Assembly: GCA_017557195.1 (NCBI GenBank) | Contig: JAFZAL010000055.1 | Location: forward strand, 1-57,718 | Source of the DNA: Thermoguttaceae bacterium | GTDB lineage: Bacteria > Planctomycetota > Planctomycetia > Pirellulales > Thermoguttaceae | Length of the DNA: 57,718 nt | Reading direction: 5' to 3' | Shown here: piece by piece, positions 1 through 57,718 of the stretch | How positions within the stretch are numbered: position 1 is the stretch's first letter | Layout of the letters: every line of letters starts with the position of its first letter | Made by a program: the position numbers and the translations under genes | The notes under the pieces: generated by a model | Seen by the model: only the letters and a program-made list of their open reading frames with translations | What the model was told of the DNA's origin: nothing | Database searches by the model: none

Positions 1-2396
1 ACACTCAAATCCCGCTGGGCTTGAACGTCGTCCTTCATCTGTTCTGCAAGCCGCTTGCTGATTTCCAGAGCCTTCTCGTACCATTCCCTCGCGGCGGCAG
101 CGTTTCCGGCGGCTTGCTCCAAATCGCCAAGGAGTACGTATGAAACCATCAAATCCAGCTGGACTTGAACGTCGTCCTTCATCTGTTCTGCAAGCCGCTT
201 GCTGATTTCCAGAGCCTTCTCGTAGCGCTCCCGCGCCGCGGCAGCGTTTCCGGCGGCGCGTTCCAAATCGCAAAGGCGTTCGTACGAAATACTCAAATCC
301 CGCTGGGCGACGACGTTCTCAGGCATAGCCTTAGCAAGCTTTTCGTATATTTCCAAAGCCTTCTCGTACCATTCCCTCGCGGCGGCAGCGTTTCCGGCGG
401 CGCGTTCCAAATCGCCAAGGCGCTCGTACGAAACGCTCAAACTCCGCTGGGCGCTGGAGTTTGAAGGAAACATTTTAGCTCGTTCTTCACACATTTTATA
501 ACATCGCTGGAAAACTACTCTTGCCTCATTCATTTTCCCAAGCGAATTGAGTATGTCCCCGGATTTATCAAGCATCCACGTAAGACTCCAATCGATATTC
601 TGCTCTGAAGTTTCTACACTCCACTGTTCAGTCAGCGCCAAACAGAATTCAGAAACCGGCGTGATGTTCCACGAATTCTCAGACGTACACCAGAACTTCT
701 CATCATTCTTAAGCAGCGCTTCGCATTTTTTTCGAATTTTAGCGATTATCTCTTTCTGGACGTCTTCCGGGACGTCCTTCTTTACTGTATCCGCCACAAG
801 CCGATGAATACGCGCGATGTTCGGCTCGTTTTCCAAAGGCGTCAAAAGACCGTAACCAGTCAGCTCGTTGAGAATGTCGATTCCGTCCTCTTCGTTCAGA
901 TCGCATAGCTCGGGGAGCCAACTCAACGCTACGGCGTCAGGAGACATTAAAGACGCGAAATTCAACGCTTTGCGTGTATTTTCTGAGATGGCGGAAAGCG
1001 TCGATTCCATGACTGCCGAAACGGTCTCTGCTGCGTGACGCGTCAAGCCGCCGACCTTATCCGCCATCTTCTCGAACGTTTCTGCATGATCTTTGACAAG
1101 CCGTTCGTATTGAGACTGATACGTTACAAGCGGGTTTTTGCGATTTTGGTATAAATACTTCCCGGTAAGTTCTACAATTAGCGTATACCCCGCCAGCAGT
1201 TGTGCGATTTTTCGCGCCGCTTCCGCTTCTGCCGGATTGTCAAACAAACGCAGGTTGTTGAGAAGTTCGATGGACTCGTCCTCGCTGAGACGTTCAATCG
1301 ATTCTTCGTAAATGTCAGCAAATCTGCCTACACTCTCTCGCGCTGTAATAATTACATGGATAAAATCAGGAAAATTCAATTTAAGCAGCTGTGAAATCAG
1401 ATCCTGATTGCTTACGTTATCGAGAATGAGGAGAAGGTGCGCGCCCTCTGTCCTGAGATTGCCAGCCTCTTCATTCTGGAGAACGATTCTGTTCCGTTGC
1501 ACTTTCAAATTATCAAACAGGGTCAGAAGCCGCTTTTCTTCTGTTCCCTTGAGTTCCCATTTATACTTATCCTGAATGCCGCAAGACAGAAATGCGTCGT
1601 AAATCGAGTTGCAATTCTCACATGGTATAAAGAACCGTCCTATCTGATAATCCCATCCGAAGGCGTGCCCGTAGGTGAGAGCCAGTTCGGTTTTCCCGAA
1701 TCCGCCAATGCCGGTAAGAGCGGATATTACTTTGCCAGACTTTGTACTGATCTTATCGCGCAAAGACAACAGTTTTTCCCGACGTCCGACAAAATGCTCG
1801 TTGTAACCCGGATAGGTGTCGTACGGCAACGAATCTACAATTTTCTGACGACGGACTTTGTCTTTAACCTCGTTACTCAGCGTTTTCAACACGTTGTCGA
1901 TTTTCGCGACGAGGAAATCGTGCATGTCAAAATTTTTGGATTGGTAAGCCTGAATCTGACTGAGCCAGTTTGGATAACGAATCTGTATGCTTTCAGGAAT
2001 ATCAGGAGCCGGCGTTATTGCAGGATCGAAAACGCCGACATTATTGATAATCATCGGCGCGGTTCCTTCCCCAAGCGTACAGCGGTGCATTTCATGCTTC
2101 ATCCACCATTCGAACTCTTTGGCGCAGTACTCGCTCTTGAAATAATTGGGCGACAAAAGCACGATAAGAAACCGCGAGCTGGCGAGTTTTGACCGAATAT
2201 TATTGTCCCAGTGCGTCATATCAGGGATTTCGGTTTCGTCGAAAAAGACCCTTATTTTACCGCCGAATATTCTCTTATGTTCCTCTGAACCATTCTTGAG
2301 CTTCTCTACAAACTCGTCAACGAAGCCCGGCTTGCCGTCTGGAAGCTTGTTGTCTTTGTGAGCGTAGCTGATAAAATAGTCGTAATTGTACTCCAT
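1..2396 (-). CDS. TIR-NB-ARC-TPR (NLR-like) protein, copy 1, 3' end outside window
   Basis: The frame is open from the ATG at 2396 to the window edge, about 798 codons, with no stop, so the C-terminus is missing. The start (MEYNYDYFISYAHKDNK) opens a TIR domain with the SPNYFKSEYCAKEFEWW segment that carries the probable NADase glutamate. A NB-ARC-type NTPase follows, with P-loop GIGGFGKTE and Walker B LLLILDNV. After an AT-rich-loop and winged-helix-like part (FASLMSPDAVALSWLPELC) come TPR-like repeats of about 48 residues with the signature GDLERAAGNAAAAREWYEKAL. Upstream, GGAG lies about nine bases before the ATG, and the 5' flank matches copy 3. By analogy with bacterial TIR-NLR proteins it is probably an anti-phage sensor that depletes NAD+ by oligomerisation; this is inference. 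Copies 2 and 3 follow on the same strand. Confidence 0.85.
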   Translation of the reverse strand, partial: MEYNYDYFISYAHKDNKLPDGKPGFVDEFVEKLKNGSEEHKRIFGGKIRVFFDETEIPDMTHWDNNIRSKLASSRFLIVLLSPNYFKSEYCAKEFEWWMKHEMHRCTLGEGTAPMIINNVGVFDPAITPAPDIPESIQIRYPNWLSQIQAYQSKNFDMHDFLVAKIDNVLKTLSNEVKDKVRRQKIVDSLPYDTYPGYNEHFVGRREKLLSLRDKISTKSGKVISALTGIGGFGKTELALTYGHAFGWDYQIGRFFIPCENCNSIYDAFLSCGIQDKYKWELKGTEEKRLLTLFDNLKVQRNRIVLQNEEAGNLRTEGAHLLLILDNVSNQDLISQLLKLNFPDFIHVIITARESVGRFADIYEESIERLSEDESIELLNNLRLFDNPAEAEAARKIAQLLAGYTLIVELTGKYLYQNRKNPLVTYQSQYERLVKDHAETFEKMADKVGGLTRHAAETVSAVMESTLSAISENTRKALNFASLMSPDAVALSWLPELCDLNEEDGIDILNELTGYGLLTPLENEPNIARIHRLVADTVKKDVPEDVQKEIIAKIRKKCEALLKNDEKFWCTSENSWNITPVSEFCLALTEQWSVETSEQNIDWSLTWMLDKSGDILNSLGKMNEARVVFQRCYKMCEERAKMFPSNSSAQRSLSVSYERLGDLERAAGNAAAAREWYEKALEIYEKLAKAMPENVVAQRDLSISYERLCDLERAAGNAAAARERYEKALEISKRLAEQMKDDVQVQLDLMVSYVLLGDLEQAAGNAAAAREWYEKALEISKRLAEQMKDDVQAQRDLS

Positions 2397-2451
2397 GATT
2401 TTTCTCCGTTATGAAATGGAATCTGACGTTAATGATTTCCAGCAGTAAACA

Positions 2452-5400
2452 TCAATCCGGTATGTTGTCGGTCAACGACTGATGAATTTCCTTTTCCTTC
2501 TTGCGCCACTCCAGCGCGGCGTCTTCGTTTCCCGCAGCGTCTTCCAAATATCCTAATTGATTGTACAAAGTACATAAATCCCGTTTGATCTCGATATTGT
2601 CCGGTAGTATGTTGGCAAGCCGCTTGAGGATTTCCATACCCTTCTTGTACCACTCCCTCGCGGCGTCAACGTTTCCGGCGGCTTTCTCAAAATCGCCAAG
2701 ACGATTGTAAGATATATTCAAATCCTTCTGAACTTCAATGTTATCCGGCGTCAGTTCTGCCAAGCGCTGAGCAATTTTCAGAGCCTTCTCGTACCATTCC
2801 AGCGCGGCGTCAGCGTTTCCGACGGCGTTTTCCAAATCGCCAAAGCGATTGTATGATATATTCAAATCCCTCTGAACTTCGATGTTATCCGGCGTCAGTT
2901 CTGCCAAGCGCTGAGCAATTTCCAGAGCCTTCTCGTACCATTCCAGCGCGGCGTCAGCGTTTCCGGCTGCGCTTTCCAAATCGCCAAGTTGATTGTAGGA
3001 AATATTCAATTCCCGAAGAGCGTTAATGTCGTTGGGTATCATATCAGCCAGCCGCTGATCAATTTCCTGCATCTTTTTGTACCAATCCAGCGCAGAGACT
3101 GCGTTCCCGGCGGCGCGCTCAATATTACCCAATCGCCTATACGAAGCGCTCAAATTCTTTTGGGCTTCGATATTCTCAGGCATGGAATTTGCCAGCCGCT
3201 TGAAGATTTCCATTGTTTTCTCGTACCAAGCCAGCGCGGCGTCAGCGTTTCCGGCGATGTTTTCCAAATCGCCCAGACGACTATACGCAGTACTTAAATT
3301 TCTCTGAGCTTCAACATTATCTGGCATGTAATCAGCCAACCGCTTGAAGATTTCCATAGCTTTCACGTACCAGTTTCTTTCGCCTTCGAGGTTTCCAGAG
3401 TCTTTTTCCAAATCTCCCAGACGGATGTACAAAACGCTCAATCCACGCTGGATTAAAACGTTTTTCGGCTGCGTTTCGGCAAGTCTCTTACGGAGTTCCA
3501 TTGCCTTTTCGAACCATTTTCTGGCAGCTGTTACATTCCCTGCATCTTTCTCCAAATCGCCCAGCCGTCTATACGAAGAACTTAAATTTTGCTGATTCAC
3601 AACATCTTCGGGCATTGCTTCGAACAGCTTCTTGCGGAGTTCCATTGCCTTTTCGTACCATTCTCTGGCGGCCGTTGCGTTTCCGATGGAATTCTCCACA
3701 TCGCCAAGCCGCCCGTATGAAGTGCTCAAATACTTCTGAGCTCTAATATCCTGTGAGATATTATCATTCTTTGATATATTTAAGATCTCTAAATAGAACT
3801 TTTTTACTTCGTTATAATTTCCTTTGTCATTCTCAATTTCTCCGAGAAATTTATACGAATCTGCCAAATCGCATTGTATTTCAACGTTGTCAGGGTGACT
3901 GTCCGCAAGAGACTTTCGAATTGCTAAAGCTTGCGTATGGCATTCTTTGGCGGCGTCTATTTTACCAGTCATATAATCCATTTCACCGAGGTCGCTGAAT
4001 GCAAGAGCAAGATCTCTGAGAACAGCGTCTGAAGAAAATACGGAAGCGCGCTCGCTGGAAATCTTCATAAGCTTTTTGAATACGGAAAGCGCGTCGTCAA
4101 TTTTCCCGAGAGATTTTAAAGTCTTCCCGGATTTTTCAAGCATTTCTGTAACATCCCAATTGATCTCTTTTTCAGAAGGCTCTAACGTCCACTGTTCCGC
4201 CAGCGTCAAGCAGAATTCAGAAACAGGCATGATGTTCCAGAAATTTTCTGCGGCAAACCAGAACGTCTTATCTTTTTCAAGCAACGAGTAACATTTTTTC
4301 TGAATTTTAGAGAAGATTTCTTTCAGAACGTTTTCCGGGATTTTCTGCTTAACCGTTTCCGCTACCAGACGATGCATACGGGCTATGTTAGGTTCGCTTT
4401 CCAAAGGAGTGAGGAGACTATAACCCGTCAAATAAGCAATAGCTTCCTCTCCTTCCTCTTCATCAAGACCGCACAATTCCGGCAACCAGCCCAACGCCAC
4501 TGTGTCGGGGGACATAATAGATGCGAATTCCAGGGCTTTGCGGGCGTTGTCCGGGAGAGCGGAAAGCGTCGACTCCAATACCGCCGCCACAGTTTCAGCT
4601 GCGTGACGAGTCAGGTCGCCGGTCTTGTCAGCCATCTTTTGAAATGTTTCAGCATGATTGCTGACGAGCCGGTCGTACTGCTTTTTGTACGTTATATATT
4701 TATTGTTTTCCAGATATGACCCGGTTAGTTCAACTGACAGCGTAAACCCTGCCAGCAATTTCGCAATGTCTCTTGCGGCTTTCGCTTCATCCGGATTGGC
4801 AAACGGATGAAGGTTGCACAGAAGTTCAACCGATTCGTCTTCGCTCAGGCGTTCTACCGATTCCGTATGAATGTATGAAATGTCATTTGTGTTCTCGCGA
4901 GTTGTTATAATGACATGAAAATAGTCGGGCAGAATGGCAAGATTATTCTTTGAAATCAACTTCCGCTTGTTCACGTTGTCCAGTATGAGAAGAATGTGGG
5001 CTCCCAATGTGTTGAGATTTCCCTCCTCCGCATTGCGTTTGACGATTTCCTTTCGCTTGACGTTCAAACGATTGAACAGGAACGTAATCTGCTGATCCTC
5101 TGAACCGTTGGGCAGCTCCCAGCCGTGCATTTCCGCAATCCCGCTTGTGAGAATCGCTTCAGAAATGGATGTTTTGTTTTCACATTTCGCGAAGACTCGT
5201 CCCAGTTCATAATCCCAGGCGAAGGCGTGACCGTATGTCAAAGCCAATTCGGTTTTACCGAAACCTCCCAGACCCGTTAGAGCGCAATATGGAGCTTCGG
5301 ATTTTTCACTCAGAGACTTGCGAAGTGAACGAAGATTCTCACGACGACCAACAAAATTCTCGTTATATGCCGGATATTGTCCGGTATGGGGAGACTTTTC

Positions 5401-5964
5401 CGCCGCTTCCTGACGCCGGACTCTGTCTTTGACTTCCTCTCGAAGGGTTTTGAGAACGTCGCTGATTTTTGCTCGATCTAAATTGTGAATGTCAAACTTT
5501 GGACCAGATTGAATTTTACGAATCTGACGAAGCCAGTTCGGGAAACGAGTCTGGAGTTCCCTGGGAATGGAAGGAATTGTTTCCGCCTGATAATCATATA
5601 TCATGGCAACGTCAACGATTAGTATGGGCGCAGTTCCCTCTCCCAAAACGCAGCGGTGCATTTCGTGCTGCATCCACCAGTCGAACTCTCGGGCGCAGTA
5701 TTCGCTTTGGAAATAACTCGGCGACAAAAGCACGATAAGAAATCGGGACTCGGCGAGACTGGCGCGGATGCGGTTGTCCCAGTCGGACATGCTATGGATT
5801 TCTGTTTTGTCGAAAAAAACGTTTACTTTTTCGCCAAACATCTGCTGATGCTCCGTTGAGTTCTTGAGCTTCTCAACGAACTCGTCAATGAAACCGGGTT
5901 TGCCGTCTTCGGATTGGTTGTCAATGTGAGCGTAACTGATAAAATAGTCGTAATTGTACGGCAT
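2452..5964 (-). CDS. TIR-NB-ARC-TPR (NLR-like) protein, copy 2
   Basis: This 1170-residue protein has a TIR domain (residues 1-140; SPSYFQSEYCAREFDWW, candidate catalytic Glu near 93). The NB-ARC NTPase has P-loop GLGGFGKTE near 231-239 and Walker B ILLILDNV. About eleven C-terminal TPR-like units of 48 residues (144 bp) follow, each with a G-D/N-x-E-x-x-A/S-G-N core. Repeats at about 2730-3010 are nearly identical to each other, which suggests recent intragenic expansion. The stop is TGA and the gap to copy 1 is 55 bp. Unlike copies 1 and 3 there is no clear Shine-Dalgarno sequence before the ATG. Probably an immune sensor with a TIR NADase effector and TPR ligand-recognition arm, by family analogy. 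A signalling role unrelated to phage is possible. Confidence 0.88.
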   Translation of the reverse strand: MPYNYDYFISYAHIDNQSEDGKPGFIDEFVEKLKNSTEHQQMFGEKVNVFFDKTEIHSMSDWDNRIRASLAESRFLIVLLSPSYFQSEYCAREFDWWMQHEMHRCVLGEGTAPILIVDVAMIYDYQAETIPSIPRELQTRFPNWLRQIRKIQSGPKFDIHNLDRAKISDVLKTLREEVKDRVRRQEAAEKSPHTGQYPAYNENFVGRRENLRSLRKSLSEKSEAPYCALTGLGGFGKTELALTYGHAFAWDYELGRVFAKCENKTSISEAILTSGIAEMHGWELPNGSEDQQITFLFNRLNVKRKEIVKRNAEEGNLNTLGAHILLILDNVNKRKLISKNNLAILPDYFHVIITTRENTNDISYIHTESVERLSEDESVELLCNLHPFANPDEAKAARDIAKLLAGFTLSVELTGSYLENNKYITYKKQYDRLVSNHAETFQKMADKTGDLTRHAAETVAAVLESTLSALPDNARKALEFASIMSPDTVALGWLPELCGLDEEEGEEAIAYLTGYSLLTPLESEPNIARMHRLVAETVKQKIPENVLKEIFSKIQKKCYSLLEKDKTFWFAAENFWNIMPVSEFCLTLAEQWTLEPSEKEINWDVTEMLEKSGKTLKSLGKIDDALSVFKKLMKISSERASVFSSDAVLRDLALAFSDLGEMDYMTGKIDAAKECHTQALAIRKSLADSHPDNVEIQCDLADSYKFLGEIENDKGNYNEVKKFYLEILNISKNDNISQDIRAQKYLSTSYGRLGDVENSIGNATAAREWYEKAMELRKKLFEAMPEDVVNQQNLSSSYRRLGDLEKDAGNVTAARKWFEKAMELRKRLAETQPKNVLIQRGLSVLYIRLGDLEKDSGNLEGERNWYVKAMEIFKRLADYMPDNVEAQRNLSTAYSRLGDLENIAGNADAALAWYEKTMEIFKRLANSMPENIEAQKNLSASYRRLGNIERAAGNAVSALDWYKKMQEIDQRLADMIPNDINALRELNISYNQLGDLESAAGNADAALEWYEKALEIAQRLAELTPDNIEVQRDLNISYNRFGDLENAVGNADAALEWYEKALKIAQRLAELTPDNIEVQKDLNISYNRLGDFEKAAGNVDAAREWYKKGMEILKRLANILPDNIEIKRDLCTLYNQLGYLEDAAGNEDAALEWRKKEKEIHQSLTDNIPD

Positions 5965-6106
5965 GGTTTAGTCGCTATTGAATAAAAAGCGGTTTTTATT
6001 ATGATTTTACGAAAATGAAGAGGGAAATCAAGAGTGAAGGAATGTTCACATATATTGTGTAAGGCAGAGGCTTGCGTCCTGGCTCATTTCTTAATTATGC
6101 TGCGCG

Positions 6107-6180
6107 CTATATTCTCAGCAGTCTAACGGCGTTCTCCGTCGTTGCGGCGGCGTGAAGCGCCAATGTTGTCCTAATCATCG
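6107..6180 (-). pseudogene. tatD 3'-end remnant (duplicated C-terminus)
   Basis: Read on the minus strand, this stretch encodes ...RTTLALHAAATTENAVRLLRI followed by TAG. That matches the end of the intact TatD at 9701 (...KKTTLEEIAAATTENAVRLLRI). At DNA level 6105-6151 matches 9699-9745 at 44 of 47 positions. All three differences are third-position synonymous changes (GCA/GCG, GAG/GAA, AGA/AGG). Homology fades upstream but the downstream flank (GGCAGAnGCTTGCGT) is also shared. No start or remaining TatD domain is present. It separates TIR copies 2 and 3. Confidence 0.85.
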
Positions 6181-6192
6181 CCGAGATATGAT

Positions 6193-9100
6193 TTATTTTG
6201 GCAATAAAACGAAAATTGTTATAAAAAGAATGATAAACAAGCAAATTATACAAATGGTTGTAGTTATATGGGTAACAATGTATAATCTTGCCTTTAAAAA
6301 TATCAACCCATTTCTTTTTTGTTTTTTTCGATGAATTATTTGCAAATGATACCATAAGATTTCCACAAATTTCTGGTAACACTCCCACGCTTTCGATTTG
6401 TTTCCTGCGTAATACTCCAAATTGCCAAGGTTAAAGTATACTCCGATCAAATGCAGCTGATAATTAAGATCATCTAACATTTTTTCAGATATTTGCTGGC
6501 AGATTTTCTCGGATTTCTCATACCATTTTCGCGCGTCTGTTTTGTTTTCAGCGCCAAACTCCAAATCGCCAAATCTCTTGTACAAAATACTCAACCACCA
6601 CTGAACCTGTTCGTTTTTCTTCATTTTGTCGGAGAGGATTTTGATTGTTTTCAGAGCTTTCTTGTACCTTTTATGTGCGGCAACTTTGTTAGAGCCTTGT
6701 TCCAAATCCCCAATTAATGTATAACAAGCAATCGTACCAAGCTGAGTCGGAACATTATCCGGTATTATTTTTACAAGTCGTTTGTTAATAGCAAGAGCTT
6801 TCTCACTCCATTTCAAAGCATCTGCTGTATTTTCTGCAGAGTCTTCCAATCTGCCAAGGTTCAAGTACAGTCCGCACAATTGTTCCAGAATATCAACGTT
6901 TTTGGGCATTTGTTCGTTCAGCCGCTTGATTATTGCCAGTGCATTTTTGTAATTTTCACGCGCAGAGTCTTTGTTTCCGCTAGCTTTCTCATACAAGCCA
7001 AACTGTGAGTACGCAAGACTCAAACCTTGCTGAATTACAATGTCCTTCGGCTTCATTTTAGAAAGCTTTTTCCAGTTATCCAGAGCAGCCTCAATCCATT
7101 TCTGACATTCGGCTGCGTTGCCAGCAGCATATGCAAGCTTTGTGTACCAATAGCTCAATTCTTTCAGCGTTTGAATATTTTCGGGCGACTGATCCTCAGA
7201 AAACTGATTGGCAAGTTGTTGAGCAATTTCTACGGCATTTTTGAAGAACTCCCGTGACTTGGTTAGGTGCCCAGCGATTATCTCTAATTGACCAAACTGA
7301 GCAAACAATTTACTCAACGCACTCTGCGCTTTGGCGTCTTCCGGGTTCATTTCGACAAGCCGTTTGTTTATATCCAGCGCTTTATTGTACCAAGTCCGCG
7401 CATCGACTATGTTTCCTGCGAGCGTTTCTAAATCGCCAAGATTTCCATATGAAGCGCTCAAATTCATCTGGATTTTTATATTCGATGGGAATGAATTGGC
7501 TCGACTTTTACTAAAATCTAACAAGCATTGGAAAACTTCTTTTGCTTCGTTCATTTTTCCAAGAGTTTTAAGCAATGTCCCGGAAGTATTAAGCGACCAT
7601 ACAACGTTTTCATCAATTTCATCCTCGGGATATTCCGTAGACAAATTTGTGATTATCAATAGGAATTCATAAATTGGTATGATGTTCCAGGAATTTTCGG
7701 ATGTATACCAGAAGTCCATATCCTTTTGAAGTAATATATGACATTTTTTCCAGATTGCATTAATTATTTCACTTACAGTTTCATCCGAGAATTCATCCGA
7801 GATTTTACGATGTATTGCGTCCGCCACAAGCCGATGCATACGGGCGATATTTCGTTCGTTTTCCAAAGGAGTTAGAAGACTGTACCTTGTCAGTTCCTTG
7901 AGGACTGTTACTCCTTCGTCTTCATTCAGACCGCAAAGTTCCGGGAGCCAGGTCAACGCTACCGCGTCAGAAGCCATAAAGGACGCAAATTCAAAAGCTT
8001 TTCGCGTATTAGACGAGACAGCCTCAAGAGTCGATTTTAATACCGCTGTCATCGTTTCGGCCGGGTGTCGCGTCAGGTCGCCGATTTCGTCCACCATCTT
8101 TTGGAACGTATTTTCTAGATCATTGACGAGCTGCTTATATTGTGACTGGTACGTTATTTCGGAAACGTCGATATTGCTGGCTAAATACGACCCTGTAAGT
8201 TCCACGGTCAGCGTGAACCCTGCCAACAGCTTTGCGATTTTTCGCGCCGCTTCTGCCTCCTTCGGGTCTTTCCCGAACGGTCGAAGGTTGCGTAGCAGTT
8301 CAACAGACTCGTCCTCGCTCAGACGTTCAACCGATTCCCAGTGAACGCCCGTTAACTTGGTTGCCTTCTCACGCATCGTAATGATTACATGGAAATAGTC
8401 GGGAAGATCAAGTTTAAGCAACTGTGAAATCAAATCCGGATTAGTTACGTTGTCGAGGATGAGAAGAAGATGCGCGCCCTCTTTCGGGAGAACCTTGCTT
8501 TTTGCTGCGATTAACTTATCGGCTTCTATCTCAAGTTTTTGGGCTTTTGCCCTGAGTTTCTCTGCATCTTCCTTTTGCTCTTCTTTCTCAAGCTCCTCTG
8601 CTTCTGACTTGAGATTATTGACTTCTTCTTTGAGCGTCTCTGGTCTTTTGTTCTGAAGAATGATTCTGTCTTGTTCTGCTTTCAGATTTTCAAAAAGAGC
8701 CTTAAGTCTCTTTTGGTTATTCCCTTTAAGTTTCCAATCATACATTTCCGTAATGCCGCAGGTCAGAATCGCATGGTAAATTGAGCTGCAATTCTCGCAA
8801 GACTTAAAGAAACGCCCCATCTGGTAATCCCATCCAAAGGCGTGCCCGTAAGTAAGAGCCAACTCGGTTTTCCCGAACCCGCCCAGACCGGTGATAGCGG
8901 AAACTACTTTGCCGGATTTGGAGATAATGTACTTACGCAAGGATAACAGTTTTTCCCGACGTCCGACAAAATTCTCATTATAGCAAGGATAATTGATCCC
9001 GCGCGGCACGTCGTCTTCCATATCCTGATGCCGGACTTTGTTTTTGACCTCGTCGCGCAGAGTTTTCAACACGTTGTCGATTTTCGCGACGAGGAAGTCG

Positions 9101-9576
9101 TGCATGTCAAAATTTTTGGACTGGTATGCCTGAATCTGACTGAGCCAGTTTGGAAAACGAATCTGTATGTTTTTAGGAATTTCAGGAGTCGGCGTTATTG
9201 CAGGATCGAATACGCCGACATTACTGATAATCATCGGCGCAGTTCCTTCCCCAAGCGTACAGCGGTGCATCTCGTGCTTCATCCACCAGTCGAACTCTTT
9301 GGCGCAGTACTCGCTCTTGAAATAATTCGGAGACAAAAGCACGATGAGGAACCGCGAAGTGGCGAGTTTTGACCGAATGTCATTGTCCCAGTGCGACATA
9401 TCGGGAATTTCGGTTTCGTCGAAAAAGACCCTTATTTCTCCGCCGAATATCTTCTTATGTTCCTCTGAACCATTCTTGAGCTTCTCTACAAACTCGTTAA
9501 CGAAGCCGGGTTTGCCGTCTGGAAGCTTGTTGTCTTTATGAGCGTAACTGATAAAGTAGTCGTAATTGTATTGCAT
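6193..9576 (-). CDS. TIR-NB-ARC-TPR (NLR-like) protein, copy 3, with coiled-coil insert and C-terminal membrane segment
   Basis: This 1127-residue protein has a TIR domain (1-140; SPNYFKSEYCAKEFDWW, candidate catalytic Glu94). The NB-ARC NTPase has P-loop GLGGFGKTE at 230-238 and Walker B LLLILDNV at 370-377. About eight diverged TPR-like units follow. Two features are absent from copies 1 and 2. One is a charged, Glu/Lys/Ala-rich coiled-coil insert at about 310-362 between Walker A and Walker B. The other is a C-terminal tail with basic residues (HRKKQKR) and then a strongly hydrophobic stretch (about 1096-1123), so this copy may be membrane-tethered. GGAG precedes the ATG by nine bases. The gene lies 124 bp downstream of tatD. 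Likely a defence NLR by analogy. Confidence 0.88.
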   Translation of the reverse strand: MQYNYDYFISYAHKDNKLPDGKPGFVNEFVEKLKNGSEEHKKIFGGEIRVFFDETEIPDMSHWDNDIRSKLATSRFLIVLLSPNYFKSEYCAKEFDWWMKHEMHRCTLGEGTAPMIISNVGVFDPAITPTPEIPKNIQIRFPNWLSQIQAYQSKNFDMHDFLVAKIDNVLKTLRDEVKNKVRHQDMEDDVPRGINYPCYNENFVGRREKLLSLRKYIISKSGKVVSAITGLGGFGKTELALTYGHAFGWDYQMGRFFKSCENCSSIYHAILTCGITEMYDWKLKGNNQKRLKALFENLKAEQDRIILQNKRPETLKEEVNNLKSEAEELEKEEQKEDAEKLRAKAQKLEIEADKLIAAKSKVLPKEGAHLLLILDNVTNPDLISQLLKLDLPDYFHVIITMREKATKLTGVHWESVERLSEDESVELLRNLRPFGKDPKEAEAARKIAKLLAGFTLTVELTGSYLASNIDVSEITYQSQYKQLVNDLENTFQKMVDEIGDLTRHPAETMTAVLKSTLEAVSSNTRKAFEFASFMASDAVALTWLPELCGLNEDEGVTVLKELTRYSLLTPLENERNIARMHRLVADAIHRKISDEFSDETVSEIINAIWKKCHILLQKDMDFWYTSENSWNIIPIYEFLLIITNLSTEYPEDEIDENVVWSLNTSGTLLKTLGKMNEAKEVFQCLLDFSKSRANSFPSNIKIQMNLSASYGNLGDLETLAGNIVDARTWYNKALDINKRLVEMNPEDAKAQSALSKLFAQFGQLEIIAGHLTKSREFFKNAVEIAQQLANQFSEDQSPENIQTLKELSYWYTKLAYAAGNAAECQKWIEAALDNWKKLSKMKPKDIVIQQGLSLAYSQFGLYEKASGNKDSARENYKNALAIIKRLNEQMPKNVDILEQLCGLYLNLGRLEDSAENTADALKWSEKALAINKRLVKIIPDNVPTQLGTIACYTLIGDLEQGSNKVAAHKRYKKALKTIKILSDKMKKNEQVQWWLSILYKRFGDLEFGAENKTDARKWYEKSEKICQQISEKMLDDLNYQLHLIGVYFNLGNLEYYAGNKSKAWECYQKFVEILWYHLQIIHRKKQKRNGLIFLKARLYIVTHITTTICIICLFIILFITIFVLLPK

Positions 9577-9700
9577 GATTTTTCTCCGTTAAATTAAAAC
9601 TGCGTATATAATATCTATACGAAATCGAAGAAAAAAAGTAACAGGGATGTATATTTATTTATTAGGCGTCGGGCAGACGCTTGCGTTCTGACCCTAAACG

Positions 9701-10507
9701 CTATATTCTCAGCAGCCTAACGGCGTTTTCCGTCGTCGCGGCGGCAATTTCTTCCAGCGTTGTCTTTTTGATTTCTGCCAGCTTTTGCGCGGTATGGACG
9801 ACGTAGGCGCTTTGGTTGAATTCGACTTTGCCTCTCATCGGAGAGGGAGTTAGGTACGGGCAGTCCGTTTCGATGAGAATCCGATCCAGCGGGGCGGCAA
9901 ACGCAGCGTCGCGGACGGGGTCGAATTTCTTTTGCTTGTAGGTTATCATCCCGCCAAAGCCAACGTACAGTCCCAGTTCCAGATAGAGTTTCAAATTGTG
10001 GACGTCCGACGAGAAGGAATGTAAAATCCCTTTCATCCAGCCGGTTTTTTGGCGATACGCCTGCAACGCGGGAATGAGGTCGTCTTCCGCTTCCCGGCAG
10101 TGCAGAATAATCGGCAGGTCGAACTCGCGCGCCAGGTCCAGGTGTCGATTGAGGTAGTCCAGCTGAACCTCCATCGGGGCGTCGTCCCAGTACCTGTCCA
10201 AGCCGGACTCCCCGATAGCAACGATTTTCCCGGCGTTCCCGTTGGCAAATTCCGTTCGGGTCAGCTCGACAACGGCGTCCCAGTCGTCCGGCGCCGCCTT
10301 GGCGGAATCGTTGGGGTGAATCCCGACCGCGGAAAAGACATCCGGTTGGGTTGCCGTCAGGCGTATAATTTGTTCAGACGATTTTCTATCCGTAGCGGGT
10401 ATGACGATCTTCTGCACCCCGGCAGCGCGGGCGTTGAGCAGAAGCTCGTCCATCATACCAATTATCGAGACGTCGTTCAGGTGCGCGTGCGTATCACAAA
10501 AATACAT
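9701..10507 (-). CDS. tatD: TatD-family metal-dependent hydrolase (DNase)
   Basis: 268 residues, the normal length for TatD amidohydrolase-fold (TIM barrel) proteins. The N-terminal metal ligands are in CDTHAHLND. Further family motifs in order are GIHPN, AIGESGLD (metal Glu), ILHCREAEDD, HSFSSD, and IETDCPYLTP with the last metal Asp. TatD enzymes are 3'-5' exonucleases or D-aminoacyl-tRNA deacylase-like hydrolases in the cytoplasm. No Shine-Dalgarno sequence is visible before the ATG. Four imperfect 9-bp direct repeats (10525-10560) sit just upstream. The 3' end is the source or target of a duplication: a near-identical copy of its last 15 codons lies at 6105-6151, flanking TIR copy 3. Confidence 0.93.
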   Translation of the reverse strand: MYFCDTHAHLNDVSIIGMMDELLLNARAAGVQKIVIPATDRKSSEQIIRLTATQPDVFSAVGIHPNDSAKAAPDDWDAVVELTRTEFANGNAGKIVAIGESGLDRYWDDAPMEVQLDYLNRHLDLAREFDLPIILHCREAEDDLIPALQAYRQKTGWMKGILHSFSSDVHNLKLYLELGLYVGFGGMITYKQKKFDPVRDAAFAAPLDRILIETDCPYLTPSPMRGKVEFNQSAYVVHTAQKLAEIKKTTLEEIAAATTENAVRLLRI

Positions 10508-10524
10508 TGCTATTCGATATAAAG

Positions 10525-10560
10525 TAACGATTATAACGATTGTATCGATTTTAACGGCTG
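10525..10560. repeat. Four imperfect 9-bp direct repeats upstream of tatD
   Basis: The units read TAACGATTA, TAACGATTG, TATCGATTT and TAACGGCTG, head to tail, 18-53 bp upstream of the tatD start. They overlap a TATAAT on the minus strand (10530-10535), so they could be an operator array. They do not resemble DnaA boxes. Confidence 0.5.
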
Positions 10561-10640
10561 TGCGCTGTTTAATTTGGATAAAATCGATAATTTAACAAAA
10601 ATACTTGCGTCAAGTTTAAAAAAGTAATCTATTGTTAGTC

Positions 10641-10670
10641 AGTAGCGAGAAACGAGTTGCGAGTAGCGAG
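10641..10670 (+). repeat. Heptamer tandem repeat, AGTTGCG family
   Basis: Four head-to-tail 7-mers (AGTAGCG, AGAAACG, AGTTGCG, AGTAGCG) plus a partial unit. It is the inverted partner of the array at 10752-10781. Confidence 0.75.
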
Positions 10671-10751
10671 AATATATAATCAGACGCAACGATGTTCCGC
10701 TAGAACCGGTTAGCGGTTTAATATTTATGGGAACAACCAATATAAAAATTT

Positions 10752-10781
10752 CTCGCAACTCGCAACTCTCAACTCGCAACT
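10752..10781 (-). repeat. Heptamer tandem repeat, inverted partner of 10641-10670
   Basis: Units CTCGCAA, CTCGCAA, CTCTCAA, CTCGCAA plus a partial, which is the complement of the AGTTGCG family. The pair flanks about 80 bp and could fold as a hairpin or cruciform. Confidence 0.75.
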
Positions 10782-10905
10782 TAAAAATCCCAACCCTGAT
10801 TTTACACGAAAGACATAAAAAAACCAGTACTTTAATATGGTTTGAGTTCAGAATTTTCCCAAAAAATCTGTATCAAACCGAATGCGAGTCGAAGAAACGA
10901 TTTTT

Positions 10906-10934
10906 TCGACCTTTCGCGGCGCGACTGTTATAAT
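10906..10934 (+). promoter_or_regulatory. Probable csrA promoter with extended -10
   Basis: TCGACC (4/6 to TTGACA), a 17-bp spacer ending in TGT, and a perfect TATAAT at 10929-10934, making an extended -10 (TGnTATAAT). It lies 44 bp before the csrA start. Confidence 0.6.
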
Positions 10935-10978
10935 TGGCAGCCGCCGCATGGAATCCCCGCCTTGGGAGGGAAAAAGGA

Positions 10979-11290
10979 ATGTTAGTATTATCCCGCAAAA
11001 AGAACGAAAGCATTGTCATCAACGATAATATTATTGTTGTCGTGGTTGACGTGCGCGGCGACAAAGTTCGCCTTGGAGTCAACGCTCCGTCCGACGTAAC
11101 AGTTCACAGAAAAGAAGTCTACGACGCCATTCGACGTCAGGCGTCTGTTCATGCCCTGAGCGTCAACACGACGGATACGCTGTCTGTACAAATGGACAAT
11201 GCCGAAATGGAATCGGAACCGCCAAAAACGGAAGCGGCGGCGCCGAAAACGAAGCCGATCGCCAAAAAGGTCATCAAAAAGAAGACGTGA
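10979..11290 (+). CDS. csrA: CsrA carbon storage regulator (RNA-binding)
   Basis: The start MLVLSRKKNESIVIND is the canonical CsrA/RsmA N-terminus, followed by VRGDKVRLGVNAP and VTVHRKEVYDAI. These form the beta-barrel dimer that binds GGA motifs in mRNA leaders and controls translation. At 103 residues it is longer than the usual 60-75. The extra part is an Ala/Pro/Lys-rich tail (about residues 70-103) of unknown role. I chose the ATG at 10979 rather than one at 10934 because the family begins at MLVLSR. A purine-rich GGGAGGG lies about nine bases upstream. The promoter is at 10906-10934. Confidence 0.93.
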   Translation: MLVLSRKKNESIVINDNIIVVVVDVRGDKVRLGVNAPSDVTVHRKEVYDAIRRQASVHALSVNTTDTLSVQMDNAEMESEPPKTEAAAPKTKPIAKKVIKKKT

Positions 11291-11439
11291 ACTCAGCGTT
11301 AGAGCGTCCGTTCCCCGCCTTGACGCTATAATACGCCTTGACAGAGCGATTACGGCTGTCGGAGGACGTCAGTTCCGATTGTATGAGACGAATATTTAAA
11401 CAGTTTCAAAAAAAATAGAAAAATTTTTCGTCCGCCCCA

Positions 11440-11467
11440 TTGACAAAACAGCGTTTTGTGGTTTAAT
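11440..11467 (+). promoter_or_regulatory. Promoter of tRNA-Glu
   Basis: A perfect TTGACA at 11440-11445, a 16-bp spacer and TTTAAT at 11462-11467 (5/6). The expected transcription start is about 60 nt before the tRNA. Confidence 0.75.
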
Positions 11468-11533
11468 ACTCACATCTTTAACGCGAACGCTTAGCCGTTC
11501 AGAGTTAAAGCCCTTAAGTTCTCAAGAGCTTAT

Positions 11534-11605
11534 GGCCCCGTCGGCTAACGGTTAGGCCACGGCCCTTTCAAGGCCGGTAAACGGGTTCGAATCCCGTCGG
11601 GGTCA
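11534..11605 (+). tRNA. trnE: tRNA-Glu (UUC)
   Basis: A 72-nt cloverleaf can be drawn by eye. The acceptor GGCCCCG pairs with CGGGGTC. The anticodon stem is CGGCC/GGCCG with loop CTTTCAA and anticodon TTC. The T arm is CGGG-TTCGAAT-CCCG. Discriminator A; CCA is not encoded. The D arm contains TAACGGTTA. It stands alone with its own promoter and a Rho-independent terminator. Confidence 0.95.
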
Positions 11606-11631
11606 ATTTGATTGTTGACCAATTCAATGCG

Positions 11632-11656
11632 CCGCGTTTTAGTACGCGGTTTTTTT
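11632..11656 (+). terminator. Rho-independent terminator of tRNA-Glu
   Basis: Stem CCGCGT / ACGCGG with a 6-nt loop, followed by seven T residues. Confidence 0.85.
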
Positions 11657-11744
11657 GTATCCGTATAAAGTCCGTATATAAACGGTTAGCCTGGGTTGAC
11701 GTCAACGTCATTTTCCCAAAGGAATTCGATGTAAGGAATTTAAC

Positions 11745-13043
11745 ATGCGATTACCGATTCTGCACGAAGGCGCGAAATACCTCGAATACGAAATTCGTCA
11801 AATTGTTGAGGACGCCAACAAACTCAAGGAGCTTGGTCTTGAAATTACATGGGAAAACATCGGCGACCCGGTCGCGATGGGTGAAAAGATCGAGCCTTGG
11901 ATTGTCGAGAAGGTTCAGAATCTGCTCTTTAACAGCAAAACCTGGGCGTACTGCCCAACGCGCGGGCTTCTCCAGACTCGGGAATTCCTTTCGGAACAAA
12001 TCAACAAGCGCGGCGGAGCGCAGACAACCGCCAACGACATCCTCTGCTTTAACGGCGTGGCGGACGCGGTCGACAAGGTCTATAAGCTCATTCATCGCAA
12101 CGCCAGAGTGCTGCTTCCCAACCCGATTTACTCCACCCATTCGTCCAACGAAAGCATGAGAATGGGCTACGACAACGTCCAGTTCCGTCTGGACCCGTAC
12201 AACAAATGGCAGCCGGACATTGAGAACATCCGCATGCAGGTCAAGTACAACAAATCGATTGCCGGCATTGGACTGGTTAATCCAGACAACCCGACCGGCG
12301 TCGTCTACAAGCGGGAAGCGCTGGAAGACATCGTTGAGATCTGCCGCCGCAACAAGCTGTTTATGATTGTCGACGAGATTTACTCGCACATCTGCTATAA
12401 TGGAGCGCGGACGCTGCACATTTCCGAAATCGTTCAGGACGTGCCCGCCATCGCTCTGCGCGGAATCAGCAAAGAGTACCCTTGGCCCGGCTCTCGCTGC
12501 GGCTGGATTGAAGTTCTCAACCAGGACAAAAACCCGGACTTCAAAGAATACATCCAGAGCATTTTCAACGCGAAGATGCTGGAAGTCTGCTCGACGACGC
12601 TGCCGCAGATGTCGATTCCGGAAGTGGTCGGCGATTCCCGCTATCCCGCTCACCTTCGCCGCCGCGCGAAGATGTTCGAAAAGCGCGCCAACGAGGTCTA
12701 CGAGATTTTCGAAAACGTCCCCGGCGTGATTGTCAACCGAACGCAGGGCGCGTTCTATTTCTCCGTTGTCTTTGAAGACGGCGTACTTAACGACAAACAG
12801 ACTCTGCCGATTGAGAACCCGGAAATCCGCGCCTGCGTTGAACAACTGGCGAAAGGGAAATCGCCGGACAAACGCTTTGTCTATTACCTGCTCGGATCAG
12901 AGGGGATTTGCGTTACGCCGCTTTCCGGCTTCGCCACCGACTTGAAAGGCTTCCGTATAACCCTCCTCAACTGCGACGACGAAAAGCGTCCGCAGATTTA
13001 CCACCGCATTGCCAACGCGATTACCGCGTATCTGGGAAGCTGA
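11745..13043 (+). CDS. Class I/II PLP-dependent aminotransferase
   Basis: 432 residues of fold-type I aminotransferase. Visible motifs are YCPTRGLLQTREFL near the N-terminus, NPDNPTG in the middle, VDEIYSH carrying the PLP-pyridine Asp, GISKEYPWPGSRCGW with the Schiff-base Lys near residue 243, and GFRITLL with the substrate-carboxylate Arg near the end. It probably transfers amino groups between an amino acid such as alanine or aspartate and 2-oxoglutarate; substrate cannot be fixed from sequence. AAGGA lies seven bases before the ATG. A perfect palindrome TTGACGTCAA at 11696-11705 may be an operator. The gene stands alone after the tRNA terminator. Confidence 0.9.
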   Translation: MRLPILHEGAKYLEYEIRQIVEDANKLKELGLEITWENIGDPVAMGEKIEPWIVEKVQNLLFNSKTWAYCPTRGLLQTREFLSEQINKRGGAQTTANDILCFNGVADAVDKVYKLIHRNARVLLPNPIYSTHSSNESMRMGYDNVQFRLDPYNKWQPDIENIRMQVKYNKSIAGIGLVNPDNPTGVVYKREALEDIVEICRRNKLFMIVDEIYSHICYNGARTLHISEIVQDVPAIALRGISKEYPWPGSRCGWIEVLNQDKNPDFKEYIQSIFNAKMLEVCSTTLPQMSIPEVVGDSRYPAHLRRRAKMFEKRANEVYEIFENVPGVIVNRTQGAFYFSVVFEDGVLNDKQTLPIENPEIRACVEQLAKGKSPDKRFVYYLLGSEGICVTPLSGFATDLKGFRITLLNCDDEKRPQIYHRIANAITAYLGS

Positions 13044-13184
13044 GCAAACGTCAATTTTCGCCTTATTGTATAAGTTTTGAGCAGAAATCAAATCGGCTTA
13101 ATATTTAAGTATGCATTTGTTAAGTTGCAATACTTTCTGTAAAAATAGAGTAAACGATAATAAAATATTCAGTTTTTCAAATCT

Positions 13185-13194
13185 TGACTAGTCA
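13185..13194. promoter_or_regulatory. Palindrome upstream of the Septu promoter
   Basis: A perfect 10-bp palindrome TGACTAGTCA. A half-site TTGACT recurs 25 bp downstream as the likely -35. Possible operator. Confidence 0.35.
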
Positions 13195-13209
13195 GAATTT
13201 TTTGCCCTA

Positions 13210-13238
13210 TTGACTACAATAATATTTTATGATATACA
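13210..13238 (+). promoter_or_regulatory. Probable promoter of the Septu operon
   Basis: TTGACT (5/6), a 17-bp spacer and TATACA (4/6), placed about 37 bp before the ptuA start in an AT-rich region. Confidence 0.55.
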
Positions 13239-13274
13239 AAGTCATAAAAAGCAAATTAAATTGAAAGGGAAGTC

Positions 13275-14678
13275 ATGTTTATTCAATTAAAAAGAATTGA
13301 ACTTAAAAATTTCCGATGTTTTCGTGAGCTTACGCTTCCATTATTACCTGATATAGAATCGAGCGTTCCTGATTATCAAAAGATTTATTCAAATCTAACT
13401 GTTTTAGTCGCAAAAAATGGAGAAGGGAAAACTGCGGTTTTAGAAGCGATAAGTTATTTATTAGGGTGTATGATTTCGCGTTTTCCACAAATTTCCGTTC
13501 CAAAATTTAAAGATTCTGACTTTAGACAAGAGTGGACAGTTACTTCCAATGGTCTTAAAAGATCAAAACGCGATAGTTATATGCGACTGCAAGCGTTTGC
13601 TAAAACTTCAACCAGTGAAGAAATCACTTGGGACATGCTCAAAAAGAGAGATGCATCCGAGAAAGTGGCTCAGTCATTACCCCCTCGCGTCAATTTAAAT
13701 CAGATTTATAAATTCGCGGATGGTATTTTAGATATTGAAAATTCAAATAATATCCGTGAAGAACTGTATCCGGTTATTGCATACTATAATACTCAGAGAG
13801 CAGTGATTTGGAAGAAACCAGAGCGCAGACGTCTTATTCGAAAGAAGCTTGATCAATATGACGGGTATAAAGGCGCTTTAGAAGGACATCTTAATTACAA
13901 ATACATGATAGAATGGATCAGCCTGATAGAAGATGAGCAGCGTAAAGAGAGAGAACGACTTCGTTCATGGGATTACGTTTCAAAAGAGAGTCAGACAATT
14001 CAGCTGGCTATTGAAAAACTGCTTCCGGGTTATCGTAATTTAAGGGTAGAAACGAAACCCTTGGATCTGGCGATTGATTATTATTCTGAAGATGAACAAG
14101 TTATTAAGTCTGATCGAATAGATTCACAACTTAGCGACGGTTATAAAACTGTACTGGTGTTATTATTAGACATCGTATCCAGAATACTGCGACTTAATAG
14201 CTCTGTTGATAATATTACGCCAGAAAGACTTTTACAGTCTCCAGGAATTGTTTTAATTGATGAAATAGATTTACATCTTCATCCTTTCTGGCAGCAGCGA
14301 GTTTTACATGATTTAGTTGTTACCTTTCCCAATATTCAATTTATTGTATCTACGCATAGTCCTCAAGTAATATCCGGCATTCCCAAAGAATGTATTCGCA
14401 TTTTTTCAAATGCTGATTTATTGCCAGTAGAAGAGCAAACTCAAGGGGTGGAAACCGATACTATTTTAGCTTCAATTTTTGGAACCGAAGCCTCTATTCA
14501 GGATTTGGAAATTGTTCAAGACTATAACACGCTGTTAGAGATGCTTGCAGAGCAAAACTTTTCTGGAGAGGCGTGGGACGCTCTTTATCAAAAGGTTGAG
14601 AAACACTATGGCAAGGACTTTCCACCATTACTCGGAATAAAACTCCATAAAGATTATTTAAGTAAGCGTAAACAATAA
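13275..14678 (+). CDS. ptuA: PtuA-like AAA ATPase of a Septu-type defence system
   Basis: This 467-residue SMC/RecF-type ATPase starts IELKNFRCFRELTLPL. Walker A is AKNGEGKT at about 46-53. Walker B with the following acidic residues is VLIDEIDLHLHP near 325-335. The H-loop STHSPQ lies near 360. This ATPase followed at once by a small HNH nuclease is the Septu (PtuAB) arrangement, an anti-phage system in which PtuA scaffolds and controls the PtuB nuclease. No reverse transcriptase or retron RNA is adjacent, so it looks like stand-alone Septu. GGGAAG lies four bases before the ATG. The gene is visibly AT-richer than its neighbours, which fits recent acquisition. Another OLD-like or RecF-like ATPase role is possible but less likely given the partner. 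Confidence 0.85.
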   Translation: MFIQLKRIELKNFRCFRELTLPLLPDIESSVPDYQKIYSNLTVLVAKNGEGKTAVLEAISYLLGCMISRFPQISVPKFKDSDFRQEWTVTSNGLKRSKRDSYMRLQAFAKTSTSEEITWDMLKKRDASEKVAQSLPPRVNLNQIYKFADGILDIENSNNIREELYPVIAYYNTQRAVIWKKPERRRLIRKKLDQYDGYKGALEGHLNYKYMIEWISLIEDEQRKERERLRSWDYVSKESQTIQLAIEKLLPGYRNLRVETKPLDLAIDYYSEDEQVIKSDRIDSQLSDGYKTVLVLLLDIVSRILRLNSSVDNITPERLLQSPGIVLIDEIDLHLHPFWQQRVLHDLVVTFPNIQFIVSTHSPQVISGIPKECIRIFSNADLLPVEEQTQGVETDTILASIFGTEASIQDLEIVQDYNTLLEMLAEQNFSGEAWDALYQKVEKHYGKDFPPLLGIKLHKDYLSKRKQ

Positions 14679-14689
14679 AAGGAAGAAAA

Positions 14690-15304
14690 ATGCACAAGCT
14701 TCATCGACCTGATATTGAACCCTCTGGATTGCAGATTGCCCGAGAGAAGCGTCTTCAAAATTGGGAGAGCGGTCTTGAGAAAGCGAGCATACGACAAGCA
14801 TTGCTTGAAATGCAGGACAGTCGTTGCGCTTACTGTGAAAAATCTTTAAAAGATAGCGAACAGCATATAGAACATTTTCGAAAACAGAGTGAATATCCTA
14901 AACTCGTTTTTGAATGGAGCAATCTGTTTCTTTCGTGTAACAATCTGAATACTTGTGGAAAATACAAAGATAGAATTTCAATTAACATTGATGAGGTAAT
15001 TGATCCCAGCATTGATGATCCAGAGTATTATTTAGAATTTGATTTGAATGGAAGGGTATTTCCTAAATCCTGCTTAACGCCTCAAGAACGATTAAAAGCC
15101 GAGAAAACGATTGAAGCTTTCAATTTGAATGAATTGCATTTGAAAACAAATAGAAAGAACTTTCTTAAAAGTTTTCGATGGATTACCGAAACTCAAGATA
15201 TCGCAGATTCAGAGGGATTAAGACTCTATCTAAGTAGTTTTTCGATTGATAGCTATATAACCTGTTTATACCATTATCTGGGTCTGAGAGTTAATCAAGA
15301 ATAG
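14690..15304 (+). CDS. ptuB: PtuB-like HNH endonuclease of a Septu-type defence system
   Basis: 204 residues with the zinc/HNH arrangement C46xxC49, then HIEHFRKQ (His59, Glu61, His62), then Cys83 and Cys89. This is the layout of the HNH family paired with PtuA ATPases. The predicted activity is cleavage of nucleic acid once the complex is triggered by infection. It starts 11 bp after ptuA with AAGGAAG upstream, so the two are surely co-transcribed. Composition is AT-rich like ptuA. Confidence 0.85.
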   Translation: MHKLHRPDIEPSGLQIAREKRLQNWESGLEKASIRQALLEMQDSRCAYCEKSLKDSEQHIEHFRKQSEYPKLVFEWSNLFLSCNNLNTCGKYKDRISINIDEVIDPSIDDPEYYLEFDLNGRVFPKSCLTPQERLKAEKTIEAFNLNELHLKTNRKNFLKSFRWITETQDIADSEGLRLYLSSFSIDSYITCLYHYLGLRVNQE

Positions 15305-15312
15305 ACTGTATT

Positions 15313-15609
15313 ATGAATGCGTATATAAGAGTATTCTTTATTGCTTTTTTCGTGGGCGTAATACTGTTTTTGCTGTCGATTTCATGGCCGGCGCTTGAGG
15401 GCTTTGTCGTTCCCAAATCCAATGGGACGACTATTTTTAATGACGTAATTCGGGACCGAATCGTTTTCAGCCATGTCTGTTTAGCCATTCTCAATTCCAT
15501 CTACGGCGCGATTCTCGTTTGCCGCGATGTAAAACGCGCCGATCGATATTACGTTCACTGGTTCATCCTAATTCAGTTAGTCCTCCTGTTGGGGTATTGG
15601 ATTCTATAA
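15313..15609 (+). CDS. Small membrane protein downstream of ptuB
   Basis: 98 residues with three predicted membrane helices: about 5-25 (FFIAFFVGVILFLLSI), 50-70, and 80-98 (ILIQLVLLLGYWIL). It begins eight bases after the ptuB stop, which suggests co-transcription. Its codon and base composition is closer to the host genes than to ptuAB, so it may equally be an older resident gene next to which Septu inserted. No family recognised. A role as a membrane-acting accessory of the defence operon is speculation. Confidence 0.6.
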   Translation: MNAYIRVFFIAFFVGVILFLLSISWPALEGFVVPKSNGTTIFNDVIRDRIVFSHVCLAILNSIYGAILVCRDVKRADRYYVHWFILIQLVLLLGYWIL

Positions 15610-15938
15610 GAAATACAGTCTGAATGGCGTGTCGCCCGCTTGCTGGAAGAAACAATTGCCAAGATTAACATACTAAATATACGTTCACAAACTAAATGTT
15701 AATGAACATAATTCATGTTAATGTCAAAAAACAAGAAATAATTAAATACGGGGCAAACTCTCTCAAAACGAGTTTTCTGATGACGAATCATCAGTTCTGG
15801 AAAACCCGTTTTAATCGGGACTTCCTGCTCTCAAATTTTGTTTAACATAAATAATTCTCTATAGAGTGTTAAACTGCAAAAAACAGCTAAAATATACTAT
15901 TATTTTTTGTTTTATTCAAAAGTCAATTATAAAAAAAA
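15610..15938. other. AT-rich intergenic region with a strong secondary structure
   Basis: No ORF is supported. It holds the nested stem-loop at 15765-15819 and ends at the promoter of the polysaccharide operon. Confidence 0.55.
15765..15819 (+). other. Nested stem-loop structure (possible ncRNA or terminator)
   Basis: A perfect hairpin CTGATGA-CGAA-TCATCAG (15777-15794) is enclosed by a second stem, 15765-15776 with 15801-15812, pairing 11 of 12 positions. A third small stem CCCG/CGGG ends at 15819 and competes with the outer stem. Octamer CTCTCAAA flanks it on both sides. Confidence 0.45.
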
Positions 15939-15967
15939 TTGCAAAAAGCCGAAATGTATACTATAAT
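15939..15967 (+). promoter_or_regulatory. Probable promoter of the polysaccharide cluster
   Basis: TTGCAA, a 17-bp spacer and a perfect TATAAT at 15962-15967, about 47 bp before the ABC ATPase start. Confidence 0.6.
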
Positions 15968-16013
15968 ATAATAACAAATTGCTTTATTATACAGGTTTAT
16001 AGTATTTGCTAAT

Positions 16014-17276
16014 ATGGGAATCGCTTTAGAAGTCAATCACGTTTGGAAGAAATTCAATCGCGGCGAGTTCAACGACTCGCTTCGCGACGCTATTCCTGCT
16101 ATGCTCAAAAGCATGGTCGGTTTAGGTCCCAACAAAACAGAATTGCAAAAAAACGAATTCTGGGCGTTAAAAGACGTTGATTTTAAAGTCGAAGAAGGGG
16201 AATCGGTCGCTTTAATCGGGCATAACGGCGCAGGGAAAAGTACGCTTCTGAAGATATTTTCCAAAATTCTTAAACCCAACCGCGGCAGTATTAAAGTCAA
16301 CGGACGCATGCGCGCTTTGATTGAGATTGGCTCCGGCTTCCATGGCGACCTGACCGGTCGAGAGAATATCTTTCTCAACGGATCGATTTTGGGCATGTCC
16401 CGAAAGGAAATTCAGTCGAAGTTCGACGCTATTGTCGACTTTGCTGGAATAGAAGACTTTCTCGATATGCCGGTCAAACGCTATTCCAGCGGCATGTACG
16501 CGCGCCTGGGTTTTGCCGTTGCGGCGCACCTGGAACCGGAAATCCTTATCGTTGATGAAGTTCTTGCTGTAGGCGACTTGGCGTTTCAGAGAAAATGCCT
16601 GGGCAAAATGAACGAAGTTACCAAAGAAGGTCGTACGGTTATCTTCGTTAGCCATAATATGTCAGCCGTTCGGAATTTGTGTCAACGAGCGATTTTATTT
16701 GACCATGGCGAGATGCTGAAAGATGGGCCGACAGGCATCGTAGTCGAAGAATTTTTTAAACAATTACAAAAAGAGCAAAAAGAATTAGGAGAAAAAGACA
16801 GGTCAGGATATCAGAAGGCGATTATTACGAAAACGCTATTAGGTTCTTCTCTTTCCACTTTAGGGGAAAAGGCTTTTTGCCACATGAATGGCGAATTATA
16901 TATTAGATATTACTATCATATCAATGAACCGATAGATAATGCGGTATTCAGCTTTGTTTTAATTGATTATGAACAAAGACACATTATGGGGTGTAATACG
17001 CGAATTACAGAAAAGCAAATTGGAAGACTGGAAAAAGATGGTTATATTGACTTTCATATTCCTCATCTTCCGCTAACTTATGGTTCATACAGTTTAAGCG
17101 TTGGAATATTTGAGCGAATTGATGAATCAAATAATTTACAAAGATTTGATCATCGCAACATTCTGGATTGCATTGAAGTTGGATTGGTTAATGCTCCTGG
17201 CTGGAATTTCAGCGAAGGGTTTTATCAGTCCTGCTTCGTGCCATATGAATGGAATATCAATAAAGAAGGCGTATAA
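16014..17276 (+). CDS. ABC transporter ATPase for surface polysaccharide export (Wzt/TagH-like)
   Basis: 420 residues. The nucleotide-binding domain has Walker A GHNGAGKST (about 68-76), signature YSSGMYARLGF, Walker B ILIVDEVLAVGD and switch His VFVSHN. The SLRDAIPAML linker near the start is typical of the polysaccharide and teichoic-acid subfamily. Residues from about 260 form a Wzt-C-like beta-sandwich that in relatives recognises the end group of the glycan before export. No partner permease (Wzm) is encoded in the window. Downstream are a methyltransferase, which in such systems can make the terminal cap, and glycosyltransferases. No Shine-Dalgarno sequence is visible. Confidence 0.88.
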   Translation: MGIALEVNHVWKKFNRGEFNDSLRDAIPAMLKSMVGLGPNKTELQKNEFWALKDVDFKVEEGESVALIGHNGAGKSTLLKIFSKILKPNRGSIKVNGRMRALIEIGSGFHGDLTGRENIFLNGSILGMSRKEIQSKFDAIVDFAGIEDFLDMPVKRYSSGMYARLGFAVAAHLEPEILIVDEVLAVGDLAFQRKCLGKMNEVTKEGRTVIFVSHNMSAVRNLCQRAILFDHGEMLKDGPTGIVVEEFFKQLQKEQKELGEKDRSGYQKAIITKTLLGSSLSTLGEKAFCHMNGELYIRYYYHINEPIDNAVFSFVLIDYEQRHIMGCNTRITEKQIGRLEKDGYIDFHIPHLPLTYGSYSLSVGIFERIDESNNLQRFDHRNILDCIEVGLVNAPGWNFSEGFYQSCFVPYEWNINKEGV

Positions 17277-17365
17277 ATAATAAACAGAAATCGAAGAATT
17301 TTCCTGTTTTGTTCAATTGTATGTTGTTTCTATAGAATTATTATCACTTTTATATTCTCACTAAA

Positions 17366-18151
17366 ATGGATGTAAAAAGCATTTACAATACAGAGTTTTA
17401 TAACAATCAAAAGTATCGCTCTTTACGAGCGGCTGGCGTCATATTGCCATATTTGTTTCAATTCTATAAGCCGAATTCGGTAATTGATATCGGATGCGGT
17501 TCCGGATCCTGGCTTCGCGCGTGCCAGGATTTGGGCGTTGGCACAATCCACGGCGTTGATATTAACGAGGTTGATGAACAGACGTTATTTGTTCCCAGAG
17601 ATGTAATTGATATTTTTGATTTTTCTAATTTAACTTCTCAAGAGAAATTTGCCCACAGCCAAAAATACGATTTAGCCATATCGCTTGAGGTGGCAGAGCA
17701 TTTGGAGCCGCAAAACGCGGTTTCGTTTGTAAAATATCTAACGTCTTTTTCAGACGTTGTTTTGTTTTCGGCTGCTCATCCATTTCAAAGCGGCGTTCAC
17801 CATGTTAATTGTCAACCTGCCGTATATTGGTCTTCGTTGTTTAAAAATGAAGATTACGTATGCGTTGATATAATGAGGCGTCAATTGATGTTTGTTCCTC
17901 AATTAGACGAATGTTACTGGTATGGACAGAATTCCTTTTTATATGTTCATAATTCTTGCGAAAATGTTTTAAAAAGTTTGCAGGATTATATCACTGACGC
18001 TCCCGTTTCTTATTACCATCAGGCCGTCGTCAACGAAATAGTCCATCAAATGAATGGAATGAGTAGTCGATTAACCAAAATGGAAACCAGTCTTTGGTAT
18101 CGAATTCAACGCAAATTGAAAAAAATATTGCGTCGAAAAATTGACTACTAA
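17366..18151 (+). CDS. SAM-dependent methyltransferase
   Basis: 261 residues, class I Rossmann methyltransferase. SAM-binding motif I is VIDIGCGSGSWLRA (about 39-52), then HGVDIN for motif II, and LAISLEVAEHLEP for the motif IV region. The C-terminus (about 240-261) is basic. Being between the ABC exporter ATPase and glycosyltransferases, it probably methylates a sugar or glycan end. The start was taken at the only suitable ATG. TATATT lies nine bases upstream and no Shine-Dalgarno sequence is present. Confidence 0.85.
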   Translation: MDVKSIYNTEFYNNQKYRSLRAAGVILPYLFQFYKPNSVIDIGCGSGSWLRACQDLGVGTIHGVDINEVDEQTLFVPRDVIDIFDFSNLTSQEKFAHSQKYDLAISLEVAEHLEPQNAVSFVKYLTSFSDVVLFSAAHPFQSGVHHVNCQPAVYWSSLFKNEDYVCVDIMRRQLMFVPQLDECYWYGQNSFLYVHNSCENVLKSLQDYITDAPVSYYHQAVVNEIVHQMNGMSSRLTKMETSLWYRIQRKLKKILRRKIDY

Positions 18152-19017
18152 ATCTTGGAATTATTTTTTCAACGCCATTTTATTACAGAATCAATAGATA
18201 TCCTGTTTAGGGTCAATATTTTTTCAAAAAGGTAGACAGCAGAGTTGATTCTTTATAATTCTGACTTGCGTCAGCGTCCAAGATTTACATTCAAAAGCGA
18301 CGGCGTCCCTCTTATGTTGGGAATGTAATGAAGACAGCCGTCAGGATGGCAGAGTTAATCAGATACTCTCCTGACAGGCTCAATGAACAAACTTTTGAAA
18401 CGCATTCCATATAAGTCTTTTCAGCATTAGCGGCACAGACGTTAACAATGTCCGCCAAGCGGCTCTCAAGTCAAAGAGAAAGCCGACTGAAATGCTGAAC
18501 GATAAAACGACGACTGATTCGTTATGCTCTTGACAAAGATTTTTTCCGTCTTGGGTAATGGTCTTTTGACGGTTGATGCATGCAGATTGAAAATGAACAT
18601 TAATTGTTGAATTGACTTTCATTCGATTAGGCATTCGGTTAGGCATTGGCTCTTCTCATAAATGTTAATAATGAAGATCACGATCTGTCATAGGTTGTAT
18701 AACAGAGCGATAATCGAGGAAAACAGGAGAGTAAGAACGACATATTATTCCGGTTTGTCATTTAAACCTGTTAATATTACACAAGTTCTTTAGAGATTTG
18801 TAATTTACCACATAAGCGTTCCATTTGCAATCAAAAAAAAGTACAATTTTTCAAAAGAATTAAAAAAAACTTCCAATAATGGAAACGTCGATTAGTAAAA
18901 AATGGATTTTGAATAGCGGTTTGAACAATTGGAAGTTGTTGTTTGAATACAGCTTTCATTTTTAAGTAAAAAATTAGAGTATTTGATATCAAACCAGATT
19001 CCAGATTAATAAATATA
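18152..19017. other. Long AT-rich intergenic region
   Basis: Nothing recognisable. A weak 88-codon minus-strand ORF (18380-18646) shows no family motif, no ribosome binding site and a directly repeated start (MPNRMPNR); I do not support it as a gene. The region could be the decayed remains of an inserted element but no inverted repeats or transposase motifs were found. Confidence 0.5.
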
Positions 19018-19026
19018 TGCTATAAT
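19018..19026 (+). promoter_or_regulatory. Extended -10 just before a GTG start
   Basis: TGC-TATAAT forms an extended -10. Only six bases separate it from the GTG at 19033, so the transcript would begin at or next to the start codon (leaderless). No -35 is evident. Confidence 0.5.
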
Positions 19027-19032
19027 AATAAC

Positions 19033-20067
19033 GTGAGCGAAGAAATTCCCATATCTGTCGTAATGTCTGTTTATAATGGCGAGCGATATTTGTCGCTGGC
19101 GATAGAGTCCATTTTAAAACAGACGTTCAAAGACTTTGAATTTATAATCGTTGACGACGGCTCAACGGACCGATCGTTGGAGATAATACGCAAATACGAA
19201 AAGAAAGATTCTCGCATTCGCGTTTTGGTTCAGGAAAACCAGGGTTTGGCGGCAGCGTTAAACAACGGAATCGCTATGGCGTGCGGGAAATATATCGCTC
19301 GCATGGACGACGACGACATTTCGCTGCCGAAGCGATTGGACATTCAATACAATTTCATGGAAGCGCATCCGGAAATTCTCGCCTGTGGCGGTATATCTGT
19401 TATTATCAATAAATGGGGCGATGAATATATGTTTTGGGAAAAGCAAGAGGACGCTCCTATGATTGACGACTTTGCCGAAATAGATTCCAAACATATTATT
19501 AGCGGGGCGTCGTCTTTGTGCCACCCGTCGTCCATTTTTAGAAAAGCAGCATGGGAAGCTGTAGGGGGCTATTCTGCTGATCTTAGATACGCTCAAGATT
19601 TGGATTTATGGTTAAAAATGGGAGAACATGGCGCTTTGACCAATCTTCAAGAGCCATTAATCTTATATCGTTTTCATAATAATACTGCATCTGGAACTCA
19701 TCGACAAGAGCAATACGAGTGTGTTTGTTTAGCAGTTAAAAGAGCGAGACAGCGCCGCGGCATAACAAACGACGATTATTCTAAAATATATTCCGGAGAG
19801 GTTATTCCAAGCGAAAAAGACATCTTATATAAAACCTCAGTATTTCAGTTTAATAAGAAGCGGTATTTCAAAGCTTCGATTTATTATATCAGCTGGATTA
19901 TTAAAGCGTTTCCTTCCTTATTGAGCGATTGGCTTGTAAAACGTTTAATTCCCTATTCGCCCTGGCTTCAACGGACGTTGGAAATGGTGGATTTTCAACA
20001 CAAACAAATTCAGGAATTACGCAGTCAATTAATGGAGAAAAATAACATGGCTAATAAGATAAAGTAA
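19033..20067 (+). CDS. Glycosyltransferase family 2 (GT2-A)
   Basis: 344 residues. GT-A fold with ISVVMSVYNGERYL, the nucleotide-binding VDDGSTD, and the metal-binding ARMDDDDIS. It transfers a sugar from an NDP-sugar to a growing surface glycan or acceptor in the cytoplasm. The start is GTG because the family motif begins eight residues later and no in-frame ATG precedes it. The C-terminus carries LSDWLVKRLIPYSPWLQ followed by a Gln/Glu-rich probable coiled coil. That tail is shared with the next three glycosyltransferases. Confidence 0.88.
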   Translation: MSEEIPISVVMSVYNGERYLSLAIESILKQTFKDFEFIIVDDGSTDRSLEIIRKYEKKDSRIRVLVQENQGLAAALNNGIAMACGKYIARMDDDDISLPKRLDIQYNFMEAHPEILACGGISVIINKWGDEYMFWEKQEDAPMIDDFAEIDSKHIISGASSLCHPSSIFRKAAWEAVGGYSADLRYAQDLDLWLKMGEHGALTNLQEPLILYRFHNNTASGTHRQEQYECVCLAVKRARQRRGITNDDYSKIYSGEVIPSEKDILYKTSVFQFNKKRYFKASIYYISWIIKAFPSLLSDWLVKRLIPYSPWLQRTLEMVDFQHKQIQELRSQLMEKNNMANKIK

Positions 20068-20201
20068 TCGTTATTTTTTCTGATTTTTATTAACCTTAAA
20101 CTAATATATTTTAGAATAATAACGTTATTAAATACAATCCTGGTTTTTTAATAGATGTAATAGTTTCTTATTCAACACACCAGTTTTCATTAGATTTTGA
20201 A

Positions 20202-21182
20202 ATGTCCAATATAAAGATTGCTTTTTCGTCTAACGAAAAATTTGCCAGACATTTGGCGGCTTTTATCGCTTCGATTTTATCCAATTCACTGGACAACGAA
20301 TCGTTTGACTTTTATATTCTGGACGGCGGAATTACAGAGCAAAGTCAAGAGAAAATCCGCTCTTTAAATAGTATTAAAGATTTTAACGTTCATTTTTTGA
20401 AAACGGATTTTGAACAGCTTAAGGACTGCCCCAATAATGTGATATTTACAAAAAACGCCTATTCGCGTCTTTTGCTGGATTTGGTTTTGCCTGACGTTGA
20501 CAGAATTCTGTATCTGGACTGTGACATGATAGCAACGCGGTCGCTGGGCGCGTTATGGGAATCCGATCTGAAAGGCAAGTCCCTGGGCGTTGTTCACGAT
20601 TTTTCAATCGATCTGGATCGTTTTGACAATGTGCTAACGGTTTTTCTGCTTGAATTGACGTTTAAAGACATCTTTAATTCCGGGCTGTTGTTAATGAATC
20701 TGGATAAAATTCGTAAGGAAAAAACGTTTAGAAAAACGTTGGAATGGGTTGCCAATCATCCAAGTATGTTACAGTGGGCAGATCAAAACCCATTGAACGT
20801 TGTTTTTCACAACGACTTTGTCTTTCTGGATGGGATGTGGAACGGAAGCGCGCAAAAGAAAGACCATTTAAATGGGGAGCCTATGCCTGCGATAATTCAT
20901 TATTTGAAAAGAGTCAAACCATGGCATCTTGAATACGACGGCTTGTATGAAGAACAATACGAAAAGTATCTTTCCATGACGCCGTGGAAAGGGACGCCGA
21001 AGAGTCCTCAATCGCCTGTAAAGATGTCTTTTATACGGAACGCCAAAAGACGTCTTGCCGACTGGATTGCTCAAAAAGCGCTTCCTCACTCTCCATGGCT
21101 GCAGTCGTTAATGGATTACCGCGATAGCATGGAAGAGCAGAATAAAAACCTGTTTAATGTCATTCGTAAAAGAGTTCAATAG
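20202..21182 (+). CDS. Glycosyltransferase family 8
   Basis: 326 residues. GT8 features include IKIAFSSNEKFARHLAAFIASI, RLLLDLVLPDVDRILYLDCDM with the DxD-type metal motif DCD, FNSGLLLMNLD, and WADQNPLNVVF. It resembles LPS or lipooligosaccharide galactosyl/glucosyltransferases; the sugar is unknown. The C-terminal LADWIAQKALPHSPWLQ matches the tail of the neighbouring GT2 enzymes, although GT8 and GT2 have no common C-terminal domain. The next gene starts four bases after the stop. Confidence 0.87.
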   Translation: MSNIKIAFSSNEKFARHLAAFIASILSNSLDNESFDFYILDGGITEQSQEKIRSLNSIKDFNVHFLKTDFEQLKDCPNNVIFTKNAYSRLLLDLVLPDVDRILYLDCDMIATRSLGALWESDLKGKSLGVVHDFSIDLDRFDNVLTVFLLELTFKDIFNSGLLLMNLDKIRKEKTFRKTLEWVANHPSMLQWADQNPLNVVFHNDFVFLDGMWNGSAQKKDHLNGEPMPAIIHYLKRVKPWHLEYDGLYEEQYEKYLSMTPWKGTPKSPQSPVKMSFIRNAKRRLADWIAQKALPHSPWLQSLMDYRDSMEEQNKNLFNVIRKRVQ

Positions 21183-21186
21183 TCAA

Positions 21187-22302
21187 ATGCCTGCCATATC
21201 CGTAATTATACCGGTTTATAATGTTGAGAAGTACTTGCGAGAGTGCCTCGACAGCGTTGTCAATCAGACGTTTCGCGATATTGAAATTATCTGCATTAAC
21301 GACGGTTCGACTGATGGAAGTCCGGCGATTCTTGAAGAGTATGCCGCCAAAGACAGCCGAATTATCATTATAAATCAGGAGAATTCCGGACAATCTGTCG
21401 CCCGAAATAACGGATTAAAAATCGCAGCTGGGGAGTATGTCGCTTTTTTGGATTCAGACGATTATATGGAACTGAATCTGTGCGAGACTGCATATCAAAA
21501 AGCGCAGCAGACCGGAGCTGATATTATCATGTATTTTTACGATACTTTTGGAGATGAATGCAGGCGTTCTCCTGCTATCGATACTATTCTGGATGATGAA
21601 ATTGTTATTCGAGCCAGAAAAATCGACGCAGTAAACGATAATTACAATGTTATATGGAATTTGCTGTATAAACGTTCGTTTTTACAAAATAATAATATCT
21701 ATTTTTTGGAAAACGTTCTCTTTGAAGATGTGCATTTTTCTGTCAAATGCGCCTGCCTGTGCAATAAAATTTCTGTTATACGGGAAATTTTGGTGCATTA
21801 TCGGATTGGATGCGGTTACTCGAACGACAAAAAACAATCCGAGAAAAAGCTTCAAAGGGTTGAAATGTTTTGTCATATGATAGACGATCTTCGGAAGATG
21901 GATTCATCTCAGGATTTTCTTGTTAAACTGTATCTGACAAAATGGCGTGATTTGTATTCAACATATTATTATAGGATTCCACGCAATTTGCGTAAAAAAA
22001 TGCTGAAATCTATCGTTAATAACATGACGGAAGAAGAATACTCGCTGCTTCAAAATAATAACGTTAAACTGAATACCGGAATTCGCAATTTTTATTTGAG
22101 TTTATACGGTTCGTTGTTCAATCGGGTTCGATTTAAATGCAAGTATATTAAGGGAATGATTGCAGATTGGTTTGTGAAACAATTAATCCAAAGTTCTCCG
22201 TGGATTCAATCAACGTTGGAATTGGTAGATAATCAGCAAGAAACAATTCAGGATCTTCGAAAACAATTAATTAGTCAGAATGATAAACAACGTAAAGCCT
22301 AA
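21187..22302 (+). CDS. Glycosyltransferase family 2 (GT2-B)
   Basis: 371 residues from the ATG at 21187. I prefer it to an upstream in-frame ATG at 21157, because the family starts ISVIIPVYNVEKYL and this choice leaves four bases after the GT8 stop. Motifs are CINDGSTDGS, NSGQSVARN and AFLDSDDYM (metal). It resembles WaaE/EpsJ-like GT2 enzymes. The C-terminus has IADWFVKQLIQSSPWIQ plus a probable coiled coil. It is a close paralogue of the next gene along its whole length, so this is a tandem duplication. It overlaps that gene by 23 bp. Confidence 0.87.
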   Translation: MPAISVIIPVYNVEKYLRECLDSVVNQTFRDIEIICINDGSTDGSPAILEEYAAKDSRIIIINQENSGQSVARNNGLKIAAGEYVAFLDSDDYMELNLCETAYQKAQQTGADIIMYFYDTFGDECRRSPAIDTILDDEIVIRARKIDAVNDNYNVIWNLLYKRSFLQNNNIYFLENVLFEDVHFSVKCACLCNKISVIREILVHYRIGCGYSNDKKQSEKKLQRVEMFCHMIDDLRKMDSSQDFLVKLYLTKWRDLYSTYYYRIPRNLRKKMLKSIVNNMTEEEYSLLQNNNVKLNTGIRNFYLSLYGSLFNRVRFKCKYIKGMIADWFVKQLIQSSPWIQSTLELVDNQQETIQDLRKQLISQNDKQRKA

Positions 22303-23386
22303 AGTATCAGTAATCATACCGGTTTATAATGTCGAAAAATACCTGCGCCAGTGTTTGGATTCCGTTGTTAACCAGACGCTGCATGATATTGAAATTATAT
22401 GTGTAAACGATGGTTCAACAGACGCTTCCAGCCGCATATTGGAAGAGTATTCATCAAAAGACAATCGATTTGTCGTTATTAATCAGGAGAATTCCGGACA
22501 ATCGGTCGCCCGAAACAAAGGATTAAAAGTCGCGGCTGGGGAGTATATCGCTTTTCTGGATTCAGACGACTATATGGAACCGAATCTTTGTGAACTTGCA
22601 TATCAAAAAGCGCAGCAGACCGGAGCTGATATTACCATGTTCTTCTATGACACGTTTGGAGAAGATTACATGAACGTATCCGCTATCGATACTATTCCAG
22701 ACGACGATATTGTTATTCGAGACCGAAAAATCGACGCTGTAAACGATACCAACAATGTTATTTGGAATATGCTGTATAAACGTTCGTTTATAGAAAAGAA
22801 CAATATTTCCTTTTTGGAAAACACGCTCTATGAAGACGTTCATTTTACAATCAAATGCGCCTGTTTGTGCAACAGAATTGCCGTCATTCGGAAACGTTTG
22901 GTGCATTATCGGGTTGGCAGCGGCTGTACGACCGATAAAAAACAGTCCTATAATCAGCTGCAAAGGGTTGGATTGTATCGTCGTATGATTGATGAGCTAC
23001 GGACGATAGATTCCTCGCCGGATTTTCTTGTTAAACTGTATCAGAAAAAATGGACTAGTTTGTATTCAACGTATTATTACGGGATTCCTCGCGATCTCCG
23101 CAAAAAAATGTTGAAATCTGTTGTTGACAACATGACGGAAGAAGAATACGCGCTGCTTCAAAATAACAACGTTAAACTGAATTCCGGGATTCGCAATTTT
23201 TATTTGAGTTTATACGGTTCGTTTTTTAATCGATTTCGATTCAAATGCAAGCATATCAAGGGAATGGTTGCAGATTGGTTTGCCAAAAGATTATTCGCCC
23301 ATTCGCCATGGTTGCAGGCGTTTGGCGAGCGAGAGGAAGAGTATAAGAAAAAATATGAAGATTTATGCCAAAGCAGGCGTGAATAG
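22280..23386 (+). CDS. Glycosyltransferase family 2 (GT2-C), paralogue of GT2-B
   Basis: 368 residues. VSVIIPVYNVEKYLRQCLDS, CVNDGSTDAS, NSGQSVARNKG and AFLDSDDYM define the GT-A domain. The rest follows GT2-B closely, including MTEEEYxLLQNNNVKLN. The tail keeps VADWFAKRLFAHSPWLQ but the following helix is replaced by a Glu/Lys-rich segment. The ATG lies inside the end of GT2-B (23-bp overlap), implying translational coupling. It is the last gene of the plus-strand cluster, facing a minus-strand gene across a hairpin. Confidence 0.87.
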   Translation: MINNVKPKVSVIIPVYNVEKYLRQCLDSVVNQTLHDIEIICVNDGSTDASSRILEEYSSKDNRFVVINQENSGQSVARNKGLKVAAGEYIAFLDSDDYMEPNLCELAYQKAQQTGADITMFFYDTFGEDYMNVSAIDTIPDDDIVIRDRKIDAVNDTNNVIWNMLYKRSFIEKNNISFLENTLYEDVHFTIKCACLCNRIAVIRKRLVHYRVGSGCTTDKKQSYNQLQRVGLYRRMIDELRTIDSSPDFLVKLYQKKWTSLYSTYYYGIPRDLRKKMLKSVVDNMTEEEYALLQNNNVKLNSGIRNFYLSLYGSFFNRFRFKCKHIKGMVADWFAKRLFAHSPWLQAFGEREEEYKKKYEDLCQSRRE

Positions 23387-23435
23387 CTTTTAATCAATTT
23401 CAGCAATTTTGAACAAACAACGTATCGAAACGTCC

Positions 23436-23456
23436 GGCGCCGTTGCCAGCGGCGCC
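23436..23456. terminator. Hairpin between convergent glycosyltransferase genes
   Basis: Perfect 7-bp stem GGCGCCG/CGGCGCC with a 7-nt loop in a 75-bp gap between convergent genes. There is no strong T run on either side, so termination is possible but not certain. Confidence 0.45.
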
Positions 23457-23461
23457 AAACT

Positions 23462-24541
23462 CTACTGATTTTGTTCTGCCTTTTTTCTCTTAAACCAGTG
23501 AAGAGGATTTTTGGGAATATTATCAAAGCTTTTCCATAAATCATAGAATTGACAAAGAACCGGCTGTGGACATTGTCGATAAATGGCTTTGCATTCTCTG
23601 GAAAACAAACCGTACAGACTCCGTCCAAAATGGCGCTGCATATTCCTGCGAAAATCAAGATAATTCATGTATTTCAGCAGTTCCTCTTTCCGGTTTTGAG
23701 CTTCTTGAGAATCAATGCAGTCCTTCGGCAGATCGACAGAAAAGTTCAGGGCAAACTTATAAATTGGCTCGCTGCGCCAATACACTTGAAGCGAACGAAC
23801 GTAAAACTTTTTGTTCTCCTTTTGAACTTGTTCAATGTTTCTTTGCGTCTCATACTGTTTGTTGACAAGAGACCATGAGCAATTGTTGTTGTGCAGACGA
23901 TGAATAAACAACGGCTCTTCACAAATGAAATATTTAATCCCTAAAAAAGGAGTTATGTTTGATATCCAGACGTCATAGCCTATTTCTTTCAACGTTAGAG
24001 GAAAAATCTGGTGAGCGTAGGCCCGCTGCAGAGCCATCGAACAGCCGGCTTCAAGAGGAATATTCTTTGTTGTCAAATATCCATTTGCCATTTTGCCAAA
24101 ATATTTATCTATGGCAAGACGCGACTCCAGCATGCTTTCCATCGGAATTGGATTCAATTTGTCGTCTCCAAAAATTGCATTGCTTGAAACGACCATTCGA
24201 CGCGGGTCGATTTCAAACTGCTGGAGCATTTTTTCAATTCTGGTCGGCTGCCAATAATCGTCCTGATCTGAAAGAAAGATTATGTCCTGAGTGCAATTAA
24301 CAATAGCGTTGGAAAAGTTTTGAACAACGCCGATCCGGTTTTCATTCTGAATAATCTTAACTGTAAACGGAACTTGAGATTTGAACTTTTCAAGAATTTG
24401 AATTGTGTTGTCTGTTGAACAGTCGTCACAGATAACCAATTCATTTGGCGTTATGGTTTGATTTGCCAGCGAGTCAAGTTGCTCTTGAAGATATTGCTCT
24501 CCATTATAAGTACACATAGCAACAGAGACTGTGTATTTCAT
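23462..24541 (-). CDS. Glycosyltransferase family 2 (GT2-D)
   Basis: 359 residues from the ATG at 24541 (MKYTVSVAMCTYNGEQYL). An ATG six codons further upstream is possible. Motifs are CDDCSTDNT and IIFLSDQDDYWQP (metal-binding), with HRLHNNNCSW near the middle, typical of rhamnosyl- or galactosyl-type GT2 enzymes. It lacks the SPWLQ tail carried by the plus-strand glycosyltransferases and ends in a basic stretch (WFKRKKAEQNQ). It lies 45 bp beyond the end of the rnf operon but is divergent in function, so it is probably part of the polysaccharide locus. Confidence 0.85.
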   Translation of the reverse strand: MKYTVSVAMCTYNGEQYLQEQLDSLANQTITPNELVICDDCSTDNTIQILEKFKSQVPFTVKIIQNENRIGVVQNFSNAIVNCTQDIIFLSDQDDYWQPTRIEKMLQQFEIDPRRMVVSSNAIFGDDKLNPIPMESMLESRLAIDKYFGKMANGYLTTKNIPLEAGCSMALQRAYAHQIFPLTLKEIGYDVWISNITPFLGIKYFICEEPLFIHRLHNNNCSWSLVNKQYETQRNIEQVQKENKKFYVRSLQVYWRSEPIYKFALNFSVDLPKDCIDSQEAQNRKEELLKYMNYLDFRRNMQRHFGRSLYGLFSRECKAIYRQCPQPVLCQFYDLWKSFDNIPKNPLHWFKRKKAEQNQ

Positions 24542-24586
24542 TATAAATACCCGCTCCAAACCTGAAAAGTTATCTGGTTAAACTCA

Positions 24587-25471
24587 TTATCCAAGCCATT
24601 CTGTATGGTCAACGTCGGACTTGAATTGGTCGGTTACGACTCCCACTTGCGTGTCAGCGCCTTCGGGGCCGACAAACTTCATGATCTTGGACGGGCATTT
24701 GTCCGCCGCTTCCATCATGGCGTTAATATGATATGAGTTGTAGTTGATAACCGGTAAGCCGTTGTCGAACTGGAAGTCTTCCGCGTCGCGTCGAACGCAG
24801 CCGGAACAGCCGATACAACCGGTTTTGCAGACGGCTTTGACTTCCGGGCCGACGTCGTGGTTGGAACACGCGATAACCAGCATCTTTCCGTTTTTGAATG
24901 GAACCATGCTGATGATGTGACGCGGGCAGGCGGCTTCGCAGGCGCGGCAGCCGCGGCATTTATCGTAGTCGATATGAGACATCCCGTTGACAATCTGAAT
25001 CGCCCCGTACTTGCAGGCGCGCATGCAGTCGCCGAATCCCAGACAGCCGTAAGCGCAGCCCTGAACTCCAGCAACGAGGTTGGCGGCGGCGCAGGTCTTT
25101 TCTCCAACGTAGTTTTGCATCTGCAGTTTGGTTTCGCAGTTGCCGGAGCAGTGAACGACGGCGCGCTGAGGAACGACGTCTCCCGCTTCAACGCCCATGA
25201 TTTGAGCGATTTGCGTAACTTGAGCGGCTCCGCATTGCGTGCACTGGTTGGCGGAACCGTTGCCTTGCGCGAGGTTTTTTGCCAAGTCGGCGCAGCCGGC
25301 GTATCCGCACGCGCCGCAGTTGGCGCCGGGAAGAATCGAAAGAATCTTTTCCTCTTTCGGGTCAACTTCAACCGCAAAGGCGACGTTTGCCCAGCCTAAA
25401 ATCCAGCTCAAAACGATTGCCAGCGTCAGCAGGACGATAACGGAAATGATAATTACGTATACAGTTGTCAT
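24587..25471 (-). CDS. rnfB: RnfB, ferredoxin-like subunit of the Rnf complex
   Basis: 294 residues. An N-terminal membrane helix (4-27) is followed by the Fe-S domain LPGANCGACGYAGCADLA with Cys52, 55, 60 and 77/80. A C-terminal bacterial ferredoxin-type region carries CLGFGDCMRAC, CRGCRACEAACP and CIGCSGC. RnfB accepts electrons from reduced ferredoxin and passes them into the membrane complex, which reduces NAD+ and pumps Na+ or H+. It is the last gene of the operon, which runs C-D-G-E-A-B on this strand. Confidence 0.96.
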   Translation of the reverse strand: MTTVYVIIISVIVLLTLAIVLSWILGWANVAFAVEVDPKEEKILSILPGANCGACGYAGCADLAKNLAQGNGSANQCTQCGAAQVTQIAQIMGVEAGDVVPQRAVVHCSGNCETKLQMQNYVGEKTCAAANLVAGVQGCAYGCLGFGDCMRACKYGAIQIVNGMSHIDYDKCRGCRACEAACPRHIISMVPFKNGKMLVIACSNHDVGPEVKAVCKTGCIGCSGCVRRDAEDFQFDNGLPVINYNSYHINAMMEAADKCPSKIMKFVGPEGADTQVGVVTDQFKSDVDHTEWLG

Positions 25472-25513
25472 GGCGAAATGCCCTTTATTTAAGTTTGATG
25501 TGTTACAAGTCTG

Positions 25514-26197
25514 TTACAGCCCCAGCCACTTGGAAAGCCCAGCGTTGACGCCGGAGAATCCCATAAACGCCATCGCTAAAATGCACGCGGTCAGGAGCGC
25601 GATTCCAACGCCGCGGAACGGTTTGGGAATGTCGTTGAGTTCCAGTTCTTCGCGAATGCCCGCCATAATCGTGATGGCAATCGTGAATCCCAAGCCGCCG
25701 CCAACCGAGTAAACCATTGCTTCTGTCAAACCCCAGAGGTTGGCGGGATCCTGCAAACGCTTCATGATTTCCAAGCAGGCAAAGAGAATCGCGCAGTTGG
25801 TTGTAATCAAAGGCAGGAAAACGCCGAACGCCTTGTACAGCGGCGGGAAGAACTTTTTGACGTACATTTCGACAAACTGCACCGAGGCGGCAATGACGAA
25901 AATGTAAACCAGATAGCTCAAAATCGACAGGTTCGGCGCGACGCCTTCTACGCCAAAAGCGTTGAAAAGCCAGACCGTACCCGGCGCGTCTGGACGAAGA
26001 ATGTAGTACGTAAACGTCCAGGACAGGAACCCGGCAATCGTCATAACGAACGTAACCGCCAAGCCCATGCCAAATGCGGACGACAGTTTTTTCGACACGC
26101 CCAAAAACGGACATATCCCGACGAAATTGATTAATACAAAGTTGTTGATTACCGCGGCGGTAAGGAACAGCAAAAGCAATGAAAGGAACGTTTCCAT
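25514..26197 (-). CDS. rnfA: RnfA membrane subunit of the Rnf complex
   Basis: 227 residues with six predicted membrane helices. Family motifs are [18 protein letters not shown] and [12 protein letters not shown]; these two Cys-containing half-helices bind the intramembrane iron centre together with RnfE. It is slightly longer than typical RnfA (about 190-195), with an extra loop around residues 65-85. It lies between rnfE and rnfB in the usual order. Confidence 0.95.
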
Positions 26198-26245
26198 AAT
26201 ATTTTATATGTTAAAGGCGCCCGTCGCCAACGACGACGGGAAAGT

Positions 26246-26860
26246 TCAATTTTCCTGTTTTTTGGAACCAATCCAGTTGAAAAACGCCATCAGGCAGCCG
26301 AGGGTTAAAAACGCGCCCGGCGGCAGAATCATGATTCCGCAGTTGACCCAGAAATTCTCTGACAGAACCGTGTATCCCATCAGCGTTCCGGAACCGAGCA
26401 GTTCTCGAACGACCGCGATGGAGCACAGACCCAGCAGGAACCCGAGTCCTTGTCCGAAGCCGTCTGCAATAGCGGGAACCAAAGACTGTTTCGACGCGCA
26501 GACTTCGCACCGGGAAATGATAATGCAGTTGACGATAATCAACGGAATGTACGGACCCAGCTGAGCGCTCATTTCCGGCATAAACGCCTGCAGGAAGTAG
26601 TCTGCAATCGTAACGAACGTTGCGATTGTCAACGTGAAAACGAGGATTCGCAAGTGCGGTTTAATGATTTTTCTCAGCAGAGAAACCATGATGTTGGCGC
26701 AGACGAGAACAAACGTCGTTGCCGCCGCCATCGTGATGGCTCCCTGAACGTTGGTTGTAACAGCCAGCGTCGGGCACATGCCCAAAACCTGCCGATACGT
26801 GGGGTTTTCCGGAATGATTCCGCGCCAGAATCGTTCCAGCGCTGTAGGTTGATCGTTCAT
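26246..26860 (-). CDS. rnfE: RnfE membrane subunit of the Rnf complex
   Basis: 204 residues with six predicted membrane helices, homologous to RnfA in inverted topology. Motifs are NPTYRQVLGMCPTLAVTT and IIVNCIIISRCEVCASK, carrying the Cys residues for the shared iron centre. It ends in a short charged tail (GSKKQEN). It is followed by rnfA after about 48 bp. Confidence 0.95.
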   Translation of the reverse strand: MNDQPTALERFWRGIIPENPTYRQVLGMCPTLAVTTNVQGAITMAAATTFVLVCANIMVSLLRKIIKPHLRILVFTLTIATFVTIADYFLQAFMPEMSAQLGPYIPLIIVNCIIISRCEVCASKQSLVPAIADGFGQGLGFLLGLCSIAVVRELLGSGTLMGYTVLSENFWVNCGIMILPPGAFLTLGCLMAFFNWIGSKKQEN

Positions 26861-26894
26861 GGTATATCTGTAAAAAGTATTTTAAGGTTACTGT

Positions 26895-27503
26895 TTATTT
26901 GAGTTCTTCCCGCCATGTTTTGAGCGTGTTATTGACGATGTCGCAAACGGACTGCGAGGAAATCGTCGCCCCGGTCAGAGCGCGAATTTCGTTCTTTTCC
27001 GGCGAGCCGTCTCTGCCTTTAACGACGGTAATGTCCTGGTCAGCGGCGGTTCCAATAAACTGCTTGCGGAAGCTTTCTTCTTTAATTAAGTTTCCCAGAC
27101 CGGGCGTTTCTTTCTGGTTGATAACGACCAGCCCCGTCAGTTTGGAGGCAGACGTATCCAAGCCGACCAGCAAATCGACGACGTCTGCAAAACCCTGACC
27201 GCTGGCGGGCAGAACCCAGCCGGTCGGGTTCTTTTGAGCGTCAAAGCACTGGTAGGCGACAACCTTTTTGCCGTCTTTTTCCAACGTCTTTTCGACAACG
27301 TTGGCAACGTCCGTATTGGGAACCAGAATGGGAATTTGGCTGTACGTCGCCTGACGTTGGTTTTCCTTAATAATCGGACCCCAGTTGAGCTGAACGAGAA
27401 TCAAAACCGCGCTGTAAAGCGCCGCCATCAACAGGATCAGCCACGCCTGAACCAGGTAGTTGTCTTTCCACGATTTCTTTCGCGTTGAATTTTCTTCTGA
27501 CAT
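26895..27503 (-). CDS. rnfG: RnfG, covalent-FMN subunit of the Rnf complex
   Basis: 202 residues. There is one N-terminal membrane helix (about 20-38) and a periplasmic FMN-binding domain. The flavinylation motif is LTGATISS with the acceptor Thr180. The preceding KETPGLGNLI and the FRKQF motif are also conserved. FMN attachment in this family needs an ApbE transferase, which is not in the window. Confidence 0.95.
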   Translation of the reverse strand: MSEENSTRKKSWKDNYLVQAWLILLMAALYSAVLILVQLNWGPIIKENQRQATYSQIPILVPNTDVANVVEKTLEKDGKKVVAYQCFDAQKNPTGWVLPASGQGFADVVDLLVGLDTSASKLTGLVVINQKETPGLGNLIKEESFRKQFIGTAADQDITVVKGRDGSPEKNEIRALTGATISSQSVCDIVNNTLKTWREELK

Positions 27504-27544
27504 GATATTGGACGGTTTATATAAATGTGTAATTTAATTGTTAC

Positions 27545-28552
27545 TTATTTAGCCGGTTTGACGAATCCGACGGGTTTGGGAATCGTCATTCTGTTAATCA
27601 TCGGAACGAGGGCGTTCATGAGCAAAATGGAGAACATAACGCCTTCCGGATAGGAACTGAAGCAGCGAAGCAAAACCGTAAAGAACCCGAATCCGACGCC
27701 GAAAATAATTCTGCCTTTTGTTGTGATGGGGTTGGTAACGGGGTCAGAGGCAATGAAAAACGCCGCAAGGAAAATCGCGCCGTTGATAACGTGAGCCATG
27801 CCGAACTGGAACGCGTGCGGTCCCATATTAAACAGGGCGGCAAAGACAAACGTTGAAATCAGGGCGGAAACCGGGACGTCCCACGTTACGGTTTTGCGAA
27901 CGAGCAAGTAAATGCCGCCGATCAGCAACGCAATAATGGACGCCTCGCCCAGCGATCCGTTTTGCTGCCCAATAAGAGCGGTTTGACTAATCAGCTGAGT
28001 AAAGTAATCGGTGTTGCCGCTTTTCAGAAGGGTCATTGGGGTGGCTTGCGTGAGGATTTCCGCCAAGCCTTTGTCCAGCCCGCCGATTGTGGCGTCTGCC
28101 GGGAGCAGATACGCGCCCGCCGCCATCTGTGACGAAAAGCCGAGCATGGCAAACGCTCGACCGACCATTGCCGGGTTGAAAATGTTGCATCCCAATCCGC
28201 CGAAGACGGTTTTACCCAGCCCGATGGCGACGATTGATCCAACAACGCTGACGTACCACGGCGCGCTCCACGGCAGCGACAACGCCAGAATCAACGCTGT
28301 TACAATCGCGGAGCAGTCCTCCAAATGGGGACGCCGTCCGCGCATGGATTCAAACACGGCTTCCGCCGAAAGACAGGAAATAAGGCAAAGCCCAATCTGC
28401 CAGACGGCGTACCATCTAAAGACGTAAAACGACATCCCGATTACGGGAACAAGACCGATAATAACGTCGAGCATAATCCACCGCGTCGACAGCTTCGAGT
28501 TCGACAGGTGCGGCGACGACGTTACGTATAAATCCAGTTGAGTGTTTGACAT
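27545..28552 (-). CDS. rnfD: RnfD, membrane FMN subunit of the Rnf complex
   Basis: 335 residues with multiple membrane helices, homologous to NqrB. The GLGCNIFNPAMVGRAF segment (about 119-134) is characteristic. QATPMTLLKSG contains Thr171, the probable covalent FMN site. The C-terminal part has SDPVTNPITTKGRI and GVMFSILLMNALVP. A heptamer-repeat region of about 95 bp separates it from rnfC. Confidence 0.95.
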   Translation of the reverse strand: MSNTQLDLYVTSSPHLSNSKLSTRWIMLDVIIGLVPVIGMSFYVFRWYAVWQIGLCLISCLSAEAVFESMRGRRPHLEDCSAIVTALILALSLPWSAPWYVSVVGSIVAIGLGKTVFGGLGCNIFNPAMVGRAFAMLGFSSQMAAGAYLLPADATIGGLDKGLAEILTQATPMTLLKSGNTDYFTQLISQTALIGQQNGSLGEASIIALLIGGIYLLVRKTVTWDVPVSALISTFVFAALFNMGPHAFQFGMAHVINGAIFLAAFFIASDPVTNPITTKGRIIFGVGFGFFTVLLRCFSSYPEGVMFSILLMNALVPMINRMTIPKPVGFVKPAK

Positions 28553-28558
28553 GAGTAT

Positions 28559-28647
28559 GAATAATTAGTAATGAGTAATCGGGGTATTCAGCAAACGCGT
28601 GACAATCTAAAAACTACTGTCTACTGCCTCTTGCCTACTGCCTGACT
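28559..28647. repeat. Heptamer repeats between rnfC and rnfD
   Basis: Units of CTACTGT, CTACTGC, CTCTTGC, CTACTGC and CTGACTC run from 28614 to 28647, ending exactly at the rnfC stop. A weaker ATTAGTA/ATGAGTA stretch is at the rnfD end. They lie inside an operon and so are transcribed. Confidence 0.65.
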
Positions 28648-30009
28648 CTATTTTTTGCTTAACTTTTGTACTTGAATTTTCCCTGTGCGGATGAGCTGAA
28701 CCAGCGGGAGGCTGGCTGGGCAGGTGAACGCGCAGGAGCCGCATTCGATACAGGCGGCGACGTGGTACGCCTGAAGGACGTCTGTATTTTGGAATCGGGA
28801 CGCCAGCGCCAGTTTGGTCGGGATGAGGTTCATCGGGCAGACGCCGACGCAGCGGCCGCAGCGGACGCAGTTTGTCTCAACCGACTTTTTGACTTCGCTG
28901 TTGGTCAGAATCGTGATTCCGCTGGTTCCCTTTGTAACGGGAATATCCATCGTGCCGACGGCGAATCCCATCATGGGACCGCCCATAAGAATGCGATTGG
29001 CGTCTGACTTCAGACCGCCGCAGAATTCAATCAGTTCTGAAATCGGCGTTCCAATCGGGACGAACAGGTTTTTCGGGTTGACGACGCCTCCGCCGGTAAC
29101 GGAAACGATGCGGTGCGTGAGCGCTTTGCCTCGCAGAACGCGACCGGCAACCGCGGCGGCTGTCGAGACGTTTTCTACCAGAGCGCCGACGTCCATCGGC
29201 AATCCGGGGAACGGGACTTTTCTGCCCAAGGCAGCGCGAATAAGCTGTTTTTCGCCCCCTTGCGGGTACTTGGTTTTCATAACCCGGACGGAAACGTCAA
29301 CGCCAAACGGGTTGGACGTCTTTTCAATCGCTTTAGAAACGACTTGGATTGCTGCCGGTTTGTTGTCTTCAATACAGATGTATACGGTCTTCGCACCAAC
29401 TGCAGCAGCGGTAAGAATCGCTCCGACGACAATCGGCTGAGGATACTCAACCATGAGCCGATAATCGGCGGTCAGGTACGGTTCGCATTCGCAGCCGTTA
29501 ATCAGGATCGTATCGATGGGCTTTTTCTCGTTTTTGGCGATTTTAACGTGAGTCGGGAACGCCGCTCCGCCCATGCCGACCAAGCCGCCGGACTTCACCG
29601 CGGGGAAAATCGAGTTGACGTCAAAGTCAGCAGGAATTTCCCAGTCGCCGCCGTAGACGATGTTGAGCATGTCCGCTCCGCTGGGCGCGTGATCGAGGTC
29701 GACGTCCAAGGCAACGGTGGCAACGCGGCGGCCGTTGGGAAGCGTCTTTTTGGCGGGACGTCCAACAGTCCCAGCGTACGGCGCGTGAATGGGAGCGGAA
29801 ACAAAGGCGTCAGCCGAGGCGACGACAGCGTCCGGTCCGACTTCGTCCTTTAATTTGACGACCGGGGCGCACGGCGCGCCGATATGCTGCTGAACAGCCA
29901 GAAACAGTTTTTTAGGCGTTGGAAGAATTTCAATCGCGTTGTTTTCCGCAAAAGATTTGCCCTCTGGCGGGTGAATGCCTCGTGGAAAAGTGTATGTTTG
30001 GGTTGACAT
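28648..30009 (-). CDS. rnfC: RnfC, NADH-binding subunit of the Rnf complex
   Basis: 453 residues. The N-terminal GIHPPEGKSFAEN is followed by the flavin/NAD-binding GLVGMGGAAFPTHVK, an SLBB-type segment, and two [4Fe-4S] motifs, CVRCGRCVGVCP and CIECGSCAFTCP, near the C-terminus. RnfC oxidises or reduces NAD(H) on the cytoplasmic face. It has no long Ala/Lys-rich C-terminal extension as in Escherichia coli and matches the shorter form of anaerobes. It is the first gene of rnfCDGEAB, with a 434-bp non-coding region upstream. Confidence 0.96.
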   Translation of the reverse strand: MSTQTYTFPRGIHPPEGKSFAENNAIEILPTPKKLFLAVQQHIGAPCAPVVKLKDEVGPDAVVASADAFVSAPIHAPYAGTVGRPAKKTLPNGRRVATVALDVDLDHAPSGADMLNIVYGGDWEIPADFDVNSIFPAVKSGGLVGMGGAAFPTHVKIAKNEKKPIDTILINGCECEPYLTADYRLMVEYPQPIVVGAILTAAAVGAKTVYICIEDNKPAAIQVVSKAIEKTSNPFGVDVSVRVMKTKYPQGGEKQLIRAALGRKVPFPGLPMDVGALVENVSTAAAVAGRVLRGKALTHRIVSVTGGGVVNPKNLFVPIGTPISELIEFCGGLKSDANRILMGGPMMGFAVGTMDIPVTKGTSGITILTNSEVKKSVETNCVRCGRCVGVCPMNLIPTKLALASRFQNTDVLQAYHVAACIECGSCAFTCPASLPLVQLIRTGKIQVQKLSKK

Positions 30010-30294
30010 AATTTAAATGTAAAACAGCCGACAAAAGCCAAGCGCTTGCAAATAAGGCGTATAAATCCAAAACCGAATTCAATGAATATGCACTCAGTTT
30101 TTAATAACTATTAATATCGTACGATTATTATATCGATTTACAATAAATAATCAAGAGAGAATAGAAAAATCTTTCTCTAATTTGTCTATTGTAGCAATCT
30201 ATAATAATTATGCAAGAGAGGGATAGGAAAATTTTAGAAAATTCTTCCAGCCCGGGTTTGCGAAAATCAGGGAAATATGGTATATTAGGGAATA

Positions 30295-30372
30295 GGAAGG
30301 CGAGCCGGGGTGCGTAAGCCCCCGGTAAACCGCGAAGCGGTTAAAAACAAGATTGATGACGGTTCGCCTTCC
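30295..30372 (+). repeat. Nested-palindrome element with terminal inverted repeats
   Basis: Ends GGAAGGCGAGCC and GGTTCGCCTTCC are inverted repeats (11 of 12). Inside are a CCGGGG/CCCCGG stem and a perfect AACCGC-GAA-GCGGTT hairpin. Bases 30297-30325 recur identically, in reverse orientation, at 51624-51652. It is REP- or MITE-like with no coding capacity. Confidence 0.7.
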
Positions 30373-30408
30373 ATTTCGCCAGCGCCCCTGAGAGGAGCGC
30401 TTTGCGTA

Positions 30409-30443
30409 ATTGCTAATTGCTAATTACAAATTGCTAATTATCC
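30409..30443 (+). repeat. Heptamer tandem repeat, ATTGCTA family
   Basis: Five units (ATTGCTA, ATTGCTA, ATTACAA, ATTGCTA, ATTATCC). The last base directly precedes the ATG at 30444, so the array takes the place of the ribosome-binding region. Confidence 0.75.
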
Positions 30444-33400
30444 ATGTCCCAACAAACTCCGCAAGATATTATCGACGACGCAACAAAGCAGACGCTTGCT
30501 CATCTGAAATACGCTCAGGTGTTCAACTCGCTTCTGTTGTTGTTGATATTTTGCGTGGGATATATTATCGTCTTTGCGGTTGTGGACGCCTGGGTTCTGC
30601 CGAAGGGGAACCAAACTCTGTTTAGAATTTTAGGACTGAGCGTTTTTCTGATTGCAATTGTCTGGCAGTTATGGCGAATCGTTCGGTTCTGGCTGGCGTT
30701 TCGAGTCAATCCGCTCTACGTCGCCAAAACGATTGAAGATTTGTCGCCCGGCATGAAAAACGCGCTCATTAACCTGACCTGTTTCAAGATGTCGGACGCG
30801 CCCCCGCCGGAAGCTGCGGTTAAGCTGGTGGAATTCCAGGCGGCGAGAACGATCTTGCGTTCTGACCTGGAATCCTCGACGGATAGCGCGCGGCTTTTGC
30901 GTCATTGCATTATACTTTTAGCGGTCATTGCTGCGTTGGGGTTGTATATTGTTTTGTCGCCCAAGAGCTTTTGGCAGTCGTCCGGGCGTCTGTTCATGCC
31001 GACAGCGGCGATAGAATCCCCGACACGCGTCCGAATTCAAAAAGTCGAGCCGGGCGACGCTCAAATTCTCGTTGGGAGAAAGCTCAATATTTCCGCGGAG
31101 ATCAAGGGAATTTCCAAGTCGGATACCGTCGAAGTCATTTGGAGTTCTGTCAGCGGGTCAAAGACAAACTGTCGGGCGGAAATGACCGTCGAACCAGGCG
31201 CGTACGCGTACACGTGTACTATTCCCGACGACGAATCCGGGGCGCAGGAAGATTTCACGTACTGCGTCAGCGTCGGCGACGCGGTTTCTCCCCAGTACAA
31301 AGTAACCGTCTTGCCGGAACCGAGTTTTTCAATTGAACAGATTCAATATCAGTACCAGGAATACACGCGTCTGGAACCGAAAATACAGACGGATTCCGCC
31401 GAGATTCAGGCGCTGGAAGGAACGGCTGTAACGATTCAAATCAAAACAAATCGAGCGGTCAAACAGGCGCACGTCAAAACAGAACCGGACGGTCGTTCGT
31501 ACAGAATGAACGTTGACAATAAGACAAACGCGTCTTGCAGCGTTGCTCTGCGCTGGAACGAAAAGACGAACGCGGCGGATCAGGAATCGTGGTCAGTGTC
31601 CTTTACAGACGAGTTGGGCTACGAGAACCAGCCGCTTTCGTATCCGATAGCCGTCGTTCGAGACAAACCGCCAATTATTCTGAAAACCGTTGAACAGACG
31701 CTTACGATTCCGCCGGGATCGGTAAAGAAACTCCCGATTCGAGTTCAAGACCCGGACTTCGGCGTCAGCAAGGCGGAGCTGGAATTCCAGAAATGTATTA
31801 TCAAAGACGGTCAGACGCAGTGGTCGAAAAAGGTCGTCGTGCCGCTGTATTCCGCCAAGCCAGGCGCCGCGCCGCAAAAGAGCGTTGACTCATCGTTTAC
31901 TCTGGACTGCAACAAATGGAAGCTGTCACAGGGCGACACGCTCATTTGGCGCATTATCGTTCAGGACAACAAACAGCCCGCGCCCAACGAGACGCGGTCA
32001 GAGGATTACTGTATCCGAATCGGTACGGAGCAATCCGAAGACGCTCCGCAGCCGGAAGACCAGAAGAACGAAGACGCCAACAACCCGCAGCCGGACGCTC
32101 AAGATCAAAACGAGAATGGATTCAATTCGCCCGATACTGACAGCAATAATCAGGACGGTCAGCCGCAAAACGATTCGCCCGAGGACGAACAGGAAGATGG
32201 TTCAGAAAAAGGCGACAACGCCGGTCAACAGCAAAGCGGCAAACAGGACGGAAAGCAGAACGGACAGCAAGACGGTCAGCAGGACGGTCAGCAAACCGGA
32301 GAGCAAAACGGCGGCGGCGAACAGGGCAACCAAGCCGGACAAGAGGGTAATCAAGCCGGTCAGGAAGGAAACGACGGCGGACAAGAAGGCAATCAAGCCG
32401 GTCAAGAAGGCAATCAAGCTGGACAAGAAGGAAACCAAACCGGTCAAGAAGGAAACCAAGCTGGACAAGAAGGGAATCAAGCTGGTCAAGAAGGTAACCA
32501 AGGCGGCGACGATTCTCGCAACTCGCAACTCGCAACTCGCAACTCCGATGGCGGCGGGAATTCCGGCGAGCCAATTGATCCGAATTCCAATCCCGGCGAC
32601 GCTATCGAAGAAATCCTAAAGCATAAACAGGAATCCGGCGGTCAGAATTCGTCACAGCCCGGCGAAGGACAACAGGACGGTCAACAAGACGGCGAAGGCC
32701 AGCAAGACGGAACCGGTCAACAGGACGGCAAAGGTCAAAAAGACGGAACTGGTCAGCAGGACGGTCAGCCTCAAGACGGTACAGGCGATAAAGGCGGAGA
32801 AGATGGCGAGCAATCCGGAAAACCTCAGACCGCAACGTCTGAAGACGGAGATTTAGAGGATTCTGGTGATCCTGGCGACGGCGAGGATTTGTCTGGACAA
32901 AAAGCGGGCAAGTCGTCTGTCGGCAGTAAAGACGAGGGAGGCTCGGAAAGCGAAGACCCGAACAAACAGCTCGATACCAAGGGCGAGAAGAACGCGGGCA
33001 AGTCGGGAGAGGGGTCGCAGAAGTCGGAAATGCACACGCAGGACAACCCGGTCAACGAAATTCCCGAAGGCGAACCGATTCAGCAGGGGGAAAACGTCAA
33101 AAAGGACGAGGGAACCGAACAGCCGTCGTCGGTGGGGGATCCAACTGTCAACGACAACAACGGCAAAGCGTTTGATCCGGAACAGAAAGGTCGCAACAAA
33201 GGCGAGACAGCCAACGGCGGCGGCATGGACTCCGAAACGCGCGGCAACAGCAACAACGGCGGTCAAACCCCGTCCGATCAGGGCGCCTTGGGCGGCAACA
33301 GCGGCAACGAGGGCACCGGTCAGAACGCGGGTGACAAGGTCATTTCCGACGGCGCGCCGGGCAGAACGGATCCCAACAAACGCGCTGGCGCTGGGCGTGA

Positions 33401-34001
33401 GGGGAATCCGGAGTCCGGATCCGGCGACCCGAAAGACAGCGGGACGCCTCAAAACGGGAACGATGGCGCAGGCGGGGATTCTTCCGGCAAGCAGAACCCT
33501 GACCCGATGGACGGAACAAATTACAATGATGACACGCAAACCAGCGAGGGCGCTCACGGGTCGGTTGGCGGCGGGATGGGAACAACAAATCCGCTGGACG
33601 ATTTGCCGCCCATGCCGCCGGCGGGCGATGCGGACGACGTCAACGTCGAGTACGCTCAAAAGCAGACGGTCTTGGCGTTGGCGCATTTGAAAGATCAGCT
33701 CGACGCCGGCGACGATACGCTTCTCAAACGCCTGGGCTGGACGAAAGAACAGGCGTTGGAATTTATTCGTCGATGGGAAAAGATGTTCGCCGACGCGAAA
33801 AAGAATCCAAAGGCGAAAGACGAGTTGGCGCAAACACTTAAGAGTTTGGGACTGCGTCCTGCCGGGTATCGGGCGACAAACGCCAGAAACGCCGATTTGC
33901 AGTCGCCGGGCGCGGTTCGCGACGCCGGAAGAACAGCGGTTCCGCCGCAGTGGTCAGAAGCGTTTGAAGCCTTTACGTCCGGACTGGGAGAAGAACCATG
34001 A
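30444..34001 (+). CDS. Large membrane protein with low-complexity Gln/Gly/Asp/Asn-rich region (DUF4175-like)
   Basis: 1185 residues. Two N-terminal membrane helices (about 28-48 and 62-80) and a third near 153-172 precede a beta-rich region to about 530. After it comes a long, very acidic and polar region rich in Q, G, D, N, S and E (about 535-1060). This includes a tandem 7-residue repeat GNQAGQE (21 bp units) around 32320-32500. The last 120 residues are ordered, with a helical LLKRLGWTKEQALEFIRRW segment. The layout fits large planctomycete proteins of the DUF4175 type; function unknown. A heptamer DNA repeat (32515-32542) is read through in frame as SRNSQLATRNS. Its stop overlaps the ubiE start (ATGA). 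Confidence 0.8.
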   Translation: MSQQTPQDIIDDATKQTLAHLKYAQVFNSLLLLLIFCVGYIIVFAVVDAWVLPKGNQTLFRILGLSVFLIAIVWQLWRIVRFWLAFRVNPLYVAKTIEDLSPGMKNALINLTCFKMSDAPPPEAAVKLVEFQAARTILRSDLESSTDSARLLRHCIILLAVIAALGLYIVLSPKSFWQSSGRLFMPTAAIESPTRVRIQKVEPGDAQILVGRKLNISAEIKGISKSDTVEVIWSSVSGSKTNCRAEMTVEPGAYAYTCTIPDDESGAQEDFTYCVSVGDAVSPQYKVTVLPEPSFSIEQIQYQYQEYTRLEPKIQTDSAEIQALEGTAVTIQIKTNRAVKQAHVKTEPDGRSYRMNVDNKTNASCSVALRWNEKTNAADQESWSVSFTDELGYENQPLSYPIAVVRDKPPIILKTVEQTLTIPPGSVKKLPIRVQDPDFGVSKAELEFQKCIIKDGQTQWSKKVVVPLYSAKPGAAPQKSVDSSFTLDCNKWKLSQGDTLIWRIIVQDNKQPAPNETRSEDYCIRIGTEQSEDAPQPEDQKNEDANNPQPDAQDQNENGFNSPDTDSNNQDGQPQNDSPEDEQEDGSEKGDNAGQQQSGKQDGKQNGQQDGQQDGQQTGEQNGGGEQGNQAGQEGNQAGQEGNDGGQEGNQAGQEGNQAGQEGNQTGQEGNQAGQEGNQAGQEGNQGGDDSRNSQLATRNSDGGGNSGEPIDPNSNPGDAIEEILKHKQESGGQNSSQPGEGQQDGQQDGEGQQDGTGQQDGKGQKDGTGQQDGQPQDGTGDKGGEDGEQSGKPQTATSEDGDLEDSGDPGDGEDLSGQKAGKSSVGSKDEGGSESEDPNKQLDTKGEKNAGKSGEGSQKSEMHTQDNPVNEIPEGEPIQQGENVKKDEGTEQPSSVGDPTVNDNNGKAFDPEQKGRNKGETANGGGMDSETRGNSNNGGQTPSDQGALGGNSGNEGTGQNAGDKVISDGAPGRTDPNKRAGAGREGNPESGSGDPKDSGTPQNGNDGAGGDSSGKQNPDPMDGTNYNDDTQTSEGAHGSVGGGMGTTNPLDDLPPMPPAGDADDVNVEYAQKQTVLALAHLKDQLDAGDDTLLKRLGWTKEQALEFIRRWEKMFADAKKNPKAKDELAQTLKSLGLRPAGYRATNARNADLQSPGAVRDAGRTAVPPQWSEAFEAFTSGLGEEP
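32515..32542 (+). repeat. Heptamer tandem repeat inside a coding region
   Basis: Four perfect CTCGCAA units within the 1185-residue ORF. Because 7 is not a multiple of 3, loss of one unit would put translation into a frame that stops at 32617-32619. Confidence 0.8.
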
Positions 34002-34738
34002 CAGACAAACCCTCTGTAGACAAATCCCCGGAAAACGTGGCTGGCATGTTTGCCGACATCGCCCCGCGGTACGATTTTATGAACCGGTTTCTGTCCGGGT
34101 TCGTTGACGTCTACTGGCGCAAGTATACCGCAAAGCGCGTCCCAATCCCGCAAGGGGGATCCTATCTGGACGTCTGCACCGGCACGGCGGATCTGCTTAT
34201 AGAGTACTATCGCCGTTACAAAGACAAACCGTCGGCGTATGTGGGCTGTGACTTCTGCCAGCCGATGCTCGACATTGGCGAAAAGAAAATTCAAAAGAAA
34301 ATCCCGCAGCCAGCCGTCCCGGTTACGCTCCAGTTTGGAGACGCCTGCGCCCTGCCCTTTGAAGACAACTCGTTTGATACGATAACCGTCGCGTTTGGGC
34401 TTCGCAATACGACGGACATGACAAAGGCGATTCAGGAAATGCACCGCGTCTGCAAGCCCGGCGGAACGATGGGGATTTTGGAGTTCTCCATGCCGACGGG
34501 GTTCTTTTTCAAGCGTCTGTACCTGTTTTATTTCCGTTACATTCTGCCGATACTGGGCAAGATCCTGGCACGCAATCGGTACAAAGCCTACAACTATCTG
34601 CCGCAAAGCGTCGAGTCGTTCCCGTACGGACAGGAACTGGCGGACGCGCTGGCTCAATGCGGCTGGCAAAACGTTACCTTCACCCCCCTGACGTTCGGAA
34701 TCGCAACGTTATACATCGGGACGAAGGAACAGAACTGA
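33998..34738 (+). CDS. ubiE: Demethylmenaquinone/ubiquinone methyltransferase UbiE/MenG
   Basis: 246 residues, class I SAM methyltransferase. Family signatures are IAPRYDFMNRFLSGFVDVYWRK near the N-terminus, SAM motif LDVCTGTADL, VAFGLRNTTD and the C-terminal YNYLPQSVESFPYGQEL. It methylates the quinone ring in the last step of menaquinone synthesis; in a probable anaerobe menaquinone is the likely product. Its ATG overlaps the stop of the preceding gene by four bases (ATGA), so the two are translationally coupled. Confidence 0.95.
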   Translation: MTDKPSVDKSPENVAGMFADIAPRYDFMNRFLSGFVDVYWRKYTAKRVPIPQGGSYLDVCTGTADLLIEYYRRYKDKPSAYVGCDFCQPMLDIGEKKIQKKIPQPAVPVTLQFGDACALPFEDNSFDTITVAFGLRNTTDMTKAIQEMHRVCKPGGTMGILEFSMPTGFFFKRLYLFYFRYILPILGKILARNRYKAYNYLPQSVESFPYGQELADALAQCGWQNVTFTPLTFGIATLYIGTKEQN

Positions 34739-34785
34739 GAGACAATATTATCTAACGATTCGAGATAACCCCCTTGAAAAAATAA

Positions 34786-34803
34786 ATACTTTATATAAAG
34801 TAT
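34786..34803. promoter_or_regulatory. 18-bp perfect palindrome upstream of the DUF262 gene
   Basis: ATACTTTATATAAAGTAT is a perfect dyad in the 208-bp gap after ubiE. It could be a repressor operator for the downstream defence gene. A TTGAAA lies just before it. Confidence 0.4.
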
Positions 34804-34946
34804 AAGAAACGGATATGGAATTTTTACATTCCTTTTAGAAAAGGTTTACATACATAGTACATTTTGAAGCCGATAATCATATGGCTTTAATTGACTAAAA
34901 CTAAATAAGGAATTCTGGTTAAGAAATCCGATTTGGGGAGAACAAG

Positions 34947-36746
34947 ATGAAAACTAACGACCGAATAATTACGGATCTCATGGCTTCAGTTCATTCTGGA
35001 AAAACACAACTGCCAGATTTTCAGCGAGGATGGGTCTGGGATGATAATCGGATTAAGGCACTCATTGCCAGTATAACTAATGGCTATCCGGTTGGCGCTG
35101 CAATGTTTCTTGAATATGGGAACGAGAATATCCGTTTTAAGTATCGTGTTCTTGAAGGCTCTCCTTCGAAAGGGGTTGTACCTGATGAATTGATTCTTGA
35201 TGGTCAACAGCGTTTGACCTCTATCTATGCTTCGCTTTTTAGCTCAGAAGCGGTTAATACTAAAACAGACAAAGGACAGCCCATCAAACGATATTATTAC
35301 ATTGACATGACCAAGGCTGTTGACAGCAACGTTGATCGTCTTGATGCGATTTTATCCATTCCCGAGACCAAGAAAGTAACATCTGATTTTGGACGAAAGA
35401 TTGAGATGGATGTGTCTTCTGCTGATCTTGAATACAAGCAGAAACTGTTCCCTTTAAATATTATTCTTGATCCATATAAATATCTTAATTGGCAATTTGG
35501 TTTCATGCAATATTACAATCATGATTCCAGCGCGTCGAAGCTATTTGCGGATTTTTCGAAAAAAGTTATTGTTCCAATGGGACAGTACACTATTCCCGTC
35601 ATTACTCTGGATAGAGACACGCCTAAGGAGGCAGTCTGTCAAGTTTTTGAGAATGTTAATACTGGCGGCGTTTCCCTCACGGTTTTCGAACTGGTTACTG
35701 CAGTCTTTGCAATGGATGATTTTGAGCTTCGAAAAGATTGGGAAAATCGCCAGAAAAAATACTTTAACAGCGACATTCTGTCGGTAGTTTCAGCAACTGA
35801 TTTTCTTACGGCATGTACACTCCTGTCGTCTTTCAACAAGAAAGCTTCTAACAACAGTGTTGTGAGCTGCAAAAAGAAGGATGTCCTTAACCTGACACTT
35901 GACGAATATAAGTATTATAAGGAATCACTTTCCGAAGGATTTGTTGAGGCTGAAAAGATTCTCCAAGAAGAACGTATTTTTTCAAGCAAAGATTTGCCTT
36001 ATACAACCCAGCTGATTCCCATGGCTGTACTTTGTACTCTTCTTGCAGATAATAATCGAATCAAAATTGCTAGCATTAAGGACAAGTTAAAGCAATGGTA
36101 TTGGTGTGGCGTTTTCGGAGAAATGTATGGCGGAGCAAATGAGACGCGCTACGTTTACGATGTCGTTGGGGTGATGAATTGGCTTGAAGATTCAACAGCC
36201 ATTCCTCGGACCATACAAGAATCGTTCTTCAATCCAGGAAGACTGCTTTCTCTGCAATCTCGCTTAAGTGCGGCATACAAAGGCGTTATGGCGCTAATTT
36301 TGAAAAATCATGCTCGTGATTTTATAAGCGGACGTGAGATGGATCTCTCAGCCTATAATGAAGAGAACATCGATATTCACCACATTTTTCCGAAAGATCA
36401 TTGTGAGAAGAAAGGATATCCACGTCCTAAATGGAATTCTGTTGTAAATAAAACGCCAATCTCATATTATACAAATCGGGTGATTGGCGGTGTCGCTCCA
36501 AGTTGTTATCTAAAGAAAATTGAGGATAAAGGACAAGTTACATCAGAAAAACTTGATACATATTTGGAAACGCATTTTATTGATGTATTAAGTTGCAGAG
36601 CTGATGATTTTAACGTCTTCTTCCTCAAGAGGGCTATTGTATTACTAAATGCAATTGAAAAGGCTATGGGAAAAGCCGTTCCTGGTCGAGATAGCGAAGA
36701 AACCATTCGAGACTTTGGTGGAAGCTTGAAACGAGAAACGGAATAA
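34947..36746 (+). CDS. DUF262 / HNH (GmrSD-like) defence protein
   Basis: 599 residues. The N-terminal DUF262 ParB-like NTPase/nickase domain is marked by QLPDFQRGWVWDDNRI (about 21-36) and ELILDGQQRLTSIY (about 79-92). The C-terminal HNH-type DUF1524 domain is marked by NIDIHHIFPKDHCEKKGYP (about 474-492). Fused DUF262-DUF1524 proteins include the type IV restriction enzyme GmrSD and related anti-phage nucleases that act on modified DNA; specificity here cannot be read. It is a single gene without methyltransferase or partner. GGGGAG lies eight bases before the ATG. It separates ubiE from the protease gene, and its TAA overlaps the next ATG by one base. Confidence 0.88.
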   Translation: MKTNDRIITDLMASVHSGKTQLPDFQRGWVWDDNRIKALIASITNGYPVGAAMFLEYGNENIRFKYRVLEGSPSKGVVPDELILDGQQRLTSIYASLFSSEAVNTKTDKGQPIKRYYYIDMTKAVDSNVDRLDAILSIPETKKVTSDFGRKIEMDVSSADLEYKQKLFPLNIILDPYKYLNWQFGFMQYYNHDSSASKLFADFSKKVIVPMGQYTIPVITLDRDTPKEAVCQVFENVNTGGVSLTVFELVTAVFAMDDFELRKDWENRQKKYFNSDILSVVSATDFLTACTLLSSFNKKASNNSVVSCKKKDVLNLTLDEYKYYKESLSEGFVEAEKILQEERIFSSKDLPYTTQLIPMAVLCTLLADNNRIKIASIKDKLKQWYWCGVFGEMYGGANETRYVYDVVGVMNWLEDSTAIPRTIQESFFNPGRLLSLQSRLSAAYKGVMALILKNHARDFISGREMDLSAYNEENIDIHHIFPKDHCEKKGYPRPKWNSVVNKTPISYYTNRVIGGVAPSCYLKKIEDKGQVTSEKLDTYLETHFIDVLSCRADDFNVFFLKRAIVLLNAIEKAMGKAVPGRDSEETIRDFGGSLKRETE

Positions 36747-38332
36747 TGGATTTTCTTAATAATTCCACTCCACCTCAAAATATCATGATGACATTCAAGA
36801 TTAATATATCCGGTTTGACAGCGTTGAGAAAATCGTTATTGACGTTCGCGGCGGCGATGGGCGTTTGTCTGTTCGCGCTGAACGGGAGCGCTCAGGAAAC
36901 CGCCAAGACGGCGGGGACGGGGTTCGTTGTCAGTTCAGACGGCTGTATTGCAACCGCGCTGCATGTAACAGCAAACGCAGCAAATCTGTCGGTTATCTTT
37001 ACCGGCGCAGACGGCAAAAAGACGGCGTTTCCCGCGGTCGTTTTGGCGTCAGACGCGACGTGCGATTTGGCGATTCTGAAAATTCAAAAGCCGGACGACT
37101 CGTTTTCCCTCGTCCCGCTTCCGGTGAACGGTCAGAAGCAGAACGTTGGCGACGAGGTTCTGGTTGTCGGATACCCGTTCTTAAACGCTCTGGGCATGTC
37201 CGCCAAAATGAACAAAGGCATGATTTCCGGGTTCGTCGGCGAGTTCGTTCAGCTGGACGCTGCTGTCAATCCCGGCGTCAGCGGCGGTCCGGTGTTTAAC
37301 GATTCCGGGGAAGTCATTGCGATTACGTCCGCCAAGCTGGCGGGAATTGAGGTGTCGAACGTGGGCTTGTGCATTCCCGCGTCGCGACTAGTTCAGCTTA
37401 TGGACGCCAACGGAATCAAAAACGAGGCGAAGTCCGAAGGGGAACTCAAACCGGCGCAGCTGTTCCAAAAGTCCAGCCCGTCCGTCGTGTTGATTTTAGC
37501 GGAGAAAAAGCCGGCGGAATCGGTCGATTCCAAAGCGTCGCCCTCAGACAAAGCGTCTAAAACGCAGACGTCCACGCCGGTGTTCTCGTCCATGACAGAC
37601 TATAAAGACGGAATGATCGTCGCGCCGAACGGTCAGGCGATTGTCGCGCCGGATCTGGTTGCCAAAACGCCGCTTTCCGCCGGGCAGACGTGGCTGGCGC
37701 CGCTGGACGGATTCGCGTCCGCCGAGAATTCGCCTGCTGTCAAGCCAACGGGAATTGCCGCTGCCGTTGCAACGCTTCAGTACGTTAAAAGTGTAACAGC
37801 GGAAAAGAAACTCGTCGCGTCCCCGATGACAGCCTGCTCGCCCGGCGGGACGCTGGTAGAATCCGTCTCGTCTGACGGCGGCGTGATTATCGGCTTGGAA
37901 ATCTCCTATAACAGACAGGGCGGCGTCGCCGGCTTAACGCCCTTGTATTTGTCGCTTAACAATGGAAGGCTTTCTAACAGAAAGATGTTTTTTGTCAAAG
38001 GGAAAACGATTGGGAAAACGACGCTCATAAAAACTCAGGCTCTGGGCAAGGAAGGATACGTTCTGACCGGGCTGAGAATCGTTCCCGATGAAAACGGCTC
38101 CGGCTGCGGCGGAATTCAGCTGCAATTTACTCGCGCCTGCGGCAGCGCTACGATTGGAACGGACGCCTACGTTTCCGACTTCGCCGGCAAAGGTTCGGCG
38201 CAAAAGGCGGCAACGTTTGTAACAAACGGCGGGTTCATGGTCGGCTTGACCGGCGTAGAAACCTCGTCCTCAGACCGCCAGCTGAAATCCGTCGGCGTTA
38301 TCGTCGCCCCCACTGGCAGAACAGAGAAATAA
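36746..38332 (+). CDS. Exported trypsin-like serine protease
   Basis: The 528-residue reading starts at the TAATG overlap with the previous gene. A start at one of the adjacent ATGs near 36785-36788 is at least as likely, since the signal peptide (KSLLTFAAAMGVCLFALNGSAQ) begins just after it. The protease domain has the triad positions in TALHVT (His), TCDLAILK (Asp) and NPGVSGGPVF (Ser), as in DegP/trypsin-2 proteins. No PDZ domain was recognised; the remaining 300 residues are a beta-rich, unrecognised region. It probably acts in the periplasm or at the surface. Confidence 0.85.
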   Translation: MDFLNNSTPPQNIMMTFKINISGLTALRKSLLTFAAAMGVCLFALNGSAQETAKTAGTGFVVSSDGCIATALHVTANAANLSVIFTGADGKKTAFPAVVLASDATCDLAILKIQKPDDSFSLVPLPVNGQKQNVGDEVLVVGYPFLNALGMSAKMNKGMISGFVGEFVQLDAAVNPGVSGGPVFNDSGEVIAITSAKLAGIEVSNVGLCIPASRLVQLMDANGIKNEAKSEGELKPAQLFQKSSPSVVLILAEKKPAESVDSKASPSDKASKTQTSTPVFSSMTDYKDGMIVAPNGQAIVAPDLVAKTPLSAGQTWLAPLDGFASAENSPAVKPTGIAAAVATLQYVKSVTAEKKLVASPMTACSPGGTLVESVSSDGGVIIGLEISYNRQGGVAGLTPLYLSLNNGRLSNRKMFFVKGKTIGKTTLIKTQALGKEGYVLTGLRIVPDENGSGCGGIQLQFTRACGSATIGTDAYVSDFAGKGSAQKAATFVTNGGFMVGLTGVETSSSDRQLKSVGVIVAPTGRTEK

Positions 38333-38722
38333 AGCGTCTATTTATTGTAACGTCTGAGGTTGGGTGCGTGCAAATTTTTCTTGCTAAGATAGACAAGATG
38401 AGAAGCTGAATCGCGTCCTGAAAGGACGCAACCCTTGTAACCGTGGGCTTCAGCCCACGGTGGAATGGCAAGTAATAAAGCAAATCGACAAATACCCTTT
38501 TCCTTTCCCCAGCGCCTTTAGGCGCTGGGGGAAGGAAAAGGGGTTGACTCGATTATAAAGAATTTAGTCGTCCCTTTCCGGGGGCTAAAGCCACCCGGTT
38601 ACAAACGTTTCGTCCCTTCGGGACTATAGCGGACTGCCGTCCGCTGGCGCTGCCGCAACGTTTCGTCTCTCATTTTGACAAATTTTCTAAGCGCAGGAAA
38701 TATTTGCGCGCACTTTCAGGCG
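38333..38722. other. Gap between convergent genes, filled mostly by an interspersed repeat
   Basis: Apart from the repeat at 38372-38633 there is a stretch with more short palindromes (GCGGACTGCCGTCCGC at 38629-38644). No gene. Confidence 0.6.
38372..38633 (+). repeat. Palindrome-rich interspersed repeat, copy A
   Basis: In order it has GCGTCC-TGAAA-GGACGC; a perfect CCGTGGGCT/AGCCCACGG stem; a long hairpin at 38495-38542 with a 22-bp stem and TTTA loop; then a CCCGG / GTCCC-TTC-GGGAC part. Copy B at 51291-51560 has the same order and orientation of its outer parts. The segment around the long hairpin is inverted between copies: the left flank ATCGACAAATACCC here is the complement of the right flank there. 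Confidence 0.8.
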
Positions 38723-40855
38723 TTACGGCATGACGTTGATTTGAATACCGGTTGCGCTCTGAATTTCTGACAGACGCTCTTTGGCGGGCTGGTATCCCTT
38801 ATTGGCGGACTGCTCCAGCCAGCCGAACGCTTTTTCCCGTTCTCCCTGCGTCAAATAGAGAATTGCAAGTTGATATTCATGTCGAGGGTCGCCTTGCCGA
38901 GCCGCTTTTAAGAGCCAGCGTTCCGCTTCTGCATAGCTCTTTTCGACGCCTTCGCCGTTTGCGTAACAGACGCCCAAAGCGTACTGTGATTCCGCCATGC
39001 CCTGCTCGGCAGATTTGAGCAGCCATGGTATAGCTTTTGAAGGGTCTTTTGTTCCCGCTTCCCCGTTGTTGAGCATTTCGCCAACGCGATACTGGGCCTT
39101 GTCGTCTCCCTGTTGGGCGGCTTTGAGAAACCACTCATACGCTTTTTGAGAATCCTGCTCAACTCCTTTTCCAGATAAATACAATTCTCCTAACAGACGC
39201 TGCGCTGGAGCGAACCCGTCGTTTGCCATGCCGACTATGGCGTCAAATTCCTGTTGGAGGTGAGCTTCTGTTGGTTTATCATTCAGATTAGCAGCCCGCT
39301 GATAAAGCTCAAAGGCTTTGGCGTAGTTTTTTGTAATGCTTTTCCCCTGATAATAATGCCAGGCTAACGTTCGCATGGCGGCTGGGTCGTTATCTTGGGC
39401 GTCTTCATAAAGCTGAGCTAAATAAACGGCTTCCCAGGCGGGAATGCTCTTTTTGTTATTCCCATTTGGGTCTGAATTGCCATTCGGCTGTTCGGATCCT
39501 ATTGAAATTTGTTCTTCTGAAAAGTATTTTTTAAAGAGCGGGACGTATTCTTCCTTCTCGTATATATTCAACATGGCAAACATTCCTAACATCCCACCCA
39601 CTATACCGCAAACAATACTTAGCGTAAACTGAACAATCCCGTGTTTTCGGCTTCCGCGTTTGTAATTGATACAGGCGAGGACTACTCCAATCGGGACGAA
39701 TATAATCGGAAAAAGAAGCAAAGACAACGTCGAGGAAATATATCCCGCCAAAATCATGGGAAAAGAACTGTGACGGTTTTTCAGGTCTGTCAATGCGTCG
39801 ATTGCTTCCTGTACGGACGAATACCGATTCTCAGGAGATTTTGCCGTCATGACGTCGAGAACGGTTTGCCAGCTTTGACGTTCATATTTGGAAAACAGTT
39901 TCGGAACGACGTCTTTCAGGCGGGGCAGGGGAGTGAGCAGATGCGCGTTGAGTTTACTGCGAGTTGTCGGATATTTTTCCGTTGGAAACGGAAGCGCGCC
40001 TGAAATCAAATAAAACAGAGTGCAGCCCAAAGCGTAAATGTCAGCTCGGGCGTCTATGGAAGACGAACCAACGCACTGTTCCGGAGCCATAAAATCGGGA
40101 GTCCCGGAGATTTCTTCAGGGCTTTTATCTGAATCGGCGTTGTGAATTTGCGCCAGCCCCAAGTCCAGAATTTTTACCGCTCCCTTTTTGTCAATCCAGA
40201 GGTTGCCCGGTTTGACGTCGCGATGAACGATATTGGCGGCATGAGCCGTAGCCAATCCCTTTGCCGCTTGAATAGTAATGTCAAGAGCCGCTTTCGGGGT
40301 AATTTTCCCCTCGCGCTGGATTAAATCCTGAACCGTTTCCCCTTCGAGGTATTCCATGACCAGAAACGGCATCCCGTTGATTTCTCCGGCGTCGTAAGCT
40401 GTTACAATATGCGGGTCAGACAGACGTCCGACAATTTCCATTTCGTTTTGGAACCGATCGAGCGCTTCTGGACTGATTTTAGAACGTCGAATAAATTTGA
40501 CCGCGACTTTTCGCTTGAGATACTTTTGCTCCGCCTCGAAGACGTCGCCCATTCCGCCCTCGCCGATCTTTTCGCCCAGCGTGTAGGAAATCAGCTCTGG
40601 CGGCAGTTTGAGTTCCCCGTTGTCTGCTTCAGACGCCTTGTCAATGTAGTCGTCCAAAGACTTGAGAAAGTCGTCTGACGTTTCGTTGGAATCAATCCGC
40701 ATAAACGAAAACCCGTTTGACGACTGTTCCCATTGTTCAAACAGTTTTTGACAGCGCGGACAGGTTATAACGTGCTTTTCGATTGCGTCGAAGCGCTCTG
40801 ACGACAAGTCTCCGTTAAAATATAATCGCAACTCACGCGGGTCTGGACAGGACAT
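38723..40855 (-). CDS. Ser/Thr protein kinase with N-terminal zinc-finger-like domain and Sel1 repeats
   Basis: 710 residues from the ATG at 40855 (MSCPDPREL); an ATG 11 codons upstream is possible. In order: a putative zinc-binding anti-sigma-like module (CPDPREL and HVITCPRCQ, HxxxCxxC type); a kinase domain with GEGGMGDVFEAEQ, catalytic HRDVKPGNLWID, DLGLA and GTPDFMAPEQ; two membrane helices around 390-450; and Sel1-type repeats (for example AQYRVGEMLNNGEAG). This architecture is characteristic of Planctomycetota. It is divergent from an ECF sigma factor, so the two probably form a signalling pair. Confidence 0.92.
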   Translation of the reverse strand: MSCPDPRELRLYFNGDLSSERFDAIEKHVITCPRCQKLFEQWEQSSNGFSFMRIDSNETSDDFLKSLDDYIDKASEADNGELKLPPELISYTLGEKIGEGGMGDVFEAEQKYLKRKVAVKFIRRSKISPEALDRFQNEMEIVGRLSDPHIVTAYDAGEINGMPFLVMEYLEGETVQDLIQREGKITPKAALDITIQAAKGLATAHAANIVHRDVKPGNLWIDKKGAVKILDLGLAQIHNADSDKSPEEISGTPDFMAPEQCVGSSSIDARADIYALGCTLFYLISGALPFPTEKYPTTRSKLNAHLLTPLPRLKDVVPKLFSKYERQSWQTVLDVMTAKSPENRYSSVQEAIDALTDLKNRHSSFPMILAGYISSTLSLLLFPIIFVPIGVVLACINYKRGSRKHGIVQFTLSIVCGIVGGMLGMFAMLNIYEKEEYVPLFKKYFSEEQISIGSEQPNGNSDPNGNNKKSIPAWEAVYLAQLYEDAQDNDPAAMRTLAWHYYQGKSITKNYAKAFELYQRAANLNDKPTEAHLQQEFDAIVGMANDGFAPAQRLLGELYLSGKGVEQDSQKAYEWFLKAAQQGDDKAQYRVGEMLNNGEAGTKDPSKAIPWLLKSAEQGMAESQYALGVCYANGEGVEKSYAEAERWLLKAARQGDPRHEYQLAILYLTQGEREKAFGWLEQSANKGYQPAKERLSEIQSATGIQINVMP

Positions 40856-40905
40856 GGTCAATACTGTAACAAAAAATGAACATGACAAATCAATATCTAA
40901 AGTTA

Positions 40906-40933
40906 ATTATATTCATTTTTTGATTGAATGCAA
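40906..40933 (-). promoter_or_regulatory. Probable promoter of the kinase gene
   Basis: On the minus strand TTGCAT, a 16-bp spacer and a perfect TATAAT. The expected start of transcription is about 45 nt before the ATG at 40855. Confidence 0.6.
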
Positions 40934-41075
40934 TAAGGGAACAATATTTTTCTGACTGCTTTGAGACATTTTTGTTTATTTGTGATGAATAACGTTTTTA
41001 AAATTGTAACACAGAATTTGAATATGTTCAATAATGGAAAATGTATATTTTTTTATTTTTTAGAATAGGGGGGCT

Positions 41076-41103
41076 TTGATTGTCATAAATTTATTGGTAT
41101 AAT
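41076..41103 (+). promoter_or_regulatory. Promoter of the ECF sigma gene, extended -10 next to the start codon
   Basis: TTGATT, a 16-bp spacer ending TGG, and TATAAT at 41098-41103. The ATG is at 41112, eight bases on, so the message would be leaderless or nearly so. Confidence 0.6.
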
Positions 41104-41111
41104 GAAGTATT

Positions 41112-41702
41112 ATGAAACGAAATATTAAAGATCTTCCGACTTCCACAACTTTGCTGGATTTGTGCCGAAAAAACGACCCGGACGCCTGGGAGCGTTTTCT
41201 TAAACTGTATAAGAAACTTATTTTATTCTGGATAAAAGAGTATAACGTTCCGCATGTTGACAGCGACGACGTTCTGCAAGACGTAATGCTAACCTTGTCA
41301 AAGCAGATTGTCAAGTTCAAAAAGGAGGCAAATGGTAAATTCCGAAACTGGCTTCGGACAATTGTCTGTTCAAGATCAATGGATTACCACAATAAAAACA
41401 AGGTAAACAGAAAGAAGGTTTCGTTAAGTACAGTTTCAAAAATTCCAGATCCCAAATTTTCTGCGGATAACATTACAAAAGAGCAAGAGAAAAAAGAGCG
41501 GGAGATTCTCGGTCGACAAATTCTTTCTATGATAAAAGATACGTGTTCTCCGGCTCACCTTAAAGCATTTGAACTGGTAACGGTCAAGGGATTGACTGCC
41601 GTAGAAGCAGCTCAGCAGCTCGACATGACGCCGGAGAACGTCCGGCAGATCAATTGTCGAATTCGCAAGATGATTCGAGATCAATTTGGCGATTTGTTAT
41701 AA
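41112..41702 (+). CDS. ECF-type RNA polymerase sigma factor
   Basis: 196 residues. Region 2 is seen in AWERFLKLYKKLILFWIKEY and SDDVLQDVMLTL with FRNWLRTIV. Region 4 is a helix-turn-helix with GLTAVEAAQQLDMTPENVRQINCRIRKMIRD. It belongs to the sigma group common in planctomycetes that is often paired with Ser/Thr kinases. It is divergent from the kinase gene and no separate anti-sigma gene is present. The kinase zinc-finger-like N-terminus might take that role, which is inference. Confidence 0.9.
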   Translation: MKRNIKDLPTSTTLLDLCRKNDPDAWERFLKLYKKLILFWIKEYNVPHVDSDDVLQDVMLTLSKQIVKFKKEANGKFRNWLRTIVCSRSMDYHNKNKVNRKKVSLSTVSKIPDPKFSADNITKEQEKKEREILGRQILSMIKDTCSPAHLKAFELVTVKGLTAVEAAQQLDMTPENVRQINCRIRKMIRDQFGDLL

Positions 41703-41704
41703 AG

Positions 41705-41763
41705 GCAGTAGGCAGTAGGCGCTTTGCACTAATTCCGCATTCCGCATTCCTAATTCCGAATTA
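41705..41763. repeat. Heptamer repeats between the sigma gene and mnmA
   Basis: AGTAGGC-type units at 41705-41720 and ATTCCGC, ATTCCGC, ATTCCTA, ATTCCGA at 41732-41759. The last partial unit contributes to the mnmA stop codon. Confidence 0.7.
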
Positions 41764-42840
41764 GTCTATCCACCCGCCGCCTAAAAGACGTTCGCCGTCG
41801 TAGCAGACGCACGCCTGTCCGGGCGCAACGCCGTAAACGGGAGCGTCCGTCTGGACTTCAAACCGGTTCCCGTCCAGCAAATGGACGGTTGCGCTGACGG
41901 CGGTAAAGCGATAGCGAATCTTGACCTGGCAGCAAAAGTATTCCGGGACGTTCGTAAGCCAATTGGATTCGGACGCTGTCAGCGTTCTTCTGCCCAGCTG
42001 GTCGTGAGTTCCCAGAACGACTTCGTTTGTCTCCGGTCGAAGCGCCACGACAAAATAGCGGGTATTCATTGCAACGCCCAGCCCTTTGCGCTGACCGATG
42101 GTGTACTTCTCCCAGCCGTCGTGCTTCCCGACGACTTTGCCCTCTACTGTAACAATTTTTCCCGACGTGTCAAGCGGGTTCCCGGCAGAGTCGATTTTGA
42201 ATGGCGCGAGAAATCGGGCGTGGTTGCCGTCAGGAAGAAAACAAATGTCCTGCGAGTCCGATTTCGTCGCGCTGGGCAACCCGAACTCCGCTGCCATCGC
42301 GCGAATTTGCGGCTTGGAATACTCGCCCAGCGGGAAAACGATGTTCGACAGCCGATCGCGTTTGACGTCGAACAGAACGTACGACTGGTCTTTGTTGGGG
42401 TCAGACGCCTTGAAAATCCCGTTTTCCTCTGCCGAAACCGGGCGAATTCGGGCGTAATGCCCCGTCGCGAGTTTGTCGTAGCCCTTTTCCATCGCGAAAT
42501 CGTACAGCGCCCCGAACTTAATCAGACGGTTGCACCGCAGGCACGGGTTGGGCGTTCGACAGCGCAGATACTCTGAAACGAAGTTGTCGGTTATGCTCTT
42601 AAACGCTTCCGAGACGTCCAAAACATAGAACGGAATTCCCAAAATCCTTGCAATCTCCCGGGCGTCGTTTTCGTCTTTATCGAAATTAGCCTGGCTGAAA
42701 TTTTCCGGCAGATATTTCTCTACTCCGTGACGAAGATGCGCCGCGCCGACTTCGTATCCCTGACGCTGCAGCAAAACAACTGCAACGCTGGAATCGACTC
42801 CGCCGGAAAGCGCGACAAGGATTTTCTTTTTCGTAGTCAT
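41761..42840 (-). CDS. mnmA: tRNA 2-thiouridylase MnmA
   Basis: 359 residues, normal for the family. The PP-loop ATP-binding motif is ALSGGVDSSVAV near the N-terminus. Catalytic cysteines are in TPNPCLRCNRLIKFG (about 100) and SDSQDICFLPDG (about 198). KDQSYVLF and the C-terminal beta-barrel GQACVCYDGERLLGGGWI follow. It thiolates U34 of the Glu, Gln and Lys tRNAs in the cytoplasm, using sulfur relayed from a cysteine desulfurase. Both ends of the gene touch heptamer repeats. Confidence 0.96.
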   Translation of the reverse strand: MTTKKKILVALSGGVDSSVAVVLLQRQGYEVGAAHLRHGVEKYLPENFSQANFDKDENDAREIARILGIPFYVLDVSEAFKSITDNFVSEYLRCRTPNPCLRCNRLIKFGALYDFAMEKGYDKLATGHYARIRPVSAEENGIFKASDPNKDQSYVLFDVKRDRLSNIVFPLGEYSKPQIRAMAAEFGLPSATKSDSQDICFLPDGNHARFLAPFKIDSAGNPLDTSGKIVTVEGKVVGKHDGWEKYTIGQRKGLGVAMNTRYFVVALRPETNEVVLGTHDQLGRRTLTASESNWLTNVPEYFCCQVKIRYRFTAVSATVHLLDGNRFEVQTDAPVYGVAPGQACVCYDGERLLGGGWID

Positions 42841-42847
42841 ATTGTTT

Positions 42848-42956
42848 AGGGAGTAGGAAATAGGGAGTAGGGAGTAGAGAGTGGGATGAAAGAATAGGTT
42901 AAATTCGTCGAAGACGAAAATCTATTCCCTATTCCCCATTCCCTGTTCCCTAATTC
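42848..42956. repeat. Inverted pair of heptamer arrays between mnmA and the phosphatase gene
   Basis: AGGGAGT, AGGAAAT, AGGGAGT, AGGGAGT, AGAGAGT at 42848-42882, then 39 bp containing a perfect TTCGTC-GAA-GACGAA hairpin. Then come CTATTCC, CTATTCC, CCATTCC, CTGTTCC, CTAATTC at 42922-42956. The second array runs into the end of the phosphatase gene. Confidence 0.75.
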
Positions 42957-43654
42957 TGATGAATCGTTCCGTCCGGATTCGCCTGAATGAGTTCGCCGGT
43001 ATCGACGTTGATGGCGGTGAGCCAGTTGCCGCAATAGCAGCACGTGTCGATGCACGTAAAGGCGTCTTTGACCAGCAGTTTGCCGTTCTTTTGAGCGGTG
43101 TGACCGATAAAGCCCTTTTTCCCGGAAACGTGTTTCGGATAGTCGAAGGTGGAAAACACCTTGTCCCAAATCAGAACGTCGTGTTCCTGTTCTTCCATGG
43201 GAACGTCCGGCTTGAATCCCGCGTGAGCGAAAATGCAGTCGGCGGTTTCGTAGTACGGCTTACATTCCTTGAGGAATTCCAGAACCCACTTGGGCAGCTC
43301 GTTCGGCCGCCGGACGTCAAAGGATTGCAGCGTCTGCAGCCCGCCCCAGGAAAGCCAGTCTTCCGTATTGCACAGAGCCGCCATTTCGTCGGTGAGAATC
43401 TGATAGAGCATGTCTTCGTGGTTGCCCAGCAGCTTAATCAGATTGCACTTTGAACTCTGTTTCCGAAGAAACTGGAGGACTTTTTTGGAGTCCGGACCGC
43501 GGTCGATATAGTCGCCCAGCATAACGATGGTGTCGTTCTTTTTGGGGTCGATAACCTTGAATATCGTTTTCAGCGGCTTGAAAAAACCGTGAACGTCGCC
43601 AATGGCAAACGTTCGCGGCGGGCTGTTGTCTTTAGTAGAAAACAGATTGAACAT
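42950..43654 (-). CDS. Calcineurin-like metallophosphatase (Ser/Thr phosphatase / ApaH type)
   Basis: 234 residues from the ATG at 43654 (MFNLFSTKD). An in-frame start 14 codons upstream would be inside a heptamer repeat and is rejected. Metal and active-site motifs are AIGDVHG, GDYIDRGPDS, LLGNHEDM and FAHAGFKP. It is similar to bacterial PPP phosphatases, which dephosphorylate Ser/Thr residues or hydrolyse dinucleoside polyphosphates. A Ser/Thr kinase lies 3 kb away, but no direct link is shown. Confidence 0.88.
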   Translation of the reverse strand: MFNLFSTKDNSPPRTFAIGDVHGFFKPLKTIFKVIDPKKNDTIVMLGDYIDRGPDSKKVLQFLRKQSSKCNLIKLLGNHEDMLYQILTDEMAALCNTEDWLSWGGLQTLQSFDVRRPNELPKWVLEFLKECKPYYETADCIFAHAGFKPDVPMEEQEHDVLIWDKVFSTFDYPKHVSGKKGFIGHTAQKNGKLLVKDAFTCIDTCCYCGNWLTAINVDTGELIQANPDGTIHQN

Positions 43655-43656
43655 GA

Positions 43657-43725
<69 letters not shown>

Positions 43726-43729
43726 TATA

Positions 43730-45310
43730 CTACTTAGCCGTTTCCGTAAAGCGGGTTTCTCGAATAACGGTGATTTTGATTTCGCCGGGATACGTCAAGC
43801 GCTGTTCAAAGGCGTGAGCGATATCGCGGCAGATCTTCGCCGCTGTTTCGTCTGTAACGTCTTTGGAAGAAACCATAGCGCGGAGTTCTCGCCCCGCCTG
43901 AATGGCAAATGCGTGTTCGACGCCGGGGAATTCGCAGGCGATAGTTTCGAGTTCTTCCATACGCTTGTAGTAGCGTTCCGGAGTGTCGCGCCGGGCGCCA
44001 GGACGTGACGCGCTGGCAGCGTCCGCCGCCGCAACGAGAACCGTGTACGGGTTGCTGACGTGGATGTCGTCGTGATGTCCAGCCGCCGCCTGAATGACTT
44101 CTTTCGGCTCGCCGTATCGCTTGAGCAAGTCCGCGCCGATTTTCGGGTGTCCGCCTTCCTGTTCGTGGTCGACGGCTTTGCCGATGTCGTGCATCAAACC
44201 GCAGCGTCGAGCCAGGCGTTCGTCGTAGCCGAGTTCTTCCGCCAGCATGCCGGCAATGAACGCGACTTCAACCGAGTGCCGCAGCAGGTTTTGGCTGTAG
44301 GACGTTCTGAAATGCAGACGCCCGAGCAGCTGAATGAGTCGGCTGTGCAAGCCCTGAATGTCACATTCCTGAGCCGCCTGTTCACCCAGCTTTTGGATGT
44401 ACTTTTCCAGCTGAATTTTGGTCGATTCGACAATTTCCTCAATGCGGGACGGGTGAATGCGTCCGTCGGCGATGAGTTTCCCCAACGCCAAGCGAGCGAC
44501 TTCCCGGCGGAAGTTGTCGAACGCGCTGACGATAACGACGCCCGGCGTGTCGTCGATGATGACGTCTACGCCTGTCGCCTTTTCAAAGGCGCGGATGTTG
44601 CGGCCTTCACGACCGATAATGCGCCCCTTCATTTCGTCTGACGGGATGTCGACGGTGCTGGTGGTGGCGTCTGCCGTATGAGCCGCTGCGTACCGCTGAA
44701 GACTTGTCAACAGGATTTCTCGCGACATCTCCTCGCATTGTTCCTTGAGCTTCTTTTCGTGCTTGAGAATCAAAGCCCCGGTTTCCGTTTGAAGCTGTCT
44801 GTCCAGAAGTGACAACAGTCGGTCGGTCGCCTCCTGCTTGTTCAAGCCGCTGACTTCGTGCAGAGTCTGTCGTTCAACCTCGATGAGCTTATTGAGCTCG
44901 TCGTGCTTGAGCTGAACGTCGCCGATCTTTTCCGTCAGCTTGCGTTTCGTGCTTTCGATGACTTTTTCCTGCTGAGTCAAGTTTTCAGCAGTCTGATCGA
45001 GAGCCTTTTCCCGTTTTAATACGCTTCGTTCGCGCTCTTTGATGTCCTCGCGGAGAGCCTGGAATTCTTCTTCCTTTTCAGCTTGAGCCGTCAGACGAAT
45101 TTCCTTCGCTTCCAGCTCCGCCGCCTTGATTTGTCTTTGAGCGTCTTCTTCCGCCGCCGTTACGATGCGCTTTGCCTCAGTAGCAGCGTCTTTTTTGCGG
45201 ACGTTATCCAGAATTCGAACTACAATGACGGCAATAACCGCGCCGACAATAAACGCCAGCGCCGTTAAGCCGATCTCCATTGTAGTCATAGAGAGCAGTA
45301 TAGTATTCAA
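43730..45310 (-). CDS. rny: Ribonuclease Y
   Basis: 526 residues. There is an N-terminal membrane helix (about 14-32) and a long coiled coil (about 40-190). A KH domain has [21 protein letters not shown] and an HD phosphohydrolase domain has [27 protein letters not shown] and AGHHDD. It is the membrane-bound endoribonuclease that initiates mRNA decay. The start read here is TTG at 45310, with GAGGA five to six bases upstream; an ATG seven codons on has no ribosome binding site. YmdB, whose gene neighbours rny in Bacillus, is encoded 11 kb away in this window. Confidence 0.95.
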
Positions 45311-45389
45311 AATAATCCTCGTAAAGTAAATTTACGCTGGAATATTGAACTTTGAACCTATTGCGGAATCGACAAAATAAAAGACGAAA

Positions 45390-45872
45390 TTATATGCGCC
45401 TGTTTCGTTCGTCTCGAACCCGGACGGGTTCAACAGCAAGATTGAGCCGCTTCTTTCCTGGGGAGAAAACGCCCCTTGCAGCGCACAGCATTGCCTGAAC
45501 GGTTTTCAAAACCGGAGACCCGCCCGACCGCGTTCCAAAGTAATACAGGTAAGCCGTAAAAAGACCTACTCGCGTACTGCTTTGAGCGTCGTAGCGACTG
45601 TACAGCATCAAAGAAGACAGCTTTGTAAACGAGAAACGATTAACAACAGCGCGTTCAAAAATCATCATCAACCGAAGAAGCCTTTCTCGAACAGTCAGCG
45701 GCGGTTTCTTTTCGGGCTGAGAGGTAATCTTACTCAACCAGGAATCAGAAAGCGATGAATGACAAGAGCCTTCTGAGCGCCTCCTTGATACATACGCGTT
45801 CTGCGCCCATAATACGGCTATTGCGCCGAAAGCGATCAGAACTGTTACTGCAGCAAGGGAAATTGAAAACAT
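45390..45872 (-). CDS. Hypothetical single-span membrane protein
   Basis: 160 residues with an N-terminal hydrophobic helix (about 4-24, SLAAVTVLIAFGAIAVLWAQ) and a basic, Ser-rich remainder. I recognise no family. There is no clear ribosome binding site. It is kept because the N-terminus looks like a genuine membrane anchor and no longer ORF competes on either strand. Confidence 0.45.
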   Translation of the reverse strand: MFSISLAAVTVLIAFGAIAVLWAQNAYVSRRRSEGSCHSSLSDSWLSKITSQPEKKPPLTVRERLLRLMMIFERAVVNRFSFTKLSSLMLYSRYDAQSSTRVGLFTAYLYYFGTRSGGSPVLKTVQAMLCAARGVFSPGKKRLNLAVEPVRVRDERNRRI

Positions 45873-46407
45873 GATGACTGTTATTGGTTTGAGGAAAAAT
45901 TCAATTCAACAATTAATTTCAGGATGAAAATCTCAGAAAATTAATCACAAATACGAATTCGACATCCTCCGGGAAAAAGCGTCTGCGGGTTTTCCACAAT
46001 TAGAACAAAAGCTCTATTCCAACTAGTAATTAAATACAATTAAATGGAAACAAACCGGCAAGCCGCCCGTTGGTCGACAGCGTCAATTTGCTTCTGACTT
46101 GAGTAACCTCTCAAGCTATATTTATATCATACCAAATAATTGAGTTTTTGCAACCGTTTTTCTGAAATTTTTTAAATTTTTTTCAGAATTTTCACAGAAA
46201 CAGGTCAACGGCTCTCAAACCGTTAAGACAAATTGTCTGTTCTGTTCGTCATAAAGACGAGAGGAACGTTTTCTTTTTTGTTCCTTTTCCCAAATGATGC
46301 GAATTACGTTTAATTCTTAGTACGAAGAACTGTCCAGTAAGTTTCGCTATTTTACCAAAAAAGAAAAGAGAATTCTAAGATGGAAGACGGGTTAGGGGGA
46401 TAGCGCT
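45873..46407. other. Non-coding region upstream of the small membrane protein gene
   Basis: AT-rich, no ORF with support. It holds a short perfect hairpin CTTGAG/CTCAAG at 46098-46115 and homopolymer-rich stretches. Confidence 0.5.
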
Positions 46408-46442
46408 AAAAAAACGGGGAATTCGACGTGTCGAACTCCCCG
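46408..46442 (-). terminator. Rho-independent terminator of the 1540-residue PEP-CTERM gene
   Basis: On the minus strand a 13-bp stem (one mismatch) with a 2-nt loop at 46415-46442 is followed by seven U residues. It lies 40 bp past the stop. Confidence 0.85.
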
Positions 46443-46459
46443 AGTATCTTGCCAGCGTA

Positions 46460-46487
46460 ATTACGAATTACGCATTACGAATTACGC
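46460..46487 (-). repeat. Heptamer tandem repeat, ATTACGC family
   Basis: Four alternating units ATTACGA/ATTACGC. The array supplies the last codons and the TAA stop of the PEP-CTERM gene. Confidence 0.75.
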
Positions 46488-49400
46488 ATTCTTTTTCTTT
46501 CGCCAGTACAGCATTCCGGCGGCGCCGAGAATCAGCAGCGCCCAGGTTGACGGTTCCGGAACGGCGTTGGGGTTATAAATACCACGAATCGAATAAACGT
46601 TGCCAGATTTAGTAACAGTCACATTGGTGAACGGCCAACCCGGTACTATAGCCTTGGTTATCGCGTTTAGATAATCAGTGGATTCATTTCCAGCTATAAT
46701 CTGAGCTTCAAATGAGTCGCCTGTCGTTAAAGTATTCTCATCCGCCAGAGCGAGATAAATAATTCCGCTGCCGATAGATAACGGACCATCAACAATCAGC
46801 TTATCGTTCTTATCTGGAGTTTCTCCGCCGATTTCCATTAACAGTTCTGATCCGGCTTCATTGAGAATAAAGCCGCCGCCGTAGGTCTCTTCGCCGAGTG
46901 GGACAATTTCAAGCGTTCCAACAGAATTGCCGGGCGAGATCGTTCCCCCGCTCTTAACTTCTATTTGTCCTTTGAAATACTCTTTAATATCAACGCGACC
47001 GGAAGAAATAACCAGACTTTCAGCGCTAATCATATTCGCAGCGGCTGAATAAAGCTTTAAAGTTCCATTGCCTGTCTTTTCAATCGATGTAGCGGATATC
47101 GAACCGATAAACTTTGACATGGCATTGTTATCAAGCGTCAATTTTCCATCTACAACCAGATTAGCTTGAACGGCAATTTGACCGTTATCGCCCAGAGTTC
47201 CACCGGAAAGATTATGCAGCGTCGAATTGCCGGGCAGTTCCAGCGTACCTGCTTTAATCGTGGTAGAACCTGTGTACGCGGGAGCTTGAGTCAGAGTCAG
47301 CGTACCAGGACCGATTTTTGTAACAGCGCCAGATCCATTAATAGCTCCGTTGAATGTCGTGTTAGCGTTTGCGGCATTGTTAAGAATAATCGGTTTAGAG
47401 CCGATATTAACAATTCCAGCGCCAGAAAGTTTGTTCAACTGCATGGTTGTTGATCCGGTATATTCAGTAACGTCAAGCGTACCGTCGATAACAACCTCGC
47501 TGGCATTGCGTAGGTTAGCGTTAGCGCCTGACAATTTTATTGTACTGCCTCTTTTATTATTACTTGCTCCGTTTGTAGTCAGTTTTCCTGTGAAATCAGA
47601 CAGGTCGCCGCTGAGAGTAACCGTAACTGTGGCGCTATTTTCTCCCTGCTTGATGATCCCACCAGGGCCGGAAATTTTATTGGAGACTGTTAAAGCTACA
47701 TCACCGGCAAACCGCAGATCTGCGGTTGTTGCGTCAAGGGTGATTGGACCAGTTCCAAGCGTAGCGTTATCATTAATCAATCTAATAGCGCCGCCGCTGG
47801 AAATTTTCGTTCCGCCGGAATACGTGTTAGCGCCAGAAACATGCAAGACGCCGCTTCCCGATTTAGTAACTGAACCAGTACCAGAAATAATTTTGGAAAA
47901 AGTCAAGGCGTCATTGTTAGCAAACTCCAAGATCCCGTTATTCTCTAACGTTACATTTCCAGTTCCCGGCAAATTGTTGTTAGACAATTTGAGCGTACCA
48001 GCAGAAATCGTCGTGCCGCCGGAATACGTATTAGATCCCTTAAGTTCCAGTGTGCCAGAACCGGTTTTGGTAACTGTTCCTGTTCCTGATATAGCGTTGG
48101 TCAACGCATTATCTCCAGTTAAATCAGCAGTATGAGCAAATTCCAAAGTCCCGTTATCAACAATATTACCTGCCAGTGTGCCGGAGCCTGACAATTTGAG
48201 CGTACCAGTAGAAATCGTTGTAACGCCGGAATACGTATTAGCGGCTGTCAGTTCCAGCGTACCGGCGCCTGTTTTGGTAACGCCGCCTGAGCTGGTAAGA
48301 GCGCCGTTCCACGTAATCGTTTTGTCGGCAGCCGGAGCGAACGTAACAGTCGTGCCGCTCGCAATATTCGCAGTCAAAGAGGTAGACCAACCGTTACCGG
48401 TGTCGCCGGCTTTGGTTCCGAACGTACCGCCGGAAAGATTGATGGTATATGTACCGCCAGAGGACGTAATTCCGCCTGAACCCAGGTTGATCGTTCCAGA
48501 GGAAAGGTTCAGAACGCCTTTGGTATTAATCTCAATGGCGTTAGCGTTGAATACACCGTCGCCGCCTGCGTTTTGCGCTGTTTTGGCAACGTTCAGAATG
48601 CCGGTTTTTCTAACGGTAAACGTTCCTGTTGTATTGACTTCTCCGGAATACAGATTAAAAACGTTTTTCACTTCGTTATCTCCGGTACTGTCATGCAAAC
48701 CAATGTCAAATGAACTGAAATTAGCTTGTCCGCCTGAAACGTTAAAAGTACTAACGCCGGATGAGTTGGCATTCCATAAACCAGCGGCGGCAGAAGTTGT
48801 GAGAACGCCATCGCCTGAGAGATTATAAGTTCCAGACCAAGCGCCCCAGCCCAAATATAATACATTACTAAATTTAACTTTTCCTGAAGTTTGATTAATT
48901 GTTCCAGAAGAAGGAGTTTCGCCAGCGCCTCCAACGCCTAAATAAACCGGTTTAGCGATGGTTAATTCGCCGCCATTAATATTTAAAACGCCGATGCCGC
49001 GGTCGCCAATTCGGAAGGTAGAACAACTCAAGTTTAAAGTACCCGATGAATAAGTAATAGTTCCGTTATTACTTAAACTGCCAGTGGTTCCATAACTAAC
49101 AGTTCCGCCATTTATTGTCAAACCGTTTTTCCATTCACTGTTTGGAAAGGATAAAGATCCGCCAGCATTAAGAGTAGTGTTATGGACGTTATACTTTCCG
49201 CTGCCGGAAATCGAAACGGCGCCGCCATTATTAACAATTACGTTATCAGAACTATTCAACGAACCAGCCGAGACGTTGAGATTTCCCGAAACTTCAGTCG
49301 AATTGTTCGTAACGAAAAGGCCGCCGTTAACAGTCAGCGTTCCACCGGCATTGACAGTAGTTTCGTCTGTAGCGTTGTATGTTCCGGATGTAACAGTAAG

Positions 49401-51104
49401 AGTTCCACCGTTATTGACATTAGTTTCGCCAGAAGCGTTGTACGTTCCAGATGTAATGGTAAGAGTTCCTGCAACGTTTGTTGCATTTTGAGCGTTAACA
49501 GTTCCTCCATGAACAGTAAGTCCTCCGCCATTATTAACGCTTAGGGCCGCTGATGAAGTCAACTCTCCGCCAGTTACCGAAACAGCGCCGCCATTAGTGA
49601 CGGTTACAGCTCCAGCTGCATTGAATGACCCGTCAGTAATATTAAGGGCGCCGGAAACTCCAGTTGTACTATTGGCAGTAACAGTTCCGCCGTTGACAGT
49701 TAACGTTCCAGGCGCACTGTTGTATTTGGTAATGGACAAGGCTCCATTAAAAGTCGCGGTTCCACCTTTATTAATCGTTAATGCGGTTTCAACTTCTAGC
49801 GAGCTGCTACTGGCAATTGCAGCGCCGCTTTCAGTAAGAGAACCGCTGCCAACGGTTAAGGAAGTAACGCCTAAGTCGGAACGGTCAATATTGACAGTTT
49901 CTGAGGTTGAAAGTATATAGCAGTTATTTTCTGGCGAATAGTTGCCAAAATCTGGATCTTCCGACCAGTTAATCGTAGTTGAGTATAAATTATCCCCCCC
50001 TTCTGAACCATTCCAGTAATACCTTCCATCGCCTCCTAAATAGGTGGCAGTAAGTTTTGTCCCATTATTTTCTAAATGATATTCCCAATTATTATAAACT
50101 GGAGGGTTGGCTGGATCGTAGCCCGAAGTAATGGTAATGCTATCGTTCGTTGATTCAACTAATGTGATTTTTTGATTTGGCGTGGCAATGAAACTTGAGA
50201 AATCAAATGTTGAGCCGTCGAGTGTGTTGAGTGTAACTGAATTGGCAACTTCAAGTTTTCCTTTGTAAGCAATCTGTCCACCACTATTCACATAAGAACC
50301 TGAAATGGTAAGGGCATTGCCATAGGACGAAAGAGTTCCGCCGTTTTGAGTAAATGTTCCATTCCCACTATTGAGACTGATGGTTGTTGCTGACATTGTA
50401 CCGCCGCCTAACGTCAACCCTGTAGCTGAGAAAGTTCCACCGGTTTGGGTAAATGTCCCGTTGTTCATAGAAATAGTCGATGTTGCAGTCATCGAACCGT
50501 TGGTTTGAGTAAACGTTCCATTGTTTCCAATGGTAAGTGTACCAGTTTCAAGAGTTCCGCTTGTCAGATTTAACACTCCATTGGTAATTGAAATCGAATT
50601 GTTGGATGTAAACGATCCTCCGCTGACTGTTAATGTGCCATTGACGCTGTTATAGCTGTTAAAATTCAGATTGTTAACTGTAAAAGCGCCGCCGGTTTGA
50701 ACCGTTAAATTTGTTTTAACGGTTAAAGTTCCACTACGTTGTACGGTTGCGGTTGTATTTGTACTAGTTCCGTCGCCAACCGTTAAAGATGCCACACCCA
50801 TGTCGCTCCAGTCCATAGTGATAGTTTTATTATAAGAATTGTAGATGTAGCAATTCTGGGTGAAAAGCGCATTACTTGGATCTGCGATTGCGGCTCCAAG
50901 ACCGTTAATGAACCTGGTTAAACAGAGGTTTCCGTCCGCGTCTTTCCAGTTGGAAGTTGTTCCATTCTCCGAGCCGGTATAGAAGTTGCTATTTGAGTTG
51001 CCGGTCCATTCCATTGTAGAATAATCGAAATCCGCCTGAACGGAAAGTGTAACGGAAAGAAACGCAGCGAAAACTGTAACGATTGCAAACGTTCGTTTTG
51101 CCAT
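46482..51104 (-). CDS. Giant PEP-CTERM surface protein with autotransporter-type beta-strand repeats
   Basis: 1540 residues. Signal peptide (RTFAIVTVFAAFLSVTLSVQA) then a beta-helix-like body rich in N, G, T and S. Two copies of a module start YW/EWTGNxNxxFY, NW and SDxGVxSLTVG (about residues 30 and 358). The middle has many short G-T-L-T-V-x-G-G strands. Autotransporter-associated repeats (GTLELxGxNTYSGGTTIS type) occupy about 960-1180. The C-terminus is VPEPSTWALLILGAAGMLYWRKK, a PEP-CTERM sorting signal. No autotransporter barrel is present, so it is probably processed by an exosortase and displayed; no exosortase is in the window. GGAG precedes the start and an AGGTTATAAT box is shared with the next PEP-CTERM gene. 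Confidence 0.9.
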   Translation of the reverse strand: MAKRTFAIVTVFAAFLSVTLSVQADFDYSTMEWTGNSNSNFYTGSENGTTSNWKDADGNLCLTRFINGLGAAIADPSNALFTQNCYIYNSYNKTITMDWSDMGVASLTVGDGTSTNTTATVQRSGTLTVKTNLTVQTGGAFTVNNLNFNSYNSVNGTLTVSGGSFTSNNSISITNGVLNLTSGTLETGTLTIGNNGTFTQTNGSMTATSTISMNNGTFTQTGGTFSATGLTLGGGTMSATTISLNSGNGTFTQNGGTLSSYGNALTISGSYVNSGGQIAYKGKLEVANSVTLNTLDGSTFDFSSFIATPNQKITLVESTNDSITITSGYDPANPPVYNNWEYHLENNGTKLTATYLGGDGRYYWNGSEGGDNLYSTTINWSEDPDFGNYSPENNCYILSTSETVNIDRSDLGVTSLTVGSGSLTESGAAIASSSSLEVETALTINKGGTATFNGALSITKYNSAPGTLTVNGGTVTANSTTGVSGALNITDGSFNAAGAVTVTNGGAVSVTGGELTSSAALSVNNGGGLTVHGGTVNAQNATNVAGTLTITSGTYNASGETNVNNGGTLTVTSGTYNATDETTVNAGGTLTVNGGLFVTNNSTEVSGNLNVSAGSLNSSDNVIVNNGGAVSISGSGKYNVHNTTLNAGGSLSFPNSEWKNGLTINGGTVSYGTTGSLSNNGTITYSSGTLNLSCSTFRIGDRGIGVLNINGGELTIAKPVYLGVGGAGETPSSGTINQTSGKVKFSNVLYLGWGAWSGTYNLSGDGVLTTSAAAGLWNANSSGVSTFNVSGGQANFSSFDIGLHDSTGDNEVKNVFNLYSGEVNTTGTFTVRKTGILNVAKTAQNAGGDGVFNANAIEINTKGVLNLSSGTINLGSGGITSSGGTYTINLSGGTFGTKAGDTGNGWSTSLTANIASGTTVTFAPAADKTITWNGALTSSGGVTKTGAGTLELTAANTYSGVTTISTGTLKLSGSGTLAGNIVDNGTLEFAHTADLTGDNALTNAISGTGTVTKTGSGTLELKGSNTYSGGTTISAGTLKLSNNNLPGTGNVTLENNGILEFANNDALTFSKIISGTGSVTKSGSGVLHVSGANTYSGGTKISSGGAIRLINDNATLGTGPITLDATTADLRFAGDVALTVSNKISGPGGIIKQGENSATVTVTLSGDLSDFTGKLTTNGASNNKRGSTIKLSGANANLRNASEVVIDGTLDVTEYTGSTTMQLNKLSGAGIVNIGSKPIILNNAANANTTFNGAINGSGAVTKIGPGTLTLTQAPAYTGSTTIKAGTLELPGNSTLHNLSGGTLGDNGQIAVQANLVVDGKLTLDNNAMSKFIGSISATSIEKTGNGTLKLYSAAANMISAESLVISSGRVDIKEYFKGQIEVKSGGTISPGNSVGTLEIVPLGEETYGGGFILNEAGSELLMEIGGETPDKNDKLIVDGPLSIGSGIIYLALADENTLTTGDSFEAQIIAGNESTDYLNAITKAIVPGWPFTNVTVTKSGNVYSIRGIYNPNAVPEPSTWALLILGAAGMLYWRKKKNA

Positions 51105-51175
51105 TTGGGTTTATCTCCAAAAGTATATTTATAGTGAAGGTATATATTACCAATTAATAATCCTACGTATGATAT

Positions 51176-51185
51176 ATTATAACCT
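51176..51185 (-). promoter_or_regulatory. -10 box AGGTTATAAT of the 1540-residue PEP-CTERM gene
   Basis: The decamer on the minus strand is identical to one at 54709-54718 before the second PEP-CTERM gene, at nearly the same distance from the start (about 70-75 bp). No good -35 here. Confidence 0.55.
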
Positions 51186-51290
51186 GTAATTTGGTATTTT
51201 TGAAGAACTTTAGAAAAATTTTTGGAAAAAATAAAGAAAAAATGGGATGATTATGCAGGGAAAAGTTGTAAAAATTTTGGAGCGCTATGT

Positions 51291-51560
51291 AAATTTTTCT
51301 TGAGAAAAGATAAAGTTGAGAAGATGAAACGCGTCCTGAAAGGACGTCATTTCTATAACCGTCGACTTTAGTCTACGGGTGGCGAAGTATACCCCGAACC
51401 CCCCGTCGAGTCAGTTCTTTTCTTTCCCTCCCTCACGCCTGGCGTGAGGGAGGGAAAGAAAAGGGTATTTATCGATTTTTGTTTTGTTGTTGTCTCCTTT
51501 CCCGGAGGTTAAAAACCGCCGGTTATAGAAATGTAACCCCTTTCGGGGTTATTTCAAGCG
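51291..51560 (+). repeat. Palindrome-rich interspersed repeat, copy B
   Basis: The outer parts match copy A (38372-38633) in order and orientation, including CGCGTCCTGAAAGGACG and the CCGGTTA...CCCTTTCGGGG end. The central hairpin (51417-51463) has arms of about 23 bp with almost no loop. Its flanks are exchanged relative to copy A, meaning the core is inverted. Confidence 0.8.
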
Positions 51561-51564
51561 GTAT

Positions 51565-51601
51565 AAAAAAAGCGAGAGTTCCGCTAACGCTAAACTCTCG
51601 C
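51565..51601 (-). terminator. Rho-independent terminator of the 992-residue PEP-CTERM gene
   Basis: On the minus strand GCGAGAGTT pairs with AACTCTCGC and is followed by seven U residues. Confidence 0.8.
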
Positions 51602-51623
51602 ACTATGTTCGCTTCGTTCACAC

Positions 51624-51652
51624 CCGGGGGCTTACGCACCCCGGCTCGCCTT
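51624..51652 (-). repeat. 29-bp block identical to 30297-30325
   Basis: On the minus strand it reads AAGGCGAGCCGGGGTGCGTA followed by AGCCCCCGG, identical to the left half of the palindromic element upstream of the 1185-residue gene. It lies directly after the stop of the PEP-CTERM gene. Confidence 0.8.
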
Positions 51653-51653
51653 A

Positions 51654-54632
51654 TTATTTCTTTCTCCAGTAGAGCAGTCCGGCGGCGCCGATGATCAGCA
51701 GCGCCCAGGTGGACGGTTCCGGAACGCTCGCAGCAGGGGCTTCAGCAACGTTAACCCAGAACGAGTTGCCGTCATTACCGTACGTCCACATATATCCTTG
51801 TTCAATGTCAGGGAATTTGTATGACGCTGAAAGCAATGCTTGAGAACCGCTTGTAAGGAATGTAACTGGGTTGTCGAGATAGTCCAGGGCATTCTCTGTA
51901 AAGAACTCAATTTCGACGGCGCCATTAATATTGTTATTGATAGCAATCGGTTCAGTCAGTTCGTCCAGATTAACATTCAGAAACAGGTTGTTGAGGTCGG
52001 CGTCGCCGGCAAGATGAGCGCCGCTTTCAACATAGACGTCGCCGTCAACGGTTCCGACCAGGTTGAACGTACCTTCACCTGCTACTCTGACGTCGCCGTC
52101 CAGGTTTCCAGCCCAGGTAATCGTTTCTCCAACTTCCGGAGCGAATGTAACAGTCGCGCCGTCTGCGATGGTTGCGTCCAGAGCGGAAGACCAGCTTGCG
52201 CCGTTGGTTCCGAACGTTCCGCCGCCGAGACTGATGTTATACTCGCCGTCAGTGGACGTGATTCCGCCTTCGCCGAGGTTAATCGTGCCATCGGTCAGTT
52301 CGAGCGTTCCTTTGGTGTTGATTTCAATCTGTTTGGCGTTGAGAACGCCGTCGCCGTCTACATTGAGCGTTCCGCCGTATTCCACCGCGAACGTGTCAGC
52401 TGCGTTGACTTCGCCGGAAAGCAGGTTGAAGACGTTAGCCAGTTCGTTTGTTCCGCCCAAGCCAGTGGAGAAGGATTCGCCCGCCTGATTGAAGTTGGCG
52501 ACGCCGCCTTCTACGTTAAACGTACTATTGCCGGATCCGTTGGCATTCCACAGACCTGCTGCGGCGTTGGCGTTGAGCGTTCCGCCGGTAAGATTGTAGG
52601 TTCCAGCGTAATTGCCCCAGCCCAGTGCAAGATCGGCGTTGAACTCGGTTTCTCCGCCGGACTGATTAAACGTACCGTTGGAAGACGTGGCAACGTAAGT
52701 ATTAGTATTGAAGGTTGCCTTTCCGCCTTCAACGTTGAAGCTGGCAGAATCGACTGCGCCGCCGACTCGGAACGTTCCGCTGCCGGGATTGACGATAAAG
52801 TCGCCGCCGGTAACGGTAATATTTCCGTTGTCAACAAAATTGGATGAGGACGCGTAGGTGAACGCGCCGCCGTTGACGGTAATCTTTCCGCCGTCATTGA
52901 CGGTTGTTCCGCCTTTGGCGTTGAAATTTCCATCGTCAACAATAAGATTTCCGGTAACTTCCGTTGTGTTGTTGGCATTGAAAGTTCCGCCGTTGACAGT
53001 TAAAGTACCAGGCACGTTGTTTAAATTTGTAATGGAGAACGCGCCGCCGATGGTTGCCGTTCCGCCTTTATTGATTGTCAAGTTGGTTTTAACGATTGTC
53101 TGACCGCCGCGGGAAACCTCTGCTGTAGCGCCTTCGCCGCCAATGCCGTTGCCGACGGTTAACGAAGCGACGCCCAAGTCGCTCCAGTCAATATTAACGG
53201 AACCGTTGGTAGTGAGAATGTAGCAGTCTTTATTGTACTGAGCGGGGTTTCCGCCGATATAGGTGTCGGTAACCTGAACGCCGTTGATTGTCCAGTTGGA
53301 ACCGGTGTAATACGTGTTGTTGGATGCGCCAGTCCAGTAAGCTTTTCCTTCGCCGCCTTCATATGCAGCGGTTATGCCAGTCGCAGTTGGGGTAATAGTC
53401 CAGTCAGCCGGAGCGTTGACAATGGTCGGCGTTCCAGCAACGGTTGTGGCGCTAACCAGAGGAATCGTTTCGCCGTACGTTCCAACGTAGTTGGTAAAAT
53501 TGGAAAGGTCAACGGTTCCGTTGAGGGTTGCTGTATTGAGGACGGCAAGCGCTCCGGTAGGAACGAACGTTGCGTCGGAATTGAGCGTGTAAGAACCGTT
53601 AATCGACGTAGTTCCCTGGAGGGTTCCGCCTTCTTGAATGAACGTTCCGCCGTTCATGTCGATAGATTTAATAGTCGCCGTTCCGTCTGTCATATTGAAG
53701 TTACTGGCGCCGTCAACCGTAACGGTTTGAGCGTTGAATTCGCCGCCGGCAACGTTGAGAACTCCGCCGTATTTAACAGCAAAGACGTCTGCCGCGTTAA
53801 CTGTTCCGGAACTAAGAGTAAAGACGTTCGCCAGTTCGTTGGTTCCGCCCAAGCCGACGGTAAAGGATTCGCCAGACTTGTTGAAGTTCGCGGTTCCGCC
53901 GTCAACGGTAAACGTACTGATTCCAGCGGCGTTGCCCGTCCACAAGCCAGCTTCGCCATTTGTATTGAGGACGCCGCCATTGAGGTTGTATTCTCCAACC
54001 GCGCCGTTGCCCCAGCCTAAATCGAGCGCGCCGTTAAACGTCGCCGTTCCGCCGGTCTGATTGATCGTTCCAGTATTTGCAGAAACGCCAATATAAGCGG
54101 GAGAGTTCACTGTCAGTTCGCCGTCCTTAATATTTAACGCCGCGTTGTTTGCATTTCCAACTCTGTACGAATTGGCAGCTGTAACAGTCAGATTTCCGCC
54201 GTCAACGTTGACCGTTCCGTTTTGGAAGAAGGATTTGCCGGAAGCGTTAAATGTAAGCGTACCGCCGTCATAAAGCGAAAGCGACTTGCCATCGGCAATC
54301 GTCAAATCTCCGCCTCTGTTGAGCGCTGCCGTTTCCGTTCCGCCCTTCTGACCGACGTTCAAGCTGTAAACGCCGTTGCCGAGATGGCTGTAGTCAAAGT
54401 TGACCGTACCGCTGGTACTGTTCATGTACGCGGTGATGTGGTCAGTCGTAGAATCCAGACTGACGGTTGCCGTTTCGCCGTCGGGCGCGCCAACGTTCCA
54501 GTTGCCTGTCGTGAAGTAATTGCTGTTACTTGCGCCAGTCCAGTAATAATCCATGTCTTCTGCCTGAACAGCCGCAACGCTGAACAATACAGCCGCCAAA
54601 AGTCCGCCAAGCAACGTTAATTGTTTAGGCAT
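51654..54632 (-). CDS. PEP-CTERM surface protein, paralogue of the 1540-residue protein
   Basis: 992 residues. Signal peptide (LTLLGGLLAAVLFSVAAVQA), then two copies of the module YYWTGASNSNYFTTGNW ... SxLGVxSLxVG (about residues 28 and 431) followed by repeated G-T-L-T-V-N-G-G strands. The stretch AAGLWNANGSGNSTFNVEGG to GTFGT has a close counterpart in the larger protein. The end is VPEPSTWALLIIGAAGLLYWRKK, a PEP-CTERM signal. It lacks most of the autotransporter-associated repeat block of the larger copy. GGGAG lies nine bases before the ATG. It has its own promoter and terminator. Confidence 0.9.
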   Translation of the reverse strand: MPKQLTLLGGLLAAVLFSVAAVQAEDMDYYWTGASNSNYFTTGNWNVGAPDGETATVSLDSTTDHITAYMNSTSGTVNFDYSHLGNGVYSLNVGQKGGTETAALNRGGDLTIADGKSLSLYDGGTLTFNASGKSFFQNGTVNVDGGNLTVTAANSYRVGNANNAALNIKDGELTVNSPAYIGVSANTGTINQTGGTATFNGALDLGWGNGAVGEYNLNGGVLNTNGEAGLWTGNAAGISTFTVDGGTANFNKSGESFTVGLGGTNELANVFTLSSGTVNAADVFAVKYGGVLNVAGGEFNAQTVTVDGASNFNMTDGTATIKSIDMNGGTFIQEGGTLQGTTSINGSYTLNSDATFVPTGALAVLNTATLNGTVDLSNFTNYVGTYGETIPLVSATTVAGTPTIVNAPADWTITPTATGITAAYEGGEGKAYWTGASNNTYYTGSNWTINGVQVTDTYIGGNPAQYNKDCYILTTNGSVNIDWSDLGVASLTVGNGIGGEGATAEVSRGGQTIVKTNLTINKGGTATIGGAFSITNLNNVPGTLTVNGGTFNANNTTEVTGNLIVDDGNFNAKGGTTVNDGGKITVNGGAFTYASSSNFVDNGNITVTGGDFIVNPGSGTFRVGGAVDSASFNVEGGKATFNTNTYVATSSNGTFNQSGGETEFNADLALGWGNYAGTYNLTGGTLNANAAAGLWNANGSGNSTFNVEGGVANFNQAGESFSTGLGGTNELANVFNLLSGEVNAADTFAVEYGGTLNVDGDGVLNAKQIEINTKGTLELTDGTINLGEGGITSTDGEYNISLGGGTFGTNGASWSSALDATIADGATVTFAPEVGETITWAGNLDGDVRVAGEGTFNLVGTVDGDVYVESGAHLAGDADLNNLFLNVNLDELTEPIAINNNINGAVEIEFFTENALDYLDNPVTFLTSGSQALLSASYKFPDIEQGYMWTYGNDGNSFWVNVAEAPAASVPEPSTWALLIIGAAGLLYWRKK

Positions 54633-54708
54633 GGTAAAGTCTCCCGTAAAATATTTTTATTTAAAATGATGTTATATAATTCCATTTATAGAATTCTACC
54701 TAGATTAC

Positions 54709-54736
54709 ATTATAACCTATATTTTGACAACGTCAA
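54709..54736 (-). promoter_or_regulatory. Promoter of the 992-residue PEP-CTERM gene
   Basis: On the minus strand TTGACG (5/6), a 16-bp spacer and a perfect TATAAT preceded by AGGT. It predicts a leader of about 70 nt. Confidence 0.65.
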
Positions 54737-54815
54737 CGAACAAAACGGAAAATTTTTAAAAATTTTCCCAAAAAATAGAGAAATTACGAAAAATACCCAT
54801 TGAGAGCGTTTCAGA
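54737..54815. other. Start of the gap upstream of ffh
   Basis: AT-rich, nothing recognised. The remainder of this 548-bp gap is taken up by heptamer arrays and about 100 bp of unassigned AT-rich leader before ffh. Confidence 0.5.
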
Positions 54816-54845
54816 AGTTGCGAGTGGCGAGTTGCGAGTGGCGAG
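54816..54845 (+). repeat. Heptamer tandem repeat, AGTTGCG family
   Basis: Units AGTTGCG, AGTGGCG, AGTTGCG, AGTGGCG and a partial. Same family as 10641-10670. Confidence 0.75.
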
Positions 54846-54852
54846 AAAATAT

Positions 54853-55076
<224 letters not shown>

Positions 55077-55180
55077 TCCTCCCTCCCCCTTTTCAAAATT
55101 ACAGATTCCTATATTATAATACTGTAGCATTCTATCGGGCTATTTTCATTTACAATTGTATAACCATACCAGATACAACC

Positions 55181-56653
55181 ATGTTTGAATCCCTGCAAAA
55201 TAAACTCGGCGAAGCGTTTCGACATCTTTCCGGCAAAGCGGTTTTGACCGAATCCAATATGAAAGAGGGTCTGACGATGATCCAGAACGCGCTTCTGGAA
55301 GCGGACGCCGGTTACGAAGCCGTCAAGGCGTTTATGGCTCGCATTCAGGAAAAGGCGTTGGGCGAAAAGGTTCTCAAGAGCCTGCGTCCGTCTGACCAAC
55401 TGGTAAAAATCGTTCACGAAGAACTTATCCAGTTTATGGGGCCGGTTGACAACGACCTCCATCTGAAGCGTTCAGGCGTGTCAGTTATTATGATGTGCGG
55501 TTTGCAGGGATCTGGTAAAACGACGACCACAGGCAAGCTGGCGAAAAAACTGAAAATTCGCGGCCGCAAGCCGATGCTGGTTGCCGCCGACCTTCAGCGT
55601 CCCGCCGCCGTTCGTCAGCTTCAGGTCTTGGGCGAACAGATCGGCATTCCTGTCTACGCGGAAGAGGGCGAGCAGAACCCGGTCAAAGTCTGTAACGACG
55701 CCGTCAAAGAAGCGGAAAAGTCTGACTGCGACGTTCTTATCCTCGACACCGCCGGGCGTCTTCATATTGACGAAGCGCTCATGGACGAGTTGAAAAAAAT
55801 CGAATCGCAGTGCAATCCTGATCAGGTTTACCTGGTCGTGGACGCCATGACCGGTCAAGACGCGGTCGTCAGCGCCAAGGCGTTTAACGACGCGCTGGCT
55901 CTCAACGGGGTTATTCTTACCAAGTTGGACGGCGACGCCCGCGGCGGCGCGGCGCTGTCGATGAAGCACATTTCCGGCGCGCCGATCAAGTTCATGGGCG
56001 TTGGCGAGCAGATGGACGCTCTGGAAGAATTCCATCCTGACCGCATGGCAGGGCGAATTCTCGGCATGGGCGACATCCTCACGTTGGTCGAAACGGCTCA
56101 GCGTGAATTCGACCAGGACGAACTGCGTCAGCAGGAAGAGCGCATGAAGAAGGGCGAGTTCACCTTCGACGACTTCCGCCGTATGATGAACCAAACCCGT
56201 CGGCTCGGCCCGCTGGGCAAGATTTTGGGCATGATCCCCGGCATGGGCGCCATCAAGCAGATGATGGACATGGACGTTGCAGAAAACGAGATGAAAAAGC
56301 TCGGCGGAATTATCGATTCCATGACCAAAAAAGAACGCTCCAATCCGGATTTGATTGACAACAGCCGCAAACGACGCATCGCCGCCGGCGCAGGCGTAGG
56401 CGTGAATGAAGTCAGCGAAATCTGCAAGCAGTTCGGCGCGATGGCCTCAATTATGAAAAAGATGTCTGGCTTGGGCATGGGCGGGAAGATGCAGGCGATG
56501 CAGGAACTGACCCGTCAGATGACAACCAATCCGCAGGCGCGTCTTGCCAAACAAAAGGGCAGCACCGGCAAACGGCTCACCCCGGCGGAACGCGCCAAGC
56601 AAAGAAAAGAACTCGAACGAGAACTCAAACGAAAGAGAAGATCGGAAAAATAA
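55181..56653 (+). CDS. ffh: Signal recognition particle protein Ffh (SRP54)
   Basis: 490 residues from the ATG at 55181. The start MFESLQNKLGEAFRHLSGK is the usual N domain, and the longer open frame upstream is only the heptamer repeat. The G domain has GLQGSGKTTTTGKLAK, AADLQRPAAVRQL, DTAGRLHID and TKLDGDARGGAALS. The methionine-rich M domain includes RLGPLGKILGMIPGM and GMGGKMQAMQ, and binds SRP RNA and signal sequences. It directs co-translational membrane insertion. ymdB follows 23 bp later. Confidence 0.97.
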   Translation: MFESLQNKLGEAFRHLSGKAVLTESNMKEGLTMIQNALLEADAGYEAVKAFMARIQEKALGEKVLKSLRPSDQLVKIVHEELIQFMGPVDNDLHLKRSGVSVIMMCGLQGSGKTTTTGKLAKKLKIRGRKPMLVAADLQRPAAVRQLQVLGEQIGIPVYAEEGEQNPVKVCNDAVKEAEKSDCDVLILDTAGRLHIDEALMDELKKIESQCNPDQVYLVVDAMTGQDAVVSAKAFNDALALNGVILTKLDGDARGGAALSMKHISGAPIKFMGVGEQMDALEEFHPDRMAGRILGMGDILTLVETAQREFDQDELRQQEERMKKGEFTFDDFRRMMNQTRRLGPLGKILGMIPGMGAIKQMMDMDVAENEMKKLGGIIDSMTKKERSNPDLIDNSRKRRIAAGAGVGVNEVSEICKQFGAMASIMKKMSGLGMGGKMQAMQELTRQMTTNPQARLAKQKGSTGKRLTPAERAKQRKELERELKRKRRSEK

Positions 56654-56676
56654 TTTCGAGTTAGAAAGATTCTGTT

Positions 56677-57504
56677 ATGAAATTACTCCATATCGGCGAC
56701 GTTGTCGGCAAACCAGGACGAACCATGCTTCAGCGCGGTCTGAAAGGGCTGCGTATTAAATACCAGCTGGATTTGATCTCCGTCAATTCAGAAAACGCTG
56801 CGGCTGGCACCGGTTTGACGCCTGAAACGTACAAGGAAATTGTTCAGGCGGGCGCCGACGTCTTGACGATGGGAGACCATATATATAAAAGGAAAGAAAT
56901 CATCCCGATTCTGGAGCAAAACGACAACATCGTCAAGCCCGCAAACTATCCGCCCGAAGCCCCGGGCAAGACGTACGCTCTGGTTGACCTCCCGCTGGGT
57001 CGCCGCGCTGCGGTTATCAGTTTGCAGGGTCGTGTTTTTATGAGTCCGGTCGACTGCCCGTTCCATGCGGCTGACAAAATTCTCAAGCTCTTGCCGCCGG
57101 ACGTCAAAATTATTCTGGTTGACTTCCATGCGGAGGCGACCAGCGACAAACAGCTCATGGGGCGATACCTCGACGGGCGCGTTACCGCCGTTTTGGGAAC
57201 GCATACCCACGTCGCCACGGCAGACGAGCAGATTTTCCCAGGCGGGACAGCGTTTCAAACCGACGTCGGTATGACCGGTCCCATGGAAAGCGTCATCGGG
57301 CGAAAAATCGACTGCGTCCGCGAAGCCGTCTACACGTTCAAGCCCACCAAATACGAAATCGCAGTTGGAAATCCGCAAATCCACGGCGCAATTGTCGAAT
57401 TTGACCATATCACCGGGAAAGCGACGGCAATCGAACGCCTTGTCGTTTCCGAATCCGACTTGCCGGAACTGGAACGCCTTGCAGCGCAAGCAACGTACCG
57501 ATAA
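56677..57504 (+). CDS. ymdB: YmdB-family metallophosphoesterase
   Basis: 275 residues, normal for the family. Motifs are LLHIGDVVGKPGR, SVNSENAAAGTGLTP, TMGDHIYKR, DFHAEATSDK and GTHTHVATAD, which contribute the two-metal site. Members hydrolyse 2',3'-cyclic nucleotides and in Bacillus affect biofilm and RNase Y-dependent RNA levels. It probably shares a transcript with ffh. Confidence 0.93.
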   Translation: MKLLHIGDVVGKPGRTMLQRGLKGLRIKYQLDLISVNSENAAAGTGLTPETYKEIVQAGADVLTMGDHIYKRKEIIPILEQNDNIVKPANYPPEAPGKTYALVDLPLGRRAAVISLQGRVFMSPVDCPFHAADKILKLLPPDVKIILVDFHAEATSDKQLMGRYLDGRVTAVLGTHTHVATADEQIFPGGTAFQTDVGMTGPMESVIGRKIDCVREAVYTFKPTKYEIAVGNPQIHGAIVEFDHITGKATAIERLVVSESDLPELERLAAQATYR

Positions 57505-57506
57505 AT

Positions 57507-57637
57507 AATGCGGAATTCGGAATGCGGCGGCGAGGCGCCGCTCCCGATCCGCGCTGCCGCGCGTTTGCCAAAAACCGCTCCCGTTGGTTGCTCCGATACC
57601 GCCTTTCATCTATTCCCTACTCCCCATTCCCTATTTC
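57507..57637. repeat. Heptamer repeats downstream of ymdB
   Basis: AATGCGG, AATTCGG, AATGCGG at 57507-57527 and, in the opposite sense, CTATTCC, CTACTCC, CCATTCC, CTATTTC at 57610-57637. Between them is a GC-rich stretch with small palindromes. The array starts four bases after the ymdB stop. The final 80 bp of the window show nothing further. Confidence 0.65.
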
Positions 57638-57718
57638 CTCTATTTTATCTAATTGGAAAAATCGGAACTTTTTTCGAGAAAAATACAAGATATTGTGCAG
57701 TCTTTTATTGACAGCGCC

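Follow-up and report, generated by a model that had tools for sequence, protein, structure and literature searches.

Sequence comparison revealed a conserved C-terminal tail of approximately 50 residues common to four neighboring glycosyltransferases (GTs), termed GT2-A, GT8, GT2-B1, and GT2-B2, that are encoded in the window (the whole analyzed stretch of 57,718 nucleotides). The tail behaved as a shared add-on module limited to clusters containing a Wzt-type ABC ATPase, a helical build was predicted for it, and alignments identified it as an addition carried by at least three GT lineages (GT2-A, GT2-B, and GT8). The sequences and structure models are best explained by a putative portable C-terminal helix-turn-helix module, and a membrane-proximal role as a tag for docking or self-association is given about an even chance of being correct.

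The glycan cluster and its surroundings

The cluster comprised a Wzt ATPase, a methyltransferase, four plus-strand GTs in the order GT2-A, GT8, GT2-B1, and GT2-B2 (Pfam), a minus-strand GT2, and then the rnf genes. The genes and tails were located in the window as follows:

16014..17276, plus strand, Wzt-type ABC ATPase with a Wzt C-terminal domain (Pfam ABC_tran and Wzt_C)
17366..18151, plus strand, SAM methyltransferase of the cluster (Pfam PF13489)
19033..20067, plus strand, GT2-A glycosyltransferase (EpsE/TuaG-like), 344 aa, tail-bearing (Pfam PF00535, 4.4e-37)
19894..20064, plus strand, GT2-A C-terminal tail, SPW from 19957 (tail HMM E = 1.2e-23 in its own genome)
20202..21182, plus strand, GT8 glycosyltransferase, 326 aa, tail-bearing (Pfam PF01501, 1e-41)
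21030..21179, plus strand, GT8 C-terminal tail, SPW from 21090 (leave-one-out HMM E = 1.8e-14)
21157..22302, plus strand, GT2-B1 glycosyltransferase (PRK10073-like), tail-bearing (Pfam PF00535, 2.8e-40)
22132..22299, plus strand, GT2-B1 C-terminal tail, SPW from 22195 (tail HMM)
22280..23386, plus strand, GT2-B2 glycosyltransferase, tail-bearing, 72% identical to GT2-B1 (Pfam PF00535, 3.4e-39)
23240..23383, plus strand, GT2-B2 C-terminal tail, SPW from 23303 (tail HMM)
23462..24559, minus strand, tail-less GT2 of the cluster, an internal negative (Pfam PF00535; no tail HMM match)

The tail motif was absent from the methyltransferase, which had its own, basic C-terminus. A tail-bearing counterpart of GT2-A with 76% identity was encoded in another genome of the same genus (G003). 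The DxD aspartates and conserved histidine of GT8 (D106, D108, and H233) were invariant across 31 homologs, and the top PDB fold match for the catalytic part of its AlphaFold2 model was LgtC (1ss9; E = 1.1e-19). GT2-B1 probably starts at ATG 21187 rather than at 21157 because its homologs begin at the equivalent methionine, and the overlap between GT8 and GT2-B1 would therefore disappear.

No Wzm permease adjoined the Wzt ATPase, and the sole permease-like candidate of the right size in the genome (G000:C71:13818-14438, a different contig) had a sub-threshold ABC2_membrane match. The cluster of a second genome of the genus (G002:C54) adjoined rnfB, as did the window cluster (16014-24559), and the gene content between Wzt and the last GT2 differed between the two. 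This comparison characterizes the cluster as a polymorphic, O-antigen-like locus.

Directly upstream of the glycan cluster, a gene pair at 13275-15304 encoded an AAA ATPase and an HNH-type protein with matches to Septu PtuA (2.9e-89) and PtuB (3.8e-51), and is probably an anti-phage defense system. Two adjacent TIR + TPR proteins of approximately 1150 residues each on the minus strand (2452-5964 and 6193-9576), the first with an NB-ARC match, resembled NLR-like immune or signaling proteins. A GmrSD_N (DUF262)-type protein at 34947-36746 was similar to the candidate defense models HEC-05 and PDC-M55C, and a protein of 1185 residues at 30444-34001, which Pfam did not match, contained long low-complexity repeats rich in G, Q, and N (GNQAGQE). 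The minus strand encoded two repetitive autotransporter-like proteins of very great length with PEP-CTERM sorting signals at their ends (46482-51104 and 51654-54632), and a similar autotransporter-like PEP-CTERM protein was found near the glycan cluster of G003.

Sequence of the shared tail

The four tails sat where the earlier note had placed them, with the serine of the SPW motif at 19957, 21090, 22195, and 23303. The motif given in that note was real but slightly too strict, as the ten tails now aligned followed the pattern [DN][WYLA][LIF][AV][KQ]x[LAV][ILFVA]xxS[PGD]W[LIM]Q, in which S, W, and Q never varied. An HMM built from the other nine tails matched the left-out GT8 tail at E = 1.8e-14 and an HMM from the B-type GT2 tails only recovered GT2-A at 8e-20 and GT8 at 1e-13, where the E-values of both analyses refer to a small test set; among the GT2 tails, the A type and the B type matched one another at 1e-8 to 1e-22. 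A chance likeness of the tails was ruled out by the leave-one-out match. Over the whole 4.18-Mb genome the tail profile identified these four tails only, within the sensitivity of the first pass of the search, and three further SPWxQ matches in the DNA of the same genome (C71, C107, and C119) were not GT tails. The tail carried no Pfam or NCBIfam domain, the matches stopping in the catalytic or linker region, while the tail profile matched no chain among PDB sequences at E ≤ 1 and a plasmid search with the tail returned no match. The bearers had been described as enzymes of two different folds, which requires correction since GT2 and GT8 are two families that both have the GT-A fold (PMC7185993).

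Predicted structure of the tail

AlphaFold2 models placed the tail helices at residues 273-293 and 298-325 in GT8 (31 sequences; mean pLDDT 86) and at residues 320-346 and 348-380 in GT2-B1 (13 sequences; mean pLDDT 88). In both models, helix 1 was followed by a break at Ser-Pro-Trp and by helix 2 up to the end of the protein, with a tail pLDDT of about 60-85. Helix 1 comprised about 20-27 residues and was hydrophobic and mostly net basic with a conserved Asp-Trp and Lys. Helix 2 had about 25-30 residues, was Gln/Glu-rich with three to four heptads, and was diverged and E/K-rich in GT2-B2; the Ser-Pro at its start would fit a helix cap. The Gln/Glu-rich probable coiled coil noticed earlier corresponded to this second helix, in which the a and d positions were mostly hydrophobic and a hydrophobic periodicity of ~3.5 residues exceeded shuffles (p < 0.05) in seven of the ten tails, or in six of ten when repeated with a slightly shifted stretch. 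Helix 2 was weak in some copies (GT2-B2 of G003 and the tail of G062).

The amphipathic membrane anchor suggested for the tail gained no support from a simple test, as the hydrophobic moment of helix 1 at 100 degrees was not above shuffles in nine of the ten tails, with a partial signal at 95 degrees. A rival explanation treats the tail as a peripheral-membrane anchor that stays monomeric and does not gather enzymes, comparable to the basic/hydrophobic C-termini common on bacterial GTs. The hydrophobic and mostly net basic helix 1 fits this explanation, and other homologs of GT8 and GT2 terminate in basic/aromatic tails of unrelated sequence such that some C-terminal extension seems generally needed. 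However, a plain anchor would not need a shared sequence-specific motif with S, W, and Q invariant in ten tails or a periodic helix 2, nor were the helix 1 moments at 100 degrees above those of shuffles in nine of the ten tails, and anchoring alone is regarded as unlikely.

Relatives without the tail

The idea of a transplanted module was well supported by tail-less relatives of GT8, GT2-A, and GT2-B, by the presence of the tail in four other genomes, and by codon divergence. A GT8 of the window type was identified at E ≤ 1e-10 in 26 of 119 same-family genomes (window genome included), and among the GT8 C-termini read, i.e., those of most of the 26 genomes, the tail was on the window GT8 only. 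The two nearest GT8s (BLAST identities of 46% and 45%; genome-search identities of 49% and 48%) were both tail-less and aligned with the window GT8 up to the TPWK region, after which they had differing basic tails. Also tail-less were the nearest GT2-A outside the tail clusters (G003:C11; 53% identical over the catalytic part) and GT2-B relatives at ~40% identity in G048:C53, G062:C450, and G067:C7, while a GT2-B relative in G001:C45 had at most a very degenerate tail.

Many GTs are homo-oligomers, and each tail might dimerize or trimerize its own enzyme with no contacts between different GTs, a role to which the short coiled-coil-like helix 2 would be suited. Homo-oligomerization leaves unexplained why neighboring enzymes from different families share the module when related enzymes encoded elsewhere in these genomes lack it, and it is considered very improbable.

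Distribution and link with Wzt

The tail was present in five genomes, of which G000 (the window genome), G002, and G003 belong to the genus of the window and G048 and G062 to a second one, and it was always on GTs. Outside the window genome, six intact tail-bearing GT2s were identified at E < 1e-19 (three in G003 and one each in G002, G048, and G062), and G048 also had a divergent second tail-bearing GT2 (E = 0.0017) and one gene remnant with the tail. The profile search across genomes proposed in the earlier note found the tail on GT2s of four other genomes but not in the rest of the samples, with no other real tail among about 390 phylum-level and 397 order-level genomes. Weak matches elsewhere in the phylum were 'DSPWLQVTLDTGNFLEDPY' of TIM-barrel proteins (sugar isomerase-like by inspection) or out-of-frame stretches, and a TIM-barrel-like protein with 'DSPWLQVTLDTGNF' weakly matched in the phylum and order samples was not a tail.

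A Wzt-type ABC ATPase was encoded in five of five tail-bearing clusters, an association of few, related clusters, and no Wzt ATPase was found in the 12-19 kb examined at the tail-less GT2-B loci (G048:C53, G062:C450, G067:C7, and G120:C105). Wzt clusters without tails occurred in many genomes, mostly lacking a close GT2-B gene, and the tail is therefore dispensable for export in general.

Age and possible route of spread

In each of two genomes, the GT2-A and GT2-B tails were 44-55% identical compared to 28-31% for the catalytic parts. The same codon was used at one of ten residues shared by the GT8 and GT2-A tails and at 5 of 17 shared by GT8 and GT2-B2, and codon agreement at shared tail residues was not above that in the catalytic parts. 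A tail identity exceeding that of the catalytic parts, with codons not specially alike, points to protein-level constraint, and the differing codons at shared residues ruled out recent gene conversion among the window tails. Gene conversion confined to this locus, named in the earlier note as the finding that would speak against a module, did not account for the tails, which occurred in other genomes and had diverged codons. On this evidence, the window tails are judged real and old.

A tract of ~130 nt in G048 extends from about the motif Trp to the end of the tail and takes in the first codons of the GT2 that follows. Two copies of this tract were 93% identical (64/67 and 59/65), with flanks of 61% before and 71% after. 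The copies lay on G048:C22 (8412-8711 and 9481-9780), one in a gene remnant and the other with an intact GT2. This tract indicates that recombination is able to transfer a portion of the tail and therefore makes recombination between the tail end and the start of the next gene a plausible route of spread. It also lends itself, together with tail ends that overlap or abut the start of the next GT2, to an explanation in which the 3' end of a GT and the 5' end of the following GT2 recombine as a unit and the tail is a passenger without pathway-specific function. Against this, the window tails share protein sequence and not codons, which indicates that they were kept by selection after transfer, and the tail is retained on genes without a tail-linked GT2 downstream (GT2-B2 in the window, G002, and G062); a mere passenger is rated quite improbable. 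That the tail merely results from the start of the following gene was likewise rejected, since its codons are variable and no partner lies downstream of the final gene in the row. Recombination as the route of spread is compatible with the docking reading, explaining the spread of the tail and not its conservation.

Proposed function

In the proposed mechanism, the module would have been added to GT lineages with neighboring genes in a cluster that begins with a Wzt-type exporter ATPase. A tight Ser-Pro-Trp turn would cap helix 2, a Gln/Glu-rich coiled-coil-like helix by which the tails may bind one another or a common partner, and the hydrophobic helix 1 would keep the assembly by the inner membrane, the site of lipid-linked glycan building. 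Successive enzymes would thereby act on the same glycan chain. We infer oligomerization, membrane contact, and pathway assembly of the tail-bearing GTs from these features. The occurrence of the tail in two genera only, the tail-less GT2 of the cluster (23462-24559), the many Wzt clusters that lack tails, the lack of clear amphipathicity in helix 1, and the shortness of helix 2 with its weakness in some copies speak against docking.

A broader proposal, put forward tentatively and with some doubt, is that the helix-Ser-Pro-Trp-helix is a transferable pathway-address tag that passes from one GT family to another and designates enzymes for a single exporter-linked glycan assembly complex, such that receipt of the tag recruits a new enzyme. 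How a polysaccharide pathway keeps its soluble or peripheral GTs together is known mainly for a few enterobacterial models, and a shared tag on different GT families, if true, would be a simple answer open to testing and might serve as a tool for GT pathway assembly. It would also account for the uptake of new enzymes by polymorphic glycan loci.

Comparison with known systems

The docking domains of polyketide synthases are short helical coiled-coil-like C-terminal modules on successive pathway enzymes that are pair-specific and arranged head-to-tail, whereas the window tails are all C-terminal and alike. LgtC-type GT8 enzymes have a C-terminal basic/hydrophobic membrane-association segment, and the window GT8 likewise has a C-terminal basic/hydrophobic segment, although LgtC-type enzymes are not known to carry an SPW motif or a second helix of the coiled-coil kind. 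BMC encapsulation peptides are similar in being helical end tags on unrelated enzymes but differ from the window tail, which is much longer and has two helices. BMC targeting was rejected as the shell protein PF00936 was absent from the window genome (91% complete), compared to its presence in 2 of 14 control genomes.

In ABC-dependent O-antigen synthesis, the WbdD scaffold gathers the polymerase through a recruitment site together with a coiled coil and a membrane helix (PMC11231755). The likeness to WbdD/WbdA and related polymerase-terminator assemblies lies in a Wzt-linked glycan cluster and would extend to a coiled coil and a membrane-associated helix on the C-terminal side of an enzyme that gather GTs at the membrane (PMC11231755). 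WbdD differs in being one long coiled-coil ruler on a terminator, as opposed to a short tail repeated on several GTs of two families; helix 2 had 28-33 residues in the models, and Pfam identified no terminator domain fused to the tail-bearing enzymes, in contrast to a WbdD-type terminator and ruler. A WbdD-type scaffold is the nearest documented parallel of the tail.
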